From assembly GCA_021298085.1 (NCBI GenBank), contig JAJTDE010000020.1, positions 1 to 41,750 of the forward strand: a stretch of DNA of 41,750 nucleotides, in the 5' to 3' direction. The notes under the pieces were generated by a model that did not search any database, was not told the origin of the DNA, and saw only the letters and a list, made by a program, of their open reading frames with translations. Below are positions 1 to 41,750 of this stretch, in pieces (positions within the stretch are counted from its first letter, which is position 1; every line of letters begins with the position of its first letter). This DNA comes from Rubrivivax sp. Its GTDB lineage: Bacteria > Pseudomonadota > Gammaproteobacteria > Burkholderiales > Burkholderiaceae_C. The position numbers and the translations under genes were made by a program.

Positions 1-618
1 TGGCTGCGCGCGCTGTGCGACGAACACGGCATCCTGCTGATTGCCGACGAGGTGCAGACGGGTTTTGGCCGCACCGGCAAGCTGTTTGCGATGGAGCACT
101 TCGGCGTGGTGCCCGACATCATGGTCATCGCCAAGAGCCTGGCCGCGGGCTTGCCGCTGTCGGCCGTCTGCGGGCGGGCCGAGGTGATGGACGCCCCTGC
201 ACCCGGCGGGCTGGGTGGCACCTATGCCGGCAACCCGCTGGCCGTGGCAGCCGCCCATGCCGTCATCGACATCATGGCCAGCGAACAGCTGCCCGAACGG
301 GGTGCCCAGTTGGGTGACGAGCTGAAGGTGCTGCTTAACGGCCTGCGGCCGCAGGTGCCGCAGATCGCCGATGTGCGCGGGCTGGGGGCCATGGTGGCGG
401 TGGAGTTTCACCAGCCGCAGGCGCCCGGCGAGCCCGACGCCGACTTCACCCGCCGCGTGCAGGCCGAAGCGCTGAGGCGCCAGCTCATCGTGCTGAGCTG
501 CGGCGTCAACGGCAATGTGCTGCGTTTCCTGTTCCCCTTGAGCATCGAACGCGCCGTCTTTGACGAAGCCCTGGGCCTGCTGAAGGACGCCCTGCTGGCT
601 GCGCAGGCCAGCGCGTGA
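1..618 (+). CDS. Class III (GabT-like) aminotransferase, C-terminal part
   Basis: This frame is open from the first base, so the N-terminal half of the gene lies outside the window. The 205 visible residues match the C-terminal half of PLP-dependent class III aminotransferases of the 4-aminobutyrate/ornithine group. An IADEVQTGFGRTG stretch (visible residues 14-26) holds the Asp that contacts the pyridine nitrogen of PLP. AKSLAAGLP follows, with Lys45 as the probable Schiff-base lysine, then the GGTYAGNPLA loop. Such enzymes move an amino group from GABA, putrescine or a similar omega-amine to 2-oxoglutarate in the cytosol. The next gene, a glutamine-synthetase-like ligase, starts inside this stop codon (GTGA overlap at 615-618), which suggests coupled translation and a shared amine catabolism or assimilation role. 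The exact substrate cannot be read from the sequence. Confidence 0.9.
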   Translation, partial: WLRALCDEHGILLIADEVQTGFGRTGKLFAMEHFGVVPDIMVIAKSLAAGLPLSAVCGRAEVMDAPAPGGLGGTYAGNPLAVAAAHAVIDIMASEQLPERGAQLGDELKVLLNGLRPQVPQIADVRGLGAMVAVEFHQPQAPGEPDADFTRRVQAEALRRQLIVLSCGVNGNVLRFLFPLSIERAVFDEALGLLKDALLAAQASA

Positions 619-1958
619 GCGGGGAGCTGCGCCAACGCCTGGAACAGGCGGGCATCCACACGCTGCTGGTGCAGTTTGCCGACGTGCATGGCACGGCCAA
701 GGGCAAGCTGGTGCCGCTTTCGCACCTGAGCGACGTCATCACCCTGGGCGCAGGGTTTGCCGGCCCGTCCATCTGGGGCACCGGCCTGCCACGCACCGGC
801 CCGCGCTCGGAATACTACGCACGTGCCGACGCTGCCACCGCCTGGCCGCTGCCCTGGATGCCCGGTGTGGCACGCCTGATTGGCGATGGCTACGTCGATG
901 GTCAGCCCTTTGACGCCTGCCCGCGCCAGGTGCTCAAGCGCGCGGTGCACCGGCTGGCGCAGCGCGGCTGGACGCTGAAGACCGGCATCGAACCCGAGTT
1001 TTTCCTGCTCAAGCGTGGCGCTGATGGCCAGTGGCTGCCGGCCGACGACCACGACCGCCTGGACAAACCCAGCTACGACCTGCACGCGTTGCCGCGGCAG
1101 GCCGGCTTCCTGCACGCGCTGCAGCAGGCGCTGCAGTCGCTGGGCCTGGACGTGCTGCAGCTGGACCATGAAGACGCCCACGGGCAGTACGAGGTCAACT
1201 TCGCGTTCGACGAGGCACTGGCCAGCGCCGACCACCTGATGGGCTTCAAGCTGGCCGCGCACGCGCTGGCCGAAGCCCGCGGGATGGTCTTTTCGATGAT
1301 GCCCAAGCCCTTTGCCAACCAGCCGGGCAGCGGGCTGCACTTTCATGTGTCGCTGTGGGCCGGTGAAGCGTGCCTGTTCGAGCCTGGCACCGACGCCACC
1401 GCCCATGGCGACACCCCCTTGTCGGCCCTCGGGCAGCACTTCGTGGCGGGTGTGCTGGCACACGCGCCGGCCCTGGCCGCCTTGGCCGCACCCACCGTCA
1501 ATTCCTACAAGCGGCTCACGGTCGGTGAGTCCTTGTCGGGCACCAGCTGGGCGCCAGCCAGCGTCTCGCACGGCCCCAACAACCGCACGGCGCTGGTCCG
1601 TACCCTGCCCGGCCGCTTCGAATGGCGCCTGCCCGACGCCAGCGCCAACCCCTACCTGGCCACCGCCGCGCTCATCGCCGCCGGGCTGGACGGTGTCGAC
1701 CGTGCCCTGCCGCTGCCGCCCGCCCGCCATGACGACCTCTTCGAGATCCCCCCCGCCGCCCTGCGCGCCCAGGGCATCGGCTTCCTGCCGCAGAGCCTGG
1801 GCGCCGCGCTGGACGCGCTGGAAGCTGACCCGGTCATCTGCGCGGCGCTGGGTGACACGCTGACCCCTGAATTCCTGCGCCTGAAGCGCCACGAGTGGAC
1901 CGCCTACGCCCGGCATGTCAGCGCCTGGGAGCTTCAGCGGTATGCCAGCGCCTTCTGA
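615..1958 (+). CDS. glnT: Type III glutamine synthetase-like ligase (glutamate-ammonia or gamma-glutamylamide ligase)
   Basis: A 447-residue protein of the glutamine synthetase superfamily, shorter at the N-terminus than GSI. Family elements visible in order: an N-terminal beta-grasp segment with VQFADVHGTAKGKLVP; the metal-binding GIEPEFFL motif; the EDAHGQYEVNF stretch; the KPFANQPGSGLHFHVSLW segment carrying the ammonium/glutamate-site residues; the NSYKRL segment; and a late RFEWRLPDASANPYLA motif with the arginine and metal-binding acidic residues. These enzymes join ammonia or an amine to glutamate with ATP. The GlnT and gamma-glutamylmethylamide/putrescine synthetase subgroups cannot be told apart here; pairing with an omega-aminotransferase favours an amine-linked role. 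The GTG start overlaps the previous stop by four bases. Confidence 0.88.
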   Translation: MSGELRQRLEQAGIHTLLVQFADVHGTAKGKLVPLSHLSDVITLGAGFAGPSIWGTGLPRTGPRSEYYARADAATAWPLPWMPGVARLIGDGYVDGQPFDACPRQVLKRAVHRLAQRGWTLKTGIEPEFFLLKRGADGQWLPADDHDRLDKPSYDLHALPRQAGFLHALQQALQSLGLDVLQLDHEDAHGQYEVNFAFDEALASADHLMGFKLAAHALAEARGMVFSMMPKPFANQPGSGLHFHVSLWAGEACLFEPGTDATAHGDTPLSALGQHFVAGVLAHAPALAALAAPTVNSYKRLTVGESLSGTSWAPASVSHGPNNRTALVRTLPGRFEWRLPDASANPYLATAALIAAGLDGVDRALPLPPARHDDLFEIPPAALRAQGIGFLPQSLGAALDALEADPVICAALGDTLTPEFLRLKRHEWTAYARHVSAWELQRYASAF

Positions 1959-2898
1959 CGGTCGGCCGGCACCCACCCTGGGCGCTGGTGCCACCGTGCC
2001 ACTGGCGGCCTACGCGAGCCTGGCCGCCAGCATGGCGCTGGTCGGCAGCTACGTCGGGCTGTCCAAGCTGCTGGTGGCGGCCTTCCCGGTCTTCCTGCTG
2101 GCCTGGCTGCGCTTTGGCATCGCCGCCGTGGCCATGGCTGGATGGGTCAAGCGCCAGCCTGGTGAGGCCAGGCTGTCCCCCAGAGACCGCGTCCTGCTGT
2201 TCTGGGAAAGCTTCCTGGGCAACTTCCTGTTCAGCATCTGCATGCTGTTTGGCGTGGCAGCCACGTCGGCGCTGGCGGCCGGTGTGGTGATGGCGGCCAT
2301 CCCAGCGGCGGTGGCCCTGCTGTCGTGGGCCTTCCTGCGCGAACGCATCACCGCGCGCACCTGGCTGGCCATCGCGCTGGCCGCGGCCGGCATTGCGCTG
2401 CTGGCCTTTGCGCGAGCGCCTGACGCTGCAGCGCCGGGCGGCGGGCCGGCCGCCGCTGCCGCTGCGCCGTGGTGGGGCTACGCCTTGCTGCTGGGCGCGG
2501 TGGTCTGTGAAGCCAGTTATGTGGTCATCGGCAAGCGGCTGACGGGGCAGGTGTCGGCCAAGCGGATCAGCGCCTTGATCAACCTGTGGGGCCTGGCGCT
2601 GGTCACGCCGCTGGGACTCTGGCAAGCCCTCAAGTTTGACTTTGGCACGGTGGGCGCACCGCTGTGGCTGCTGCTGGTGTTCTACGCACTGGCGGCCAGT
2701 GTCGTCACCGTCTGGCTGTGGATGCGCGGGCTGAAACACGTGCCGGCGCCCCAGGCCGGTGTCTTCACGGTGATGCTGCCAGTGTCGGCCGCGGCGGTGG
2801 GGGTGCTCATCCTCGGCGAGGCTGTCGGGCCTGCGCACGGCGTGGCGCTGGGCCTGGCACTGGCGGGCTTGCTGGTGGCCACCTGGCCGAAACGCTGA
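1915..2898 (+). CDS. EamA/DMT-family inner-membrane transporter
   Basis: About 327 residues that are almost entirely hydrophobic, with ten predicted membrane spans arranged as two five-helix EamA repeats. The first repeat runs from YASLAASMALVGSYVGLSK to about residue 160, where there is a Pro/Ala/Gly-rich linker, and the second starts near WWGYALLLGAVVCEASYV. Drug/metabolite superfamily members of this size usually export amino acids or other small metabolites. The ATG at 1915 lies 44 bases inside the ligase gene; a second ATG at 1942 would give a protein nine residues shorter and cannot be excluded. Translation is probably coupled to the upstream aminotransferase and ligase genes, so it may move the substrate or an excess product of that pathway; this is inference from position. 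Confidence 0.85.
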   Translation: MSAPGSFSGMPAPSDGRPAPTLGAGATVPLAAYASLAASMALVGSYVGLSKLLVAAFPVFLLAWLRFGIAAVAMAGWVKRQPGEARLSPRDRVLLFWESFLGNFLFSICMLFGVAATSALAAGVVMAAIPAAVALLSWAFLRERITARTWLAIALAAAGIALLAFARAPDAAAPGGGPAAAAAAPWWGYALLLGAVVCEASYVVIGKRLTGQVSAKRISALINLWGLALVTPLGLWQALKFDFGTVGAPLWLLLVFYALAASVVTVWLWMRGLKHVPAPQAGVFTVMLPVSAAAVGVLILGEAVGPAHGVALGLALAGLLVATWPKR

Positions 2899-2956
2899 CG
2901 CACGGCACAACCGCCTTGGCAGCGTCATGTCGACACTGCAGTCAGCCCGGTTGTGG

Positions 2957-3304
2957 TCAGTGGCGTGAAGCCTGGCGGTCGATCGGTTCGCGGTCCAGGG
3001 GTGGGTATTGGTCAGCCACCAACATTGGGCCCTTCATTACCCTGACGATCACACAGCCAATCGCCAGCACCAGCAGCAGGCTCCAGTGCAGGAACAGTGC
3101 ACCGGCCAGCTGGTAATGCAGCAGCAGCAAGGCGCGCTCTTCAGCCGCCGTGGGCGGAGAAGGTGTCGCCCACCAGGCCACGACGCCCACGGCCACCAGC
3201 AGGGCGGAGCCAAAAAACCAGAACGCGGGCACGCGCTTCAACAGGGTCCACTCACGGCCTGGCGGATACCGGCGTGAGCCGGGCAGACGTCTAAACGGTT
3301 CCAT
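2957..3304 (-). CDS. Small two-helix membrane protein, unknown function
   Basis: A 115-residue protein with a basic N-terminus (about residues 1-25), a first membrane span around residues 28-46 (FWFFGSALLVAVGVVAWW), a short Pro/Thr-rich loop, and a second span around residues 68-88 (LFLHWSLLLVLAIGCVIV), ending in a polar tail. I do not recognise the family. Its ATG follows the stop of the HExxH protein gene after three bases, so the two are almost certainly one transcription unit, and a shared membrane location is plausible because the neighbour also has an N-terminal anchor. It ends tail-to-tail with the DMT transporter 58 bases away. Confidence 0.7.
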   Translation of the reverse strand: MEPFRRLPGSRRYPPGREWTLLKRVPAFWFFGSALLVAVGVVAWWATPSPPTAAEERALLLLHYQLAGALFLHWSLLLVLAIGCVIVRVMKGPMLVADQYPPLDREPIDRQASRH

Positions 3305-3307
3305 GAT

Positions 3308-4303
3308 TCACCTCGCCTTCAAGGGCTGCCGGCCATCTTTGCCTCGCACCTCGGGTGGCAGCGATTGCCAGAACTGCGCCCGCACGGCCTGGAGCTCCTG
3401 CTCACCCATGCCGGCCTGGGCGGCCGAAAACGCCCGATTGTCGGGCGTGTGCAGGAGGTAGGCCTGGGCTTCGTTGACGACCAGGGTCTCGTCGGAGGTG
3501 TCGTAGCCGAGTTCAGCCAGGTGCTGGCGCAGGCGCTGGCGCTGGCGCTCGGTCAGCATCTCGTTCCACAGCACGTGGCAATGCGCGCGGTAGGCGGGCT
3601 GGGTGTAGAAGCGCCCATGGCTCAGCTCATGGCGCAGGATGGCTTCGCGGCGCAGCGCATCCACGGCTTCGGTCTGCGGCGTCGACGGGTCGTCGGGCTG
3701 GGTGGCGGTGAAGGTCACCACGGCACGTGGCGCGCCGGGCTCATCTGAGAGCAGGCCAGACGCCGTCAGGGCGTTGCGCAGCTTGAGCTCCTGCATGCCC
3801 AGACGCAGCTGCTGGCGCAGCGCCTGCTGGAAAAAGCGGGTCAGATCGGCCTGGCTGAAGTCATGCCCGTGGAAGAAGGTGTCGTTGGTCTCGCCGCGCT
3901 GGGCGATGAAGTTGGCCAGCTCGGCGTCGTCCAGCAAGCGGTCGCGCGGCGCACCCGCCTTCTGCAGGAAGGCGGCCACGCGATTCATCGCCAGGCCCTG
4001 TTCGCGCAGGCTGGGAAAGTCGATGACCAGTACCCTCGGGTCTTCCTGCCACCAGGCCAGGCGCCACTCGCCCGCCGGGCCGGCGTGGCCGGCCAACAGT
4101 TCACCCACGCCCAAGGTGGGCGGGCCGGCGGTCGGAGGGTTCTGCGGCGTCGGGTTGTTCGGCGTCGGGTTGTTGGGCTGCGGCTTGCTCGGCGAGGGCC
4201 ACCCCACCCAGGCAGCCAACACACCGGCCGCCAGCAGTGCCATGGCAGCAAGCCCAGCCCCCCGCACCAGCCCCGCCCGACCTGCCCTTCCGCCCACCAC
4301 CAC
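3308..4303 (-). CDS. Membrane-anchored HExxH putative metallopeptidase
   Basis: The protein begins with a short basic segment and one hydrophobic anchor (MALLAAGVLAAWVGW), then a Pro/Asn/Thr-rich linker with repeated PNNPTP units, so the bulk probably lies in the periplasm. In the second half there is a clear HELSH motif within RHELSHGRF, and about 60 residues later VVNEAQAYL offers a possible third zinc ligand, the pattern of gluzincin-type zinc peptidases. No named family is recognised. The open frame extends to an ATG at 4459, but the segment above 4303 is arginine-rich and leaves almost no room for the divergent kinase promoter. I prefer one of three tandem GTG codons (4303, 4300, 4297) preceded by AGAGAGG; an ATG at 4243 is the other option. 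It is followed after three bases by a small membrane protein gene and diverges from the Ser/Thr kinase. Confidence 0.72.
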   Translation of the reverse strand: MVVGGRAGRAGLVRGAGLAAMALLAAGVLAAWVGWPSPSKPQPNNPTPNNPTPQNPPTAGPPTLGVGELLAGHAGPAGEWRLAWWQEDPRVLVIDFPSLREQGLAMNRVAAFLQKAGAPRDRLLDDAELANFIAQRGETNDTFFHGHDFSQADLTRFFQQALRQQLRLGMQELKLRNALTASGLLSDEPGAPRAVVTFTATQPDDPSTPQTEAVDALRREAILRHELSHGRFYTQPAYRAHCHVLWNEMLTERQRQRLRQHLAELGYDTSDETLVVNEAQAYLLHTPDNRAFSAAQAGMGEQELQAVRAQFWQSLPPEVRGKDGRQPLKAR

Positions 4304-4396
4304 CCGCCTCTCTCTGCACGGACCGAGGAACAAGACTAACCGTGGCAGAGGGTGGCAGCGCGAACAATTGGTTTCTCGACGTAGCCAAATGCCGTG

Positions 4397-4430
4397 GCGC
4401 AGCCGCGTCAGCGCTGCCGGCTGCGCTGAC
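4397..4430. promoter_or_regulatory. Two overlapping inverted repeats upstream of the Ser/Thr kinase gene
   Basis: The divergent region between the HExxH protein and the kinase holds two perfect 8-bp inverted repeats that cannot form together. GCGCAGCC at 4397-4404 pairs with GGCTGCGC at 4419-4426, and GTCAGCGC at 4407-4414 pairs with GCGCTGAC at 4423-4430. The arms of the second sit in the loop and 3-prime arm of the first. They end 32 bases before the kinase GTG and 19 bases before its GGAGG. They could be an operator or alternative RNA hairpins; in DNA this G+C-rich, chance cannot be ruled out. Confidence 0.4.
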
Positions 4431-4462
4431 AATGCCGTGCACGCAGCGCGGAGGCCCATCCA

Positions 4463-6262
4463 GTGACGCCCGAGGACAACAGCGACGACCCCACCCTGAT
4501 GCCGGCGAGGCCCTCACCGCCAGGCCCGTCGGGCCCGCCCGACCACACCGTCGACACCGCCACCCCCCACGCCACGGGTCAGGGCTCAGGGCACGCGGCC
4601 GACACCAGCACCGGCTCCAACGTCAACGCCCTGCCCCCCGGCACACGGTTGGAAGAGTTCGAACTGCACAGCGTGCTGGGCGAGGGAGGCTTTGGCATCG
4701 TCTACGTCGCCTGGGACCACCTCCTGCAGCGCAAGGTGGCCGTCAAGGAGTACATGCCCAGCGCCATGGCGGGCCGCAGCGGCCAGACGCAGGTGCAGGT
4801 GCTTGCCGAGCGCTGGCGCGAAACCTTTGACAAGGGCCTGGAGAGCTTTGTCAACGAAGCCCGCACGCTCGCCCGCTTCGACCACCCGGCCCTGTTGAAG
4901 GTCTTCCGCTTCTGGCGGGCCAACGGCACCGCCTACATGGCGATGCCCCTGTACGACGGGGTGACCTGGAAGGAACGGCTGCGCCAGATGCGCGAGGCGG
5001 GCCAGGCCGCCTCAGAAGCCTGGTTGCTGAGCCTGCTGGGCCCCTTGACCGAAGCCCTGGCGCTGATCCACGCCGACAACACCTTCCACCGCGACATCGC
5101 GCCCGACAACGTGCTGCTGCTGGCTGGCAGCGGCCAGCCGGTGCTGCTGGACTTCGGCGCCGCCCGCAGCGTCATCGGCGGCCTGACGCAGGACCTGACC
5201 GTCATCCTGAAGCCGGGTTATGCCCCCGTCGAACAGTACGCCGAGGTGCCCAGCATGACGCAGGGCGCCTGGACCGATGTCTACGCACTGGCGGCATCGG
5301 TGCACTTCGCGCTGACCGGCAAGGTGCCGCCGGCCTCGGTGAGCCGGCTCATCACCGATGCTTACATTCCGCTGGCCACTCGGGCGCCCGCCGGCATCAG
5401 CCCTGGCTTTGCCGCGGCCCTGGACAAGGCGCTGCGGGTGCGGCCAGACGAACGAACGCCCTCAATGGCAGCCTTCAGGAAGGACCTGGGCCTCCCTCCG
5501 ACGGAACAGGCGGCCGCCCCGGCGCTGGCTGTGGCACCCCCGATTGGCGCCACGGCCCGCACACCAGGTAACCGGCGGAGTGCGCTCCGGCTGGGCGCGG
5601 GCGCGGTGGGTGCGCTGGCACTCGGTGGCCTGGGATGGTGGGCCAGCCAGGGGCGCACAGGCGGAGCCACGGGCGCACCGTCAGCGGCTCCAGCACCAAC
5701 ACCCTCGCCCGCTGCCGCACCGGTCGTCACGCCGTCGGCGACCGGCCCTTTCGAGGTACGCACCGAGTTCCAGCGTGTCATCACCGGGCAAACGCCCCAG
5801 TTCACCGTGCGCGCGGCGCCGGTCAAGACGCCACTGCGCATCGGGCGAGACCAGCTGGCCTTCACGGTCAGCAGCAGCCGCGCCGGGTTTGTGCAGGTGC
5901 TGACACTCGGCCCCGATGGCACGCTGTGGCTGCTGTTTCCGAACGCCCAGGCCAGCGACAACCGGATTGCCGCCGGGCAGACGCTGAACCTGCCGCAAGC
6001 CCAATGGGCCCTGGACGTGGCCGAGCCCGCGGGCACGGAGCAGTTTCTGGTCATCGTCAGTGCACAGCCGCGGGACTACAGCGAGCTCAGCCAGCAGCGC
6101 GAATACATCTTCCTGAAGCTGCCCACCGGCGCAGAAGGCGCGGCCGCGCTCGCCCGCTGGACCCGCAGCACACCGCTGCTGCTGGGCAGTCTCAAGAGCT
6201 GCCCCAGCGCCGACTGCGAAGACTACGGGGCGGCTGCCTTCAGTGTCGAGATCGTCCGCTGA
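4463..6262 (+). CDS. Ser/Thr protein kinase with C-terminal DUF4384-like domain
   Basis: A 599-residue Hanks-type kinase. After a disordered Pro/Thr-rich N-terminus (1-58) come the glycine loop GEGGFGIV (73-80), the ATP-binding lysine in VAVKEY (Lys95), the catalytic loop HRDIAPDN (His209 to Asn216, with Asp211 as base), and the DFG motif (230-232); all key residues are intact. One membrane span lies near 374-395, followed by a Pro/Ala linker. The C-terminal part (about 430-599) has the look of DUF4384, with the VQVLTLGPDGTLWLLFPN core. The kinase therefore faces the cytosol and the C-terminal domain the periplasm. The GTG start is set by a strong GGAGG eight bases upstream (4450-4454). In known genomes DUF4384 often travels with caspase-like domains, and the convergent gene here encodes a caspase-tailed exoprotein, which suggests a functional pair. 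Confidence 0.9.
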   Translation: MTPEDNSDDPTLMPARPSPPGPSGPPDHTVDTATPHATGQGSGHAADTSTGSNVNALPPGTRLEEFELHSVLGEGGFGIVYVAWDHLLQRKVAVKEYMPSAMAGRSGQTQVQVLAERWRETFDKGLESFVNEARTLARFDHPALLKVFRFWRANGTAYMAMPLYDGVTWKERLRQMREAGQAASEAWLLSLLGPLTEALALIHADNTFHRDIAPDNVLLLAGSGQPVLLDFGAARSVIGGLTQDLTVILKPGYAPVEQYAEVPSMTQGAWTDVYALAASVHFALTGKVPPASVSRLITDAYIPLATRAPAGISPGFAAALDKALRVRPDERTPSMAAFRKDLGLPPTEQAAAPALAVAPPIGATARTPGNRRSALRLGAGAVGALALGGLGWWASQGRTGGATGAPSAAPAPTPSPAAAPVVTPSATGPFEVRTEFQRVITGQTPQFTVRAAPVKTPLRIGRDQLAFTVSSSRAGFVQVLTLGPDGTLWLLFPNAQASDNRIAAGQTLNLPQAQWALDVAEPAGTEQFLVIVSAQPRDYSELSQQREYIFLKLPTGAEGAAALARWTRSTPLLLGSLKSCPSADCEDYGAAAFSVEIVR

Positions 6263-6298
6263 AGTGGCCGATGCGGCGGCTGCGGCGGCAACCTTGGC

Positions 6299-9200
6299 TC
6301 AGCGTTCACTGTCCAGCTGGCGCTGCTCGAAGACGTAGTCGTTGCCACGCTCATGGCCACCCAGCGCCGAGGAACCGTACTGCGGTCGCTGCGGCATCTC
6401 GCGGGCCACGGCAAATCGCACGGCCTCGAACAGGTTGCTGCCCGGCGACCAACTGGGCACCTTCTGCAAGGCCTGCATCAGGTTCCAGGCAAACGGCGAG
6501 TGCCCGTTGCGTCCGGCGTCGAAGACCGGTTCGTTGCCCCCTGAAGTCATCACCACGGCGGCACGGCCGCGCATCAGCTGGCGCGGGTCACCACCGGCCT
6601 GCACACCGCGGATGCGTTCCTCGCCCAGCAGGCTTCCCGAAAAGCAGCTGTCGGACACCAGGGCCACCTGCCGCGCCGGCATGAGCCGCATCAGGCGGCC
6701 GATGTCGTGGTTGGAGATCCAGGTCTCCGGGCGGCTGGCATCGGCATCGGCGGGTTGCCAGTAGCCCTGGCCGGTGCTGTCCACCCGCTCACCGTGGCCG
6801 GCGTAGTAGATGATGACGGAGTCCTGCGGCTCCAGCTGCAGGGCCAGGCGGTTGAGTGTCCGCAGGATCTCGGCGCGCGAGGCATCGCGCAGCACCAGCG
6901 TCTCGTAGCCCAGCGAACGCTCCAGCGTGGCCGCCACCGCCTGCGCATCGTTTCCGGCGTTCTGCAAGGCCGGGATGCGTGCGTCGGTATAGCGGTCGAT
7001 GCCGATCAGCACCGCCACCTTGCGTTGGATCTCCGGCAGCACCGCCACGCGCACGCGCCGCTGGTTGGGCAGCACGGTGTCCGCACGGGCGGTGAGCGAC
7101 GGTGGCGCGGCGGCCGCTGGCTGCGTCTGCCCGGCGGTCACTGCCGCGGAGACAGACGCCGGGGGCGGTGCCGTCGGCGCGGCGGCCGTCGTCACAGCGG
7201 GCGCAGCCCCTGTCGCGGCGGGTACAACGCCGGGCACAGAGGCCTGGGGCGGCGCCGCCAACGGCGCCACCTGCACCCGCGACTGGCTGCGCAGGCGGTC
7301 GGTCAGCAGGCAGTTGCCGCTGTCGACCTGCGCCAGCGACGCACAGGCCGGCGCATCGGCCAGCGCCGGGTTGAGGGCAAGGCGCTGCAGCGCGTCGGCC
7401 AGACTCACCCGCTTGAGCTGCGAACGGGCTGCCAGCAGGCCGGCAATCTCCGCCTGGGTCAGCGCTTCACGCGGGATGGCCGCAAAGGTGGTCTGCGGCC
7501 TGGCCGGTTCCGGCGAGGCGGCCGGCGGGGCGGCCGGCGGCGCCACGGGGCCGACGTCGGGTGCCGCGGTGGGCGTGCCGGACGTCGGTACGGACGAGGC
7601 GGTGCTCGCCGACACGGCCACCGTGGAGGTCGCGGTGCTGGTCGTCACGGTGGACGCCGCCGACACCACGGTGCCCAGCACGGCCGTGGCATCGGCCACA
7701 CGGCCCACCGACGGCGTGCTGGCCACCGGGGTCGGGAACAGCACCGTCGGGATCTCCACCAACCGCTGGCGGGTATCGGCCGGGGCCTGCGGCTCGGCGG
7801 CCTTGAGCACCAGCGCGGTCTCGTTCTGGGGCGCATCCTGAAAACGGTAGTTGGCGGCGCTCAGCCCACCGCCACGAATGGCATAACTGCCTGGCGCAGC
7901 AGCCGGCGTGGCGGGGGTGCTGAACGTGAGCGTGCCGCGTGTGGCCGTGCCAAGCGTTTCGCCCGCCACAAAGCCGGTCACCGTGCCGCTGAGCACGGGC
8001 AGTGGCACGCCCACCGTGGCCAGCGCCGGGTTGGCCACGTAGCTCAGCCACGCCGGGGTGATGTCGGCCGTCACCGGCGTGGCCACCGCGGTCAACCGGT
8101 AGTTGGACGCCAGGCCACCCGCTGCATCGGCCAGCTGGGCGGTCACCGAGACCGCCTTGCCGGTACCGGCCTGCGCATCGGCAAACTGCCCACGCAGCTG
8201 CGTGACCAGCAGGCTCTGCCCGGGCAGCAGGCCTTCCAGCGCACCGCCGGACACCTGCGCCTGCACCGTGCCGTCATAGACCTTGCTGGTCGCGGTCACC
8301 CCCGCCAGCGTGAGCGGCCGGGCGCTGATGTCACCCACGGCCTGCCAGGCGCCCGAGAGGCTGTAGTTGGCCGCCAGGCCCCGTGCACCCGACGCCAGGC
8401 TGGCCTGGCCCGTGACGGCCTTGCCGGTGCCCACGTTCGGGTTGTCGAAACTGGCTTCGGCGTGGACCACGCTCAGGTCCTCACCGGCCACCAGGCCGGT
8501 GAGCGTTCCACCCTGGGCACTGGCCGCGACGCTGCCGTCGTACACCTTGGGCGCGATGCTCACGCCCGACAGCGTCAACGGCCGCGGCGTGATGCTGGCA
8601 CGGCTTTCGGTCAGGGGGTTGAGCAGCTGGTAGTCGGCCGCCCGGCCGCGTGTGCCGTCACCCAGCGTGGCGTTACCCGTCACGCGCAGACCGGTGGCCG
8701 CGTTGGCGCTGGCAAAGCGCACACCACTGAAGCTCAGCGTCAGGTCATCACCGGCCACCAAGCCGACCAGGCTGCCACCCACCAACTGCCCGGCCAGGCT
8801 GCCGTCGTAGACCTTGTCGACCCCGGTGGGCACGCCGAGCGTGAGCGGCCGCGGGCTGATGTCGCCGGAGGCCACCCACCCCGCAGACAGGCTGTAGTTG
8901 CTGGCCAGGCCGCGTGAACCGGACACCAGGCTGGCCTGCCCCGTCACCACCTTGCCGGTACCGGCATGGGCATCGGCAAAGGCGGCCGCAGTCAGGGCCA
9001 CGGTCAGGTCTTCGCCCGCCACCAGGCCCGTCAGCGTGCCACCGCTGGCCGTGGCTGCGGTGCTGCCGTCGTAGACCTTGGGGGCCACCGTGACGCCGGA
9101 CACGCTGAGCGGCCGGGGTGTGATGCTGGCCGAGCTCTGCGCCGACGGGCTGGCCAGCAGGTAGTTGGCCGCCCGCCCCACGGTTCCATCGCTGAGCGTC

Positions 9201-12200
9201 ACCGTGCCCGTCAGACCGATGTCCGTGCCTGCGTCAGCGCGGGCAAAGCTGACATTGCTGAACTGCAGCCCAAGGTCTTCCCCCGGCACCAGCCCCGCCA
9301 GGATGCCGCCGGTCAGGCGGCCTTCGCGCGTGCCGTCATAGACCTTGCTGGCCCCCGTGACCGCCAGCAGGCTGACGGCCCGCGGCAGGATGTCACCGGT
9401 GCTGCTGAAACTGGCGCTGCTGAGCACGTAGTTGGACGCCCGCCCCTGCACGCCATCGGCCAGCAGCAGGTTGCCGCTCACCGCCTTGCCCGTCCCGGCT
9501 GCTGCCGTACTGAAACCACCGCTGGCCAGCGTGACACCCAGGTCCTCACCCACGACCAGGCCGCTGAGTTCAACGCCACTGAGCGCGGCCGTCGTGCTGC
9601 CATCGTAGGCGCGCGGCGCGATGAAGACCCGCCCGGCCAGCACCGGGCGCGGCGTGATGCTGGCCGTGGCACTGACGTCTGAACTCAGCAGCGTGTAGTT
9701 GCTGGCCAATGCCGTGCTGCTGTCGGTGAGCGATGCCGTGCCTGTCACGGCCTTGCCCGTGCCAGCGTCGGAACTGCCGAAGCGGCCATCGGCATAGGCC
9801 AGCCCGAGCGTCTGCCCGGGCACCAGCCCGCTGAGCAGCCCGCCGCCCAGCGTGGCGACGCTGCTGCCGTCGTAGGCCTTGTCCACGGCCGTCACCGCGC
9901 TCAGGCTCAGCACCCGCGGTGTGACGCTGCCCAACAAGGGGCCGGTGACGACGTAACCATACACCGGCTGCCCGTTGACATCCTGCACACCCGGGTTGAC
10001 GCCCATGCCTAACGCCATCGGCTTGCCCGTGCCCACGTCGGGTGTGTCAGTGAAGCGCAGCAGGCTGACGGTGTCGCCCCCTCGCAAGCCGGCAACCGCA
10101 CCGGCCCCGGGGTTCTGCCACAGCAGGCTGCCGTCGTAGGGGCGGCTGGGCGCTTGCGGGGCCTGGGTGAGTTCTGGCGACACCGCATAGACGAGTGCGC
10201 TGCCCGTGCCCATCACCGCAGCCCCGGGCGACAGCACGCCGTACTGCCGGAAGTCAGGCCGCAGGCCCGTGCTGACAAAGTCTTCGGGGTTGGGCGTGTA
10301 GACGCGCCAATGGCCATTGGGGGTGCTCAGCGCATTGGCGCCGGTCACCGAGCCGCCCAGCCCAGGTGTCATCAGGATGGCGGTGCCCGTGGCGCTGCTG
10401 CTCAGCTGGGTGCCGACATGGGTGTTGACCCGTTGTCCCAGTGCAGAGACCGGGCCCTGTGTGCCCAGCTGCAGGCCCTGCGTGCCGTCGATACGGCCCA
10501 GGTGCAGATCACCGCCGGCGCTGAAGTACAGGCTGCCGCTGCCGGTGAAGGCGATGCTGCCAGAGACTTCCAGCGGGCCGGTGCCGGTGTTGATGTTGGC
10601 AAAGCCCGGGCTGCCGGTGAGCGTGGTGTCCAGCGTCAGCCCTTGGCTGGTGCCCAGGTCCAGCGTGCCATCGTTGGGCGCCATCAGACGAGACTGGATC
10701 AGGCCCAGCCCGCCCCCACCCAGGTTCAGTGCCGACGCGCCGCTGCCGTCCACCGCTCCCCCCAGCACCGTGATCGCCCGCAGGCTGCCGGTGCCCCCCG
10801 AGCGCGGCGCACTGCTGCCGCCCGACGCGATGGCCGTGCCCACCGCCTGCAGCACCGCGCCACCTGTGGCCGTGACGGTAGCGCCGTCCAGCAGCACGGC
10901 GTGCCGCGTGTCCCAGGGGCCTGCACCCAGCAACGGGCCGTCGGTGAGGGTGCCGGACAGGTTGAGCGAGCCCGAGGCAGGGCCCGAACCCGGCACCAGG
11001 CTGAGGCTGCTGTTGGCCACGGAGACCGCCGTGATGCCATTGCTGCCACGGGTCTGGGCGAGGGTCTGGGTGGCGGTGGCGTTGCCGGTCAGCGTCAGCC
11101 CGTTGGTGGCCGTGAGGGTGCTGTCCTGCACCCGGATGGCATCGCGCTGCAGGTCAGCGCCCGATGTGAGCGTGCCCTGGAGGTTCAGTGTGGCGGCGCT
11201 CAGCGTCGAGCCCGTGTCCACCCACACACCGGCCAGCCGTGCCGGTGGGCTGGCCCAATCCGTTCCCGTGTGCGCTGTACCCGTGAGGTTGATGGCGCCG
11301 TTGGGTGCCAGCAGGCTGCTGTTGGACACACGCACGCCCACGGGCAGGCCGGCGTGGCCCAGGCCACTGGACACGCTGAAACTGCCCAGGGCGAGCGACA
11401 CGCTGGAATTGCGGATCTCCACCCCACCCACCCCGCCACCGGCCGGGACCAGCGTCACGTCCAGGGGGGCGCCGCTGGCGTTGATCACGGCGCCGTCAAG
11501 ACGGATGTCGCGGGTGGCCAGCAGCGTCAATGACACCGCAGCCGCCGGCGCGACGCTCAGCGTCGCGTTGCGCCAGTGGATGTCGCCCGGCTCCAGCCCG
11601 CCAACGGCGGCGGTGGCCAGCGACACATTGCTGCCACTGTTCAGCGCGCTGGCCAGGGTAGCGATGGAAATCACCGCGGCATCGGCCGTGGTCTCGAAGA
11701 CGGGGCCGGTGCTGATGGACGCATCAGGCCCGTTCTGGGTGATGGTGAGGTCGTTCGGGTCGATCAGCCACTGGCCGGCGCGGCCTCGGGGTGCACGGGT
11801 GTCCACCCCGGCAGGGCGTGCGTCGAGCCAGCCGCCCGAGGTCTCCACCAGCCCGCCGTCACCACCCTGGGGCCCGCCCTGCACCGAGAACCGGCCGAAG
11901 GCGCGGGTGGCCTTGTCGCTCCAGACGATGACACGTCCGCCATCACCCCGCACCGTGGCGTCGGCCGACAGCCGCGCCTGGGGCGCCACAAAGCTGGACT
12001 GCGCGTTCGGTACCTCGCGGTCTTGACCCTGAAGGCCACCGCCCACCAGCAGCGTGCCGCCACGCGTGCCACCCGAGGCGCGCGTGGCCGAGCCGTCCAG
12101 CAGCCCGACCTGCGCGCCGAGCAGCTCGATACGCCCACCCCGGCCGGTGTCCGCCAGGCCATCGGCGCTGAGCTCGCCCGAGGCCAGCAAGGTGCCCGCC

Positions 12201-13084
12201 CGTCCGGCATCGACCCGCACCCGCCCGCCCTGCCCCTGGCCGTCGACCGACACGCGGCTGCCCGCCGCCAGGGCGACCCGCTGGGTGCCGTGCAGCTCGA
12301 TGCGCCCACCTTCGCCGCTCAGCGTCTGCGCACTGAGCAGGCCCTGCTGGTTGACGATGGCGGCCTGCACGTCGATGGCCGCGGCCTCGATGCGGCCCAG
12401 GTTGAGCACCTCGCCCTGCGGCGCCTGCACGCGCAGCTGCACCTGTGGGGCCCGGGTGTCGGCCAGGTCGATGCTGCGGCCGGCGGCCAGCAGCACCTCG
12501 CCACCACGGGCCTCGATGAGGCCTTCGTTGTGCACGCCGCCCGCCGAGGCCAGCACGATGCGCCCCCCGCTGCTGGCGCGCAGCACACCCTGGTTGGTGA
12601 CCCCGGCCGGCGCAATACCCGACGCCCGCTCATCGGCCACCAGGTGGCGCAGGCCGCGGGCCCAATCCTGGTCAGACAGGTTCATCGTGGACGCCACCAG
12701 GCCGCCCACATCGACCCGGGCATCGCGCCCGAACAGCACGCCGTTCGGGTTGAGCAGCCAGACCTTGCCGTTGGAACTGAGCTGGCCAAGGATGCTGGAC
12801 GGTTCCTGGCCCAGGATGCGGTTCAGCACCGCGCTGGACGAGTGGGGCTGCTCAAACCGCACCGAGGCCCCGGTGCCGATGGAGAAGCTCTGCCAGTTCA
12901 GAACGGCATTGGCCGAGTTCGTGATGGTCAGCTGGCTGCCCTGGCGCTGCACGTGGGCCGTGCCCTGCACCACGCTGGGCCCGGTGGGCAGTGCCTGCGT
13001 CGGCACCTGTGCCAGTGCGACGATCGGCCACGGCAGTGCCAGTGGCAGGCTGAACAGCGCCCATGCGGCGTGAAGTTTGTTCAT
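6299..13084 (-). CDS. TpsA two-partner secretion exoprotein with YDG repeats and C-terminal caspase-like domain
   Basis: A 2261-residue exoprotein. A signal peptide (1-25, cleavage after VALA) leads to a filamentous-haemagglutinin-type TPS domain with WQSFSIG (64-70) and LNPNGVLFG (111-119), the hallmarks recognised by TpsB transporters. A long Gly/Ser/Thr-rich beta-helix-like region follows, broken by WLIDPNDLTI, then about seven YDG repeats of 88-89 residues and one MBG-like unit. After a Pro/Ala/Thr-rich linker, roughly the last 240 residues form a peptidase C14 (caspase) domain: KVAVLIGIDRY, the histidine in YYAGHGE (His2097) and the cysteine in SDSCFSG (Cys2147), both intact. I start at the ATG at 13084, which precedes a normal signal peptide; the open frame reaches 13180 but that part overlaps tpsB. 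The start is 13 bases after tpsB. A repeat adhesin or stalk that displays a protease-like head is the simplest reading; the target of the domain is unknown. Confidence 0.92.
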   Translation of the reverse strand: MNKLHAAWALFSLPLALPWPIVALAQVPTQALPTGPSVVQGTAHVQRQGSQLTITNSANAVLNWQSFSIGTGASVRFEQPHSSSAVLNRILGQEPSSILGQLSSNGKVWLLNPNGVLFGRDARVDVGGLVASTMNLSDQDWARGLRHLVADERASGIAPAGVTNQGVLRASSGGRIVLASAGGVHNEGLIEARGGEVLLAAGRSIDLADTRAPQVQLRVQAPQGEVLNLGRIEAAAIDVQAAIVNQQGLLSAQTLSGEGGRIELHGTQRVALAAGSRVSVDGQGQGGRVRVDAGRAGTLLASGELSADGLADTGRGGRIELLGAQVGLLDGSATRASGGTRGGTLLVGGGLQGQDREVPNAQSSFVAPQARLSADATVRGDGGRVIVWSDKATRAFGRFSVQGGPQGGDGGLVETSGGWLDARPAGVDTRAPRGRAGQWLIDPNDLTITQNGPDASISTGPVFETTADAAVISIATLASALNSGSNVSLATAAVGGLEPGDIHWRNATLSVAPAAAVSLTLLATRDIRLDGAVINASGAPLDVTLVPAGGGVGGVEIRNSSVSLALGSFSVSSGLGHAGLPVGVRVSNSSLLAPNGAINLTGTAHTGTDWASPPARLAGVWVDTGSTLSAATLNLQGTLTSGADLQRDAIRVQDSTLTATNGLTLTGNATATQTLAQTRGSNGITAVSVANSSLSLVPGSGPASGSLNLSGTLTDGPLLGAGPWDTRHAVLLDGATVTATGGAVLQAVGTAIASGGSSAPRSGGTGSLRAITVLGGAVDGSGASALNLGGGGLGLIQSRLMAPNDGTLDLGTSQGLTLDTTLTGSPGFANINTGTGPLEVSGSIAFTGSGSLYFSAGGDLHLGRIDGTQGLQLGTQGPVSALGQRVNTHVGTQLSSSATGTAILMTPGLGGSVTGANALSTPNGHWRVYTPNPEDFVSTGLRPDFRQYGVLSPGAAVMGTGSALVYAVSPELTQAPQAPSRPYDGSLLWQNPGAGAVAGLRGGDTVSLLRFTDTPDVGTGKPMALGMGVNPGVQDVNGQPVYGYVVTGPLLGSVTPRVLSLSAVTAVDKAYDGSSVATLGGGLLSGLVPGQTLGLAYADGRFGSSDAGTGKAVTGTASLTDSSTALASNYTLLSSDVSATASITPRPVLAGRVFIAPRAYDGSTTAALSGVELSGLVVGEDLGVTLASGGFSTAAAGTGKAVSGNLLLADGVQGRASNYVLSSASFSSTGDILPRAVSLLAVTGASKVYDGTREGRLTGGILAGLVPGEDLGLQFSNVSFARADAGTDIGLTGTVTLSDGTVGRAANYLLASPSAQSSASITPRPLSVSGVTVAPKVYDGSTAATASGGTLTGLVAGEDLTVALTAAAFADAHAGTGKVVTGQASLVSGSRGLASNYSLSAGWVASGDISPRPLTLGVPTGVDKVYDGSLAGQLVGGSLVGLVAGDDLTLSFSGVRFASANAATGLRVTGNATLGDGTRGRAADYQLLNPLTESRASITPRPLTLSGVSIAPKVYDGSVAASAQGGTLTGLVAGEDLSVVHAEASFDNPNVGTGKAVTGQASLASGARGLAANYSLSGAWQAVGDISARPLTLAGVTATSKVYDGTVQAQVSGGALEGLLPGQSLLVTQLRGQFADAQAGTGKAVSVTAQLADAAGGLASNYRLTAVATPVTADITPAWLSYVANPALATVGVPLPVLSGTVTGFVAGETLGTATRGTLTFSTPATPAAAPGSYAIRGGGLSAANYRFQDAPQNETALVLKAAEPQAPADTRQRLVEIPTVLFPTPVASTPSVGRVADATAVLGTVVSAASTVTTSTATSTVAVSASTASSVPTSGTPTAAPDVGPVAPPAAPPAASPEPARPQTTFAAIPREALTQAEIAGLLAARSQLKRVSLADALQRLALNPALADAPACASLAQVDSGNCLLTDRLRSQSRVQVAPLAAPPQASVPGVVPAATGAAPAVTTAAAPTAPPPASVSAAVTAGQTQPAAAAPPSLTARADTVLPNQRRVRVAVLPEIQRKVAVLIGIDRYTDARIPALQNAGNDAQAVAATLERSLGYETLVLRDASRAEILRTLNRLALQLEPQDSVIIYYAGHGERVDSTGQGYWQPADADASRPETWISNHDIGRLMRLMPARQVALVSDSCFSGSLLGEERIRGVQAGGDPRQLMRGRAAVVMTSGGNEPVFDAGRNGHSPFAWNLMQALQKVPSWSPGSNLFEAVRFAVAREMPQRPQYGSSALGGHERGNDYVFEQRQLDSER
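8100..9930 (-). repeat. Tandem YDG-domain repeats inside the TpsA exoprotein
   Basis: Seven copies of a unit whose protein signature is KVYDGS or a variant, then LxGLVxGEDL, AGTGKAVxG and ASNYxL, ending in xITPRPL. On the forward strand the YDG codon block begins near 8271, 8535, 8802, 9066, 9333, 9600 and 9867, a period of 264 or 267 bases (88 or 89 residues). An eighth, degenerate SRPYDGS copy lies near 10135. Alternate copies resemble each other more closely (APKVYDGS against VDKVYDGS/TSKVYDGT types), which suggests growth by duplication of a two-unit block. Confidence 0.88.
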
Positions 13085-13097
13085 CTCAACCCCGGTG

Positions 13098-14771
13098 TCA
13101 GAACGGGTGGGACAAGGACGCGTGCAGACGCCACTGGTCGCGCGCGGTACGCGGCCCTTCGCGCAAGGCCATCGCCGCACTCAACAGCAGCTGGGTGCCG
13201 GCATCCGCCAGCCGGGCCGACAGGCCCGCTGACGCCAGCGAACAGGCCATCGGGCCAGTGCCGCAGCCAGGCCCCTGCAGCAGCTGGACGCGCCCGATGT
13301 CGGCAAATGCCGACAGGCCCAGGCGCGTCGTGCCCTGCAACGGCCAAGGCGGGCTGGCCACCTCGAGCGAGGCCAGCCAACCGCGGTCGCCGGTGGCTTC
13401 GCGTTCCTCGTAGCCGCGCACCAGCTGCGCGCCGCCCAGGCCGAACTGTTCACCCGGCACCAGCGGGTCGCGTGTCCACTGCAGCGCCACGCGGCCCTGC
13501 AGCGACCAGTCGTCGGCCAAGGGCCAGCGCAGCTGGCCTTGCGCGCGCAGCACGGTGTACCGCCGGGGCGCGCCTGGCCGCACAGCCTCGAAGGCCTCGG
13601 CCTGGCCATGACGGCCACCGCCCAGGTTGTGGTGCAGGCCCAGCTGCAGCAGCCAGGGCGTGTCGGCGGCCGAGCGCAGCGAATACTCCACCGCCAGCGG
13701 GCGAGAAGACACACTCTGGCTGGCCGCCCCGCAGGCGCCATCGGGCAGGCCGTCAATGGCGCAATGGTTCAGGTAGTCGCGCTGGTCCAGCGCGATGGAC
13801 AGCCGCTGGTCGGCCTCGCCCCAGCGGGGCAGCAGTTGCGACCACCGCACACCCACGACCCGGCCCTTGCCGGCAAAGCGCAGGTCGCCGGCCAGCGTGG
13901 GCGTTGTGCCACCGTCGACGTCGGACGACGAGGCATAGGCCTCCAGCGCGGCCTGCTGCCGGTACAACGGCAGGCGCCAGCCCAGGCTCAGGATGCCCAC
14001 CTGTTCCGGCCGGTCGGGCGAGGTGACGCCCTGCACGCTGAGGCTGTCGTCCAGCCCCAGGAAGTTGCCGTGCCGCCACAGCAGGCCCAGGCGCCAGCGG
14101 CCTGTCTGCGCCGAGCCGGTGTTGTCCAGGTCCATGCTGAGCTGTTGAAGTGCGGTCTCGTGCACGCTGACAACGGCATCAATCTCGCCGGCGGAGGCGC
14201 CGGGCTTGAGCAGCAGTTCCAGGCGCCGCGAGGGGTTTTCATTGGCCAGCTGCAGTGCGCCATCCAGCGCGCGCAGGCGCGGCGTCTGGCCGGCCTGCAG
14301 TGGCGGCAAAGCGGCCAAGATTTGCTCGCGTGTCTGGCGTCTGGCCCCTTGAACCCGCGGCGCGGTCAGCCGGCCTTCCAGCACCTGGAGCGTCACCATG
14401 CCGTGACGGGGCGTCTGCGGTGGCACCACCACCGCCACGCCCCCAAAACCCGCCTGGGCGTAGACCCGCTGAACAGCCAGCGCGGCGGTCTGCAGTTCCG
14501 ACACGGTACGCAGGCCCACGAAGGCCTCCAGCGGAGCCTTCAATTGCGTCTCGCTGAGCAGGGTGTGCCCGGTGATGACAAAGCCGCGGACCTCCAGCGT
14601 TGGCGTCAGCGTCCGCGTCGGCGTCGGCGGTGGATCCGCGGGCAGCGCCGCAGCTGGCGCGCTCTGCGCCTGCGCCTGCACGGGTGGGGGTGCGGCAGCA
14701 CCGAGCGTGAGCGCCAGGAGGGCCAGCGCAGTGGCAGGCCCCGACCACGCGGAGAGACTCCAGGTTGCCAT
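13098..14771 (-). CDS. TpsB outer-membrane transporter (ShlB/FhaC/HecB family)
   Basis: A 557-residue Omp85-superfamily transporter that exports the TpsA protein encoded just downstream. Visible parts: a signal peptide ending near VQAQAQ; a Pro-rich linker; a first POTRA domain (LEVRGFVITGHTLLSETQL to about GMVTLQVLEGRL); a second POTRA; and a 16-strand type barrel from about residue 200 to the end. The conserved VRGYEE motif of loop L6 lies near residues 451-456, and the protein ends in phenylalanine (LSHPF), as outer-membrane barrels do. The ATG at 14771 is chosen because it directly precedes a normal signal peptide with AAGG-like purines upstream; the frame is open to 14816. It is the middle gene of an ompA - tpsB - tpsA operon, with gaps of 69 and 13 bases. 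Confidence 0.9.
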   Translation of the reverse strand: MATWSLSAWSGPATALALLALTLGAAAPPPVQAQAQSAPAAALPADPPPTPTRTLTPTLEVRGFVITGHTLLSETQLKAPLEAFVGLRTVSELQTAALAVQRVYAQAGFGGVAVVVPPQTPRHGMVTLQVLEGRLTAPRVQGARRQTREQILAALPPLQAGQTPRLRALDGALQLANENPSRRLELLLKPGASAGEIDAVVSVHETALQQLSMDLDNTGSAQTGRWRLGLLWRHGNFLGLDDSLSVQGVTSPDRPEQVGILSLGWRLPLYRQQAALEAYASSSDVDGGTTPTLAGDLRFAGKGRVVGVRWSQLLPRWGEADQRLSIALDQRDYLNHCAIDGLPDGACGAASQSVSSRPLAVEYSLRSAADTPWLLQLGLHHNLGGGRHGQAEAFEAVRPGAPRRYTVLRAQGQLRWPLADDWSLQGRVALQWTRDPLVPGEQFGLGGAQLVRGYEEREATGDRGWLASLEVASPPWPLQGTTRLGLSAFADIGRVQLLQGPGCGTGPMACSLASAGLSARLADAGTQLLLSAAMALREGPRTARDQWRLHASLSHPF

Positions 14772-14840
14772 GCAATTCAGCCTTGTGGGTGGATGGCGCC
14801 GGGGCTGTTCCGCCACAGCGGGCAGCGCCGGGCCGGCGGC

Positions 14841-15548
14841 TCAGGGCCGCAAGGTCACGATGGTGACGCGCCGGTTCTCGGGTGCCTCGGTGCGCCGGGT
14901 GTCGTAGAGCTCGGTGGAGCCCTTGCCCACGGCACTCAGCCGCTCCGGGAGAACGCCGTGGTGCGCCACCAGGTGTTTCATCACTGCTTCAGCCCGTGCC
15001 AGCGACAAGCGCTGATTGAGCTCATCGCCACCGCGCGGGTCGGCATGGCCTTCGACCCTGAACGCATAGCCAGCGAGCCTGTCCGACTGCAGGGCCTGTG
15101 CAACTTTGCCCATCACCGCGACGCTGTCGGGCGTGAGCTCGGATGAGCCTGTCAGAAAGGTGACCATCAGCGGTGCCTTTCCGCTTCCGGCATGGCCGGC
15201 CGGTGCAGGTGACGCGGCCGGTGGCGCTGCCGCGGCCTGAGCCGGCTTGCCGGGGGACCCCGCTGCCTGCGCCGGCTTGAAGCCCCGCATCTGTGCGCCT
15301 GCCGCCGCCGACGGCGCCGAGGCGCCAATGTCCAGCGTGTCGACAAGCCCATCGGCGGTGACCTCGCTGCTGCGGAGCACCCGCTCCTTCGACGGCAGCG
15401 GATTGGCGGCCTGGGCAGACGTCTGCGCGACCGCCGCGAACGGCAGCAGCAGACCCAGCGTGCCAAGCGCCGCCACCAACGCCCCGGTCGCACGCCGGAG
15501 AACCACCCTCAAGCCTGAACTGCTGCGCTGCACACAACCCCCGTGCAT
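14841..15548 (-). CDS. OmpA-family peptidoglycan-binding outer-membrane or periplasmic protein
   Basis: A 235-residue protein with a basic N-terminus and signal peptide (hydrophobic core ALVAALGTLGLLLPFAAVAQ), a long Pro/Ala-rich linker (about 75-125), and a C-terminal OmpA-like domain. The domain has the family elements VEGHADPRGG, LSLARAEAV and NRRVTIV, which bind the diaminopimelate of peptidoglycan. No N-terminal beta-barrel is present, so it acts as a periplasmic anchor rather than a porin. It is the first gene of the tpsB-tpsA operon and could fix the secretion machinery or the exoprotein base to the cell wall; this role is inferred. The ATG at 15548 has no good ribosome binding site, and a GTG six codons in (15533), preceded by GGGGG, is an alternative. 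Confidence 0.85.
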   Translation of the reverse strand: MHGGCVQRSSSGLRVVLRRATGALVAALGTLGLLLPFAAVAQTSAQAANPLPSKERVLRSSEVTADGLVDTLDIGASAPSAAAGAQMRGFKPAQAAGSPGKPAQAAAAPPAASPAPAGHAGSGKAPLMVTFLTGSSELTPDSVAVMGKVAQALQSDRLAGYAFRVEGHADPRGGDELNQRLSLARAEAVMKHLVAHHGVLPERLSAVGKGSTELYDTRRTEAPENRRVTIVTLRP

Positions 15549-15563
15549 CTGGTCAATCGCAGC

Positions 15564-15593
15564 AGCTTAGTGCGCACAACGGGTGCGGAGCAA
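15564..15593 (-). promoter_or_regulatory. Possible sigma70-type promoter of the ompA-tpsB-tpsA operon
   Basis: In the 105-base gap before the ompA-like gene, the minus strand reads TTGCTC (15593-15588), an 18-base spacer, then TAAGCT (15569-15564), placed 16 bases before the ATG at 15548. Both boxes match the sigma70 consensus only partly. It is proposed on position and composition alone. Confidence 0.25.
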
Positions 15594-15653
15594 TTGAAGT
15601 AGCGGGTTGTTACCGCGCCAGTTCATCTCGACATGCCACCGGCCAGGCTCCCT

Positions 15654-16208
15654 TCAGCGGCTGCGCCTGCGCCCGCTGATCATCGGCAGGATAAGGTTGC
15701 TGCCCTGCCACCAGCCCACCAGAACCGCGGCCAGTGCATGGAACAACGCCAGCAACTCCAGTGCGGTGGCAAGCCCCTCATGGAGCTCTTCCAGCCACTC
15801 GTCGCCCCAGAAGGCGTCGGTGCCCTGCATCCAGCCCGTCAGGCCCAGCAGCAGCACCAGGGCCATCAGCATCAGCATGGCCAGCGCACCCAAGGGGTTA
15901 TGCCCGGCATGCGCGTCTGGCTGGCGGGCCTTCAGCGCCTGCCAGTGCAGGGACAGCCGCTGGCGCGTCGGCCAGAAGCTGGCAAAGCGCGCGTGGCGGG
16001 TGCCGACGAAGCCCCACACCACCCTCAGCAACACCCCTGCGCACAGGGCATAACCCACGTAGCGGTGGGCAGTCTCACCTTCCTCCAGCACCCACAGATT
16101 CAGCACCACGCCCAGCACGGTGCCCCAGTGGAAGAGGCGCACAAAGGCATCCCAGACCGGCTCACCCGGCCGCGCGGACGAAGCGCGTTCAGGGAGCTCG
16201 CCGCTCAC
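15654..16208 (-). CDS. Cytochrome b561-type diheme membrane protein
   Basis: A 184-residue protein with four hydrophobic spans, typical of the bacterial cytochrome b561/Ni-Fe-hydrogenase b-subunit family. Candidate haem ligands are His27 in RLFHWG, His48 in AHRYVG, His143 in ELHEG and His157 in LFHALA; the GHNPLGA motif (102-108) is also typical. Such proteins pass electrons between the quinone pool and a periplasmic partner. The GTG start at 16208 overlaps the stop of the PepSY gene (GTGA), so the two are translationally coupled. PepSY plus cytochrome b561 next to a QseBC-like two-component pair is a recurring arrangement in beta-proteobacteria, and the regulator may control this pair. Confidence 0.88.
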   Translation of the reverse strand: MSGELPERASSARPGEPVWDAFVRLFHWGTVLGVVLNLWVLEEGETAHRYVGYALCAGVLLRVVWGFVGTRHARFASFWPTRQRLSLHWQALKARQPDAHAGHNPLGALAMLMLMALVLLLGLTGWMQGTDAFWGDEWLEELHEGLATALELLALFHALAAVLVGWWQGSNLILPMISGRRRSR

Positions 16209-16474
16209 TTCTGTTCCAGCACGGCCGCGGTGGCCGGGTCGAAGTAGATCTCCACGCGCTTGCCGGACTTGTCAGCGCCATAGATCTCATAACACTGGCC
16301 CTTGCTGACCTTGAAGGTCTTGATGGTGTAGCCATCGGCCGTGACCTTGGCCTTGAAGGCCTCTTCAGACATCCACTTGTCCTTGGCCACGGTACACGTC
16401 GGGCCGGCAAACGCCGACACCGCACCGGCCAGGAGAGACAACGCCACCACCATCTTGTTCACGCTCATGTTCAT
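16205..16474 (-). CDS. Periplasmic PepSY-domain protein
   Basis: An 89-residue protein with a signal peptide (MNMSVNKMVVALSLLAGAVSAFA) and a single short PepSY-type domain. The domain has the WMSEEAFKAKVTADGYTIKTFKV helix-strand unit followed by CYEIYGADKSGKRVEIYFDPATAAVLE, the usual two-strand signature. Two cysteines (in PTCTV and GQCYE) may form a disulphide in the periplasm. PepSY domains are thought to bind or inhibit partners, and here the partner is probably the co-translated cytochrome b561. It is transcribed away from the response regulator gene with a 150-base divergent region between them. Confidence 0.85.
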   Translation of the reverse strand: MNMSVNKMVVALSLLAGAVSAFAGPTCTVAKDKWMSEEAFKAKVTADGYTIKTFKVSKGQCYEIYGADKSGKRVEIYFDPATAAVLEQK

Positions 16475-16624
16475 TAACCTTCAACTTGATGTTTCCGCTG
16501 CACACCGTGTGCTGCGGCATGTCTGCATTGGACGGGCTGCAGGTGAAGCCAAACTGAAGGCTCGCGCCAGATGCGCGTGTTAACTTGCGGCCTCAAGCAA
16601 AGTTGCCTGATCACCGGGTTGGAT
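16475..16624. promoter_or_regulatory. Divergent promoter region of the PepSY/cytochrome and two-component operons
   Basis: This stretch is clearly richer in A+T than its surroundings. It contains TTAAC on both sides (16474-16478 and 16580-16584) and an imperfect inverted repeat, AACTTGC at 16582-16588 with GCAAAGTT at 16597-16604. OmpR/QseB-type regulators often bind repeated TTAA-containing half sites and control their own divergent promoter, so these are candidate regulator sites. No clean -35/-10 pair could be picked out. Confidence 0.35.
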
Positions 16625-17278
16625 ATGCGTGTGCTGTTGCTGGAAGACGATTGGAACCTGGCCCAGGGCCTGAAGGCCTTCCTGGAGGCCGAAGACCATG
16701 TGGTGGACTGCTGCTCACGGCTGCTGGAGGCCCTCAGCCTGGCCAACGAGCCCTACGACGCCTACCTGATCGATTGGCAGCTGCCCGATGGTTCCGGCCT
16801 GGATTGGGTGCGACGCCTGCGCCGGGAGGGCACGCCGGTGCCCGTCATCGTGCTCACCGCACGAGACCTCACCGCTGACCGTGTGCAGGGCCTCGACGCT
16901 GGCGCCGACGACTACATCGTCAAGCCCTTTGACCCTGAAGAACTCAGCGCCCGCCTGCGCGCGGTGACACGCCGCTCGGCCGGCCTGAATGCCCCGCGAC
17001 AGCGCTTTGGCGATGTCGAGGTGGACCTGCACACCCGCACGGTGTACCTGCATGGCAGCACCGTGGCCGTCACCAACCGCGAGTGGGCCATCCTGGAGGC
17101 GCTGGTGCGCCGCCCGGGACGGCTGGTGGCCAAGAGCGACCTGGAATCCCTGGTGCATGGGCTGGACGGCGAGGTGGCCAGCAACGCCCTGGAGGTGCAC
17201 ATCTCGGCCCTGCGCCGCAAGCTGGGCCGCCAGCGCATCGAGACGATGCGTGGCATGGGCTACCGGGTGGTGCCATGA
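16625..17278 (+). CDS. OmpR/QseB-type response regulator
   Basis: A 217-residue two-domain regulator. The receiver has the acidic pair at residues 8-9 (LLEDDW), the phosphoacceptor Asp50 in YLIDWQLPDGSG, the conserved Thr in VLTARD and the Lys in YIVKPF. The C-terminal winged helix (from about residue 125) shows the OmpR-type pattern, with VTNREWAILEALVRRPG, ASNALEVHISALRRKL and a final TMRGMGYRVVP. I use the ATG at 16625 because the receiver fold starts immediately there; the open frame extends to 16571 but adds only a non-conserved tail. The stop overlaps the start of the histidine kinase gene (ATGA), so the pair is co-translated. It probably regulates the divergent PepSY/cytochrome b561 genes and itself. 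Confidence 0.93.
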   Translation: MRVLLLEDDWNLAQGLKAFLEAEDHVVDCCSRLLEALSLANEPYDAYLIDWQLPDGSGLDWVRRLRREGTPVPVIVLTARDLTADRVQGLDAGADDYIVKPFDPEELSARLRAVTRRSAGLNAPRQRFGDVEVDLHTRTVYLHGSTVAVTNREWAILEALVRRPGRLVAKSDLESLVHGLDGEVASNALEVHISALRRKLGRQRIETMRGMGYRVVP

Positions 17279-18675
17279 CAGCCGAGACCGCCGTTCGCGA
17301 CGCTCAGGCAGCCATGCCGGGCACCGGCAACACGCAGCTGCCGTCCATCCAGCGTCGCCTGCTGGCCGCCTTGGCGGTGACTGGCCTGCTGTGGAGCCTG
17401 GCGGCCATCGTGGCCGTGAGCCTGGTGGTGCGCCACGAGGTGGACGAAGTGCTGGACCAGGGCCTGAAGGAAGCCGCCGAGATCATCTACGGGGTGTTCC
17501 AGCTGAACCCGGCGCTGATGGCGCCCGGCAGCCGTGGCACGCTGCCGGCACCACCCCATCTGGAACAGCTGGTGTGGCAGCTGCTGGACGCACAAGGCCA
17601 TGTGCTGCTGCGTTCGCACCGCGCGCCCTCACAGCCCTTGCTGCCGGCGCAGCAGGAAGGCTTTGTGCACACACCCGGCTGGCGGGTCTATGCGCTGCCC
17701 GCGCCCGCGGCAGCGCTGCCACCTGCGGCGCCGGCCGGCACACTGGCGGTGGCACACCCTGACCGCGAACGCCGCGAGGCACGCCACGAGGCCCTGCTCT
17801 ACCCCGCCGTGGCCACCACCCTCCTCGGGCTGCTGGCCATCGTCTGGCTGAGACACCGCACCCGCCGCGAACTGCAGCCCCTGTTCGATCTCGCCGAGCA
17901 GGTGCGCCACCACGATCCCCTCGGCCGCGCACCGTCACTGCCACCGGCGACCCGCGATGAGCTGGCACCCGTGCACGACGCCATCGACGAGCTCAGCCAA
18001 CGGCTGGCCCAGCGCGTGGCACGCGAGCAGGCCTTTTCTGCGCACGCAGCGCATGCGCTGCGAACACCGCTGGCCACCGTGGTGGCCAACCTGGCCGCCG
18101 CCCAGCAGCGCGTCGAAGACCCACAGACCCGCGCCCTGCTGCAGCGCTCGCGCCAGGCTACCCACCGCCTGCGCAGTGTGGTCAGTGCATTGCTCACGCT
18201 GTTTCGGTCGGGCAGCCAGCCCAGCATCCAGCCCGTGTCACTCTCGACACTGGTGTCGCAGCTGCCCTTTGACATGCTTCAGGTGCATGTCAGTGAAGGC
18301 GCACCGCCCGCCGGCCAGGAGCCCCGCCAGCTGCTGGTTGACCCGGACCTGCTCAGCGCCGCCTTGGCCAACCTTCTTGACAATGCACAGCGCCACAAGG
18401 CCCAGCATGTCTGGATAGAGGGCGACAGCACACCCGATGACGGCTACCGAATCACCTTGTGTGACGATGGTGATGGCATGGATGACGCGCAGCGTGCGCG
18501 TCTGCAGTCGGCACTGGACAGCGAAGACTATGCAGCCCTGCCCGGCCTGGGTCTGATGCTGGACGATCTGGTGGCCCGCGCGCACGGCGGACGCTGCCGG
18601 CTCAGCCCGCCACGCCAGGAGCAGGCCACCGGCAGCCACATCGTGCTGACACTGCGCCGCCAGCGGCGCGTGTGA
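17275..18675 (+). CDS. Sensor histidine kinase, QseC-like
   Basis: A 466-residue membrane sensor. The first span is at about residues 28-52, a periplasmic region of some 120 residues follows, and the second span is around 174-193. The dimerisation/phosphoacceptor motif reads FSAHAAHALRTPLA, with His260 as the likely phosphorylation site; the residue after it is Ala rather than the usual Glu. The ATPase domain has the N box (NLLDNAQRH), G1 (CDDGDGMDD) and G2 (GLGLMLDDLV). The ATG at 17275 overlaps the regulator stop. The stop (TGA, 18673-18675) abuts that of the convergent DHH gene, forming the palindrome TGATCA with no intergenic base. Confidence 0.92.
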   Translation: MTAETAVRDAQAAMPGTGNTQLPSIQRRLLAALAVTGLLWSLAAIVAVSLVVRHEVDEVLDQGLKEAAEIIYGVFQLNPALMAPGSRGTLPAPPHLEQLVWQLLDAQGHVLLRSHRAPSQPLLPAQQEGFVHTPGWRVYALPAPAAALPPAAPAGTLAVAHPDRERREARHEALLYPAVATTLLGLLAIVWLRHRTRRELQPLFDLAEQVRHHDPLGRAPSLPPATRDELAPVHDAIDELSQRLAQRVAREQAFSAHAAHALRTPLATVVANLAAAQQRVEDPQTRALLQRSRQATHRLRSVVSALLTLFRSGSQPSIQPVSLSTLVSQLPFDMLQVHVSEGAPPAGQEPRQLLVDPDLLSAALANLLDNAQRHKAQHVWIEGDSTPDDGYRITLCDDGDGMDDAQRARLQSALDSEDYAALPGLGLMLDDLVARAHGGRCRLSPPRQEQATGSHIVLTLRRQRRV

Positions 18676-19617
18676 TCACCCGTCGGCGTTGATGCGCGTG
18701 ATCAGCTCACGCAGCACCGATTCCGCCTTGTCGTTGTCGATCTGGCAGGTGCCAGCAGCCTGGTGCCCGCCGCCGCCATACTCCAGCATCAGCGCACCGA
18801 CGTGTGTCTTGCTGGAACGGTCCAGGATGGACTTGCCCGTGGCAAACACAGTGTTCTGCTGCTTCAGGCCCCACAGCGTGTGGATGGAGATGTTGCACTG
18901 CGGGAACAGCGCATAGATCATGAAGCGGTTGGTGGCCCAGATGGTCTCTTCGCGGCGCAGGTCCAGCACCACCAGGTTGCCGTGCACCGTGCTGCAGCGC
19001 AGGATCTGCTCACGCGCCTTCTCACTGTGTTCCTGGTACAGCGCCACCCGCTCCTTCACGTCATGCAGGCCGAGGATGTCGTGGATGCCATGGGTGCGGC
19101 AGTACTGGATCAGCTCCATCATCAGCTGGTAGTTGCTGATGCGGAAGTCGCGGAAGCGGCCCAGGCCCGTGCGCGCATCCATCAGGTAGTTCAGCAACAC
19201 CCAGCCCTTCGGCGCCAGGATGTCGTCGCGGCTGTACTGCGCGGAATCGGCCTGGTCGACCGCGGTCATCATGCTGGGGTCCACCATCGGGAAGCGAGCG
19301 GCGCCGCCGTAATGGTCGTACACCACACGCGCCGCCGACGGAGCCTTGGCATGGATGATGTGGTTAGCGGCGCGTTCGGTGTTGCGCAGCGTCTCCGACT
19401 CATGGTGGTCGAAGGCCAGGTGCACGCCGGGGACGTACGGCAGGTTGGTGCTGATGTCCCGGTGAGTGACGGCGATCTTGCCATCCTGCATGTCCTTGGG
19501 GTGCACAAACTTGATGTCGTCGATCAGTCCCAATTCGGTCAACAGCACGGCACAGACCAGGCCATCAAAGTCACTGCGGGTGATGAGGCGAAAGGTGGAG
19601 GGAACGGCGTCTCTCAT
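18676..19617 (-). CDS. DHH-family phosphoesterase
   Basis: A 313-residue cytosolic phosphoesterase. SDFDG at 15-19 and DHHES at 70-74 supply the metal-binding aspartates and histidines of the DHH domain, and a C-terminal DHHA1 domain ends in the GGGGHQAAG nucleotide-contact motif. Family members hydrolyse phosphodiester or phosphoanhydride bonds in substrates such as oligoribonucleotides, polyphosphate or 3-prime-phosphoadenosine phosphate; which one cannot be decided here. The ATG at 19617 is chosen because the conserved domain starts ten residues later; the frame is open upstream to 20115 but runs antisense-free into the neighbouring gene and lacks conservation. It appears to be a single-gene unit with a 104-base upstream gap. 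Confidence 0.9.
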   Translation of the reverse strand: MRDAVPSTFRLITRSDFDGLVCAVLLTELGLIDDIKFVHPKDMQDGKIAVTHRDISTNLPYVPGVHLAFDHHESETLRNTERAANHIIHAKAPSAARVVYDHYGGAARFPMVDPSMMTAVDQADSAQYSRDDILAPKGWVLLNYLMDARTGLGRFRDFRISNYQLMMELIQYCRTHGIHDILGLHDVKERVALYQEHSEKAREQILRCSTVHGNLVVLDLRREETIWATNRFMIYALFPQCNISIHTLWGLKQQNTVFATGKSILDRSSKTHVGALMLEYGGGGHQAAGTCQIDNDKAESVLRELITRINADG

Positions 19618-19701
19618 GGGGGCTGGCCTGCGGAGTACTTGCAATACACGGCTTATCGGAGGCTCTGCGAACAACTGTAGGCTGTGCTGGCCCACGGAGC
19701 A

Positions 19702-19720
19702 GGCCACACCGCCCGTGGCC
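19702..19720 (-). terminator. Hairpin just after the alpha/beta-hydrolase gene
   Basis: GGCCAC (19702-19707) and GTGGCC (19715-19720) form a perfect 6-bp stem with a 7-base loop, one base beyond the hydrolase stop codon on the minus strand. An overlapping CCACGG/CCGTGG stem is also possible. There is no run of T after it, so it would be at best a weak or factor-assisted terminator for the carrier-protein operon. Confidence 0.3.
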
Positions 19721-19721
19721 G

Positions 19722-21479
19722 TCACCGGCCCGGCGACATCAGTGCCGCGGCCCGCGCCAGCAGGCGCTGGCGCGCCAGGGCGGTGGTGAACGTATGGTCG
19801 GCCCGCGGCACATGCGACACCGTCAGGGCGCCACGGGCCTGAAGCGCCTTCAGGGCCCGGCCGCCCTGGGCCTGCAACGCGGGCCAGCCGGGCTCGTCCT
19901 CGGAGAAGACAAAGTGCATCCGGACACCCTGTTTGCTGACGGCCAGCAAGTCGGCGTTGAGATCGTCCACCGCCCCTGAGCGCCGCGAAAGCCTCAGCAT
20001 GGCCGCAGGCATCTGCTTCAGCCTGCGCCACAGCCCTCCGGCCATTACGCGCAGGAGTTGCCGAAGATCGGATCGGCCTGTCAGCAGGCGCTTCCAGCCA
20101 CTGATGCTTCGCCACCGCGCGCGGTAATAGGCCTCCTGGACCCGCGGTGCATGCGCATCCAGGGTCAGGCCCTCATGCCAGTGGTAGACCAGCGGGTTGA
20201 CCACGATGACCTGGTCCAGCTGAAGCCCTTGAACCGCGCTGCGCAATGCATGGTAGCCACCCGCACACAGCCCCAGCATCGAGATGCGCTGTGTGGGCCA
20301 CTGTGCCCGTGCGGCCTGCACCACGGCGGCCACATCCTCCAGCGCATGCCGGCCATACACCACGTCGCTGGCTTCACCTGGCCTGGCCGGGCTCTCGCCC
20401 AGACCGGAGAGGTCCATGCGGACCACGCGGCAGCCTTGAGCGGCCAGCGCACGGGCCATCTGCACATAGAGTCGGTGGTTGCCCACGTGGTGTATCGCGC
20501 CGGTGTTGGGCAGCAGCAGCATGGCCTGTGGCTGACACGGGGGTGCTGGCTCGGAGAGCACGCCATAGAGTGGTCCACCAGGGCCGTCGACACACCAGAC
20601 CTGTTCTCGCACGCCGGGCGCCACCTCGGCCCAGCCCAGCCATTCACCCACGCCTGGCCCCCGGGGGCGCTCTGGTGCAGCAGGCTGCTCACGGGCCGGC
20701 AGCGTCGCCGCCCAGGCCTGCAGGGCTTCAGCCAGTTCATCCAGCGCAGCCTGTGGCACACGCTGGCGGTGGGGCTCCAGCAGCATGGCGGACAAGCCCT
20801 GGCAGCGGCGCGCGGCAACCTGGACGCCCTGTGCCTGGAGCTGCTCGGCCCATCGGGCAGCGGCCGGCAGGTCGTCGCGGTCCAGCAGCCACACGGGCTT
20901 GTCCACGGGCCAGGCCAGGTCGGGCACCGACAAGGAACCCAGTGCGCGCAGCGTGGCGGCCGAGTGGAAGACGCCCGCCACCTCCAGCGCGCCATCGCCG
21001 TGCTCCTCGCGCAGGGCTGCGGTGGCGGCCAGGGCCCGCCATTCGCGCAGCATCGTGCGCCCAGAGAGCACCGGCGCCAGTCCGACCAGGGCCAGTACCT
21101 GAGGGTGCCGGGCCGCCACGGGCGCTGCGAGCAGCGTCGCGCCACGCACGGCCATCAGCACCACACGGGTCACCCCGGTGGTGCGGCACAGCTGCTCGAC
21201 CGCCTGTTCCAGCGATGCCTGCCAGGCCGGGACGGCGCCATGTTCAGGGTCTTCGGGCCCATCGGCGGCATTGCCCGTGCCAGCCGCATCCAGCCGCAGG
21301 CAGGGTAGGCCGCACGCTGCCAGGGCCATGGCTGCCGCCTGCATGCTGCGGTGGGTGTACAGCGCCTCCTGCCCCAGCGGCGGGCACAAGACCACGCCCG
21401 TCGACGGTGAACCGGCCACCGGGTGCAGCCAGCCAAACAACGGGCGCTCGGGGTTACCAAAGAAGCCCGAGCGTGTCAT
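19722..21479 (-). CDS. Tandem alpha/beta-hydrolase with a Cys nucleophile in the second domain
   Basis: A 585-residue protein made of two alpha/beta-hydrolase folds. In the first (about 1-265) the oxyanion-loop region LCPPLGQEAL is present, but the nucleophile elbow reads MAVRG, with Val111 where Ser is expected, so it is probably inactive. In the second (about 295-585) the elbow is GLCAGG with Cys405 as nucleophile, backed by likely Asp528 (SEDEPGW) and His562 (RADHTF). Cys-type hydrolase folds near carrier proteins include the aminoacyl shuttles CmaE and SyrC, so transfer or release of an aminoacyl group from the nearby carrier protein is an attractive inference. The start (ATG at 21479) overlaps the stop of the GH2 gene. 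Relatives occur beside exosortase loci, but no exosortase gene is seen here. Confidence 0.85.
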   Translation of the reverse strand: MTRSGFFGNPERPLFGWLHPVAGSPSTGVVLCPPLGQEALYTHRSMQAAAMALAACGLPCLRLDAAGTGNAADGPEDPEHGAVPAWQASLEQAVEQLCRTTGVTRVVLMAVRGATLLAAPVAARHPQVLALVGLAPVLSGRTMLREWRALAATAALREEHGDGALEVAGVFHSAATLRALGSLSVPDLAWPVDKPVWLLDRDDLPAAARWAEQLQAQGVQVAARRCQGLSAMLLEPHRQRVPQAALDELAEALQAWAATLPAREQPAAPERPRGPGVGEWLGWAEVAPGVREQVWCVDGPGGPLYGVLSEPAPPCQPQAMLLLPNTGAIHHVGNHRLYVQMARALAAQGCRVVRMDLSGLGESPARPGEASDVVYGRHALEDVAAVVQAARAQWPTQRISMLGLCAGGYHALRSAVQGLQLDQVIVVNPLVYHWHEGLTLDAHAPRVQEAYYRARWRSISGWKRLLTGRSDLRQLLRVMAGGLWRRLKQMPAAMLRLSRRSGAVDDLNADLLAVSKQGVRMHFVFSEDEPGWPALQAQGGRALKALQARGALTVSHVPRADHTFTTALARQRLLARAAALMSPGR

Positions 21480-24010
21480 GGGTCGCCGTCCCCCGGGGGT
21501 ACGACGGTCACTGGCCAGCGGTGGTTGGCGGCATGAACATGGCCACGCCGGACGCGGGGCGGCTGACCATGGGCCCGCAGGCGCACACGTCGGCACTCCC
21601 CTGGCGCCATGTCAAACCAGTTGTCTTCGGGCCGATGGCCAGCCACCTCGATGTGCACCCCCAGGGCCAGGCGCTGGGCTTTCAACTCCAGCACCAGGCC
21701 TGCGTCGTCAGCCCGCTGCGCCTGTACCTGCAGCGAGGCTGTGTCATCGCTCCCGGAGGGCCAACCGCCAGGAACATGGTGCGCCCGCGCCAGCACGCGC
21801 CCATCGGGCGTCTGCAGCACGGCTTGCACCAGGTCGGCGGCCGGTGGGCCGAACCGGTAGGCCCAGGCCAGGTCGGTGAACTGCGGGAACACCGCTGCCA
21901 GTTCCACGCGCTGCGTGTGGCGCGGCGCCAGCGTGCAGGCCTGCGAGGCCATCTCCAGGCAGCGCGCGCCCTGGTAAAGGCCCACCGACCACCGGGCCTC
22001 CACGGCCTCGGCCCTGTCGTTGACAAGGTGCAGGGCCAGCCCGTTCAAGCCCTCGTCGGTCAGCAGCACGGTGGTCGGCTGCAGGACGCGGCGCAAGGCA
22101 TACCAGGCGGACTTGGGGCCGCCCTGATCGTCCAGGAAGCCCCAGCCCGCGCCGGGCTGCAGATCACGCAGGAACCAGACCAGCGCACCCTGGCACGCGG
22201 AGCCCGCCGCACGCCACTGGCTGAACGTGGCCTCGACCACACGCGCCACCACCAGACGGCTGAGCATCAGGTAACGCTCGTGGTCATGGCGGCGCAGGGC
22301 CGTTGGGTCCACGCCCAGGCAGGTGCCCAGGTAGTGGTCGCGCACGTCTTCGAAGTCCCAGCCGGCACCCAGGTCGCGCGGGGCACCCTGCTTCCAGGCC
22401 GCATGGTGCACCCTCAGGGCGTGGCCTCCACCGGGCAACCGAGACAAGGCCTCCTGCTCGGGCACCTGCGAAAAGGCCAGGCATTCGGTGGCAAAACGCA
22501 CACCGCTGTCGCGGGCGTCCACCAGTGGCCGCTGGTAGGCACCCACGCCATAGTAGGAACAGGTACCGCCCGCGGGCGAAAACGGCCACGCGCCGCCATG
22601 CGCGCTGGAGGGCCAGTAAGGGGTGTCGGGCAGCCACCCTGCACACCATGTCGGCAGGTGGGCCTCAAACAGCGCAGAGGACCACCGCTCCCGCGGCATG
22701 CCCAGCATGGCGGCCTGTTGCTCCACCTCGCTGTTGCCGCACAGCATCACCAGCGAGGGGCTGCCCTGCCAGCGGGCCAGCTGCTGCCGCACCTCGAGTG
22801 CCAGCGTCGCGATGAAGGCTGCGTCGTCGACGGGGTAGTCCATGTTGGCCAGCATGAAGTCCTGCCAGACCATCACGCCCGCCCTGTCGCAGGCCTCGTG
22901 AAAGGCTGGCGGCTCGTAGACCATGGGGCCCGCCACCCGCAGCATGTTCATGCCGGCGTCCTGCACCTGCGCCACCGCCTGGGTGTAGGCGGCATCGCTG
23001 GCATGGGGCTGCAGCGTGTCCAGGGGTGTCCAGCAGGCGCCCCGCGCAAACACGGGCACGCCGTTCACGCGCAAGCCCGTACCTTGGCTGTTGTGCTGCC
23101 ACTGCACCGTCCTGAAGCCGACGGGGCTCAAGGGCCACTCGCGCGCGGCCTCACCCTCACCGCAGGTCAGGCTGGCCTCGTAGAGGGCGGGGTCACCGTG
23201 GGTATGAGGCCACCATCGCGCGACGTTGTCGATGCGCAGCAGCGCCTTGGCGCAGCCATCGGCGTCTCGTTCCAAGGGCGCCCGGTAGCGGGCAGCGCCG
23301 CGCTGCAGCGCCAGCTCCATGGGCGTTTCCGGCGCATCGGGCAATTCAATCTGCAGCCAGCCGGTGTCGCCGTTCAGCATCGGCCGCAGCAGCAGACGCT
23401 CGCTCAATACCGCTTCCGAAGGGCCCAGCCACACCGGGCGCCAGGGCCCCACCACCGGCACCGAGGGAGACCACCCCGGCGTGCGACCCAGCAGCGTGGT
23501 GCGCCACCAGCGCAGCTGCTGCTGCCGCAGCATCGGCACCCGCCAGGCAGGCCGCGGGCGGCGCTGCGCCAGGCGGGGCGCCAGCGGCCAGGCGGTCACC
23601 CGCAATTCGTTGTCATGGTCCTGCAGCCGCTGGCCAACCGGCACGCGGTGCGCGACAAACATGTTGTCGCTGTCCAGCAGCGGCTCACCGTTGAGCGTCA
23701 CCGTGCAGCAGGTGGCCAGGCCGTCCAGCGCCAGGATGGCGTCATCGCCCAGGCCAGCCGGCTTGTCGAAGCGCAGACGCCAGCACCAGGTCTCGTCGTC
23801 CAGGTCGGCCATGGGGGCGCCCTGGCTGGCCAGCCATGCACCAGCGGTGAGCAGCCCGGGTGTGGCCACCCAAGGCAGGACGGTATCGGCAAGGCCGCCA
23901 GCGCCCGGGTTCGCGTCATCCGGCCCTGACACACCCTCGCTGGCGCCGGGCGGCACACGGGCCATCTGCCACCCGTCACGCAAGGGCCAGCGCGTGCCGT
24001 GAAGCGGCAT
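21476..24010 (-). CDS. Glycoside hydrolase family 2, beta-mannosidase-like
   Basis: An 844-residue enzyme of the GH2 beta-mannosidase type. The N-terminal sugar-binding domain (about 65-195) has the WCWRLRF and LNGEPLLDSDNMF signatures, followed by an immunoglobulin-like domain and the TIM barrel (about 310-600). Barrel motifs: RGACWTPLDT, the mannosidase-typical VWQDFMLANMDYP (381-393), the acid/base Glu428 in CGNSE and the nucleophile Glu509 in FATEC, all present. It removes beta-linked sugar, probably mannose, from an unknown substrate. There is no signal peptide, so it should work in the cytosol. Its start shares one base with the carrier protein stop (TGATG) and its stop overlaps the hydrolase start, which ties a glycosidase to carrier-protein chemistry. 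Confidence 0.87.
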   Translation of the reverse strand: MPLHGTRWPLRDGWQMARVPPGASEGVSGPDDANPGAGGLADTVLPWVATPGLLTAGAWLASQGAPMADLDDETWCWRLRFDKPAGLGDDAILALDGLATCCTVTLNGEPLLDSDNMFVAHRVPVGQRLQDHDNELRVTAWPLAPRLAQRRPRPAWRVPMLRQQQLRWWRTTLLGRTPGWSPSVPVVGPWRPVWLGPSEAVLSERLLLRPMLNGDTGWLQIELPDAPETPMELALQRGAARYRAPLERDADGCAKALLRIDNVARWWPHTHGDPALYEASLTCGEGEAAREWPLSPVGFRTVQWQHNSQGTGLRVNGVPVFARGACWTPLDTLQPHASDAAYTQAVAQVQDAGMNMLRVAGPMVYEPPAFHEACDRAGVMVWQDFMLANMDYPVDDAAFIATLALEVRQQLARWQGSPSLVMLCGNSEVEQQAAMLGMPRERWSSALFEAHLPTWCAGWLPDTPYWPSSAHGGAWPFSPAGGTCSYYGVGAYQRPLVDARDSGVRFATECLAFSQVPEQEALSRLPGGGHALRVHHAAWKQGAPRDLGAGWDFEDVRDHYLGTCLGVDPTALRRHDHERYLMLSRLVVARVVEATFSQWRAAGSACQGALVWFLRDLQPGAGWGFLDDQGGPKSAWYALRRVLQPTTVLLTDEGLNGLALHLVNDRAEAVEARWSVGLYQGARCLEMASQACTLAPRHTQRVELAAVFPQFTDLAWAYRFGPPAADLVQAVLQTPDGRVLARAHHVPGGWPSGSDDTASLQVQAQRADDAGLVLELKAQRLALGVHIEVAGHRPEDNWFDMAPGECRRVRLRAHGQPPRVRRGHVHAANHRWPVTVVPPGDGDP

Positions 24011-24258
24011 CAGCCCACCAGTTCGGCCACCGCAGCGCGGATCGCCGCGATGCTCTGAAAGGACGATCGTGTCAGCAGCCGATCCGGAAACTCCACGTCG
24101 AACTCGGCTTCCAGGGCCAGCATCACGTTGACACTGGCATGCGAGCTGAGACCCGCCTGGTAGAGGTCGTCGGCCGCGCCCAAGGTGGCGGCGTCACCGC
24201 TGATGCGGCCATGCTGATTGAGGATGGCACAGATGCGGGCGTCGAGGTCGGTGTGCAT
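24010..24258 (-). CDS. Acyl/aminoacyl carrier protein
   Basis: An 82-residue acidic four-helix carrier protein. The phosphopantetheine attachment motif is DLYQAGLSSHASV instead of the DSL of fatty-acid carrier proteins. By analogy with the GLTS motif of carrier proteins served by amino acid:[carrier protein] ligases, Ser39 is the likely modified residue. The helix after it (NVMLALEAEFDVEFPDRLL) is typical of the family. The gene sits between a dedicated phosphopantetheinyl transferase and a glycosidase whose start overlaps its stop, and faces the ligase operon, so it most likely accepts an activated amino acid rather than a fatty acid. Confidence 0.92.
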   Translation of the reverse strand: MHTDLDARICAILNQHGRISGDAATLGAADDLYQAGLSSHASVNVMLALEAEFDVEFPDRLLTRSSFQSIAAIRAAVAELVG

Positions 24259-24342
24259 GGGTGGAGTGCGCTCGTGAGGGTGAGTGGGTCAAGAGGTGAA
24301 GAGGTCGATGGGTTCGATGACCTGTTGGCTGCCACCCACCCG

Positions 24343-24801
24343 TCAGGCATCCATCTGCACAGGGCCGAGGGGCACGATCACCACCACGGCACAGGCATGG
24401 GTGGGGTCATGGCTGAGGCTCACCGCGACATCGGCGGGCCCCAGCACATCCAGGGCCTGACGCGCCAGCCCCTGAAGCGCCAGCCGCGGCTCGCCGCCAG
24501 CCCCGTGCTCAATGCCGATGTCCTTGAATGACACCCCTGCCTCACCGAGGTTCAAGGCCTTGATCACGGCCTCCTTGGCGGCAAACCGGGCCGCCAGGCG
24601 CTCTGCGCTGCAGGCCGGTGCGGACAGGGAGTAGGCCACTTCGTCGTCGGTGAACAGCTTGCTCAGGTAGCGCTGGCCGAAGTGCCGCCATGCGGCGTCA
24701 ACCTCATGGACGCCCACCGTATCCAGGCCAATGCGCACCCCTGCCCGATGGCGAAGGGCAGTCGTCAGCTGGGAGGCTGCGGGCAGGCACAGAGGAGGCA
24801 T
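24343..24801 (-). CDS. AcpS-type 4-prime-phosphopantetheinyl transferase
   Basis: A 152-residue holo-carrier-protein synthase. The N-terminal IGLDTVGVHEV carries the first magnesium ligand (Asp27), and RFAAKEAVIKAL carries the second (Glu77) with Lys76; GVSFKDIGIEH and VSLSHDPTHACAVVV complete the fold. It transfers phosphopantetheine from coenzyme A to the serine of the carrier protein encoded 84 bases downstream. The ATG at 24801 is preferred because the domain begins about 20 residues later; the frame is open to 25026 but that part would cover the divergent promoter. A carrier-protein locus with its own AcpS points to a specialised pathway. Confidence 0.88.
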   Translation of the reverse strand: MPPLCLPAASQLTTALRHRAGVRIGLDTVGVHEVDAAWRHFGQRYLSKLFTDDEVAYSLSAPACSAERLAARFAAKEAVIKALNLGEAGVSFKDIGIEHGAGGEPRLALQGLARQALDVLGPADVAVSLSHDPTHACAVVVIVPLGPVQMDA

Positions 24802-24933
24802 CGGTAATTCAGGTCGGACAAGGCCATCGGGCGCTTCCGCAGAAGGCCACACGTTCCCTTCATGTCGGAGAGCTGCAAAGCCCCCTGTAGCAAGCCTGGA
24901 AAAGTTCCGGCGCTGCCGGTGCAATGTCACGAG

Positions 24934-24948
24934 TTTGCCGAGCAAACG
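24934..24948. promoter_or_regulatory. Perfect palindrome between the two carrier-protein operons
   Basis: GTTTGC (24934-24939), CGA, GCAAAC (24943-24948): a perfect 6+6 inverted repeat with a 3-base centre, in the 233-base region between the divergent phosphopantetheinyl transferase and dehydrogenase genes. This region is poorer in G+C than the genes around it. The spacing suits a dimeric repressor, so it is a candidate operator that could control both operons. No regulator gene is seen near it. Confidence 0.4.
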
Positions 24949-25034
24949 CTTCACAAAAGGCGCCAAGGTACGAAACGATCGAGATGTCTCCTTGTGGCGC
25001 AACCCATGTGCCCTTGTGCCAGTCATCCGCGCTC

Positions 25035-26246
25035 ATGAACATGGACATCTCCGACGCAGTCAGTACGGAGCGGCTTCGGGGCTTCTCCGACACGCTCAAC
25101 ACCGCACGGCAGATCGCCCGGGACATTGCCGCCGCCCACGCCCGCGCTGTGGACACGGAGGCGCGGTTTCCCCGTGAAAGCATCACGGCGCTGCAGACGG
25201 CCGGCCTGCTGGCCGCGGCCGTGCCACGCAGCCACGGTGGCCCCGGCCACTCGCTGGCCGAACAGGCGCAGTTGTGCGCCGCGCTGGCCCAGGGCTGCGG
25301 TTCCACCGCCATGGTGTTTGCGATGCACCTCAGCCAGCTGGCCAGCGTGGCGCGCCACCACGGCGGCTCGGCCTGCTTCGAGACGTTCCTGCGCACGCAG
25401 GTGGCTGAGCAACGCCTGCTGGCGTCGATGACCTCCGAGGTAGGCACCTGGGGCGACACACGCTCCAGCATCTGCGCGCTGCAGCCCCAGGCCGACGGCC
25501 AGCGCCTGCAGCTGCACAAGGAAGCCACCACCGGTTCGTACTGCGCCAGCGCCGACGGCATCCTGGTGACCTGCCGCCGCGACGCCGACGCACCCGCCAG
25601 CGACCAGCGCCTGCTGCTGGTGCTGAAGAAGGACTTCACGCTGACGCAGACCACCACCTGGGACACCCTGGGCATGCGGGGCACCGTGAGCCCCGGCTAC
25701 CGCCTGCAGGCCGAGGCCGACGCCAGCCAGCTGCTGCCCGCCCCCTACGCCGAGATCGGCGCGATGACCATGGTGCCCTGGACGCATGTGCTGTGGGCGG
25801 CACTGTGGTGGGGCATCGCCGCGGATGCCCACGCCAAGGCCTCGGCCAGCGTGCGCACTCAGGCGCGCCAGACACCGGGCCAGACACCGCCCACGGCACT
25901 GCGACTGGCCGAGCTGTCGGCCCAGCTGCAGACGGCGCGCATGCACTGGGAAGGCGTGGCCCACGCGTTCGACCGGCTGGACCCCGACAACCCGGACGAC
26001 CGCCAGGCACTGACCGGCATGGGCTGGCGCCTGAAGCTGAACCACCTGAAGACCCAGATGTCCGAGGCGGCGCCTCGGCTGGTGCACCTGGCGCTGCAGA
26101 TCATTGGCATGCCCGCCTACAAGAACGATGGGCCGATGAGCCTGGGCCGCCACTACCGCGATGCGCTGTCAGGTGCACTGATGATCAACAACGACCGCAT
26201 CCATGCCGGCAGTGCCGCGCTGCTGACGGTCTACAAGGACGCGTGA
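25035..26246 (+). CDS. Acyl-CoA dehydrogenase-like flavoprotein, probably acting on a carrier-bound substrate
   Basis: About 403 residues with the acyl-CoA dehydrogenase fold. The N-terminal helical domain includes FPRESITALQTAGLLAAAVPRSHGG; then come LAQGCGSTAMVFAMHLSQLA, the middle beta domain with LASMTSEVGTWGDTRS and TWDTLGMRGTVS (typical FAD contacts), and the C-terminal helical domain ending in LGRHYRDALSGALMINNDRIH. Members of this family oxidise the alpha-beta bond of acyl thioesters, and some (PltE, RedW, AnaB) work on prolyl carrier proteins. Because the next gene, two bases downstream, is an amino acid:[carrier protein] ligase, an aminoacyl-thioester substrate is plausible. The ATG at 25035 (or 25041) has no clear ribosome binding site. 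Confidence 0.85.
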   Translation: MNMDISDAVSTERLRGFSDTLNTARQIARDIAAAHARAVDTEARFPRESITALQTAGLLAAAVPRSHGGPGHSLAEQAQLCAALAQGCGSTAMVFAMHLSQLASVARHHGGSACFETFLRTQVAEQRLLASMTSEVGTWGDTRSSICALQPQADGQRLQLHKEATTGSYCASADGILVTCRRDADAPASDQRLLLVLKKDFTLTQTTTWDTLGMRGTVSPGYRLQAEADASQLLPAPYAEIGAMTMVPWTHVLWAALWWGIAADAHAKASASVRTQARQTPGQTPPTALRLAELSAQLQTARMHWEGVAHAFDRLDPDNPDDRQALTGMGWRLKLNHLKTQMSEAAPRLVHLALQIIGMPAYKNDGPMSLGRHYRDALSGALMINNDRIHAGSAALLTVYKDA

Positions 26247-26247
26247 G

Positions 26248-27174
26248 ATGGGCGTGCGATTCGAACTCCAGAGCTGCCACGAAGGCCTCGTGGAACACGG
26301 CCTGATCATCCCCACCGGCGAGCCGGGCGTCTTTGGCCGCAGTGCCGTGTTCGAAGACGTGCTGGAGCGATTCAACGACCTGATCACCCAGGCCGGCACC
26401 GAGGACCGCGCCGAGACCTGCGTCTTTCCGCCGGTACTCAACCGCCGTGTGCTGGAGAAGGTGAACTACCTCGAGTCATTCCCGCACCTGTGCGGCTCGG
26501 TGCACAGCTTCAAGGGCAACGCGCTGCAGGCGCTGGCGCTGGCCGAGCGGGCCAGGGCCGGCGAGGACTGGGGTGACATGCTCGGCTCCACGGGCGTGGC
26601 GCTGACCCCGGCGGTGTGCTACCCCGTCTACCCCGGGCTGGCCGGCACGCTGCCAGCGCAGGGCCGCATCATCTCCATCCTGGGCTGGGCCTACCGCCAT
26701 GAGCCGTCCGACGAGCCCACACGGATGCAATCCTTCCGCGTGCGGGAATACATCCACGCTGGCACAGCCGATCAGGTCAGCCGTTGGCGTGACCAGTGGC
26801 TGGCGCGCGGCATTGCCCTGCTGCGCGCGCTGCAGCTGCCGGTGATCGAGCAGGTGGCCGCCGACCCCTTCTTCGGACGCGCCGGCCGCATGATGGCGAA
26901 CCACCAGGTGTCGCAGCAGCTGAAATTCGAGGTGGTGGTGCCGGTGATTTCGATGGAGGAGCCGACGGCCATCTGCTCCTTCAACTACCACCAGGACAAG
27001 TTTGGCCAGGTGTTTGGCATTCGCACCGCCGACGGCGAGGTGGCGCACACCGCCTGCCTCGGCTTTGGCATGGAACGGGTGGTGATGGCGCTGTTTGTGC
27101 ACCACGGCTGGAAACTGGCCCACTGGCCCGAGGCGGTTCGTCAGCAGCTGTGGCCGAAGGGCGCGCCGGCATGA
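26248..27174 (+). CDS. Amino acid:[carrier protein] ligase (class II aminoacyl-tRNA-synthetase homologue)
   Basis: A 308-residue class II synthetase catalytic core without any tRNA-binding domain. Class II motif 2 is seen as SFRVREYIH (162-170) and motif 3 as CLGFGMERVVMAL (270-282). Cys124 (PAVCYP), Glu167 and Cys270 are spaced like the zinc ligands of the Bradyrhizobium enzyme and of methanogen-type SerRS. The family activates glycine, alanine or another small amino acid with ATP and loads it onto the phosphopantetheine of a carrier protein rather than tRNA. Its carrier protein is encoded at 24010-24258. The ATG is one base after the dehydrogenase stop, and its own stop overlaps the DUF1839 start, so three genes are co-translated. 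The amino acid used cannot be read directly. Confidence 0.93.
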   Translation: MGVRFELQSCHEGLVEHGLIIPTGEPGVFGRSAVFEDVLERFNDLITQAGTEDRAETCVFPPVLNRRVLEKVNYLESFPHLCGSVHSFKGNALQALALAERARAGEDWGDMLGSTGVALTPAVCYPVYPGLAGTLPAQGRIISILGWAYRHEPSDEPTRMQSFRVREYIHAGTADQVSRWRDQWLARGIALLRALQLPVIEQVAADPFFGRAGRMMANHQVSQQLKFEVVVPVISMEEPTAICSFNYHQDKFGQVFGIRTADGEVAHTACLGFGMERVVMALFVHHGWKLAHWPEAVRQQLWPKGAPA

Positions 27175-28148
27175 GCGGCCGTGCAGCCTGGGCAGAGCCC
27201 ACGCACTACCGCCCTCACTTGCTGCACGGCGAATCCCGCATCTGGCTGGAGAAGAACTGCTATGTGGACGTGTGGATCGCGCTGCTGCATACGCTGGAGC
27301 TGGAGCCCCGGGCCATGCTCGGTTGCGCCGCCGCCCTGGACTTCCTGGGCGACCAGTGGACCTTCCTGAAACCCGACCACCACGACCTGCGCCACCTCTA
27401 CGGCGTGCAGGTGCAGGAGCTGACACTGTGGCGACCGCTGGCCGAGCACGTGCGCGAGCACCTGAACGCCGGCCGCCTGATCAGCGTCGAGGCCGACGCC
27501 TGGTGGCTGCCCGACACCGCCGCCACCGACTACCGACAGCAGCACACCAAGACCACCATCGTCATTGTGGCTGACGATCCGGCGCAGCAGCAGCTGACCT
27601 ACTTCCACAACGCGGGTCTGTACACCCTGCACGGCGAGGATTACCGGCAGACCCTGGCCAACGGCGGCCTGCCGATGCCGCTGTACGCCGAGTGGATCGA
27701 TGCCAGCCGCCGGCACGCACGGCCAGGCAGCGAGCTGCGGCACCTCGCCCGCGAGCGCCTGGAGCAGCACCTGGCCTGGCGCCCAACTGACAACCCGATG
27801 AGACGCTTCGCCGCGCGCTTCAACGAGGACCTGGCCGCCCTGCAGCGCGAGCCCGACCGCCCCGCAGCGCTGGCGCGTTACCACGCCTGGGCCTTTGCCG
27901 GAACCCGGCAGCTCGGCAGCGCCATGGAGCTGCTGGCCCTGCATCTGCAGTGGCTGGACGACCCGGCCTGCGCCGGCGCTGCAGACCACGCGCTGTCGCT
28001 CGCCCAGGCCTGCAAGAGCCTGATCCTGAAGGGCGCGCGCGCGGCAGCCACTGGCCGGCCCTGGCAGGGCCAGGAACTGCTGGATGGCATGACCGCCGAC
28101 TGGGCGTCGCTGATGGCCGCCTGCGGCCACGGCCGCGCCGGCGACTGA
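27171..28148 (+). CDS. DUF1839 family protein, partner of the amino acid:[carrier protein] ligase
   Basis: A 325-residue protein without signal or membrane span. The N-terminal half (NCYVDVWIALLHTLELEPRAMLGCAAALDFLGDQWTFLKP, here cited as a region at about residues 25-65) contains the most conserved-looking part: a Cys-Tyr-Val-Asp segment, then FEADAWWLPDT-like VEADAWWLPDTAATDY near 104-119, and KTTIVI. The C-terminal half is helical and Arg/Ala-rich. DUF1839 genes often lie next to amino acid:[carrier protein] ligase genes; its function is not established. The Cys-containing N-terminal motif and the conserved Asp make an enzyme (peptidase-like or transfer) possible, but this is speculation. 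ATG 27171 overlaps the ligase stop (ATGA). Confidence 0.82.
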   Translation: MSGRAAWAEPTHYRPHLLHGESRIWLEKNCYVDVWIALLHTLELEPRAMLGCAAALDFLGDQWTFLKPDHHDLRHLYGVQVQELTLWRPLAEHVREHLNAGRLISVEADAWWLPDTAATDYRQQHTKTTIVIVADDPAQQQLTYFHNAGLYTLHGEDYRQTLANGGLPMPLYAEWIDASRRHARPGSELRHLARERLEQHLAWRPTDNPMRRFAARFNEDLAALQREPDRPAALARYHAWAFAGTRQLGSAMELLALHLQWLDDPACAGAADHALSLAQACKSLILKGARAAATGRPWQGQELLDGMTADWASLMAACGHGRAGD

Positions 28149-28187
28149 AATCCCTGCCCGCCTGAGGCGTCAACGAGGTCCTCCGCC

Positions 28188-28745
28188 ATGCCGACCGTGC
28201 TGCCGACCGTGTCCGAAGACACTACCGCCAACCTGGCGCCCAGCCCCCCGGCTGCGGCTGCGGCCGCGCCTGAGCGCATGGCCCCCGCAGTCGCCGACAC
28301 CGCGCCTGGCGACGTCACGCCGGCCTCACCGTCCACACCGAGCCCCTTCCAGAGCGGGTCCATCCGAGCCGCCAGTTTCCAACCCGCGCCGCTGCCCGCC
28401 GAGTGGGTGCACAGCGGAAACCCTGCCGCGCGTTCGCTGCCGTTGACACGCTCAGCCGATGGTCACCTGTCCAGCGGCCTGTGGGATTGCCAGGCTGGCA
28501 GCTTCACCTACATCTTCCCCTGCGATGAGATCGTGCACATCCTGGAAGGCGACGTGATCGTTGATGCCCAGGGCGGCCAACGCCACCTGCGGGCAGGCGA
28601 CGTGGCATTTTTCCCGCAGGGTCTGGAAACCCGATGGACCGTGCGGCACTGTGTGAAGAAGCTGGCCATCTTTCACACCGTCACGCGCCCGCTGCACGTA
28701 CGCATCGCCGGACGCCTGCTGCGGTGGCTGGGTATCCGGCGGTAA
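28188..28745 (+). CDS. Cupin-domain protein
   Basis: A 185-residue protein. The first 70 residues are Ala/Pro/Thr-rich and look disordered. A single cupin barrel follows (about 85-165), with the typical pair of motifs: YIFPCDEIVHILEGDVIVDAQGG, and HLRAGDVAFFPQGLETRWTV. It resembles the cupin_3 (DUF861, ureidoglycine-aminohydrolase-like) group, in which metal ligands are not always kept; here Glu and His of DEIVHILEG could serve. The function is unknown. It lies 39 bases after the DUF1839 gene on the same strand and could be the last member of that operon. A GAGG about nine bases before the ATG at 28188 supports the start. Confidence 0.8.
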   Translation: MPTVLPTVSEDTTANLAPSPPAAAAAAPERMAPAVADTAPGDVTPASPSTPSPFQSGSIRAASFQPAPLPAEWVHSGNPAARSLPLTRSADGHLSSGLWDCQAGSFTYIFPCDEIVHILEGDVIVDAQGGQRHLRAGDVAFFPQGLETRWTVRHCVKKLAIFHTVTRPLHVRIAGRLLRWLGIRR

Positions 28746-28829
28746 GCTCACCGAGCCGGCGGTTCCTTGAGGGAACACGCTGGCGTGGCGCCGGTGCGCC
28801 ACGGCCCCCAGCAACCCGCAAGGAACCCC

Positions 28830-29108
28830 ATGAAAGCCACCTGGAACGGCGTGACCATTGCCGACAGCGACGACACGGTCCTGGTCGAAGGCAACCACTA
28901 CTTCCCCGAGACCAGCCTGAAGCGCGAGTACGTCACCTTCAGCAACCACCGCAGCAGCTGCCCGTGGAAAGGGCAGGCGCACTACTACAGCCTGTTCGTG
29001 AACGGTGAGCTGAACGAAAACGCGGTGTGGTACTACCCGAACCCGAGCGAGGCGGCACAGGAGATCAAGGGCCGTGTGGCCTTCTGGAAGGGTGTTACCG
29101 TGGGCTGA
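28830..29108 (+). CDS. DUF427 family protein
   Basis: A 92-residue protein that matches the DUF427 pattern: VTIADSDDTVLVEGNHYFPETSLK, then the SCPWKGQAHYYSL motif with the family's conserved Cys-Pro-Trp-Lys-Gly, and a VWYYPNPSEAAQEIKGRVAFWKGV ending. The function of this small beta-rich fold is not known. The start at 28830 is set by AAGGAA about five bases upstream; the frame is open to 28767 but without a good site. It is followed after 23 bases by an old-yellow-enzyme gene on the same strand, which suggests joint expression. Confidence 0.88.
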   Translation: MKATWNGVTIADSDDTVLVEGNHYFPETSLKREYVTFSNHRSSCPWKGQAHYYSLFVNGELNENAVWYYPNPSEAAQEIKGRVAFWKGVTVG

Positions 29109-29131
29109 TTCGCCACTCACCCGAGAACCCC

Positions 29132-30208
29132 ATGCTGTTCACACCGTTCCAGGCACGCTCACTCGCCCTGTCCAACCGCACCGTCATGGCACCGATGACG
29201 CGCAGCCGCGCCGTCGAGGCCAACACCCCCAATGCGCTGATGGCCGAGTACTACGCGCAACGCGCCAGCGCCGGCCTGATCATCACCGAGGGCACGTCGC
29301 CTTCGCCCAACGGGCTCGGCTACGCGCGCATTCCCGGCCTCTTCAACGCTGCGCAGGTGGCGGGTTGGCGCTTGGTCACCGACGCCGTGCACGCCAAGGG
29401 CGGCAGGATCGTCGTGCAGTTCATGCACACCGGACGTGTCTCGCACGCGGCCAACCTGCCGGCAGGTGCCGAGGTGCTGGGCCCGATGGGCACAGCCTGC
29501 CCCGGCGAGATGTACACCGACGGCCAAGGGATGCAGCCCCACACCGCCCCGCGTGCGATGACCGACGCCGACATCGCCGCCACGGTGGCCGAATACGCCC
29601 AGGCTGCCCGGCTGGCCATCGAGGCCGGCTTCGACGGCATCGAACTGCATGCGGCCAACGGCTACCTGATCGAGCAGTTCCTCAACCCCAACGTCAACCA
29701 GCGCAACGACGGCTACGGCGGCAGCATCGACGGCCGCAACCGCTTCGCGCTGGAGGTGGCCCGGGCCTCGGCGCAGGCCATCGGGGCTGAGCGCGTGGGC
29801 ATCCGGCTGTCGCCCTACGGCGTCTTCAACAGCACGGGCGGCTACGCCGACGTGGACGCCCAATACCTGGCGCTGACGCAGGAACTCTCGGCCCTGGGCC
29901 TGCTGTACCTGCACGTGCTGGACCACTCCGCGATGGGCGCACCCGCGGTGCCGGCCGAATTGAAGCAGCAGCTGCGCAGCCGCTTTGCCGGCCCCTTCAT
30001 CCTGGCCGGCGGTTTTGACGCCGCCACCGCCGAGAAGGCCCTGGCCGAGCAGCAGGCCGACCTCATCGCCTTCGGCCGACCCTTCCTGTGCAACCCCGAT
30101 CTGGTGCAGCGCCTGCAGACCGGCGCTGCCTTGAATGCGCCCGACATGGGCACCTTCTACACCCCGGGGCCCAAGGGCTACACCGATTACCCCGTGCTCG
30201 GTGCCTGA
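29132..30208 (+). CDS. Old yellow enzyme family alkene reductase (NemA-like)
   Basis: A 358-residue FMN-dependent TIM-barrel reductase of the N-ethylmaleimide/xenobiotic reductase group. Key elements: APMTRSRA at the first strand; QFMHTGR; the substrate-anchoring His-Asn pair in ELHAANGYLIEQFL; NQRNDGYGGSIDGRNRF; and the C-terminal phosphate-binding FGRPFLCNPDLV. These enzymes use NAD(P)H to reduce electron-poor alkenes, maleimides or nitro compounds in the cytosol. The ATG at 29132 is chosen because the family N-terminus (LFTPFQ) begins there, although the upstream frame stays open. It sits convergent to, and five bases from, the NDH-2-like gene. Confidence 0.93.
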   Translation: MLFTPFQARSLALSNRTVMAPMTRSRAVEANTPNALMAEYYAQRASAGLIITEGTSPSPNGLGYARIPGLFNAAQVAGWRLVTDAVHAKGGRIVVQFMHTGRVSHAANLPAGAEVLGPMGTACPGEMYTDGQGMQPHTAPRAMTDADIAATVAEYAQAARLAIEAGFDGIELHAANGYLIEQFLNPNVNQRNDGYGGSIDGRNRFALEVARASAQAIGAERVGIRLSPYGVFNSTGGYADVDAQYLALTQELSALGLLYLHVLDHSAMGAPAVPAELKQQLRSRFAGPFILAGGFDAATAEKALAEQQADLIAFGRPFLCNPDLVQRLQTGAALNAPDMGTFYTPGPKGYTDYPVLGA

Positions 30209-30213
30209 GCGGC

Positions 30214-31557
30214 TCAGTGGAGCTTGACGCGCGGCTCGGTGCTGCGCGTCAGCCAGCGGGACGCAGAGCCCAGCGCCGTCTTCCACCAGCCGTGCAACGC
30301 CACCTGGTGCATCTTGTAGAGCGACAGGTACATGGTGCGCGCAAAGAGTCCCTCGACCCACAGGTTGCCGCCCACCAGCGCACCCATCAGGTTGCCCACC
30401 GTCGAATACTCGCCCAGCGACACCAGCGAACCGAAATCGCGGTAGCGCCACGGTGCCAGCGGCTGGCCTTCGATGCGCCGGCGGATCTGCTTGACGAGGT
30501 GAGAGGCCTGCTGGTGGGCCGCCTGCGCACGCGGCGGCACCGTGCCCTGGTGGCCCAGCCAGGGGGCGGCGGCGCAGTCGCCAATCGCGAAGACCGATTC
30601 GTCGCGCGTGCTCTGCAGCGTGGGCAGCACCACCAGCTGGTTCAGGCGGTTGGTCTCGAGGCCGGCCAGCTCGTGCAGGAACTCCGGCGCCTTCACGCCC
30701 GCGGCCCAGACCACCAGCTCAGCCGGCACCAGCTCGCCGCTGGCCAGCACCACGCCCTCGGCGGTGACGGCCGTCACCCGCGCACCGGTGCGCACCCGCA
30801 CACCCAGGCCTTGCAGCAAGGTGGTGGCGGAATGGGCAATGCGTTCAGGCAAGGCCGGCAGGATGCGCGGGCCGGCCTCGATCAGGTTCAGGCGGATGTC
30901 GCGTTCGGGGTCGATGCGTTCGAGGTTGTAGGACACCAGCGTGCGGGTGGCCTTGTGCAGTTCGGCTGCCAGTTCCACGCCCGTGGCACCGGCACCAATG
31001 ATGGCCACCTGCAGCTGCCGTGGCTGCAGCGGCGTGTCCTGCATGTGGGCACGCAGGCAGGCATTGACCAGGCGTCGGTGAAAGCGCTCGGCCTGCTTCG
31101 TCGTTTCCAGTGCAATGGCGTGTTCGGCCACACCTGGGGTGCCAAAGTCGTTGGTGTTGCTGCCCACGGCGATGACGAGGGTGTCGTAGGCGCGTGTGTA
31201 GCCCGGCGTCACCTGGACACCGTCTTCGTCAACCACCGGCCCCACCTGCACCAGCCGCTGCGCCCGGTCCAGGCCCACCATCTCGCCGACGCGGTAGCGG
31301 AAGCCATGCCAGGCCGACTGCGCCAGGTAGTCGGTGGCATGGGCGTGCAGGTCCATGCTGCCCGCGGCGATCTCGTGCAGGTGCGGCTTCCAGAAGTGCG
31401 AGCGGGCCTTCTCGATGAGCGTGATGTGGGCCAGGCCCCGGCGCCCCAAGGTGTCGCCCAGGCGGGTGGCCAGCTCCAGGCCACCGGCACCGCCGCCCAC
31501 GATGACCACCCGGTGTGGCCGGCCCTTGGCCTCGGATTCGGAAGACGTGTGTGCCAT
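30214..31557 (-). CDS. Type II NADH dehydrogenase-like FAD oxidoreductase
   Basis: About 447 residues with the two-dinucleotide-fold architecture of NDH-2. The FAD-binding VVIVGGGAGGLELA lies at the N-terminus, the NAD-binding VAIIGAGATGVELA in the middle, and the second FAD contact FAIGDCAA near the C-terminal third. The SLGEYSTVG segment and the basic, partly hydrophobic C-terminus (LFARTMYLSLYKMHQVALHGWW) fit peripheral membrane attachment. It would pass electrons from NADH to quinone without pumping protons. The ATG at 31557 is preferred; the longer frame needs a TTG at 31617 and adds non-conserved residues. A separate nitroreductase gene lies 96 bases upstream on the same strand. Confidence 0.9.
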   Translation of the reverse strand: MAHTSSESEAKGRPHRVVIVGGGAGGLELATRLGDTLGRRGLAHITLIEKARSHFWKPHLHEIAAGSMDLHAHATDYLAQSAWHGFRYRVGEMVGLDRAQRLVQVGPVVDEDGVQVTPGYTRAYDTLVIAVGSNTNDFGTPGVAEHAIALETTKQAERFHRRLVNACLRAHMQDTPLQPRQLQVAIIGAGATGVELAAELHKATRTLVSYNLERIDPERDIRLNLIEAGPRILPALPERIAHSATTLLQGLGVRVRTGARVTAVTAEGVVLASGELVPAELVVWAAGVKAPEFLHELAGLETNRLNQLVVLPTLQSTRDESVFAIGDCAAAPWLGHQGTVPPRAQAAHQQASHLVKQIRRRIEGQPLAPWRYRDFGSLVSLGEYSTVGNLMGALVGGNLWVEGLFARTMYLSLYKMHQVALHGWWKTALGSASRWLTRSTEPRVKLH

Positions 31558-31653
31558 GGGGTGCCAGAGGTTGAAAGCTGCTTGGATGTCGTGGATCTTA
31601 CGGCTGGCTTTCAACAAAAGCGAGACGCGCGCCAGCGTCTGCCTGCTGCCATC

Positions 31654-32445
31654 TCACGCCAGGAAGCCGCGCTCGCGCAACAGCGCTTCCAGCGCGGCGG
31701 AATCCTTGGCAAAGAGGTCTGGGTCGTACTTGATCTTGCTGGTGTAGAACTGCGCCAGCGAGGTGATGCCGTGCTCGGCCCAGCGGGCGGCCATCTCCGG
31801 GCCGAGCGCGAGGTAGCGTTCGCGGCCGCGCCGCTCGCGTTCCGCGAAGCCGGCGTCGATGTCATCCGGTGTCGGGCGCCGGTAGTGTTCTTCGTGGATC
31901 CACGCCGCGCCCGGCAGGCGGTCGCGCTGGGGCGGTGCCTCGGCCGGCCAGCCCACCACCAGGCTCGTCACCGGCAGGCAGTGGTCGGGGCATTCCAGGA
32001 ACTCGGCAATCGCGCCCATGCTGTGCAGCGTCGTGCCCATGTAGCAGATGCCCAGGCCATGGCTCTCCAGCGCCAGCGCCGTGGTCTGCGCCAGGATGAT
32101 GGCGTCGTAACCTGCCACATGCCAGCTGATGAGGTCGCCAAATCCCAGACGGGCATCGCGCTGCGCCAGCCACTGCCGCGTGCGGTGGCTGTCGGCGCAG
32201 AAGGTCAGCACCAGCGGGGCCTGCAGCACCATGGGCTGCTCAAAGTGCAGCTCGTAGAGGCGCCGCTTGCGGGCCGGGTCCGCCGTCTTGATGACCGACA
32301 CCATGTTCAGGTTGCCGCTGGACGACGAACCGTGCAGGGCCTCGACCAGCACGCGGTCGACCAGCGCCGGGTCGATGCCCTCGCTGCGGAAGCTGCGGAT
32401 CGAACGGTGGGCGCGCAGCAGGCCCGAGAACTCGTCAGCGGTCAT
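31654..32445 (-). CDS. Nitroreductase-family FMN oxidoreductase
   Basis: A 263-residue nitroreductase. The FMN-contacting N-terminus LLRAHRSIRSF, the SSSSGNLNMV segment, and the HGLGICYMGTT and LPVTSLVVGWPAEAPP stretches fit the NfsA/Frp-like branch. Family members reduce nitro compounds, quinones or flavins with NAD(P)H in the cytosol. The ATG at 32445 is preferred (family-like MTADEFSGLL start); an ATG at 32454 would add three residues. It diverges from the ArsA gene with a 155-base gap, and with the neighbouring NDH-2 and old-yellow-enzyme genes forms a group of flavin redox enzymes. Confidence 0.88.
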   Translation of the reverse strand: MTADEFSGLLRAHRSIRSFRSEGIDPALVDRVLVEALHGSSSSGNLNMVSVIKTADPARKRRLYELHFEQPMVLQAPLVLTFCADSHRTRQWLAQRDARLGFGDLISWHVAGYDAIILAQTTALALESHGLGICYMGTTLHSMGAIAEFLECPDHCLPVTSLVVGWPAEAPPQRDRLPGAAWIHEEHYRRPTPDDIDAGFAERERRGRERYLALGPEMAARWAEHGITSLAQFYTSKIKYDPDLFAKDSAALEALLRERGFLA

Positions 32446-32481
32446 GGGGGGCATTCGGTGGTGTGATCCCGGATGATGCCA

Positions 32482-32491
32482 AATGCGCATT
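32482..32491. promoter_or_regulatory. Short palindrome in the nitroreductase/arsA divergent region
   Basis: AATGCGCATT is a perfect 10-base palindrome within a less G+C-rich stretch of the region between the divergent nitroreductase and arsA genes. It could be an operator half of a redox or metal regulator. It does not match the usual ArsR box, and a 10-base palindrome may be chance. Confidence 0.25.
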
Positions 32492-32574
32492 GCAGTCCAG
32501 GGGCAGCATGGGGAACGCAGAGGACCCGGGTATTGACCCATCGCAAGCTGGATTTCACACAGCGGCGCACAGTG

Positions 32575-32594
32575 GTCCCTTCGACAAGAGGGAC
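32575..32594 (+). promoter_or_regulatory. Hairpin covering the ribosome binding site of the ArsA gene
   Basis: GTCCCT (32575-32580) and AGGGAC (32589-32594) form a perfect 6-bp stem around an 8-base loop. The 3-prime arm and loop end contain the purine-rich AAGAGGGA that should act as the ribosome binding site for the ATG at 32601. In RNA, this would hide the site until the stem opens, so translation may be regulated. No larger riboswitch fold is apparent. Confidence 0.35.
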
Positions 32595-32600
32595 AAGACC

Positions 32601-34499
32601 ATGGAAACCAAGGCTCCGGGCTCAGGCTGCGGCCAGTCCGTCCACCGCAGCACCCCGCCGTCGCACGAGCAGGTGCTGTCAGGGCCGGCGCACGACGGTC
32701 TCGGATTTCTCCACGAACCCACGCACTACCTGTTCTTCACCGGCAAGGGCGGCGTGGGGAAGACCTCGCTGTCAACCGCGGCGGCCTTGTCGCTGGCGGA
32801 TGCGGGCAAGAAGGTGCTGCTGGTCAGCACCGACGCCGCGTCCAACCTCGACGAGATGCTGGGCGTTGCGTTGCACAACAGCCCGACGCCCGTGCCCGGT
32901 GCGCCGGGCTTGTCAGTCCTCAACATCGACCCCGACAACGCGGCCGAGTCCTATCGCCAGCGCGTGATGTCGCAGATGGGCGGCAGCGCCAGCGCCGCTG
33001 AGCTGGCCACGGTGCGAGAACAGCTCTCGGGGGCCTGCACGACCGAGATCGCCTCCTTCGACGAGTTTTCGTCGCTGCTGTCCGGCAACGACAGTGGCTA
33101 CGACCACATCCTCTTCGACACCGCCCCGACGGGCCATACCCTGCGCCTGCTCAGCCTGCCCAAGGCCTGGACAGGCTTCCTGAGCGGCAACGACCGCGGT
33201 GCCTCGTGTCTGGGGCCGCACTCGGGGCTGAAGATGCAGGAGCAGCGCTTCCAGGCCGCGCTGGACGCCCTGACCGACTCGACGCAGACCACCGTGGTGC
33301 TGGTGGCGCGCGCCGACAGCGGCGCCATCGCCGAGGCGGCACGCACCTCGGAGGAACTGCGCGCACTGGGCCTGAACCACCAGCGCCTGGCGATCAACGG
33401 TGTCTTCCACGCCAGCGACCGCCGCGATGCCGTGGCGTGCGCGATCGAGGACCTGGGCCAGGCTGCGCTGGCAGCCATGCCTGCCTCACTGCGCGCGCTG
33501 CCGCAGGACCAGGTGCCCCTGCGTGCGTTCGACACGGTGGGCCTGACCGCCCTGCGGGCGCTCCTGAGCACCCGCGCCCTCGGCTCGCCACCCCCCACGG
33601 CGCTTGTCAGCGAACCCGCGGCTGGCCTGCCGGGCCTGGATGCACTGGCCGATGCACTGTCGCAGGCCGGGCACGGCCTCATCATGGTGATGGGCAAGGG
33701 CGGCGTTGGCAAGACAACGGTCGCTGCAGCCCTGGCGCTGGGCCTCGTCCAGCGCGGACAAACGGTCCACCTGAGCACCACCGACCCCGCCGCGCACCTC
33801 GTGCAGACGCTGGGGGGTGAGGTGCCCGGCCTGCAGCTGAGCCGCATCGACCCGAAGGTCGAGACGCAACGCTACGTCGACAAGATCATGGCGGCGAAGT
33901 CAGCAAGCCTCGATGCCCAGGAACTGGCCCTGCTTCGGGAAGACCTGCAGTCGCCGTGCACGGAGGAAGTGGCCGTCTTTCACGCCTTCTCGCGCATCGT
34001 CAGCGAGGCGCGCAGTGCCTTCGTGGTGCTCGACACCGCACCCACAGGGCACTCGCTGCTGCTGATGGACGCCACCGGTGCTTACCACCGGCAGATGACA
34101 CGCGAATTCGAGGGCCACGGAAACGCCCGCATCGTCACCCCGCTGATGCGACTTCAGGATGCCGGCTACACGAAGGTGATCCTCGTCACCCTGCCCGAAG
34201 TCACCCCCGTGTCGCAGGCCGCGGCGCTGCAGGACGACCTGCGCCGGGCCCACATCGAGCCCTATGCCTGGGTGCTGAACAAGAGCGTGCTGGCCGCCGG
34301 CACCCGCGACCCGCTGCTGAATGCACGGCTGGACGGTGAGCGCCGGCAGATCCGCCGCATGACCGCGGGCCTGGCCACCCGCCTCTTCATCGTGCCCTGG
34401 CTGGCCGTTCCACCCGTCGGCCTGGCTGAACTGTCGAGGCTGACCAACGAGACGCGGTCCTTCAGGGCGCGTCAACCCGAACCTGGACAACCTGGCTGA
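32601..34499 (+). CDS. arsA: Arsenite-activated ATPase ArsA, tandem-domain form
   Basis: A 632-residue protein made of two homologous ATPase halves. The P-loops are GKGGVGKTS (48-56) and GKGGVGKTT (365-373), and each half has the DTAPTGHT/S signature (173-180 and 478-485). The three cysteines that bind As(III)/Sb(III) in E. coli ArsA are all present in matching contexts: Cys146 (GACTTEIASF), Cys203 (ASCLGPHSGL) and Cys453 (SPCTEEVAVF). ArsA powers arsenite export with a membrane partner (ArsB), aided by the chaperone ArsD. None of arsB, acr3, arsD, arsC or arsR is recognisable in this window. The start is supported by AGAGGG about nine bases upstream. The 3-prime end overlaps the end of the convergent eutC by 38 bases. 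Confidence 0.93.
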   Translation: METKAPGSGCGQSVHRSTPPSHEQVLSGPAHDGLGFLHEPTHYLFFTGKGGVGKTSLSTAAALSLADAGKKVLLVSTDAASNLDEMLGVALHNSPTPVPGAPGLSVLNIDPDNAAESYRQRVMSQMGGSASAAELATVREQLSGACTTEIASFDEFSSLLSGNDSGYDHILFDTAPTGHTLRLLSLPKAWTGFLSGNDRGASCLGPHSGLKMQEQRFQAALDALTDSTQTTVVLVARADSGAIAEAARTSEELRALGLNHQRLAINGVFHASDRRDAVACAIEDLGQAALAAMPASLRALPQDQVPLRAFDTVGLTALRALLSTRALGSPPPTALVSEPAAGLPGLDALADALSQAGHGLIMVMGKGGVGKTTVAAALALGLVQRGQTVHLSTTDPAAHLVQTLGGEVPGLQLSRIDPKVETQRYVDKIMAAKSASLDAQELALLREDLQSPCTEEVAVFHAFSRIVSEARSAFVVLDTAPTGHSLLLMDATGAYHRQMTREFEGHGNARIVTPLMRLQDAGYTKVILVTLPEVTPVSQAAALQDDLRRAHIEPYAWVLNKSVLAAGTRDPLLNARLDGERRQIRRMTAGLATRLFIVPWLAVPPVGLAELSRLTNETRSFRARQPEPGQPG

Positions 34500-35286
34500 C
34501 GGTTGCCGACAGGCCGCGGACGATGGCAGGCCCGTCGATGGCCTCGCGGTCGCTGTTGTCCTTCAGGGCCACGCCCGTTCCGCCGCGCGCGCGGGCTGCG
34601 GCCAGCAGCCAGGCGATCTTGTGTGCGGCCTCGGCGTAGGCCATGCCCTCGGGCGGCCGGATGTTGCTGACGCAGTTGCGCGCCGAGTCAGGCGTCCCGG
34701 GGCGAGGCTGCCAGGTCAAGTAGGCGCCCAGGCTGTCGGGTGAACTGAGGCCCGGCCGCTCGCCCAGCAGCACGATGACGGCCTGCGCACCCCGCGCCTG
34801 CGCGATGGGGTCGCCCAGCGCCACGCGGCATTGCCGTGCCAGGACCACCGCCCCCAGCGTGAAGCCCGCAGCCTCGAGGCGGGGGCGCAGTTCCACCAGC
34901 AGGGGCACGGCGTGTGCATGGACACCGCGTGCGGACAGCCCATCTCCCACCACCAACGCCACGTCCGTGCCGCCGCCAGGCAGGGCGGCCAGGCGCTCGG
35001 CCTCGCCCTCGGGCAGGCGCCGGCCCAGGTCAGGCCGCGTCAGGTACGTAGCCCGGTCGGCTGCGGCGCTGCCGGAGACGATCACCTCAAAGGCATGGCG
35101 GTGCAGCGCCGCACCCAGCGCATCCACCTCGAAGGGCAGGTGCACCGCGTCGCGTGCCAGTGCATGCGCCTGCGCAAACCGCAGCCATTCGGTGGTGGGC
35201 AGGCTGACACCGGCCCGGCCGAGCGCGATGCGCGCCGCCGTGTGGCGCCGCAGGGTATGCCAGGGGTCGGGTGTCGTCGGGTTCAT
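34462..35286 (-). CDS. eutC: Ethanolamine ammonia-lyase small subunit
   Basis: A 274-residue small subunit of the adenosylcobalamin-dependent enzyme that splits ethanolamine into acetaldehyde and ammonia. Family motifs include ARIALGRAGVSLPT at the N-terminus, YLTRPDLGRRLP, DVALVVGDGLSARGVHAHA, VLLGERPGLSSPDSLGAYLTW, RNCVSNIRPPEGMAYAEAA, and a C-terminal GVALKDNS. Together with the large subunit it holds the cofactor at the domain interface. The ATG at 35286 has a strong GGGGAGGG about eight bases upstream, and lies 15 bases after eutB, so both subunits are made from one message. Its last 38 bases overlap the end of arsA on the other strand. Confidence 0.95.
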   Translation of the reverse strand: MNPTTPDPWHTLRRHTAARIALGRAGVSLPTTEWLRFAQAHALARDAVHLPFEVDALGAALHRHAFEVIVSGSAAADRATYLTRPDLGRRLPEGEAERLAALPGGGTDVALVVGDGLSARGVHAHAVPLLVELRPRLEAAGFTLGAVVLARQCRVALGDPIAQARGAQAVIVLLGERPGLSSPDSLGAYLTWQPRPGTPDSARNCVSNIRPPEGMAYAEAAHKIAWLLAAARARGGTGVALKDNSDREAIDGPAIVRGLSATVSQVVQVRVDAP

Positions 35287-35301
35287 GGTGATGCCCTCCC
35301 C

Positions 35302-36681
35302 TCATCCGGCCAGATGGGTCAGCAGCGCGTGCCGCTCTGGCGCCGGGAGCAGCCGGCCGTCGCCGCCGGTGATGCCCACCTGCTCCAGCCAACGCTCAAA
35401 CTCAGGTGCACGTTTTAGGCCGAGCACCTCGCGCAGCACGGCGGCGTCGTGAAAGCTCGTGCTCTGGTAGTTGAGCATGATGTCGTCGGCCCCGGGCACA
35501 CCCATCACAAAGGTGACGCCAGCCGCGCCCAGCAGCGTCATCAGCGTATCCATGTCGTCGCTGTCGGCCTCGGCATGGTTGGTGTAGCAGATGTCGCACC
35601 CCAGCGGCACGCCCAGCAACTTGCCGCAGAAATGGTCTTCCAGCCCGGCGCGCACGATCTGCTTGCCGTCGTAGAGGTACTCCGGGCCGATGAAGCCGAC
35701 GACCGTGTTGGTGAGCAAGGGCGAGAACGCACGCGCCACGCCGTAAGCGCGCGCCTCCATCGTCTGCTGGTCAACGCCGTGGTGGGCATCGGCCGACAGC
35801 GCCGAGCCCTGGCCCGTCTCGAAGTACATGACGTTGCGGCCCAAGCTGCCGCGGTGGAGTGACAGTGCCGCTTGCTGCGCCTCGCGCAGCAGCGCCAGCG
35901 TGATGCCAAAGCCGGCATTGGCCTGTTCACTGCCGGCAATCGACTGGAACACCAGGTCCACCGGCGCGCCGGCCTCGATCAGCGCCAGGGTGTTGGTCAC
36001 GTGGGTCAGCACGCAGCCCTGCGTGGGCACGGCATGGCGCTGGATCACCTCGTCCAGCAGCCTGAGCAGGTCGCCGATCACGCGCGGGCTGTCGCTGGCG
36101 GGGTTGATGCCGATCACCGCATCGCCACAGCCGTACATCAGGCCGTCGAGCATGGAGGCGGCGACACCCCGAAGGTCATCGGTGGGGTGGTTGGGCTGCA
36201 GGCGCACGGCCAGGTGCCCGGGCAGCCCGATGGTGTCGCGGAAGGCGGTCACCACTCGGCACTTCCTGGCCACCAGCACCAGGTCTTGCACCCGCATTAG
36301 CTTGCTCACGGCCGCGGCCATCTCGGGCGTGAGGCCGGGGGCCAGCGCTGCCAGCACCGGCGGCGAAGCGGCGTCTGACAGCAGCCAGTCGCGAAACCCG
36401 CCCACGGTGAGGTGCGCCACCGGCGCAAAGGCGGCCGCGTCGTGGGTGTCCAGAATGAGCCGCGTCACCTCATCGGCCTCGTAGGGCACCACCACCTCGT
36501 GCAGGAAATGTGACAGCGGCAGCTCAGCCAGGGCCAGGCATGCGGCCATGCGCTCAGCCGCCGATTGCGCGGCCACGCCGGCCAGCACGTCGCCGCTGCG
36601 GTGGGGTGTGGCGCGCGCCAGCAGCGTTTTCAGGTCAGCAAAGACGTAGCGGGTGCCACCGAGGGTGTGGGTGAAGGCCAT
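35302..36681 (-). CDS. eutB: Ethanolamine ammonia-lyase large subunit
   Basis: A 459-residue TIM-barrel catalytic subunit, about the usual length. It begins MAFTHTLGGTRYVFADLKTLL, as EutB proteins do. Recognisable barrel segments include VGFIGPEYLYDGKQIVRAGLEDHFCGKLLG, and the preceding GRNVMYFETGQGSALSADAHHGVDQQT, which holds substrate-contact glutamate and glutamine residues. The enzyme releases ammonia and acetaldehyde for use as nitrogen and carbon. The ATG at 36681 is preferred over the longer open frame, which only adds an unconserved N-terminus. No ethanolamine permease, eutA reactivating factor, aldehyde dehydrogenase, or microcompartment genes are in this window, so this is the short, compartment-free type or a remnant of a larger locus upstream. 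Confidence 0.95.
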   Translation of the reverse strand: MAFTHTLGGTRYVFADLKTLLARATPHRSGDVLAGVAAQSAAERMAACLALAELPLSHFLHEVVVPYEADEVTRLILDTHDAAAFAPVAHLTVGGFRDWLLSDAASPPVLAALAPGLTPEMAAAVSKLMRVQDLVLVARKCRVVTAFRDTIGLPGHLAVRLQPNHPTDDLRGVAASMLDGLMYGCGDAVIGINPASDSPRVIGDLLRLLDEVIQRHAVPTQGCVLTHVTNTLALIEAGAPVDLVFQSIAGSEQANAGFGITLALLREAQQAALSLHRGSLGRNVMYFETGQGSALSADAHHGVDQQTMEARAYGVARAFSPLLTNTVVGFIGPEYLYDGKQIVRAGLEDHFCGKLLGVPLGCDICYTNHAEADSDDMDTLMTLLGAAGVTFVMGVPGADDIMLNYQSTSFHDAAVLREVLGLKRAPEFERWLEQVGITGGDGRLLPAPERHALLTHLAG

Positions 36682-36993
36682 GGGATGACGGGTGGGGGCC
36701 CTCGGCGCTTCAGGGGCGCGCGGCTGGAGCGCCTGCCAAGGGGGTGTCTGAAGACATGTCGAGGCTTCGTGCTGGCACGGGCCGAAGGGTAACGCTCCAC
36801 ACACCTGAGCGCCACCCGCCCGAAGCGCCGGCCACCCACTCTTGCGCCTGCGTTGCTCCACCCTCTGCGTCAGGGACAAGACCAGGAAAACACGGCTTCC
36901 TGGGTGCCTGGGCGTCTGTACGATCGCGCTCCGCGGCCGAGTGCGTGAATCACCGACACCGGCCGCTGCCTTTCACGATGGAGGAGACACACC
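36682..36993. other. Divergent intergenic region between eutBC and the sugar ABC operon
   Basis: A 312-base stretch without a convincing gene. It should contain both divergent promoters. I see no clean -35/-10 pair, riboswitch or long inverted repeat; in particular, no cobalamin riboswitch is apparent ahead of eutB. The only clear element is GGAGGAG at 36980-36986, seven bases before the substrate-binding-protein ATG. Confidence 0.5.
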
Positions 36994-38211
36994 ATGAACC
37001 CTTGCTGCAAGTCCGCTGCGGCCATTCTGCTGGCCCTGGTGGCGGCCGGTGCACACGCCCAGAGGGCGGAGGTGATCCACTGGTGGACATCGGGTGGCGA
37101 AGCCGCGGCCATCAAGGAGTTTGCCGCCGCCTACACCAAGGCCGGCGGCACCTGGGTTGACACGCCCATCGCGGGCGGCGGCGGCGCGCAGGCCCGTACC
37201 GTGATGGCCAACCGCACGATGGGCGGAGACCCACCCACCGCGGCCCAGTACAACTATGGGCGCCAGTACGAGGAGATCATCAAGGAAGGCCTGCTGATCG
37301 ACCTGAACGACATCGCCACCAAGGGCAACTGGGACAAGCTGCTGCCCGAGAAGATCCGCAACGCGGTCAAGGTCAACGGCAAGTACTACGCAGTGCCGAT
37401 CAACCTGCACAACGAGAACTGGGTCTGGTTCAACAAGGGCCTGCTCGCCAAGGCCGGCGCCAAGGAACCCACCACCCTCGACGAGATGTTTGTGGCCATG
37501 GACAAGCTCAAGGGCATCGGCGTCACGCCGCTGGCCATCGGCGGCCAAGGCTGGCAGGAGGCCATCGCCTTCCGCGGCGTGCTGCTGGCCACCGGCGGCC
37601 AGGAGCTCTACAACAAGACCTTCAAGGACAAGGACACCTCGGGCCCCGGCTTTCGCAAGACGCTCGAGACCTTCAGGCGCCTGAAGGGGTATGTCGACGC
37701 GGGTTCACCCGGGCGCGACTGGAACCTGGCCACCGCGATGGTGATCCAGGGCAAGGCGGGCTTCCAGATGATGGGCGACTGGGCCAAGGGGGAGTTTGTC
37801 AACGCCAACCAGGCGGCTGGCAAGGACTATGGCTGCTTCATGGCCGGCGGCCCGAAGATGCCCTACGCCATCGGTGGCGATGTCTTTGTCTTCCCGAAAT
37901 CGAAGAAGAAGGACGCCGAGGTCGCGCAGAAGAAGCTGGCCGAGCTGATGATCTCGGCGCCCATGCAGGTGGCCTTCAACAACCGCAAGGGCTCGATCCC
38001 GATCCGCACCGATGTGGACACCAGCAAGATGGACGTCTGCGCGCAGGCGGGGCTGCAGGCCGTCAAGGAAGGGCGCCTGCTGGCCAGCGACAACGAGTTG
38101 CTCACCCCGGACGCCAAGGGGGCGTTCGAAGATGCCGTGAGCAAGTTCTGGAACTCCGGCCAGCCGATCGACGACGCCATCAAGTCCATGGCCTCCGCGC
38201 TCAAGCGCTGA
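36994..38211 (+). CDS. ABC sugar importer, substrate-binding protein (GtsA-like)
   Basis: A 405-residue periplasmic binding protein of the CUT1 sugar group. The signal peptide ends at AGAHA (residue 22), and the mature protein starts with VIHWWTSGGEAAAIKEFAAAYTKAGG, typical of glucose/mannose binding proteins of Pseudomonas and Burkholderiales. NLHNENWVWFNKGLLAKAG, and later WQEAIAFRGVLLATGG, QMMGDWAKGEF and PQ-free FVFPKSKK segments fit the family. It delivers a monosaccharide, probably glucose or mannose, to the permease pair encoded next. The start is set by GGAGGAG seven bases upstream. It opens a four-gene operon and diverges from eutB. Confidence 0.93.
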   Translation: MNPCCKSAAAILLALVAAGAHAQRAEVIHWWTSGGEAAAIKEFAAAYTKAGGTWVDTPIAGGGGAQARTVMANRTMGGDPPTAAQYNYGRQYEEIIKEGLLIDLNDIATKGNWDKLLPEKIRNAVKVNGKYYAVPINLHNENWVWFNKGLLAKAGAKEPTTLDEMFVAMDKLKGIGVTPLAIGGQGWQEAIAFRGVLLATGGQELYNKTFKDKDTSGPGFRKTLETFRRLKGYVDAGSPGRDWNLATAMVIQGKAGFQMMGDWAKGEFVNANQAAGKDYGCFMAGGPKMPYAIGGDVFVFPKSKKKDAEVAQKKLAELMISAPMQVAFNNRKGSIPIRTDVDTSKMDVCAQAGLQAVKEGRLLASDNELLTPDAKGAFEDAVSKFWNSGQPIDDAIKSMASALKR

Positions 38212-38262
38212 GGCGCTGACCTCGCCCCATGACAGCCTGACGTTGCCGGTTCGGAGCTTCCC

Positions 38263-39162
38263 ATCACCCGCGCTGCACGCCCGCGCCGCCTGAACCTCGC
38301 GCTGCACGCCGCGTTGCTGCCGCTGGCGGTCACGGCGCTGCTGGCCTATGTCGGGTCGGTGATCTGGAGCATCCGGATCTCGCTGTCGTCGTCGCGGCTG
38401 TTCCCCAGGGACGATTGGGTCGGGCTCGACCAGTTTGTGCGGCTGCTCGAGACCGAGCGCTGGAACGTGTCGATCCAGCACCTGGGCGTGCTCGCCGTGA
38501 TCTACATCGTCGGGGTGCTGATCCTGGGCACGCTGATGGCCATCGTCATCGACCAGCAGGTCAAGGGCGAGAGCTGGTTCAGGACCATCTTCCTCTACCC
38601 GTATGCGATGAGCTTTGTCGTGACAGGCCTGGTCTGGCAATGGCTGTTCAACCCCGATCTGGGGCTCCAGAACGCCTTTCGCCAGCTCGGCTGGGCCGGC
38701 TTCACGCTGGACTGGACGGTGCAGTCTGACATGGTGCTGTACGCCATCGGGCTGGCGATGATCTGGCAGGGCAGTGGCACGACGATGGCCATCCTCCTGG
38801 CGGCGCTGCGGGGCGTGGACGAGGAGCAATGGAAGGCGGCACGGCTGGACGGCGTGTCCAAGCCACGCTACTACCGCAGCGTCGTGCTGCCGCAGCTCGC
38901 CCCGGCCTACGTCACCGCCTTTGTGCTGCTGGCCGTCGCGGTGGTGCGCACCTTCGACGTGGTGGTGGTGATGACCAGCGGTGGCCCTGGCGACGCCAGC
39001 GAGGTACCGGCGAAGTTCATCGTCGACCACCTCTTTGGCCGCAACAACATTGCGCTGGCCTCGGCGGCGTCGGTGGTGATGCTGGTGACCGTCTTCACCG
39101 TCCTGGCGCCGCTGCTGTACTGGCGCTCCCGCGCCGAAGCGCGCCTCGGCGCCGGGCGCTGA
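38263..39162 (+). CDS. ABC sugar importer, first permease (MalF/UgpA type), apparent ATC start
   Basis: About 299 residues with six membrane spans. The EAA loop that docks on the ATPase is visible as EEQWKAARLDGVSKPRYYRSVVLPQL (region near residues 187-212). The frame is open from 38233 and has no ATG, GTG or TTG until TTG at 38314, which would cut into the start of the first span. An ATC at 38263 lies six bases after GGAG (38253-38256) and gives ITRAARPRRLNLALHAALLPL, the length and basic character expected of the family N-terminus. I therefore propose the rare ATC start, with the TTG at 38314 as fallback. It forms the channel with the next permease. Confidence 0.88.
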   Translation: MTRAARPRRLNLALHAALLPLAVTALLAYVGSVIWSIRISLSSSRLFPRDDWVGLDQFVRLLETERWNVSIQHLGVLAVIYIVGVLILGTLMAIVIDQQVKGESWFRTIFLYPYAMSFVVTGLVWQWLFNPDLGLQNAFRQLGWAGFTLDWTVQSDMVLYAIGLAMIWQGSGTTMAILLAALRGVDEEQWKAARLDGVSKPRYYRSVVLPQLAPAYVTAFVLLAVAVVRTFDVVVVMTSGGPGDASEVPAKFIVDHLFGRNNIALASAASVVMLVTVFTVLAPLLYWRSRAEARLGAGR

Positions 39163-39174
39163 CGGGTTCAGCCG

Positions 39175-40086
39175 ATGAACTCAGCCGCTGACACCCCCAC
39201 TCACCCTGCTCCCCGCGGGCGTCGGCCAGCCCGGCCCTGGGCCTCGCCCGCGCGCTGGGGCATCTACGCGTTCCTGGTGGTCAGCGCGGCCTTCTTCCTG
39301 CTGCCTCTGTACGTGATGGTGGTGACATCCCTGAAGACGCCGGCCGAGATCCGCGAGGCGGTGCTGTTTGCCTGGCCCGCGTCACCGCAGTTCGACAATT
39401 GGGCCGAGGCCTGGTCCAGCGCCTGCATTGCCCTGGAGTGCCAGGGCATCCAGGGCGGCTTCTGGAACTCGGTGCGCATCGCCGTGCCGGCGACCATCCT
39501 CTCGGTCTTCCTCGGCGCGCTGAACGGCTACGCACTCAGCTTCTGGCGCACGAAGTGGGGCAACCTGCTCTTCGGCATCATGCTGCTGGGTGCCTTTGTG
39601 CCCTTCCAGGTCATGATCTACCCGCTGGTGGCGTGGTTTCGGCTGGGCGGCTTCTACAACACCTACTGGGCGGTTCTGGTCGTGCACTGCATCTTCGGCA
39701 TGCCGGTGCTGACACTGCTGTTCCGCAACTACTACCTCGCGGTGCCGAATGAGCTGTTCAAGGCCGCCAGGATCGATGGCGGCGGCTTCTGGCGCATCTT
39801 CTTCCAGCTGATGCTGCCCATGGCCACCCCGATGCTGATCGTCGCCACCATCCTGCAGCTGACGGGCATCTGGAACGACTACCTGTTCGGCCTGATCTTT
39901 GCCGGCAAGGACAACTACCCCATGACGGTGCAGCTGAACAACCTGGTCAACACCACCTTCGGCGAGCGCCGCTACCACATCGACATGGCCGCCACGATCC
40001 TCACGTCGCTGGTGCCCTTGCTGGTGTATTTCTTCTCTGGCCGCTGGTTTGTGCGCGGGATTGCCGCCGGCGCCGTGAAAGGCTGA
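39175..40086 (+). CDS. ABC sugar importer, second permease (MalG type)
   Basis: A 303-residue inner-membrane protein. A Pro/Arg-rich cytosolic N-terminus of about 30 residues leads to the first span (YAFLVVSAAFFLLPLYVMVV) and the TSLKTPAEI segment typical of MalG-type permeases. The EAA loop reads NELFKAARIDGGGFWRIFFQLMLP, and five further spans follow. An insertion with two cysteines (SACIALECQGIQGGFWNSV) sits in the first periplasmic loop, as in GtsC-type glucose permeases. It pairs with the upstream permease; the gaps on either side are 12 bases and one base. Confidence 0.93.
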   Translation: MNSAADTPTHPAPRGRRPARPWASPARWGIYAFLVVSAAFFLLPLYVMVVTSLKTPAEIREAVLFAWPASPQFDNWAEAWSSACIALECQGIQGGFWNSVRIAVPATILSVFLGALNGYALSFWRTKWGNLLFGIMLLGAFVPFQVMIYPLVAWFRLGGFYNTYWAVLVVHCIFGMPVLTLLFRNYYLAVPNELFKAARIDGGGFWRIFFQLMLPMATPMLIVATILQLTGIWNDYLFGLIFAGKDNYPMTVQLNNLVNTTFGERRYHIDMAATILTSLVPLLVYFFSGRWFVRGIAAGAVKG

Positions 40087-40087
40087 G

Positions 40088-41173
40088 ATGGCCAGCGTCC
40101 ACATCGACTCGATCGACATCGTGCTGGGCGGCGTGCCCATCCTGAAGAACCTCAGCCTGGACATCGCCAACGGCGAATTTCTGGTGCTGCTGGGCCCATC
40201 GGGCTGCGGCAAGTCCACGCTGCTGCACACCTTGGCCGGCTTCAACGACGTGGCCGAGGGCAGCATCCGCATCGGTGAGCGTGACGTCACCTGGGCGGAC
40301 CCGAAGGACCGGGAGATCGGCATGGTCTTCCAGAGCTATGCGCTCTACCCGACGATGAACGTCGAGCGCAACATGTCCTTCGGTCTGCGCGTGGCCGGTG
40401 TGCCGCGCGAGGAGATCAACCGCCGCATCACCCGCGTCGCCCAGATGCTGCACCTGGGCGAGCTGCTGGCGCGGCGGCCGGCGCAGCTTTCGGGCGGCCA
40501 GCGGCAGCGTGTGGCGATCGGCCGCGCCCTGGTGCGTGACGCCAAGGTCTACCTCTTCGACGAGCCCTTGTCCAACCTGGACGCCAAGCTGCGCGCCGAG
40601 CTGCGCCGCGAGCTCAAGCAGTTGCACCAGACCCTCGGGGCGACCATGGTCTACGTGACACACGACCAGGTCGAGGCGATGACACTGGCCGACCGCATCG
40701 CCGTGATGAAGGCCGGCGAGATTCAGCAGATCGGCACGCCGCAGGAGATCTACCACCGGCCGGCCAACCTGTTTGTGGCCGGGTTCCTGGGTTCACCGAC
40801 GATGAACCTGCTGCGTGGTCGCCTGGCGGGCCAGGGCGACACGTGGCGCTTCGAGGGTGAGGCGCTGGTGTCGGGACTGGAGGCTTACCCGTTCCGCAAC
40901 GCACCGGCCGCAGGCCGCGAGGTCGTGCTCGGCCTGCGCCCAGAGCACCTGCGCCTGGCGGGCGCACCCAGCCCGTCAACGCCACACGGTGGCCGTGTCA
41001 CGGTGGTGGAACCCCTGGGCGCGCAGAACATCGTGTGGTTCGAGTGCGGCGGCATGCAGCTGTCGGGGATGGTCGACGACCGCTGGGATGTGGCGCCCGG
41101 CCAGAGGATGGCGTTTGGCATCGACCCTGCGCGCGCCTCCCTGTTTGACGCGGCGAGCGACGCGCGGCTCTGA
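40088..41173 (+). CDS. ABC sugar importer, ATP-binding subunit (MalK/UgpC/MsmX type)
   Basis: A 361-residue ATPase. The nucleotide-binding domain has Walker A GPSGCGKST (from residue 36), the Q loop (MVFQSYALYPTMNV), the signature LSGGQRQR, Walker B VYLFDEPLSNLD, and the H loop in VTHDQVEAM. The C-terminal part (from about residue 240) is the MalK-type regulatory OB fold, with LGLRPEHLRL and a final FGIDPARASLFD. It powers uptake through the two permeases. The ATG is one base after the previous stop (TGAGATG), consistent with tight operon coupling. With the three preceding genes it completes a CUT1 sugar transporter. Confidence 0.95.
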   Translation: MASVHIDSIDIVLGGVPILKNLSLDIANGEFLVLLGPSGCGKSTLLHTLAGFNDVAEGSIRIGERDVTWADPKDREIGMVFQSYALYPTMNVERNMSFGLRVAGVPREEINRRITRVAQMLHLGELLARRPAQLSGGQRQRVAIGRALVRDAKVYLFDEPLSNLDAKLRAELRRELKQLHQTLGATMVYVTHDQVEAMTLADRIAVMKAGEIQQIGTPQEIYHRPANLFVAGFLGSPTMNLLRGRLAGQGDTWRFEGEALVSGLEAYPFRNAPAAGREVVLGLRPEHLRLAGAPSPSTPHGGRVTVVEPLGAQNIVWFECGGMQLSGMVDDRWDVAPGQRMAFGIDPARASLFDAASDARL

Positions 41174-41264
41174 ACCCCGAAGGCGACGGCCAGCACGGCT
41201 CGGGTCGGCGCATGTGGGTGCAGTCGCGTGATGTCGGACCGTCCACCTCTACACTGGGTCACCC

Positions 41265-41750
41265 ATGAGCGCACCCAGCCCACCGCCACCGCCACTGCCG
41301 CAGCCACTGTCGGCGCAGCCCTTGCCGGCAGTTCAGCGTCAGGTCTGGCCGGACGCCGGGTGGCACGCCCTGCAGCGCACACCCGAGGGCTGGCACCAGC
41401 CCACGCCAGGCTGGTGGCACCGCTGGCTGGAGAGGCCGGAACTCGTGCCGCCGCCCGAGGCCTGCCGCCACGAGCGCCAGCTGGCCACACGCCTGCACGC
41501 CGACCCGATGCGTGCCGTGAATGACGCCGAGCTGCAGCGCATCGCCGATGCCGACGCCCGCGACAACTGGCGCTGGTGGCTGGGCTTTCGCGACGAGGTG
41601 CAGGCCGCCGGCACCCTGGAGGCCTGGTACCTGCGGCTGATGCGCGGCGGCCAGGTTCAGGTGCCGGCCGTGGTCATCGACGACGTGGTGCAGGACATCG
41701 TCCGCGGCCTGGTGCAAGACCTGGGCCTGGGCGAAGGCGGCGAAGGCCAG
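41265..41750 (+). CDS. DUF6352-like protein, N-terminal part
   Basis: The frame from the ATG at 41265 stays open to the end of the window (162 codons, no stop), so the gene is cut off. After a Pro-rich start (about residues 1-22) comes VWPDAGWHALQRTPEGWHQPT, then WLERPELVPPPEACRHE, LHADPMRAV, IADADARDNWRWWLGFRD, TLEAWYLRLMRGG and VPAVVIDDVVQDIVRG. This order of motifs matches what I know as DUF6352, a family without known function. No signal peptide is seen. It lies 91 bases after the sugar transporter on the same strand and may be transcribed with it. Confidence 0.7.
   Translation, partial: MSAPSPPPPPLPQPLSAQPLPAVQRQVWPDAGWHALQRTPEGWHQPTPGWWHRWLERPELVPPPEACRHERQLATRLHADPMRAVNDAELQRIADADARDNWRWWLGFRDEVQAAGTLEAWYLRLMRGGQVQVPAVVIDDVVQDIVRGLVQDLGLGEGGEGQ

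Follow-up and report, generated by a model that had tools for sequence, protein, structure and literature searches.

A conserved seven-gene aminoacyl-carrier-protein set in Rubrivivax sp. that may modify a glycan precursor

Seven genes in a 41,750-nucleotide stretch of DNA from Rubrivivax sp. (the window) form a real, conserved unit around an amino acid:[carrier protein] ligase. Probably, the set charges a carrier protein with an amino acid, which is oxidised in place and then transferred to a sugar; this sugar may end up in a surface polysaccharide. The best reading, held with about even confidence, is that the unit modifies a glycan precursor in the cytoplasm by way of an aminoacyl carrier, the product being exported afterwards. 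The set as such is not new. A note in proof of 2010 predicted from gene neighbourhoods that an amino acid is joined to the amino group of a cell-surface sugar, and its description resembles the present set in a SerRS-like ligase, a carrier, a redox enzyme, a highly conserved uncharacterised protein, a glycosidase and liposaccharide genes (PMC2922099). It names Atu2574, with no family name, as the amide ligase (PMC2922099); we infer that this protein belongs to DUF1839. In the main text of that paper, as far as consulted, the 2010 note does not mention the two-domain Cys hydrolase, the GH2 subfamily, the residue losses or the co-occurrence counts (PMC2922099). New here are the match to subfamily GH2_14, the losses of Glu in the flavoprotein, the retention of Cys-Asp/His in the hydrolase, the fusion of the hydrolase with a flippase and its occurrence in polysaccharide clusters. 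An earlier note on this DNA had known of no described product; no published product of the cassette was found in the searched open-licence literature, but the pathway had already been predicted in print in outline, as described above.

The features are arranged as follows.
19722..21479, minus strand: two-domain alpha/beta hydrolase (hydr2_PEP-like and hydr1_PEP-like), by profile matches and aligned residues
21476..24010, minus strand: glycoside hydrolase family 2 enzyme, GH2_14-like by profile match and aligned residues (PMC12243196)
24010..24258, minus strand: aminoacyl carrier protein, attachment site Ser39 in GLSSH, by profile match and alignment
24343..25026, minus strand: AcpS-type phosphopantetheinyl transferase, start uncertain (24801 to 25026), by profile match
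24802..25034: divergent intergenic region if the AcpS start is 24801, with putative promoters
25035..26246, plus strand: acyl-CoA-dehydrogenase-like flavoprotein (ACAD), by profile match and alignment
26248..27174, plus strand: amino acid:[carrier protein] ligase with a class II SerRS-like core, by profile match and Zn ligands
27171..28148, plus strand: DUF1839 protein, papain-like by publication, by profile match and triad alignment

All seven families that the earlier note had placed in 19722-28148 were matched there, and the overlap of most stop and start codons was seen as well: the carrier stop and the GH2 start have one base in common, the GH2/hydrolase and ligase/DUF1839 overlaps are 4 bases each, and the ACAD-ligase gap is 1 base. 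The divergent layout was likewise evident, but the shared promoter region is suggested by this layout only, and a sigma-70 scan of 24250-25100 gave 0 sites. A start of the ACAD gene at 25035 is more likely than one at 24924. In the longest AcpS frame, the conserved domain spans approximately residues 98-217. In none of the aligned cassette proteins did an N-terminal hydrophobic stretch exceed the cut-off, although an upstream signal at other loci could be missed because their proteins were trimmed to the window's start. The cassette enzymes are probably soluble.

Co-inheritance of the genes was seen in a sample of the phylum. DUF1839 is present in 16 of 398 genomes, and the same 16 have a ligase at E <= 3.5e-89; any ligase match was found in 44 of the 398, the next best after the 16 being 1.8e-75. 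GH2 at >= 510 bits was found in 16 of 383 genomes, which are the DUF1839 genomes, and it adjoins DUF1839 in all 16. A GH2 match at E <= 1e-20 occurs in 27 of the 383, with 202 bits as the next best score after the 16; the GH2 subfamily of the cassette was seen, among these 383 genomes, only where DUF1839 and a close ligase are present. This side-by-side co-occurrence of close ligase, DUF1839 and GH2 supports the earlier proposal that the whole set is one pathway. Among 53 related loci (two duplicates dropped, some loci cut by contig ends, and proteins below 60% of the window length left out), the carrier was found in 50, ACAD in 49, DUF1839 in 44, GH2 in 40, the hydrolase in 33, with no match in the other 20, and AcpS in 26. 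The ligase row of L016, which runs into another frame, and the DUF1839 and GH2 of L087, which look broken, were kept in the counts where they exceed 60% of the length. Apart from these genes, no gene cluster is shared by more than 7 of 54 loci when frames of at least 110 codons are compared. The unit is found again in Beta-, Alpha- and Gammaproteobacteria, and also in assemblies that carry the labels Gemmatimonas and Deltaproteobacteria. The earlier note had named presence of the GH2 and hydrolase genes in this strain only as speaking against its proposal; this is not the case, as both genes recur with the set across several classes.

The ligase, of 308 residues, matched NF005479 with 406.4 bits (cut-off 357) over model positions 20-316 of 318 and has no tRNA-binding domain. 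Its predicted Zn ligands, Cys124, Glu167 and Cys270, are kept in 54/54, 54/54 and 53/54 aligned ligases, respectively. They are equivalent to Cys131, Glu176 and Cys279, which we take to be the Zn ligands of Bll0957. The families NF005479 and NF005480 and these Zn ligands are common to the window and to the ligase/carrier pairs of Bll0957 and of Agrobacterium Atu2571, with which Atu2573 presumably belongs as a pair. Bll0957 and the window ligase are 46% identical over 283 residues. However, the loci of the ligases that cluster with Bll0957 yielded no DUF1839, GH2 or hydrolase (the nearest of these ligases, L109, is 96% identical), whereas the window ligase is in the full-set group. Since the biochemically studied Bll0957 falls outside the DUF1839-linked group, a small amino acid as substrate of the window ligase is an extrapolation. 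At bll0957/bll0958, an acyl-CoA-dehydrogenase-like gene adjoins the ligase, as in the window (PMC10888616). The carrier matched NF005480 with 96.7 bits (cut-off 72), and Ser39 of its GLSSH motif, the attachment motif noticed earlier, is present in 51 of 51 aligned carriers. AcpS scored 67.6 bits with TIGR00516 (cut-off 59.8), which supports the family assignment; it is, however, the member least often found (26/53 related loci), and the window genome has two further PF01648 genes.

The N-terminal domain of the GH2 enzyme matched PF22666 with 64.8 bits (cut-off 27), in agreement with the earlier assignment. In the predicted active site, Ser427-Glu428 replaces Asn-Glu, and Glu509 is the nucleophile by alignment. 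The Ser is present in 39 of 41 aligned GH2 proteins. Loss of the acid/base residue, suspected as Glu428 is below 93% conservation, was rejected, since the column contains Glu in 38 and Asp in 3. At the conserved-His position, where the column equivalence was judged by eye, the window has Ala360 and the 41 proteins have Gly (19), Ser (8), Ala (7) or others (7); the adjacent Gly361 is invariant. By these residues, the cassette GH2 appears to match published features of the orphan subfamily GH2_14: both have the Ser-Glu doublet and lack Trp, His and Glu in the column taken to face C2 (PMC12243196). Two published GH2_14 members have no signal peptide, in line with the lack of an N-terminal hydrophobic segment in the window GH2, and GH2_14 is described with Gly where the window GH2 has Ala (PMC12243196). 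The subfamily is slow on pNP-beta-galactoside, with no natural substrate found, and one member is weakly active on lacto-N-tetraose and beta-1,6-galactobiose; published kcat values are 1-3 per min, and the consulted parts of that paper do not mention the ligase cassette (PMC12243196). Two other assignments were considered. The nearest solved structures are beta-mannosidases, but the window GH2 has other residues in place of their Asn-Glu doublet and their Trp, and two published GH2_14 enzymes are inactive on mannobiose and mannotriose (PMC12243196). In CsxA-type glucosaminidases, Ser also precedes the acid/base residue (PMC6566704), and at the position facing C2, this subfamily has Glu and GH2_14 has Gly (PMC12243196); no cassette GH2 has Glu in the column taken as equivalent, which makes this assignment less likely.

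The DUF1839 protein, also named in the earlier note, scored 319.8 bits with PF08893 (cut-off 22.5). As judged from the alignment, Cys30, Thr128/Thr129 and His146 seem to correspond to the C(T/S)H triad described in the literature, with Cys30 in 43 and His146 in 45 of 45 aligned proteins. Sequence search for a solved relative gave nothing better than E 0.38, and neither the window DUF1839 nor three relatives matched BtrH_N at a threshold as lax as E 10. BtrH, a papain-like enzyme, transfers acyl groups from a carrier protein to an aminoglycoside (PMC10318531, PMC8430323). In the published descriptions consulted, DUF1839 differs from BtrH in being a separate family with the triad order swapped. 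The butirosin side-chain route resembles the proposed pathway in its carrier-bound amino acid and papain-like transfer to an aminoglycoside, and it includes a flavin oxidation.

The hydrolase matched PF12146 with 64.1 bits (cut-off 27). Its C-terminal domain contains the motif GLCAG with Cys405, the putative nucleophile, in 34 of 34 aligned hydrolases; the partners are Asp561/His562, and Cys-Asp/His is retained in 45 of 45 aligned, consistent with the Cys-nucleophile hydrolase proposed earlier from the sequence. In the N-terminal domain, the nucleophile position is Arg or Gly, with no Ser and no Cys. Both exosortase-A-associated models match the window domains, here in one protein, at scores below the curated cut-offs: hydr1_PEP (TIGR03100) at 104.4 bits against 168.45, and hydr2_PEP (TIGR03101) at 68.7 bits against 202.75. 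Homologues in polysaccharide clusters adjoin a carrier protein and an adenylate-forming ligase, whereas the partner ligase in the window is tRNA-synthetase-like. In Rhizobium, the hydrolase is fused to a Polysacc_synt_3 (Wzx-type) flippase, and a GT4 gene lies between GH2 and the fusion. In Aquabacterium fontiphilum, it stands at the head of a GT-Wza-Wzc-kinase-Wzy-Wzx run. Away from the cassette, five of six records, hand-picked among 25 listed of 58 matched, are in polysaccharide clusters, four of the five with another carrier protein and adenylating ligase; in the sixth, polysaccharide genes near the hydrolase are absent. The Phyllobacterium record matched via the hydrolase is another copy of the cassette.

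The hydrolase-flippase fusion and the polysaccharide contexts strengthen the sugar link made in the earlier note. Export genes lie at most 21 kb from the set in 7 of 45 genomes (1.2 expected), and for membrane acyltransferases (PF01757), the figure at up to 17.5 kb is at least 7 of 40 (1.5 expected); the P values of both enrichments are rough, as each related genome entered the count on its own and distances were taken manually. Against the glycan reading, no export gene was found within 21 kb in the other 38 of the 45 genomes, including the window genome, whose three Poly_export genes sit on other contigs, and the conserved set includes no glycosyltransferase. A scan of 121 flank proteins (of 210 selected) gave three each of Poly_export, Wzz and Acyl_transf_3; the other families among the 25 listed of 251 were mostly unrelated, and broad enrichment of polysaccharide genes in the flanks was weak. 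The clearest EPS neighbourhoods are two Aquabacterium loci. Both lack DUF1839 and GH2, and one (L010) also lacks ACAD and the hydrolase.

The product might instead be a small, soluble glycoside with an aminoacyl group, serving as a signal or antibiotic-like metabolite and made in the manner of the butirosin side chain: a papain-like transfer to an amino sugar would be followed by deprotection or release by GH2 and the hydrolase, and no polysaccharide would be involved. The self-contained set in many unrelated contexts, among them that of R. gallicum, where it lies right after nifHDKENX (strain R602 has no hydrolase gene adjacent to the set), is consistent with this, as are the precedent of BtrH and the lack of N-terminal hydrophobic segments. 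However, the conserved set contains neither an exporter nor a glycosyltransferase, and the fusion and the polysaccharide clusters of the hydrolase point to a glycan. This explanation is considered rather unlikely.

Modification of a glycan precursor is compatible with either of two roles for the flavoprotein, in which the ACAD N- and C-terminal domains are both over their cut-offs. The two catalytic Glu positions of acyl-CoA dehydrogenases, which we take to map onto Ile384 (canonical base) and Thr250 (isovaleryl-type base), are occupied in 50 aligned flavoproteins by Ile (35) or Val (15) and by Ser (38), Ala (6), Thr (5) or Cys (1), respectively. The absence of Glu from both positions in all 50 argues for monooxygenation. 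A two-component monooxygenase would need a flavin reductase, and none recurs with the set. A true dehydrogenase, which would form a carrier-bound dehydroamino acid in the way of prolyl-carrier dehydrogenases, would accord with the alignment to acyl-CoA dehydrogenases and the weaker one to prolyl-ACP dehydrogenase. A shifted base could be residue 387, which is Asp or Glu in 46 of the 50 proteins, but it is not invariant, and together with the replaced Glu positions this makes a dehydrogenase unlikely.

Two further explanations are very improbable. Delivery of the aminoacyl carrier to the assembly line of a nonribosomal peptide, which was the first proposal for the ligase family (reported in PMC2922099), fits the ligase and carrier chemistry. 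However, the set is conserved together with a glycosidase and a papain-like enzyme, and no assembly-line partner is conserved nearby, since no additional gene is shared by more than 7 of 54 loci. Scavenging of aminoacylated sugars would suit the hydrolytic families of GH2 and the alpha/beta hydrolase, but the ATP-using ligase, the dedicated carrier and the transferase are biosynthetic, and no transporter gene occurs in more than 7 of 54 loci.

For the modification of a glycan precursor, we infer the ligation substrate, all steps after ligation, their order and the product as follows. AcpS would arm the carrier protein with phosphopantetheine, and the ligase would charge the carrier with a probably small amino acid at the expense of ATP and without tRNA. 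The flavoprotein might then oxidise the carrier-bound amino acid, hydroxylation being more likely than desaturation. DUF1839 would take the aminoacyl group on Cys30 and pass it to an amine or hydroxyl group of a sugar. The substrate of GH2 might be a beta-glycoside whose galactose-type sugar is substituted at C2 or enlarged in some other way, and the enzyme would serve in a trimming or editing step or free the acceptor. The target of the Cys hydrolase, beside a flippase, might be the aminoacyl group of this pathway while it is bound to the carrier or to the sugar. The likely product would be an aminoacyl-modified glycan precursor, which is then exported. More tentatively, at somewhat less than even confidence, the set might represent a general, so far undescribed route by which bacteria attach amino acids to polysaccharide precursors, and in which a tRNA-synthetase-like ligase with its carrier, a dehydrogenase turned monooxygenase and cytoplasmic transfer to a lipid-linked sugar beside a flippase are combined, with DUF1839, GH2_14 and the Cys hydrolase as parts; the Cys hydrolase would also serve a parallel AMP-forming-ligase route with its own carrier, marking carrier-protein-dependent Wzx/Wzy glycan decoration as one theme. 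If the glycan reading is true, surface sugars would be decorated with modified amino acids independently of tRNA. Three open questions meet in one cassette, and each is therefore testable with the substrates of the others. Many soil bacteria have the cassette, Azospirillum and Rhizobium among them, and GH2 is unannotated in 3 of 14 plasmid copies of the set.

The cassette at positions 19722-28148 of the window consists of two divergent groups of genes:

Minus strand, in leftward order: AcpS-type transferase, carrier protein, GH2 enzyme, two-domain α/β hydrolase
Plus strand, in this order: acyl-CoA-dehydrogenase-like flavoprotein (ACAD), amino acid:[carrier protein] ligase, DUF1839 protein

The gene overlaps and 1-base gaps are as given in the earlier note, except that the start of ACAD is better placed at 25035. 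The ligase has one match in the window genome, and two more PF01648 transferases are found elsewhere, besides the cassette AcpS. The window copy is divergently arranged and includes an AcpS of its own.

The cassette is a single inherited unit. In the phylum search, the ligase was matched in 44 of 398 genomes, 16 of them at E 3.5e-89 or better (next best, 1.8e-75). DUF1839 was found in the same 16 of the 398 genomes (hypergeometric P = 3e-17 for all of them lying within the 44, relatedness being ignored). The window GH2 matched 27 of 383 genomes at E 1e-20; these 16 again stood apart, with at least 510 bits against 202 bits for the next, and GH2 adjoins DUF1839 in every one. The ligase is present in 2 of 37 genomes of the window's genus and in 21 of 299 of the family sample; this sparseness means that the cassette was gained or lost blockwise. 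The third match of 61 in the search behind the genus count is a distant homologue in another family.

Fifty-three loci were compared (55 minus two duplicates; some are truncated by contig ends). The carrier was found at 50 and AcpS at 26, and the dehydrogenase, DUF1839, GH2 and hydrolase recur beside the ligase at 49, 44, 40 and 33, respectively. Pairwise identities of the ligase and its partners are correlated (r between 0.44 and 0.78, with AcpS lowest). The assemblies, several of which are metagenome bins, are labelled Betaproteobacteria, Rhodanobacter, Pseudomonadales, Gemmatimonas, Myxococcales and Deltaproteobacteria; named plasmids add Alphaproteobacteria. GH2 and the hydrolase were not found in the stretch examined at the Myxococcales locus (L005). 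The seven genes very likely form one pathway, as had been proposed, and the cassette is a real, widespread and unsolved one.

Distant ligase homologues (27-32% identity) occur outside the 16 DUF1839 genomes, in other families of the phylum (genomes G441, G453, G463, G493, G525 and relatives; loci L052 and L053). They mostly lie in open frames of approximately 400-480 codons and exceed the window ligase in length. Second DUF1839 copies lie at G733:C2:2215276-2216190 and G663:C159:127-1047; neither genome has a second ligase match, and each has a Poly_export gene within approximately 15 kb of the copy.

Among 14 annotated plasmid regions with DUF1839, the carrier-ACAD-ligase trio lies beside it in 13 and GH2 is annotated in 11; a fifteenth, from Burkholderia stagnalis, has no annotation and is not counted. 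Cassettes with GH2 and hydrolase are carried by Azospirillum sp. B510, Mycetohabitans rhizoxinica, Rhizobium rhizoryzae, Phyllobacterium sp. 628 and Rhizobium sp. NLR16a. In the PLSDB gene tables, DUF1839 is the only cassette gene annotated in Rhizobium sp. NZLR1, and GH2 is unannotated in R. binae and one R. leguminosarum; since these tables are incomplete, such absences are weak evidence. In Rhizobium gallicum R602 (L132 1479-17413), the cassette comes directly after nifHDKENX-fdxB and a gene whose annotation is exopolysaccharide production repressor; an ACC deaminase gene is downstream, and this region is possibly a symbiosis gene set. No nif genes were seen in the other Rhizobium regions opened. 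In NLR16a, efp, epmA and a lysine-2,3-aminomutase-like gene (EF-P modification) are directly upstream of the cassette (L134 7531-10357).

The reaction chemistry of the cassette is predicted. Cys124, Glu167 and Cys270 of the ligase, which we take to be zinc ligands by equivalence to Bll0957, are kept in 54/54, 54/54 and 53/54 sequences. Bll0957, whose structure is solved, is 46% identical to the window ligase and 96% identical to that of locus L109, at which neither DUF1839 nor GH2 nor the hydrolase was found; therefore, its specificity is not simply transferable. In a Bradyrhizobium phaR mutant under low oxygen, Bll0957 and the acyl-CoA dehydrogenase Bll0958 are each listed with a fold change of 3.0 (PMC10888616), consistent with joint regulation.

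ACAD positions were assigned by aligning true short-chain dehydrogenases with a profile built from 15 members of the family, the alignment ends being read by eye. Ile384, presumably in the column of the short-chain dehydrogenase catalytic Glu, is Ile in 35 and Val in 15 of 50 sequences, and Glu in none. Thr250, which we assume to be the isovaleryl-type catalytic position, is occupied by Ser (38), Ala (6), Thr (5) or Cys (1), and the adjoining His251 is kept in 50/50. Residue 387 is Asp or Glu in 46/50 and might be a shifted catalytic base. Relatives with solved structures include DnmZ and a nitrososynthase, which are N-oxidising, and dehydrogenases, which rank first by profile. In DUF1839, Cys30 (43/45), His146 (45/45) and Thr128/Thr129 (mostly Thr or Ser) fit, by sequence, the family's published C(T/S)H triad (PMC10318531).

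In GH2, the acid/base Glu428 is Glu in 38 and Asp in 3 of 41 sequences, preceded directly by Ser427 in 39; the nucleophile Glu509 is kept in 40, with one gap. The mannosidase Trp is in none of the window GH2 and its 40 relatives. In a 2007 clustering, GH2 proteins from Agrobacterium, Burkholderia and Ralstonia formed a subfamily whose catalytic doublet differs and whose substrate may be new (PMC1976428). GH2_14 was named in a 2025 paper (PMC12243196), which reports a Ser-Glu motif, a Gly replacing a conserved His to give a larger pocket, and two tested members lacking signal peptides. These hydrolyse pNP-β-galactoside slowly (kcat 2.8 and 1.2 per min); one is weakly active on lacto-N-tetraose and β-1,6-galactobiose. 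Mannobiose and mannotriose are not cleaved, and the paper reports no natural substrate. The window GH2 and its 40 relatives mostly have the Ser-Glu doublet; the cassette GH2 probably belongs to GH2_14.

The hydrolase retains Cys405, Asp561 and His562 in 45/45, whereas the nucleophile position of its N-terminal domain is Arg (32), Gly (12) or a gap (1). At the N-terminus, no aligned cassette protein has a hydrophobic stretch that exceeds the cut-off; for proteins of other loci, which were trimmed near the window start, this test is weak. Ten have an internal one, seven being hydrolases. Judged from the sequences, the chemistry is probably cytoplasmic.

A glycan as the target of the pathway is moderately supported. 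In NLR16a, a protein of 1103 residues joins a Polysacc_synt_3 flippase with approximately 12 membrane segments, as its N-terminal half, to the hydrolase as its C-terminal half. Between GH2 and this fusion there is a GT4 gene.

L134 17847-21158: fusion of Wzx-type flippase and two-domain Cys hydrolase
L103 15373-18696: fusion of the same kind

The fusion in genome G461 is 91% identical to that of NLR16a, so that one event is counted. In Aquabacterium fontiphilum, a glycosyltransferase frame starts at the end of the hydrolase, and after it come Wza-, Wzc-, kinase-, Wzy- and Wzx-like genes; A. lacunae has the same run after the ligase. DUF1839 and GH2 are missing from both loci. Of 45 genomes, 7 have polysaccharide export genes no more than 21 kb from the ligase (1.2 expected). 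Two observations count against the link: the other 38 genomes, including the window's, have no export gene in this range, and most flank proteins, among those listed, belong to unrelated families. Six hydrolase matches away from the cassette were opened, one of them (Shinella sp. WSC3-e) approximately 21 kb from the cassette of the same plasmid. Five lie in polysaccharide clusters with flippase and glycosyltransferases, of two kinds by gene order, and in four of the five a carrier protein and an AMP-forming ligase are annotated as well; the sixth has neither such a cluster nor such a pair. Clusters with this pair beside the same Cys hydrolase (L139, L141-L143) also contain a PLP enzyme (L139) or asnB and nadE (L141-L143), and may represent a parallel carrier-dependent glycan modification.

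The glycan idea is not new: processing of glycans at the cell wall by DUF1839 was suggested from context in 2023 (PMC10318531). The co-occurrence test, residue evidence, GH2_14 link, hydrolase and hydrolase fusion were absent from the accessible parts of the earlier papers.

An EutQ-like cupin gene (28188-28745, plus) is just downstream of DUF1839 and was matched at one locus only, L112, among the 55. An Asp-His-His motif protein (18676-19617, minus) resembles DHH phosphoesterases by eye, with no Pfam match at E 0.001. A glutamine-synthetase-like gene (615-1958, plus) and the ethanolamine ammonia lyase large subunit EutB (35302-36879, minus) are also in the window. A 2293-residue frame (6299-13180, minus) combines a TPS domain of two-partner secretion with seven YDG repeats, an MBG domain and, at its C-terminus, a caspase (Peptidase_C14) domain; by these domains it would be an adhesin-like secreted protein with a terminal caspase fold. 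Near it is a protein with a Ser/Thr kinase domain followed by DUF4384 (4463-6262, plus).
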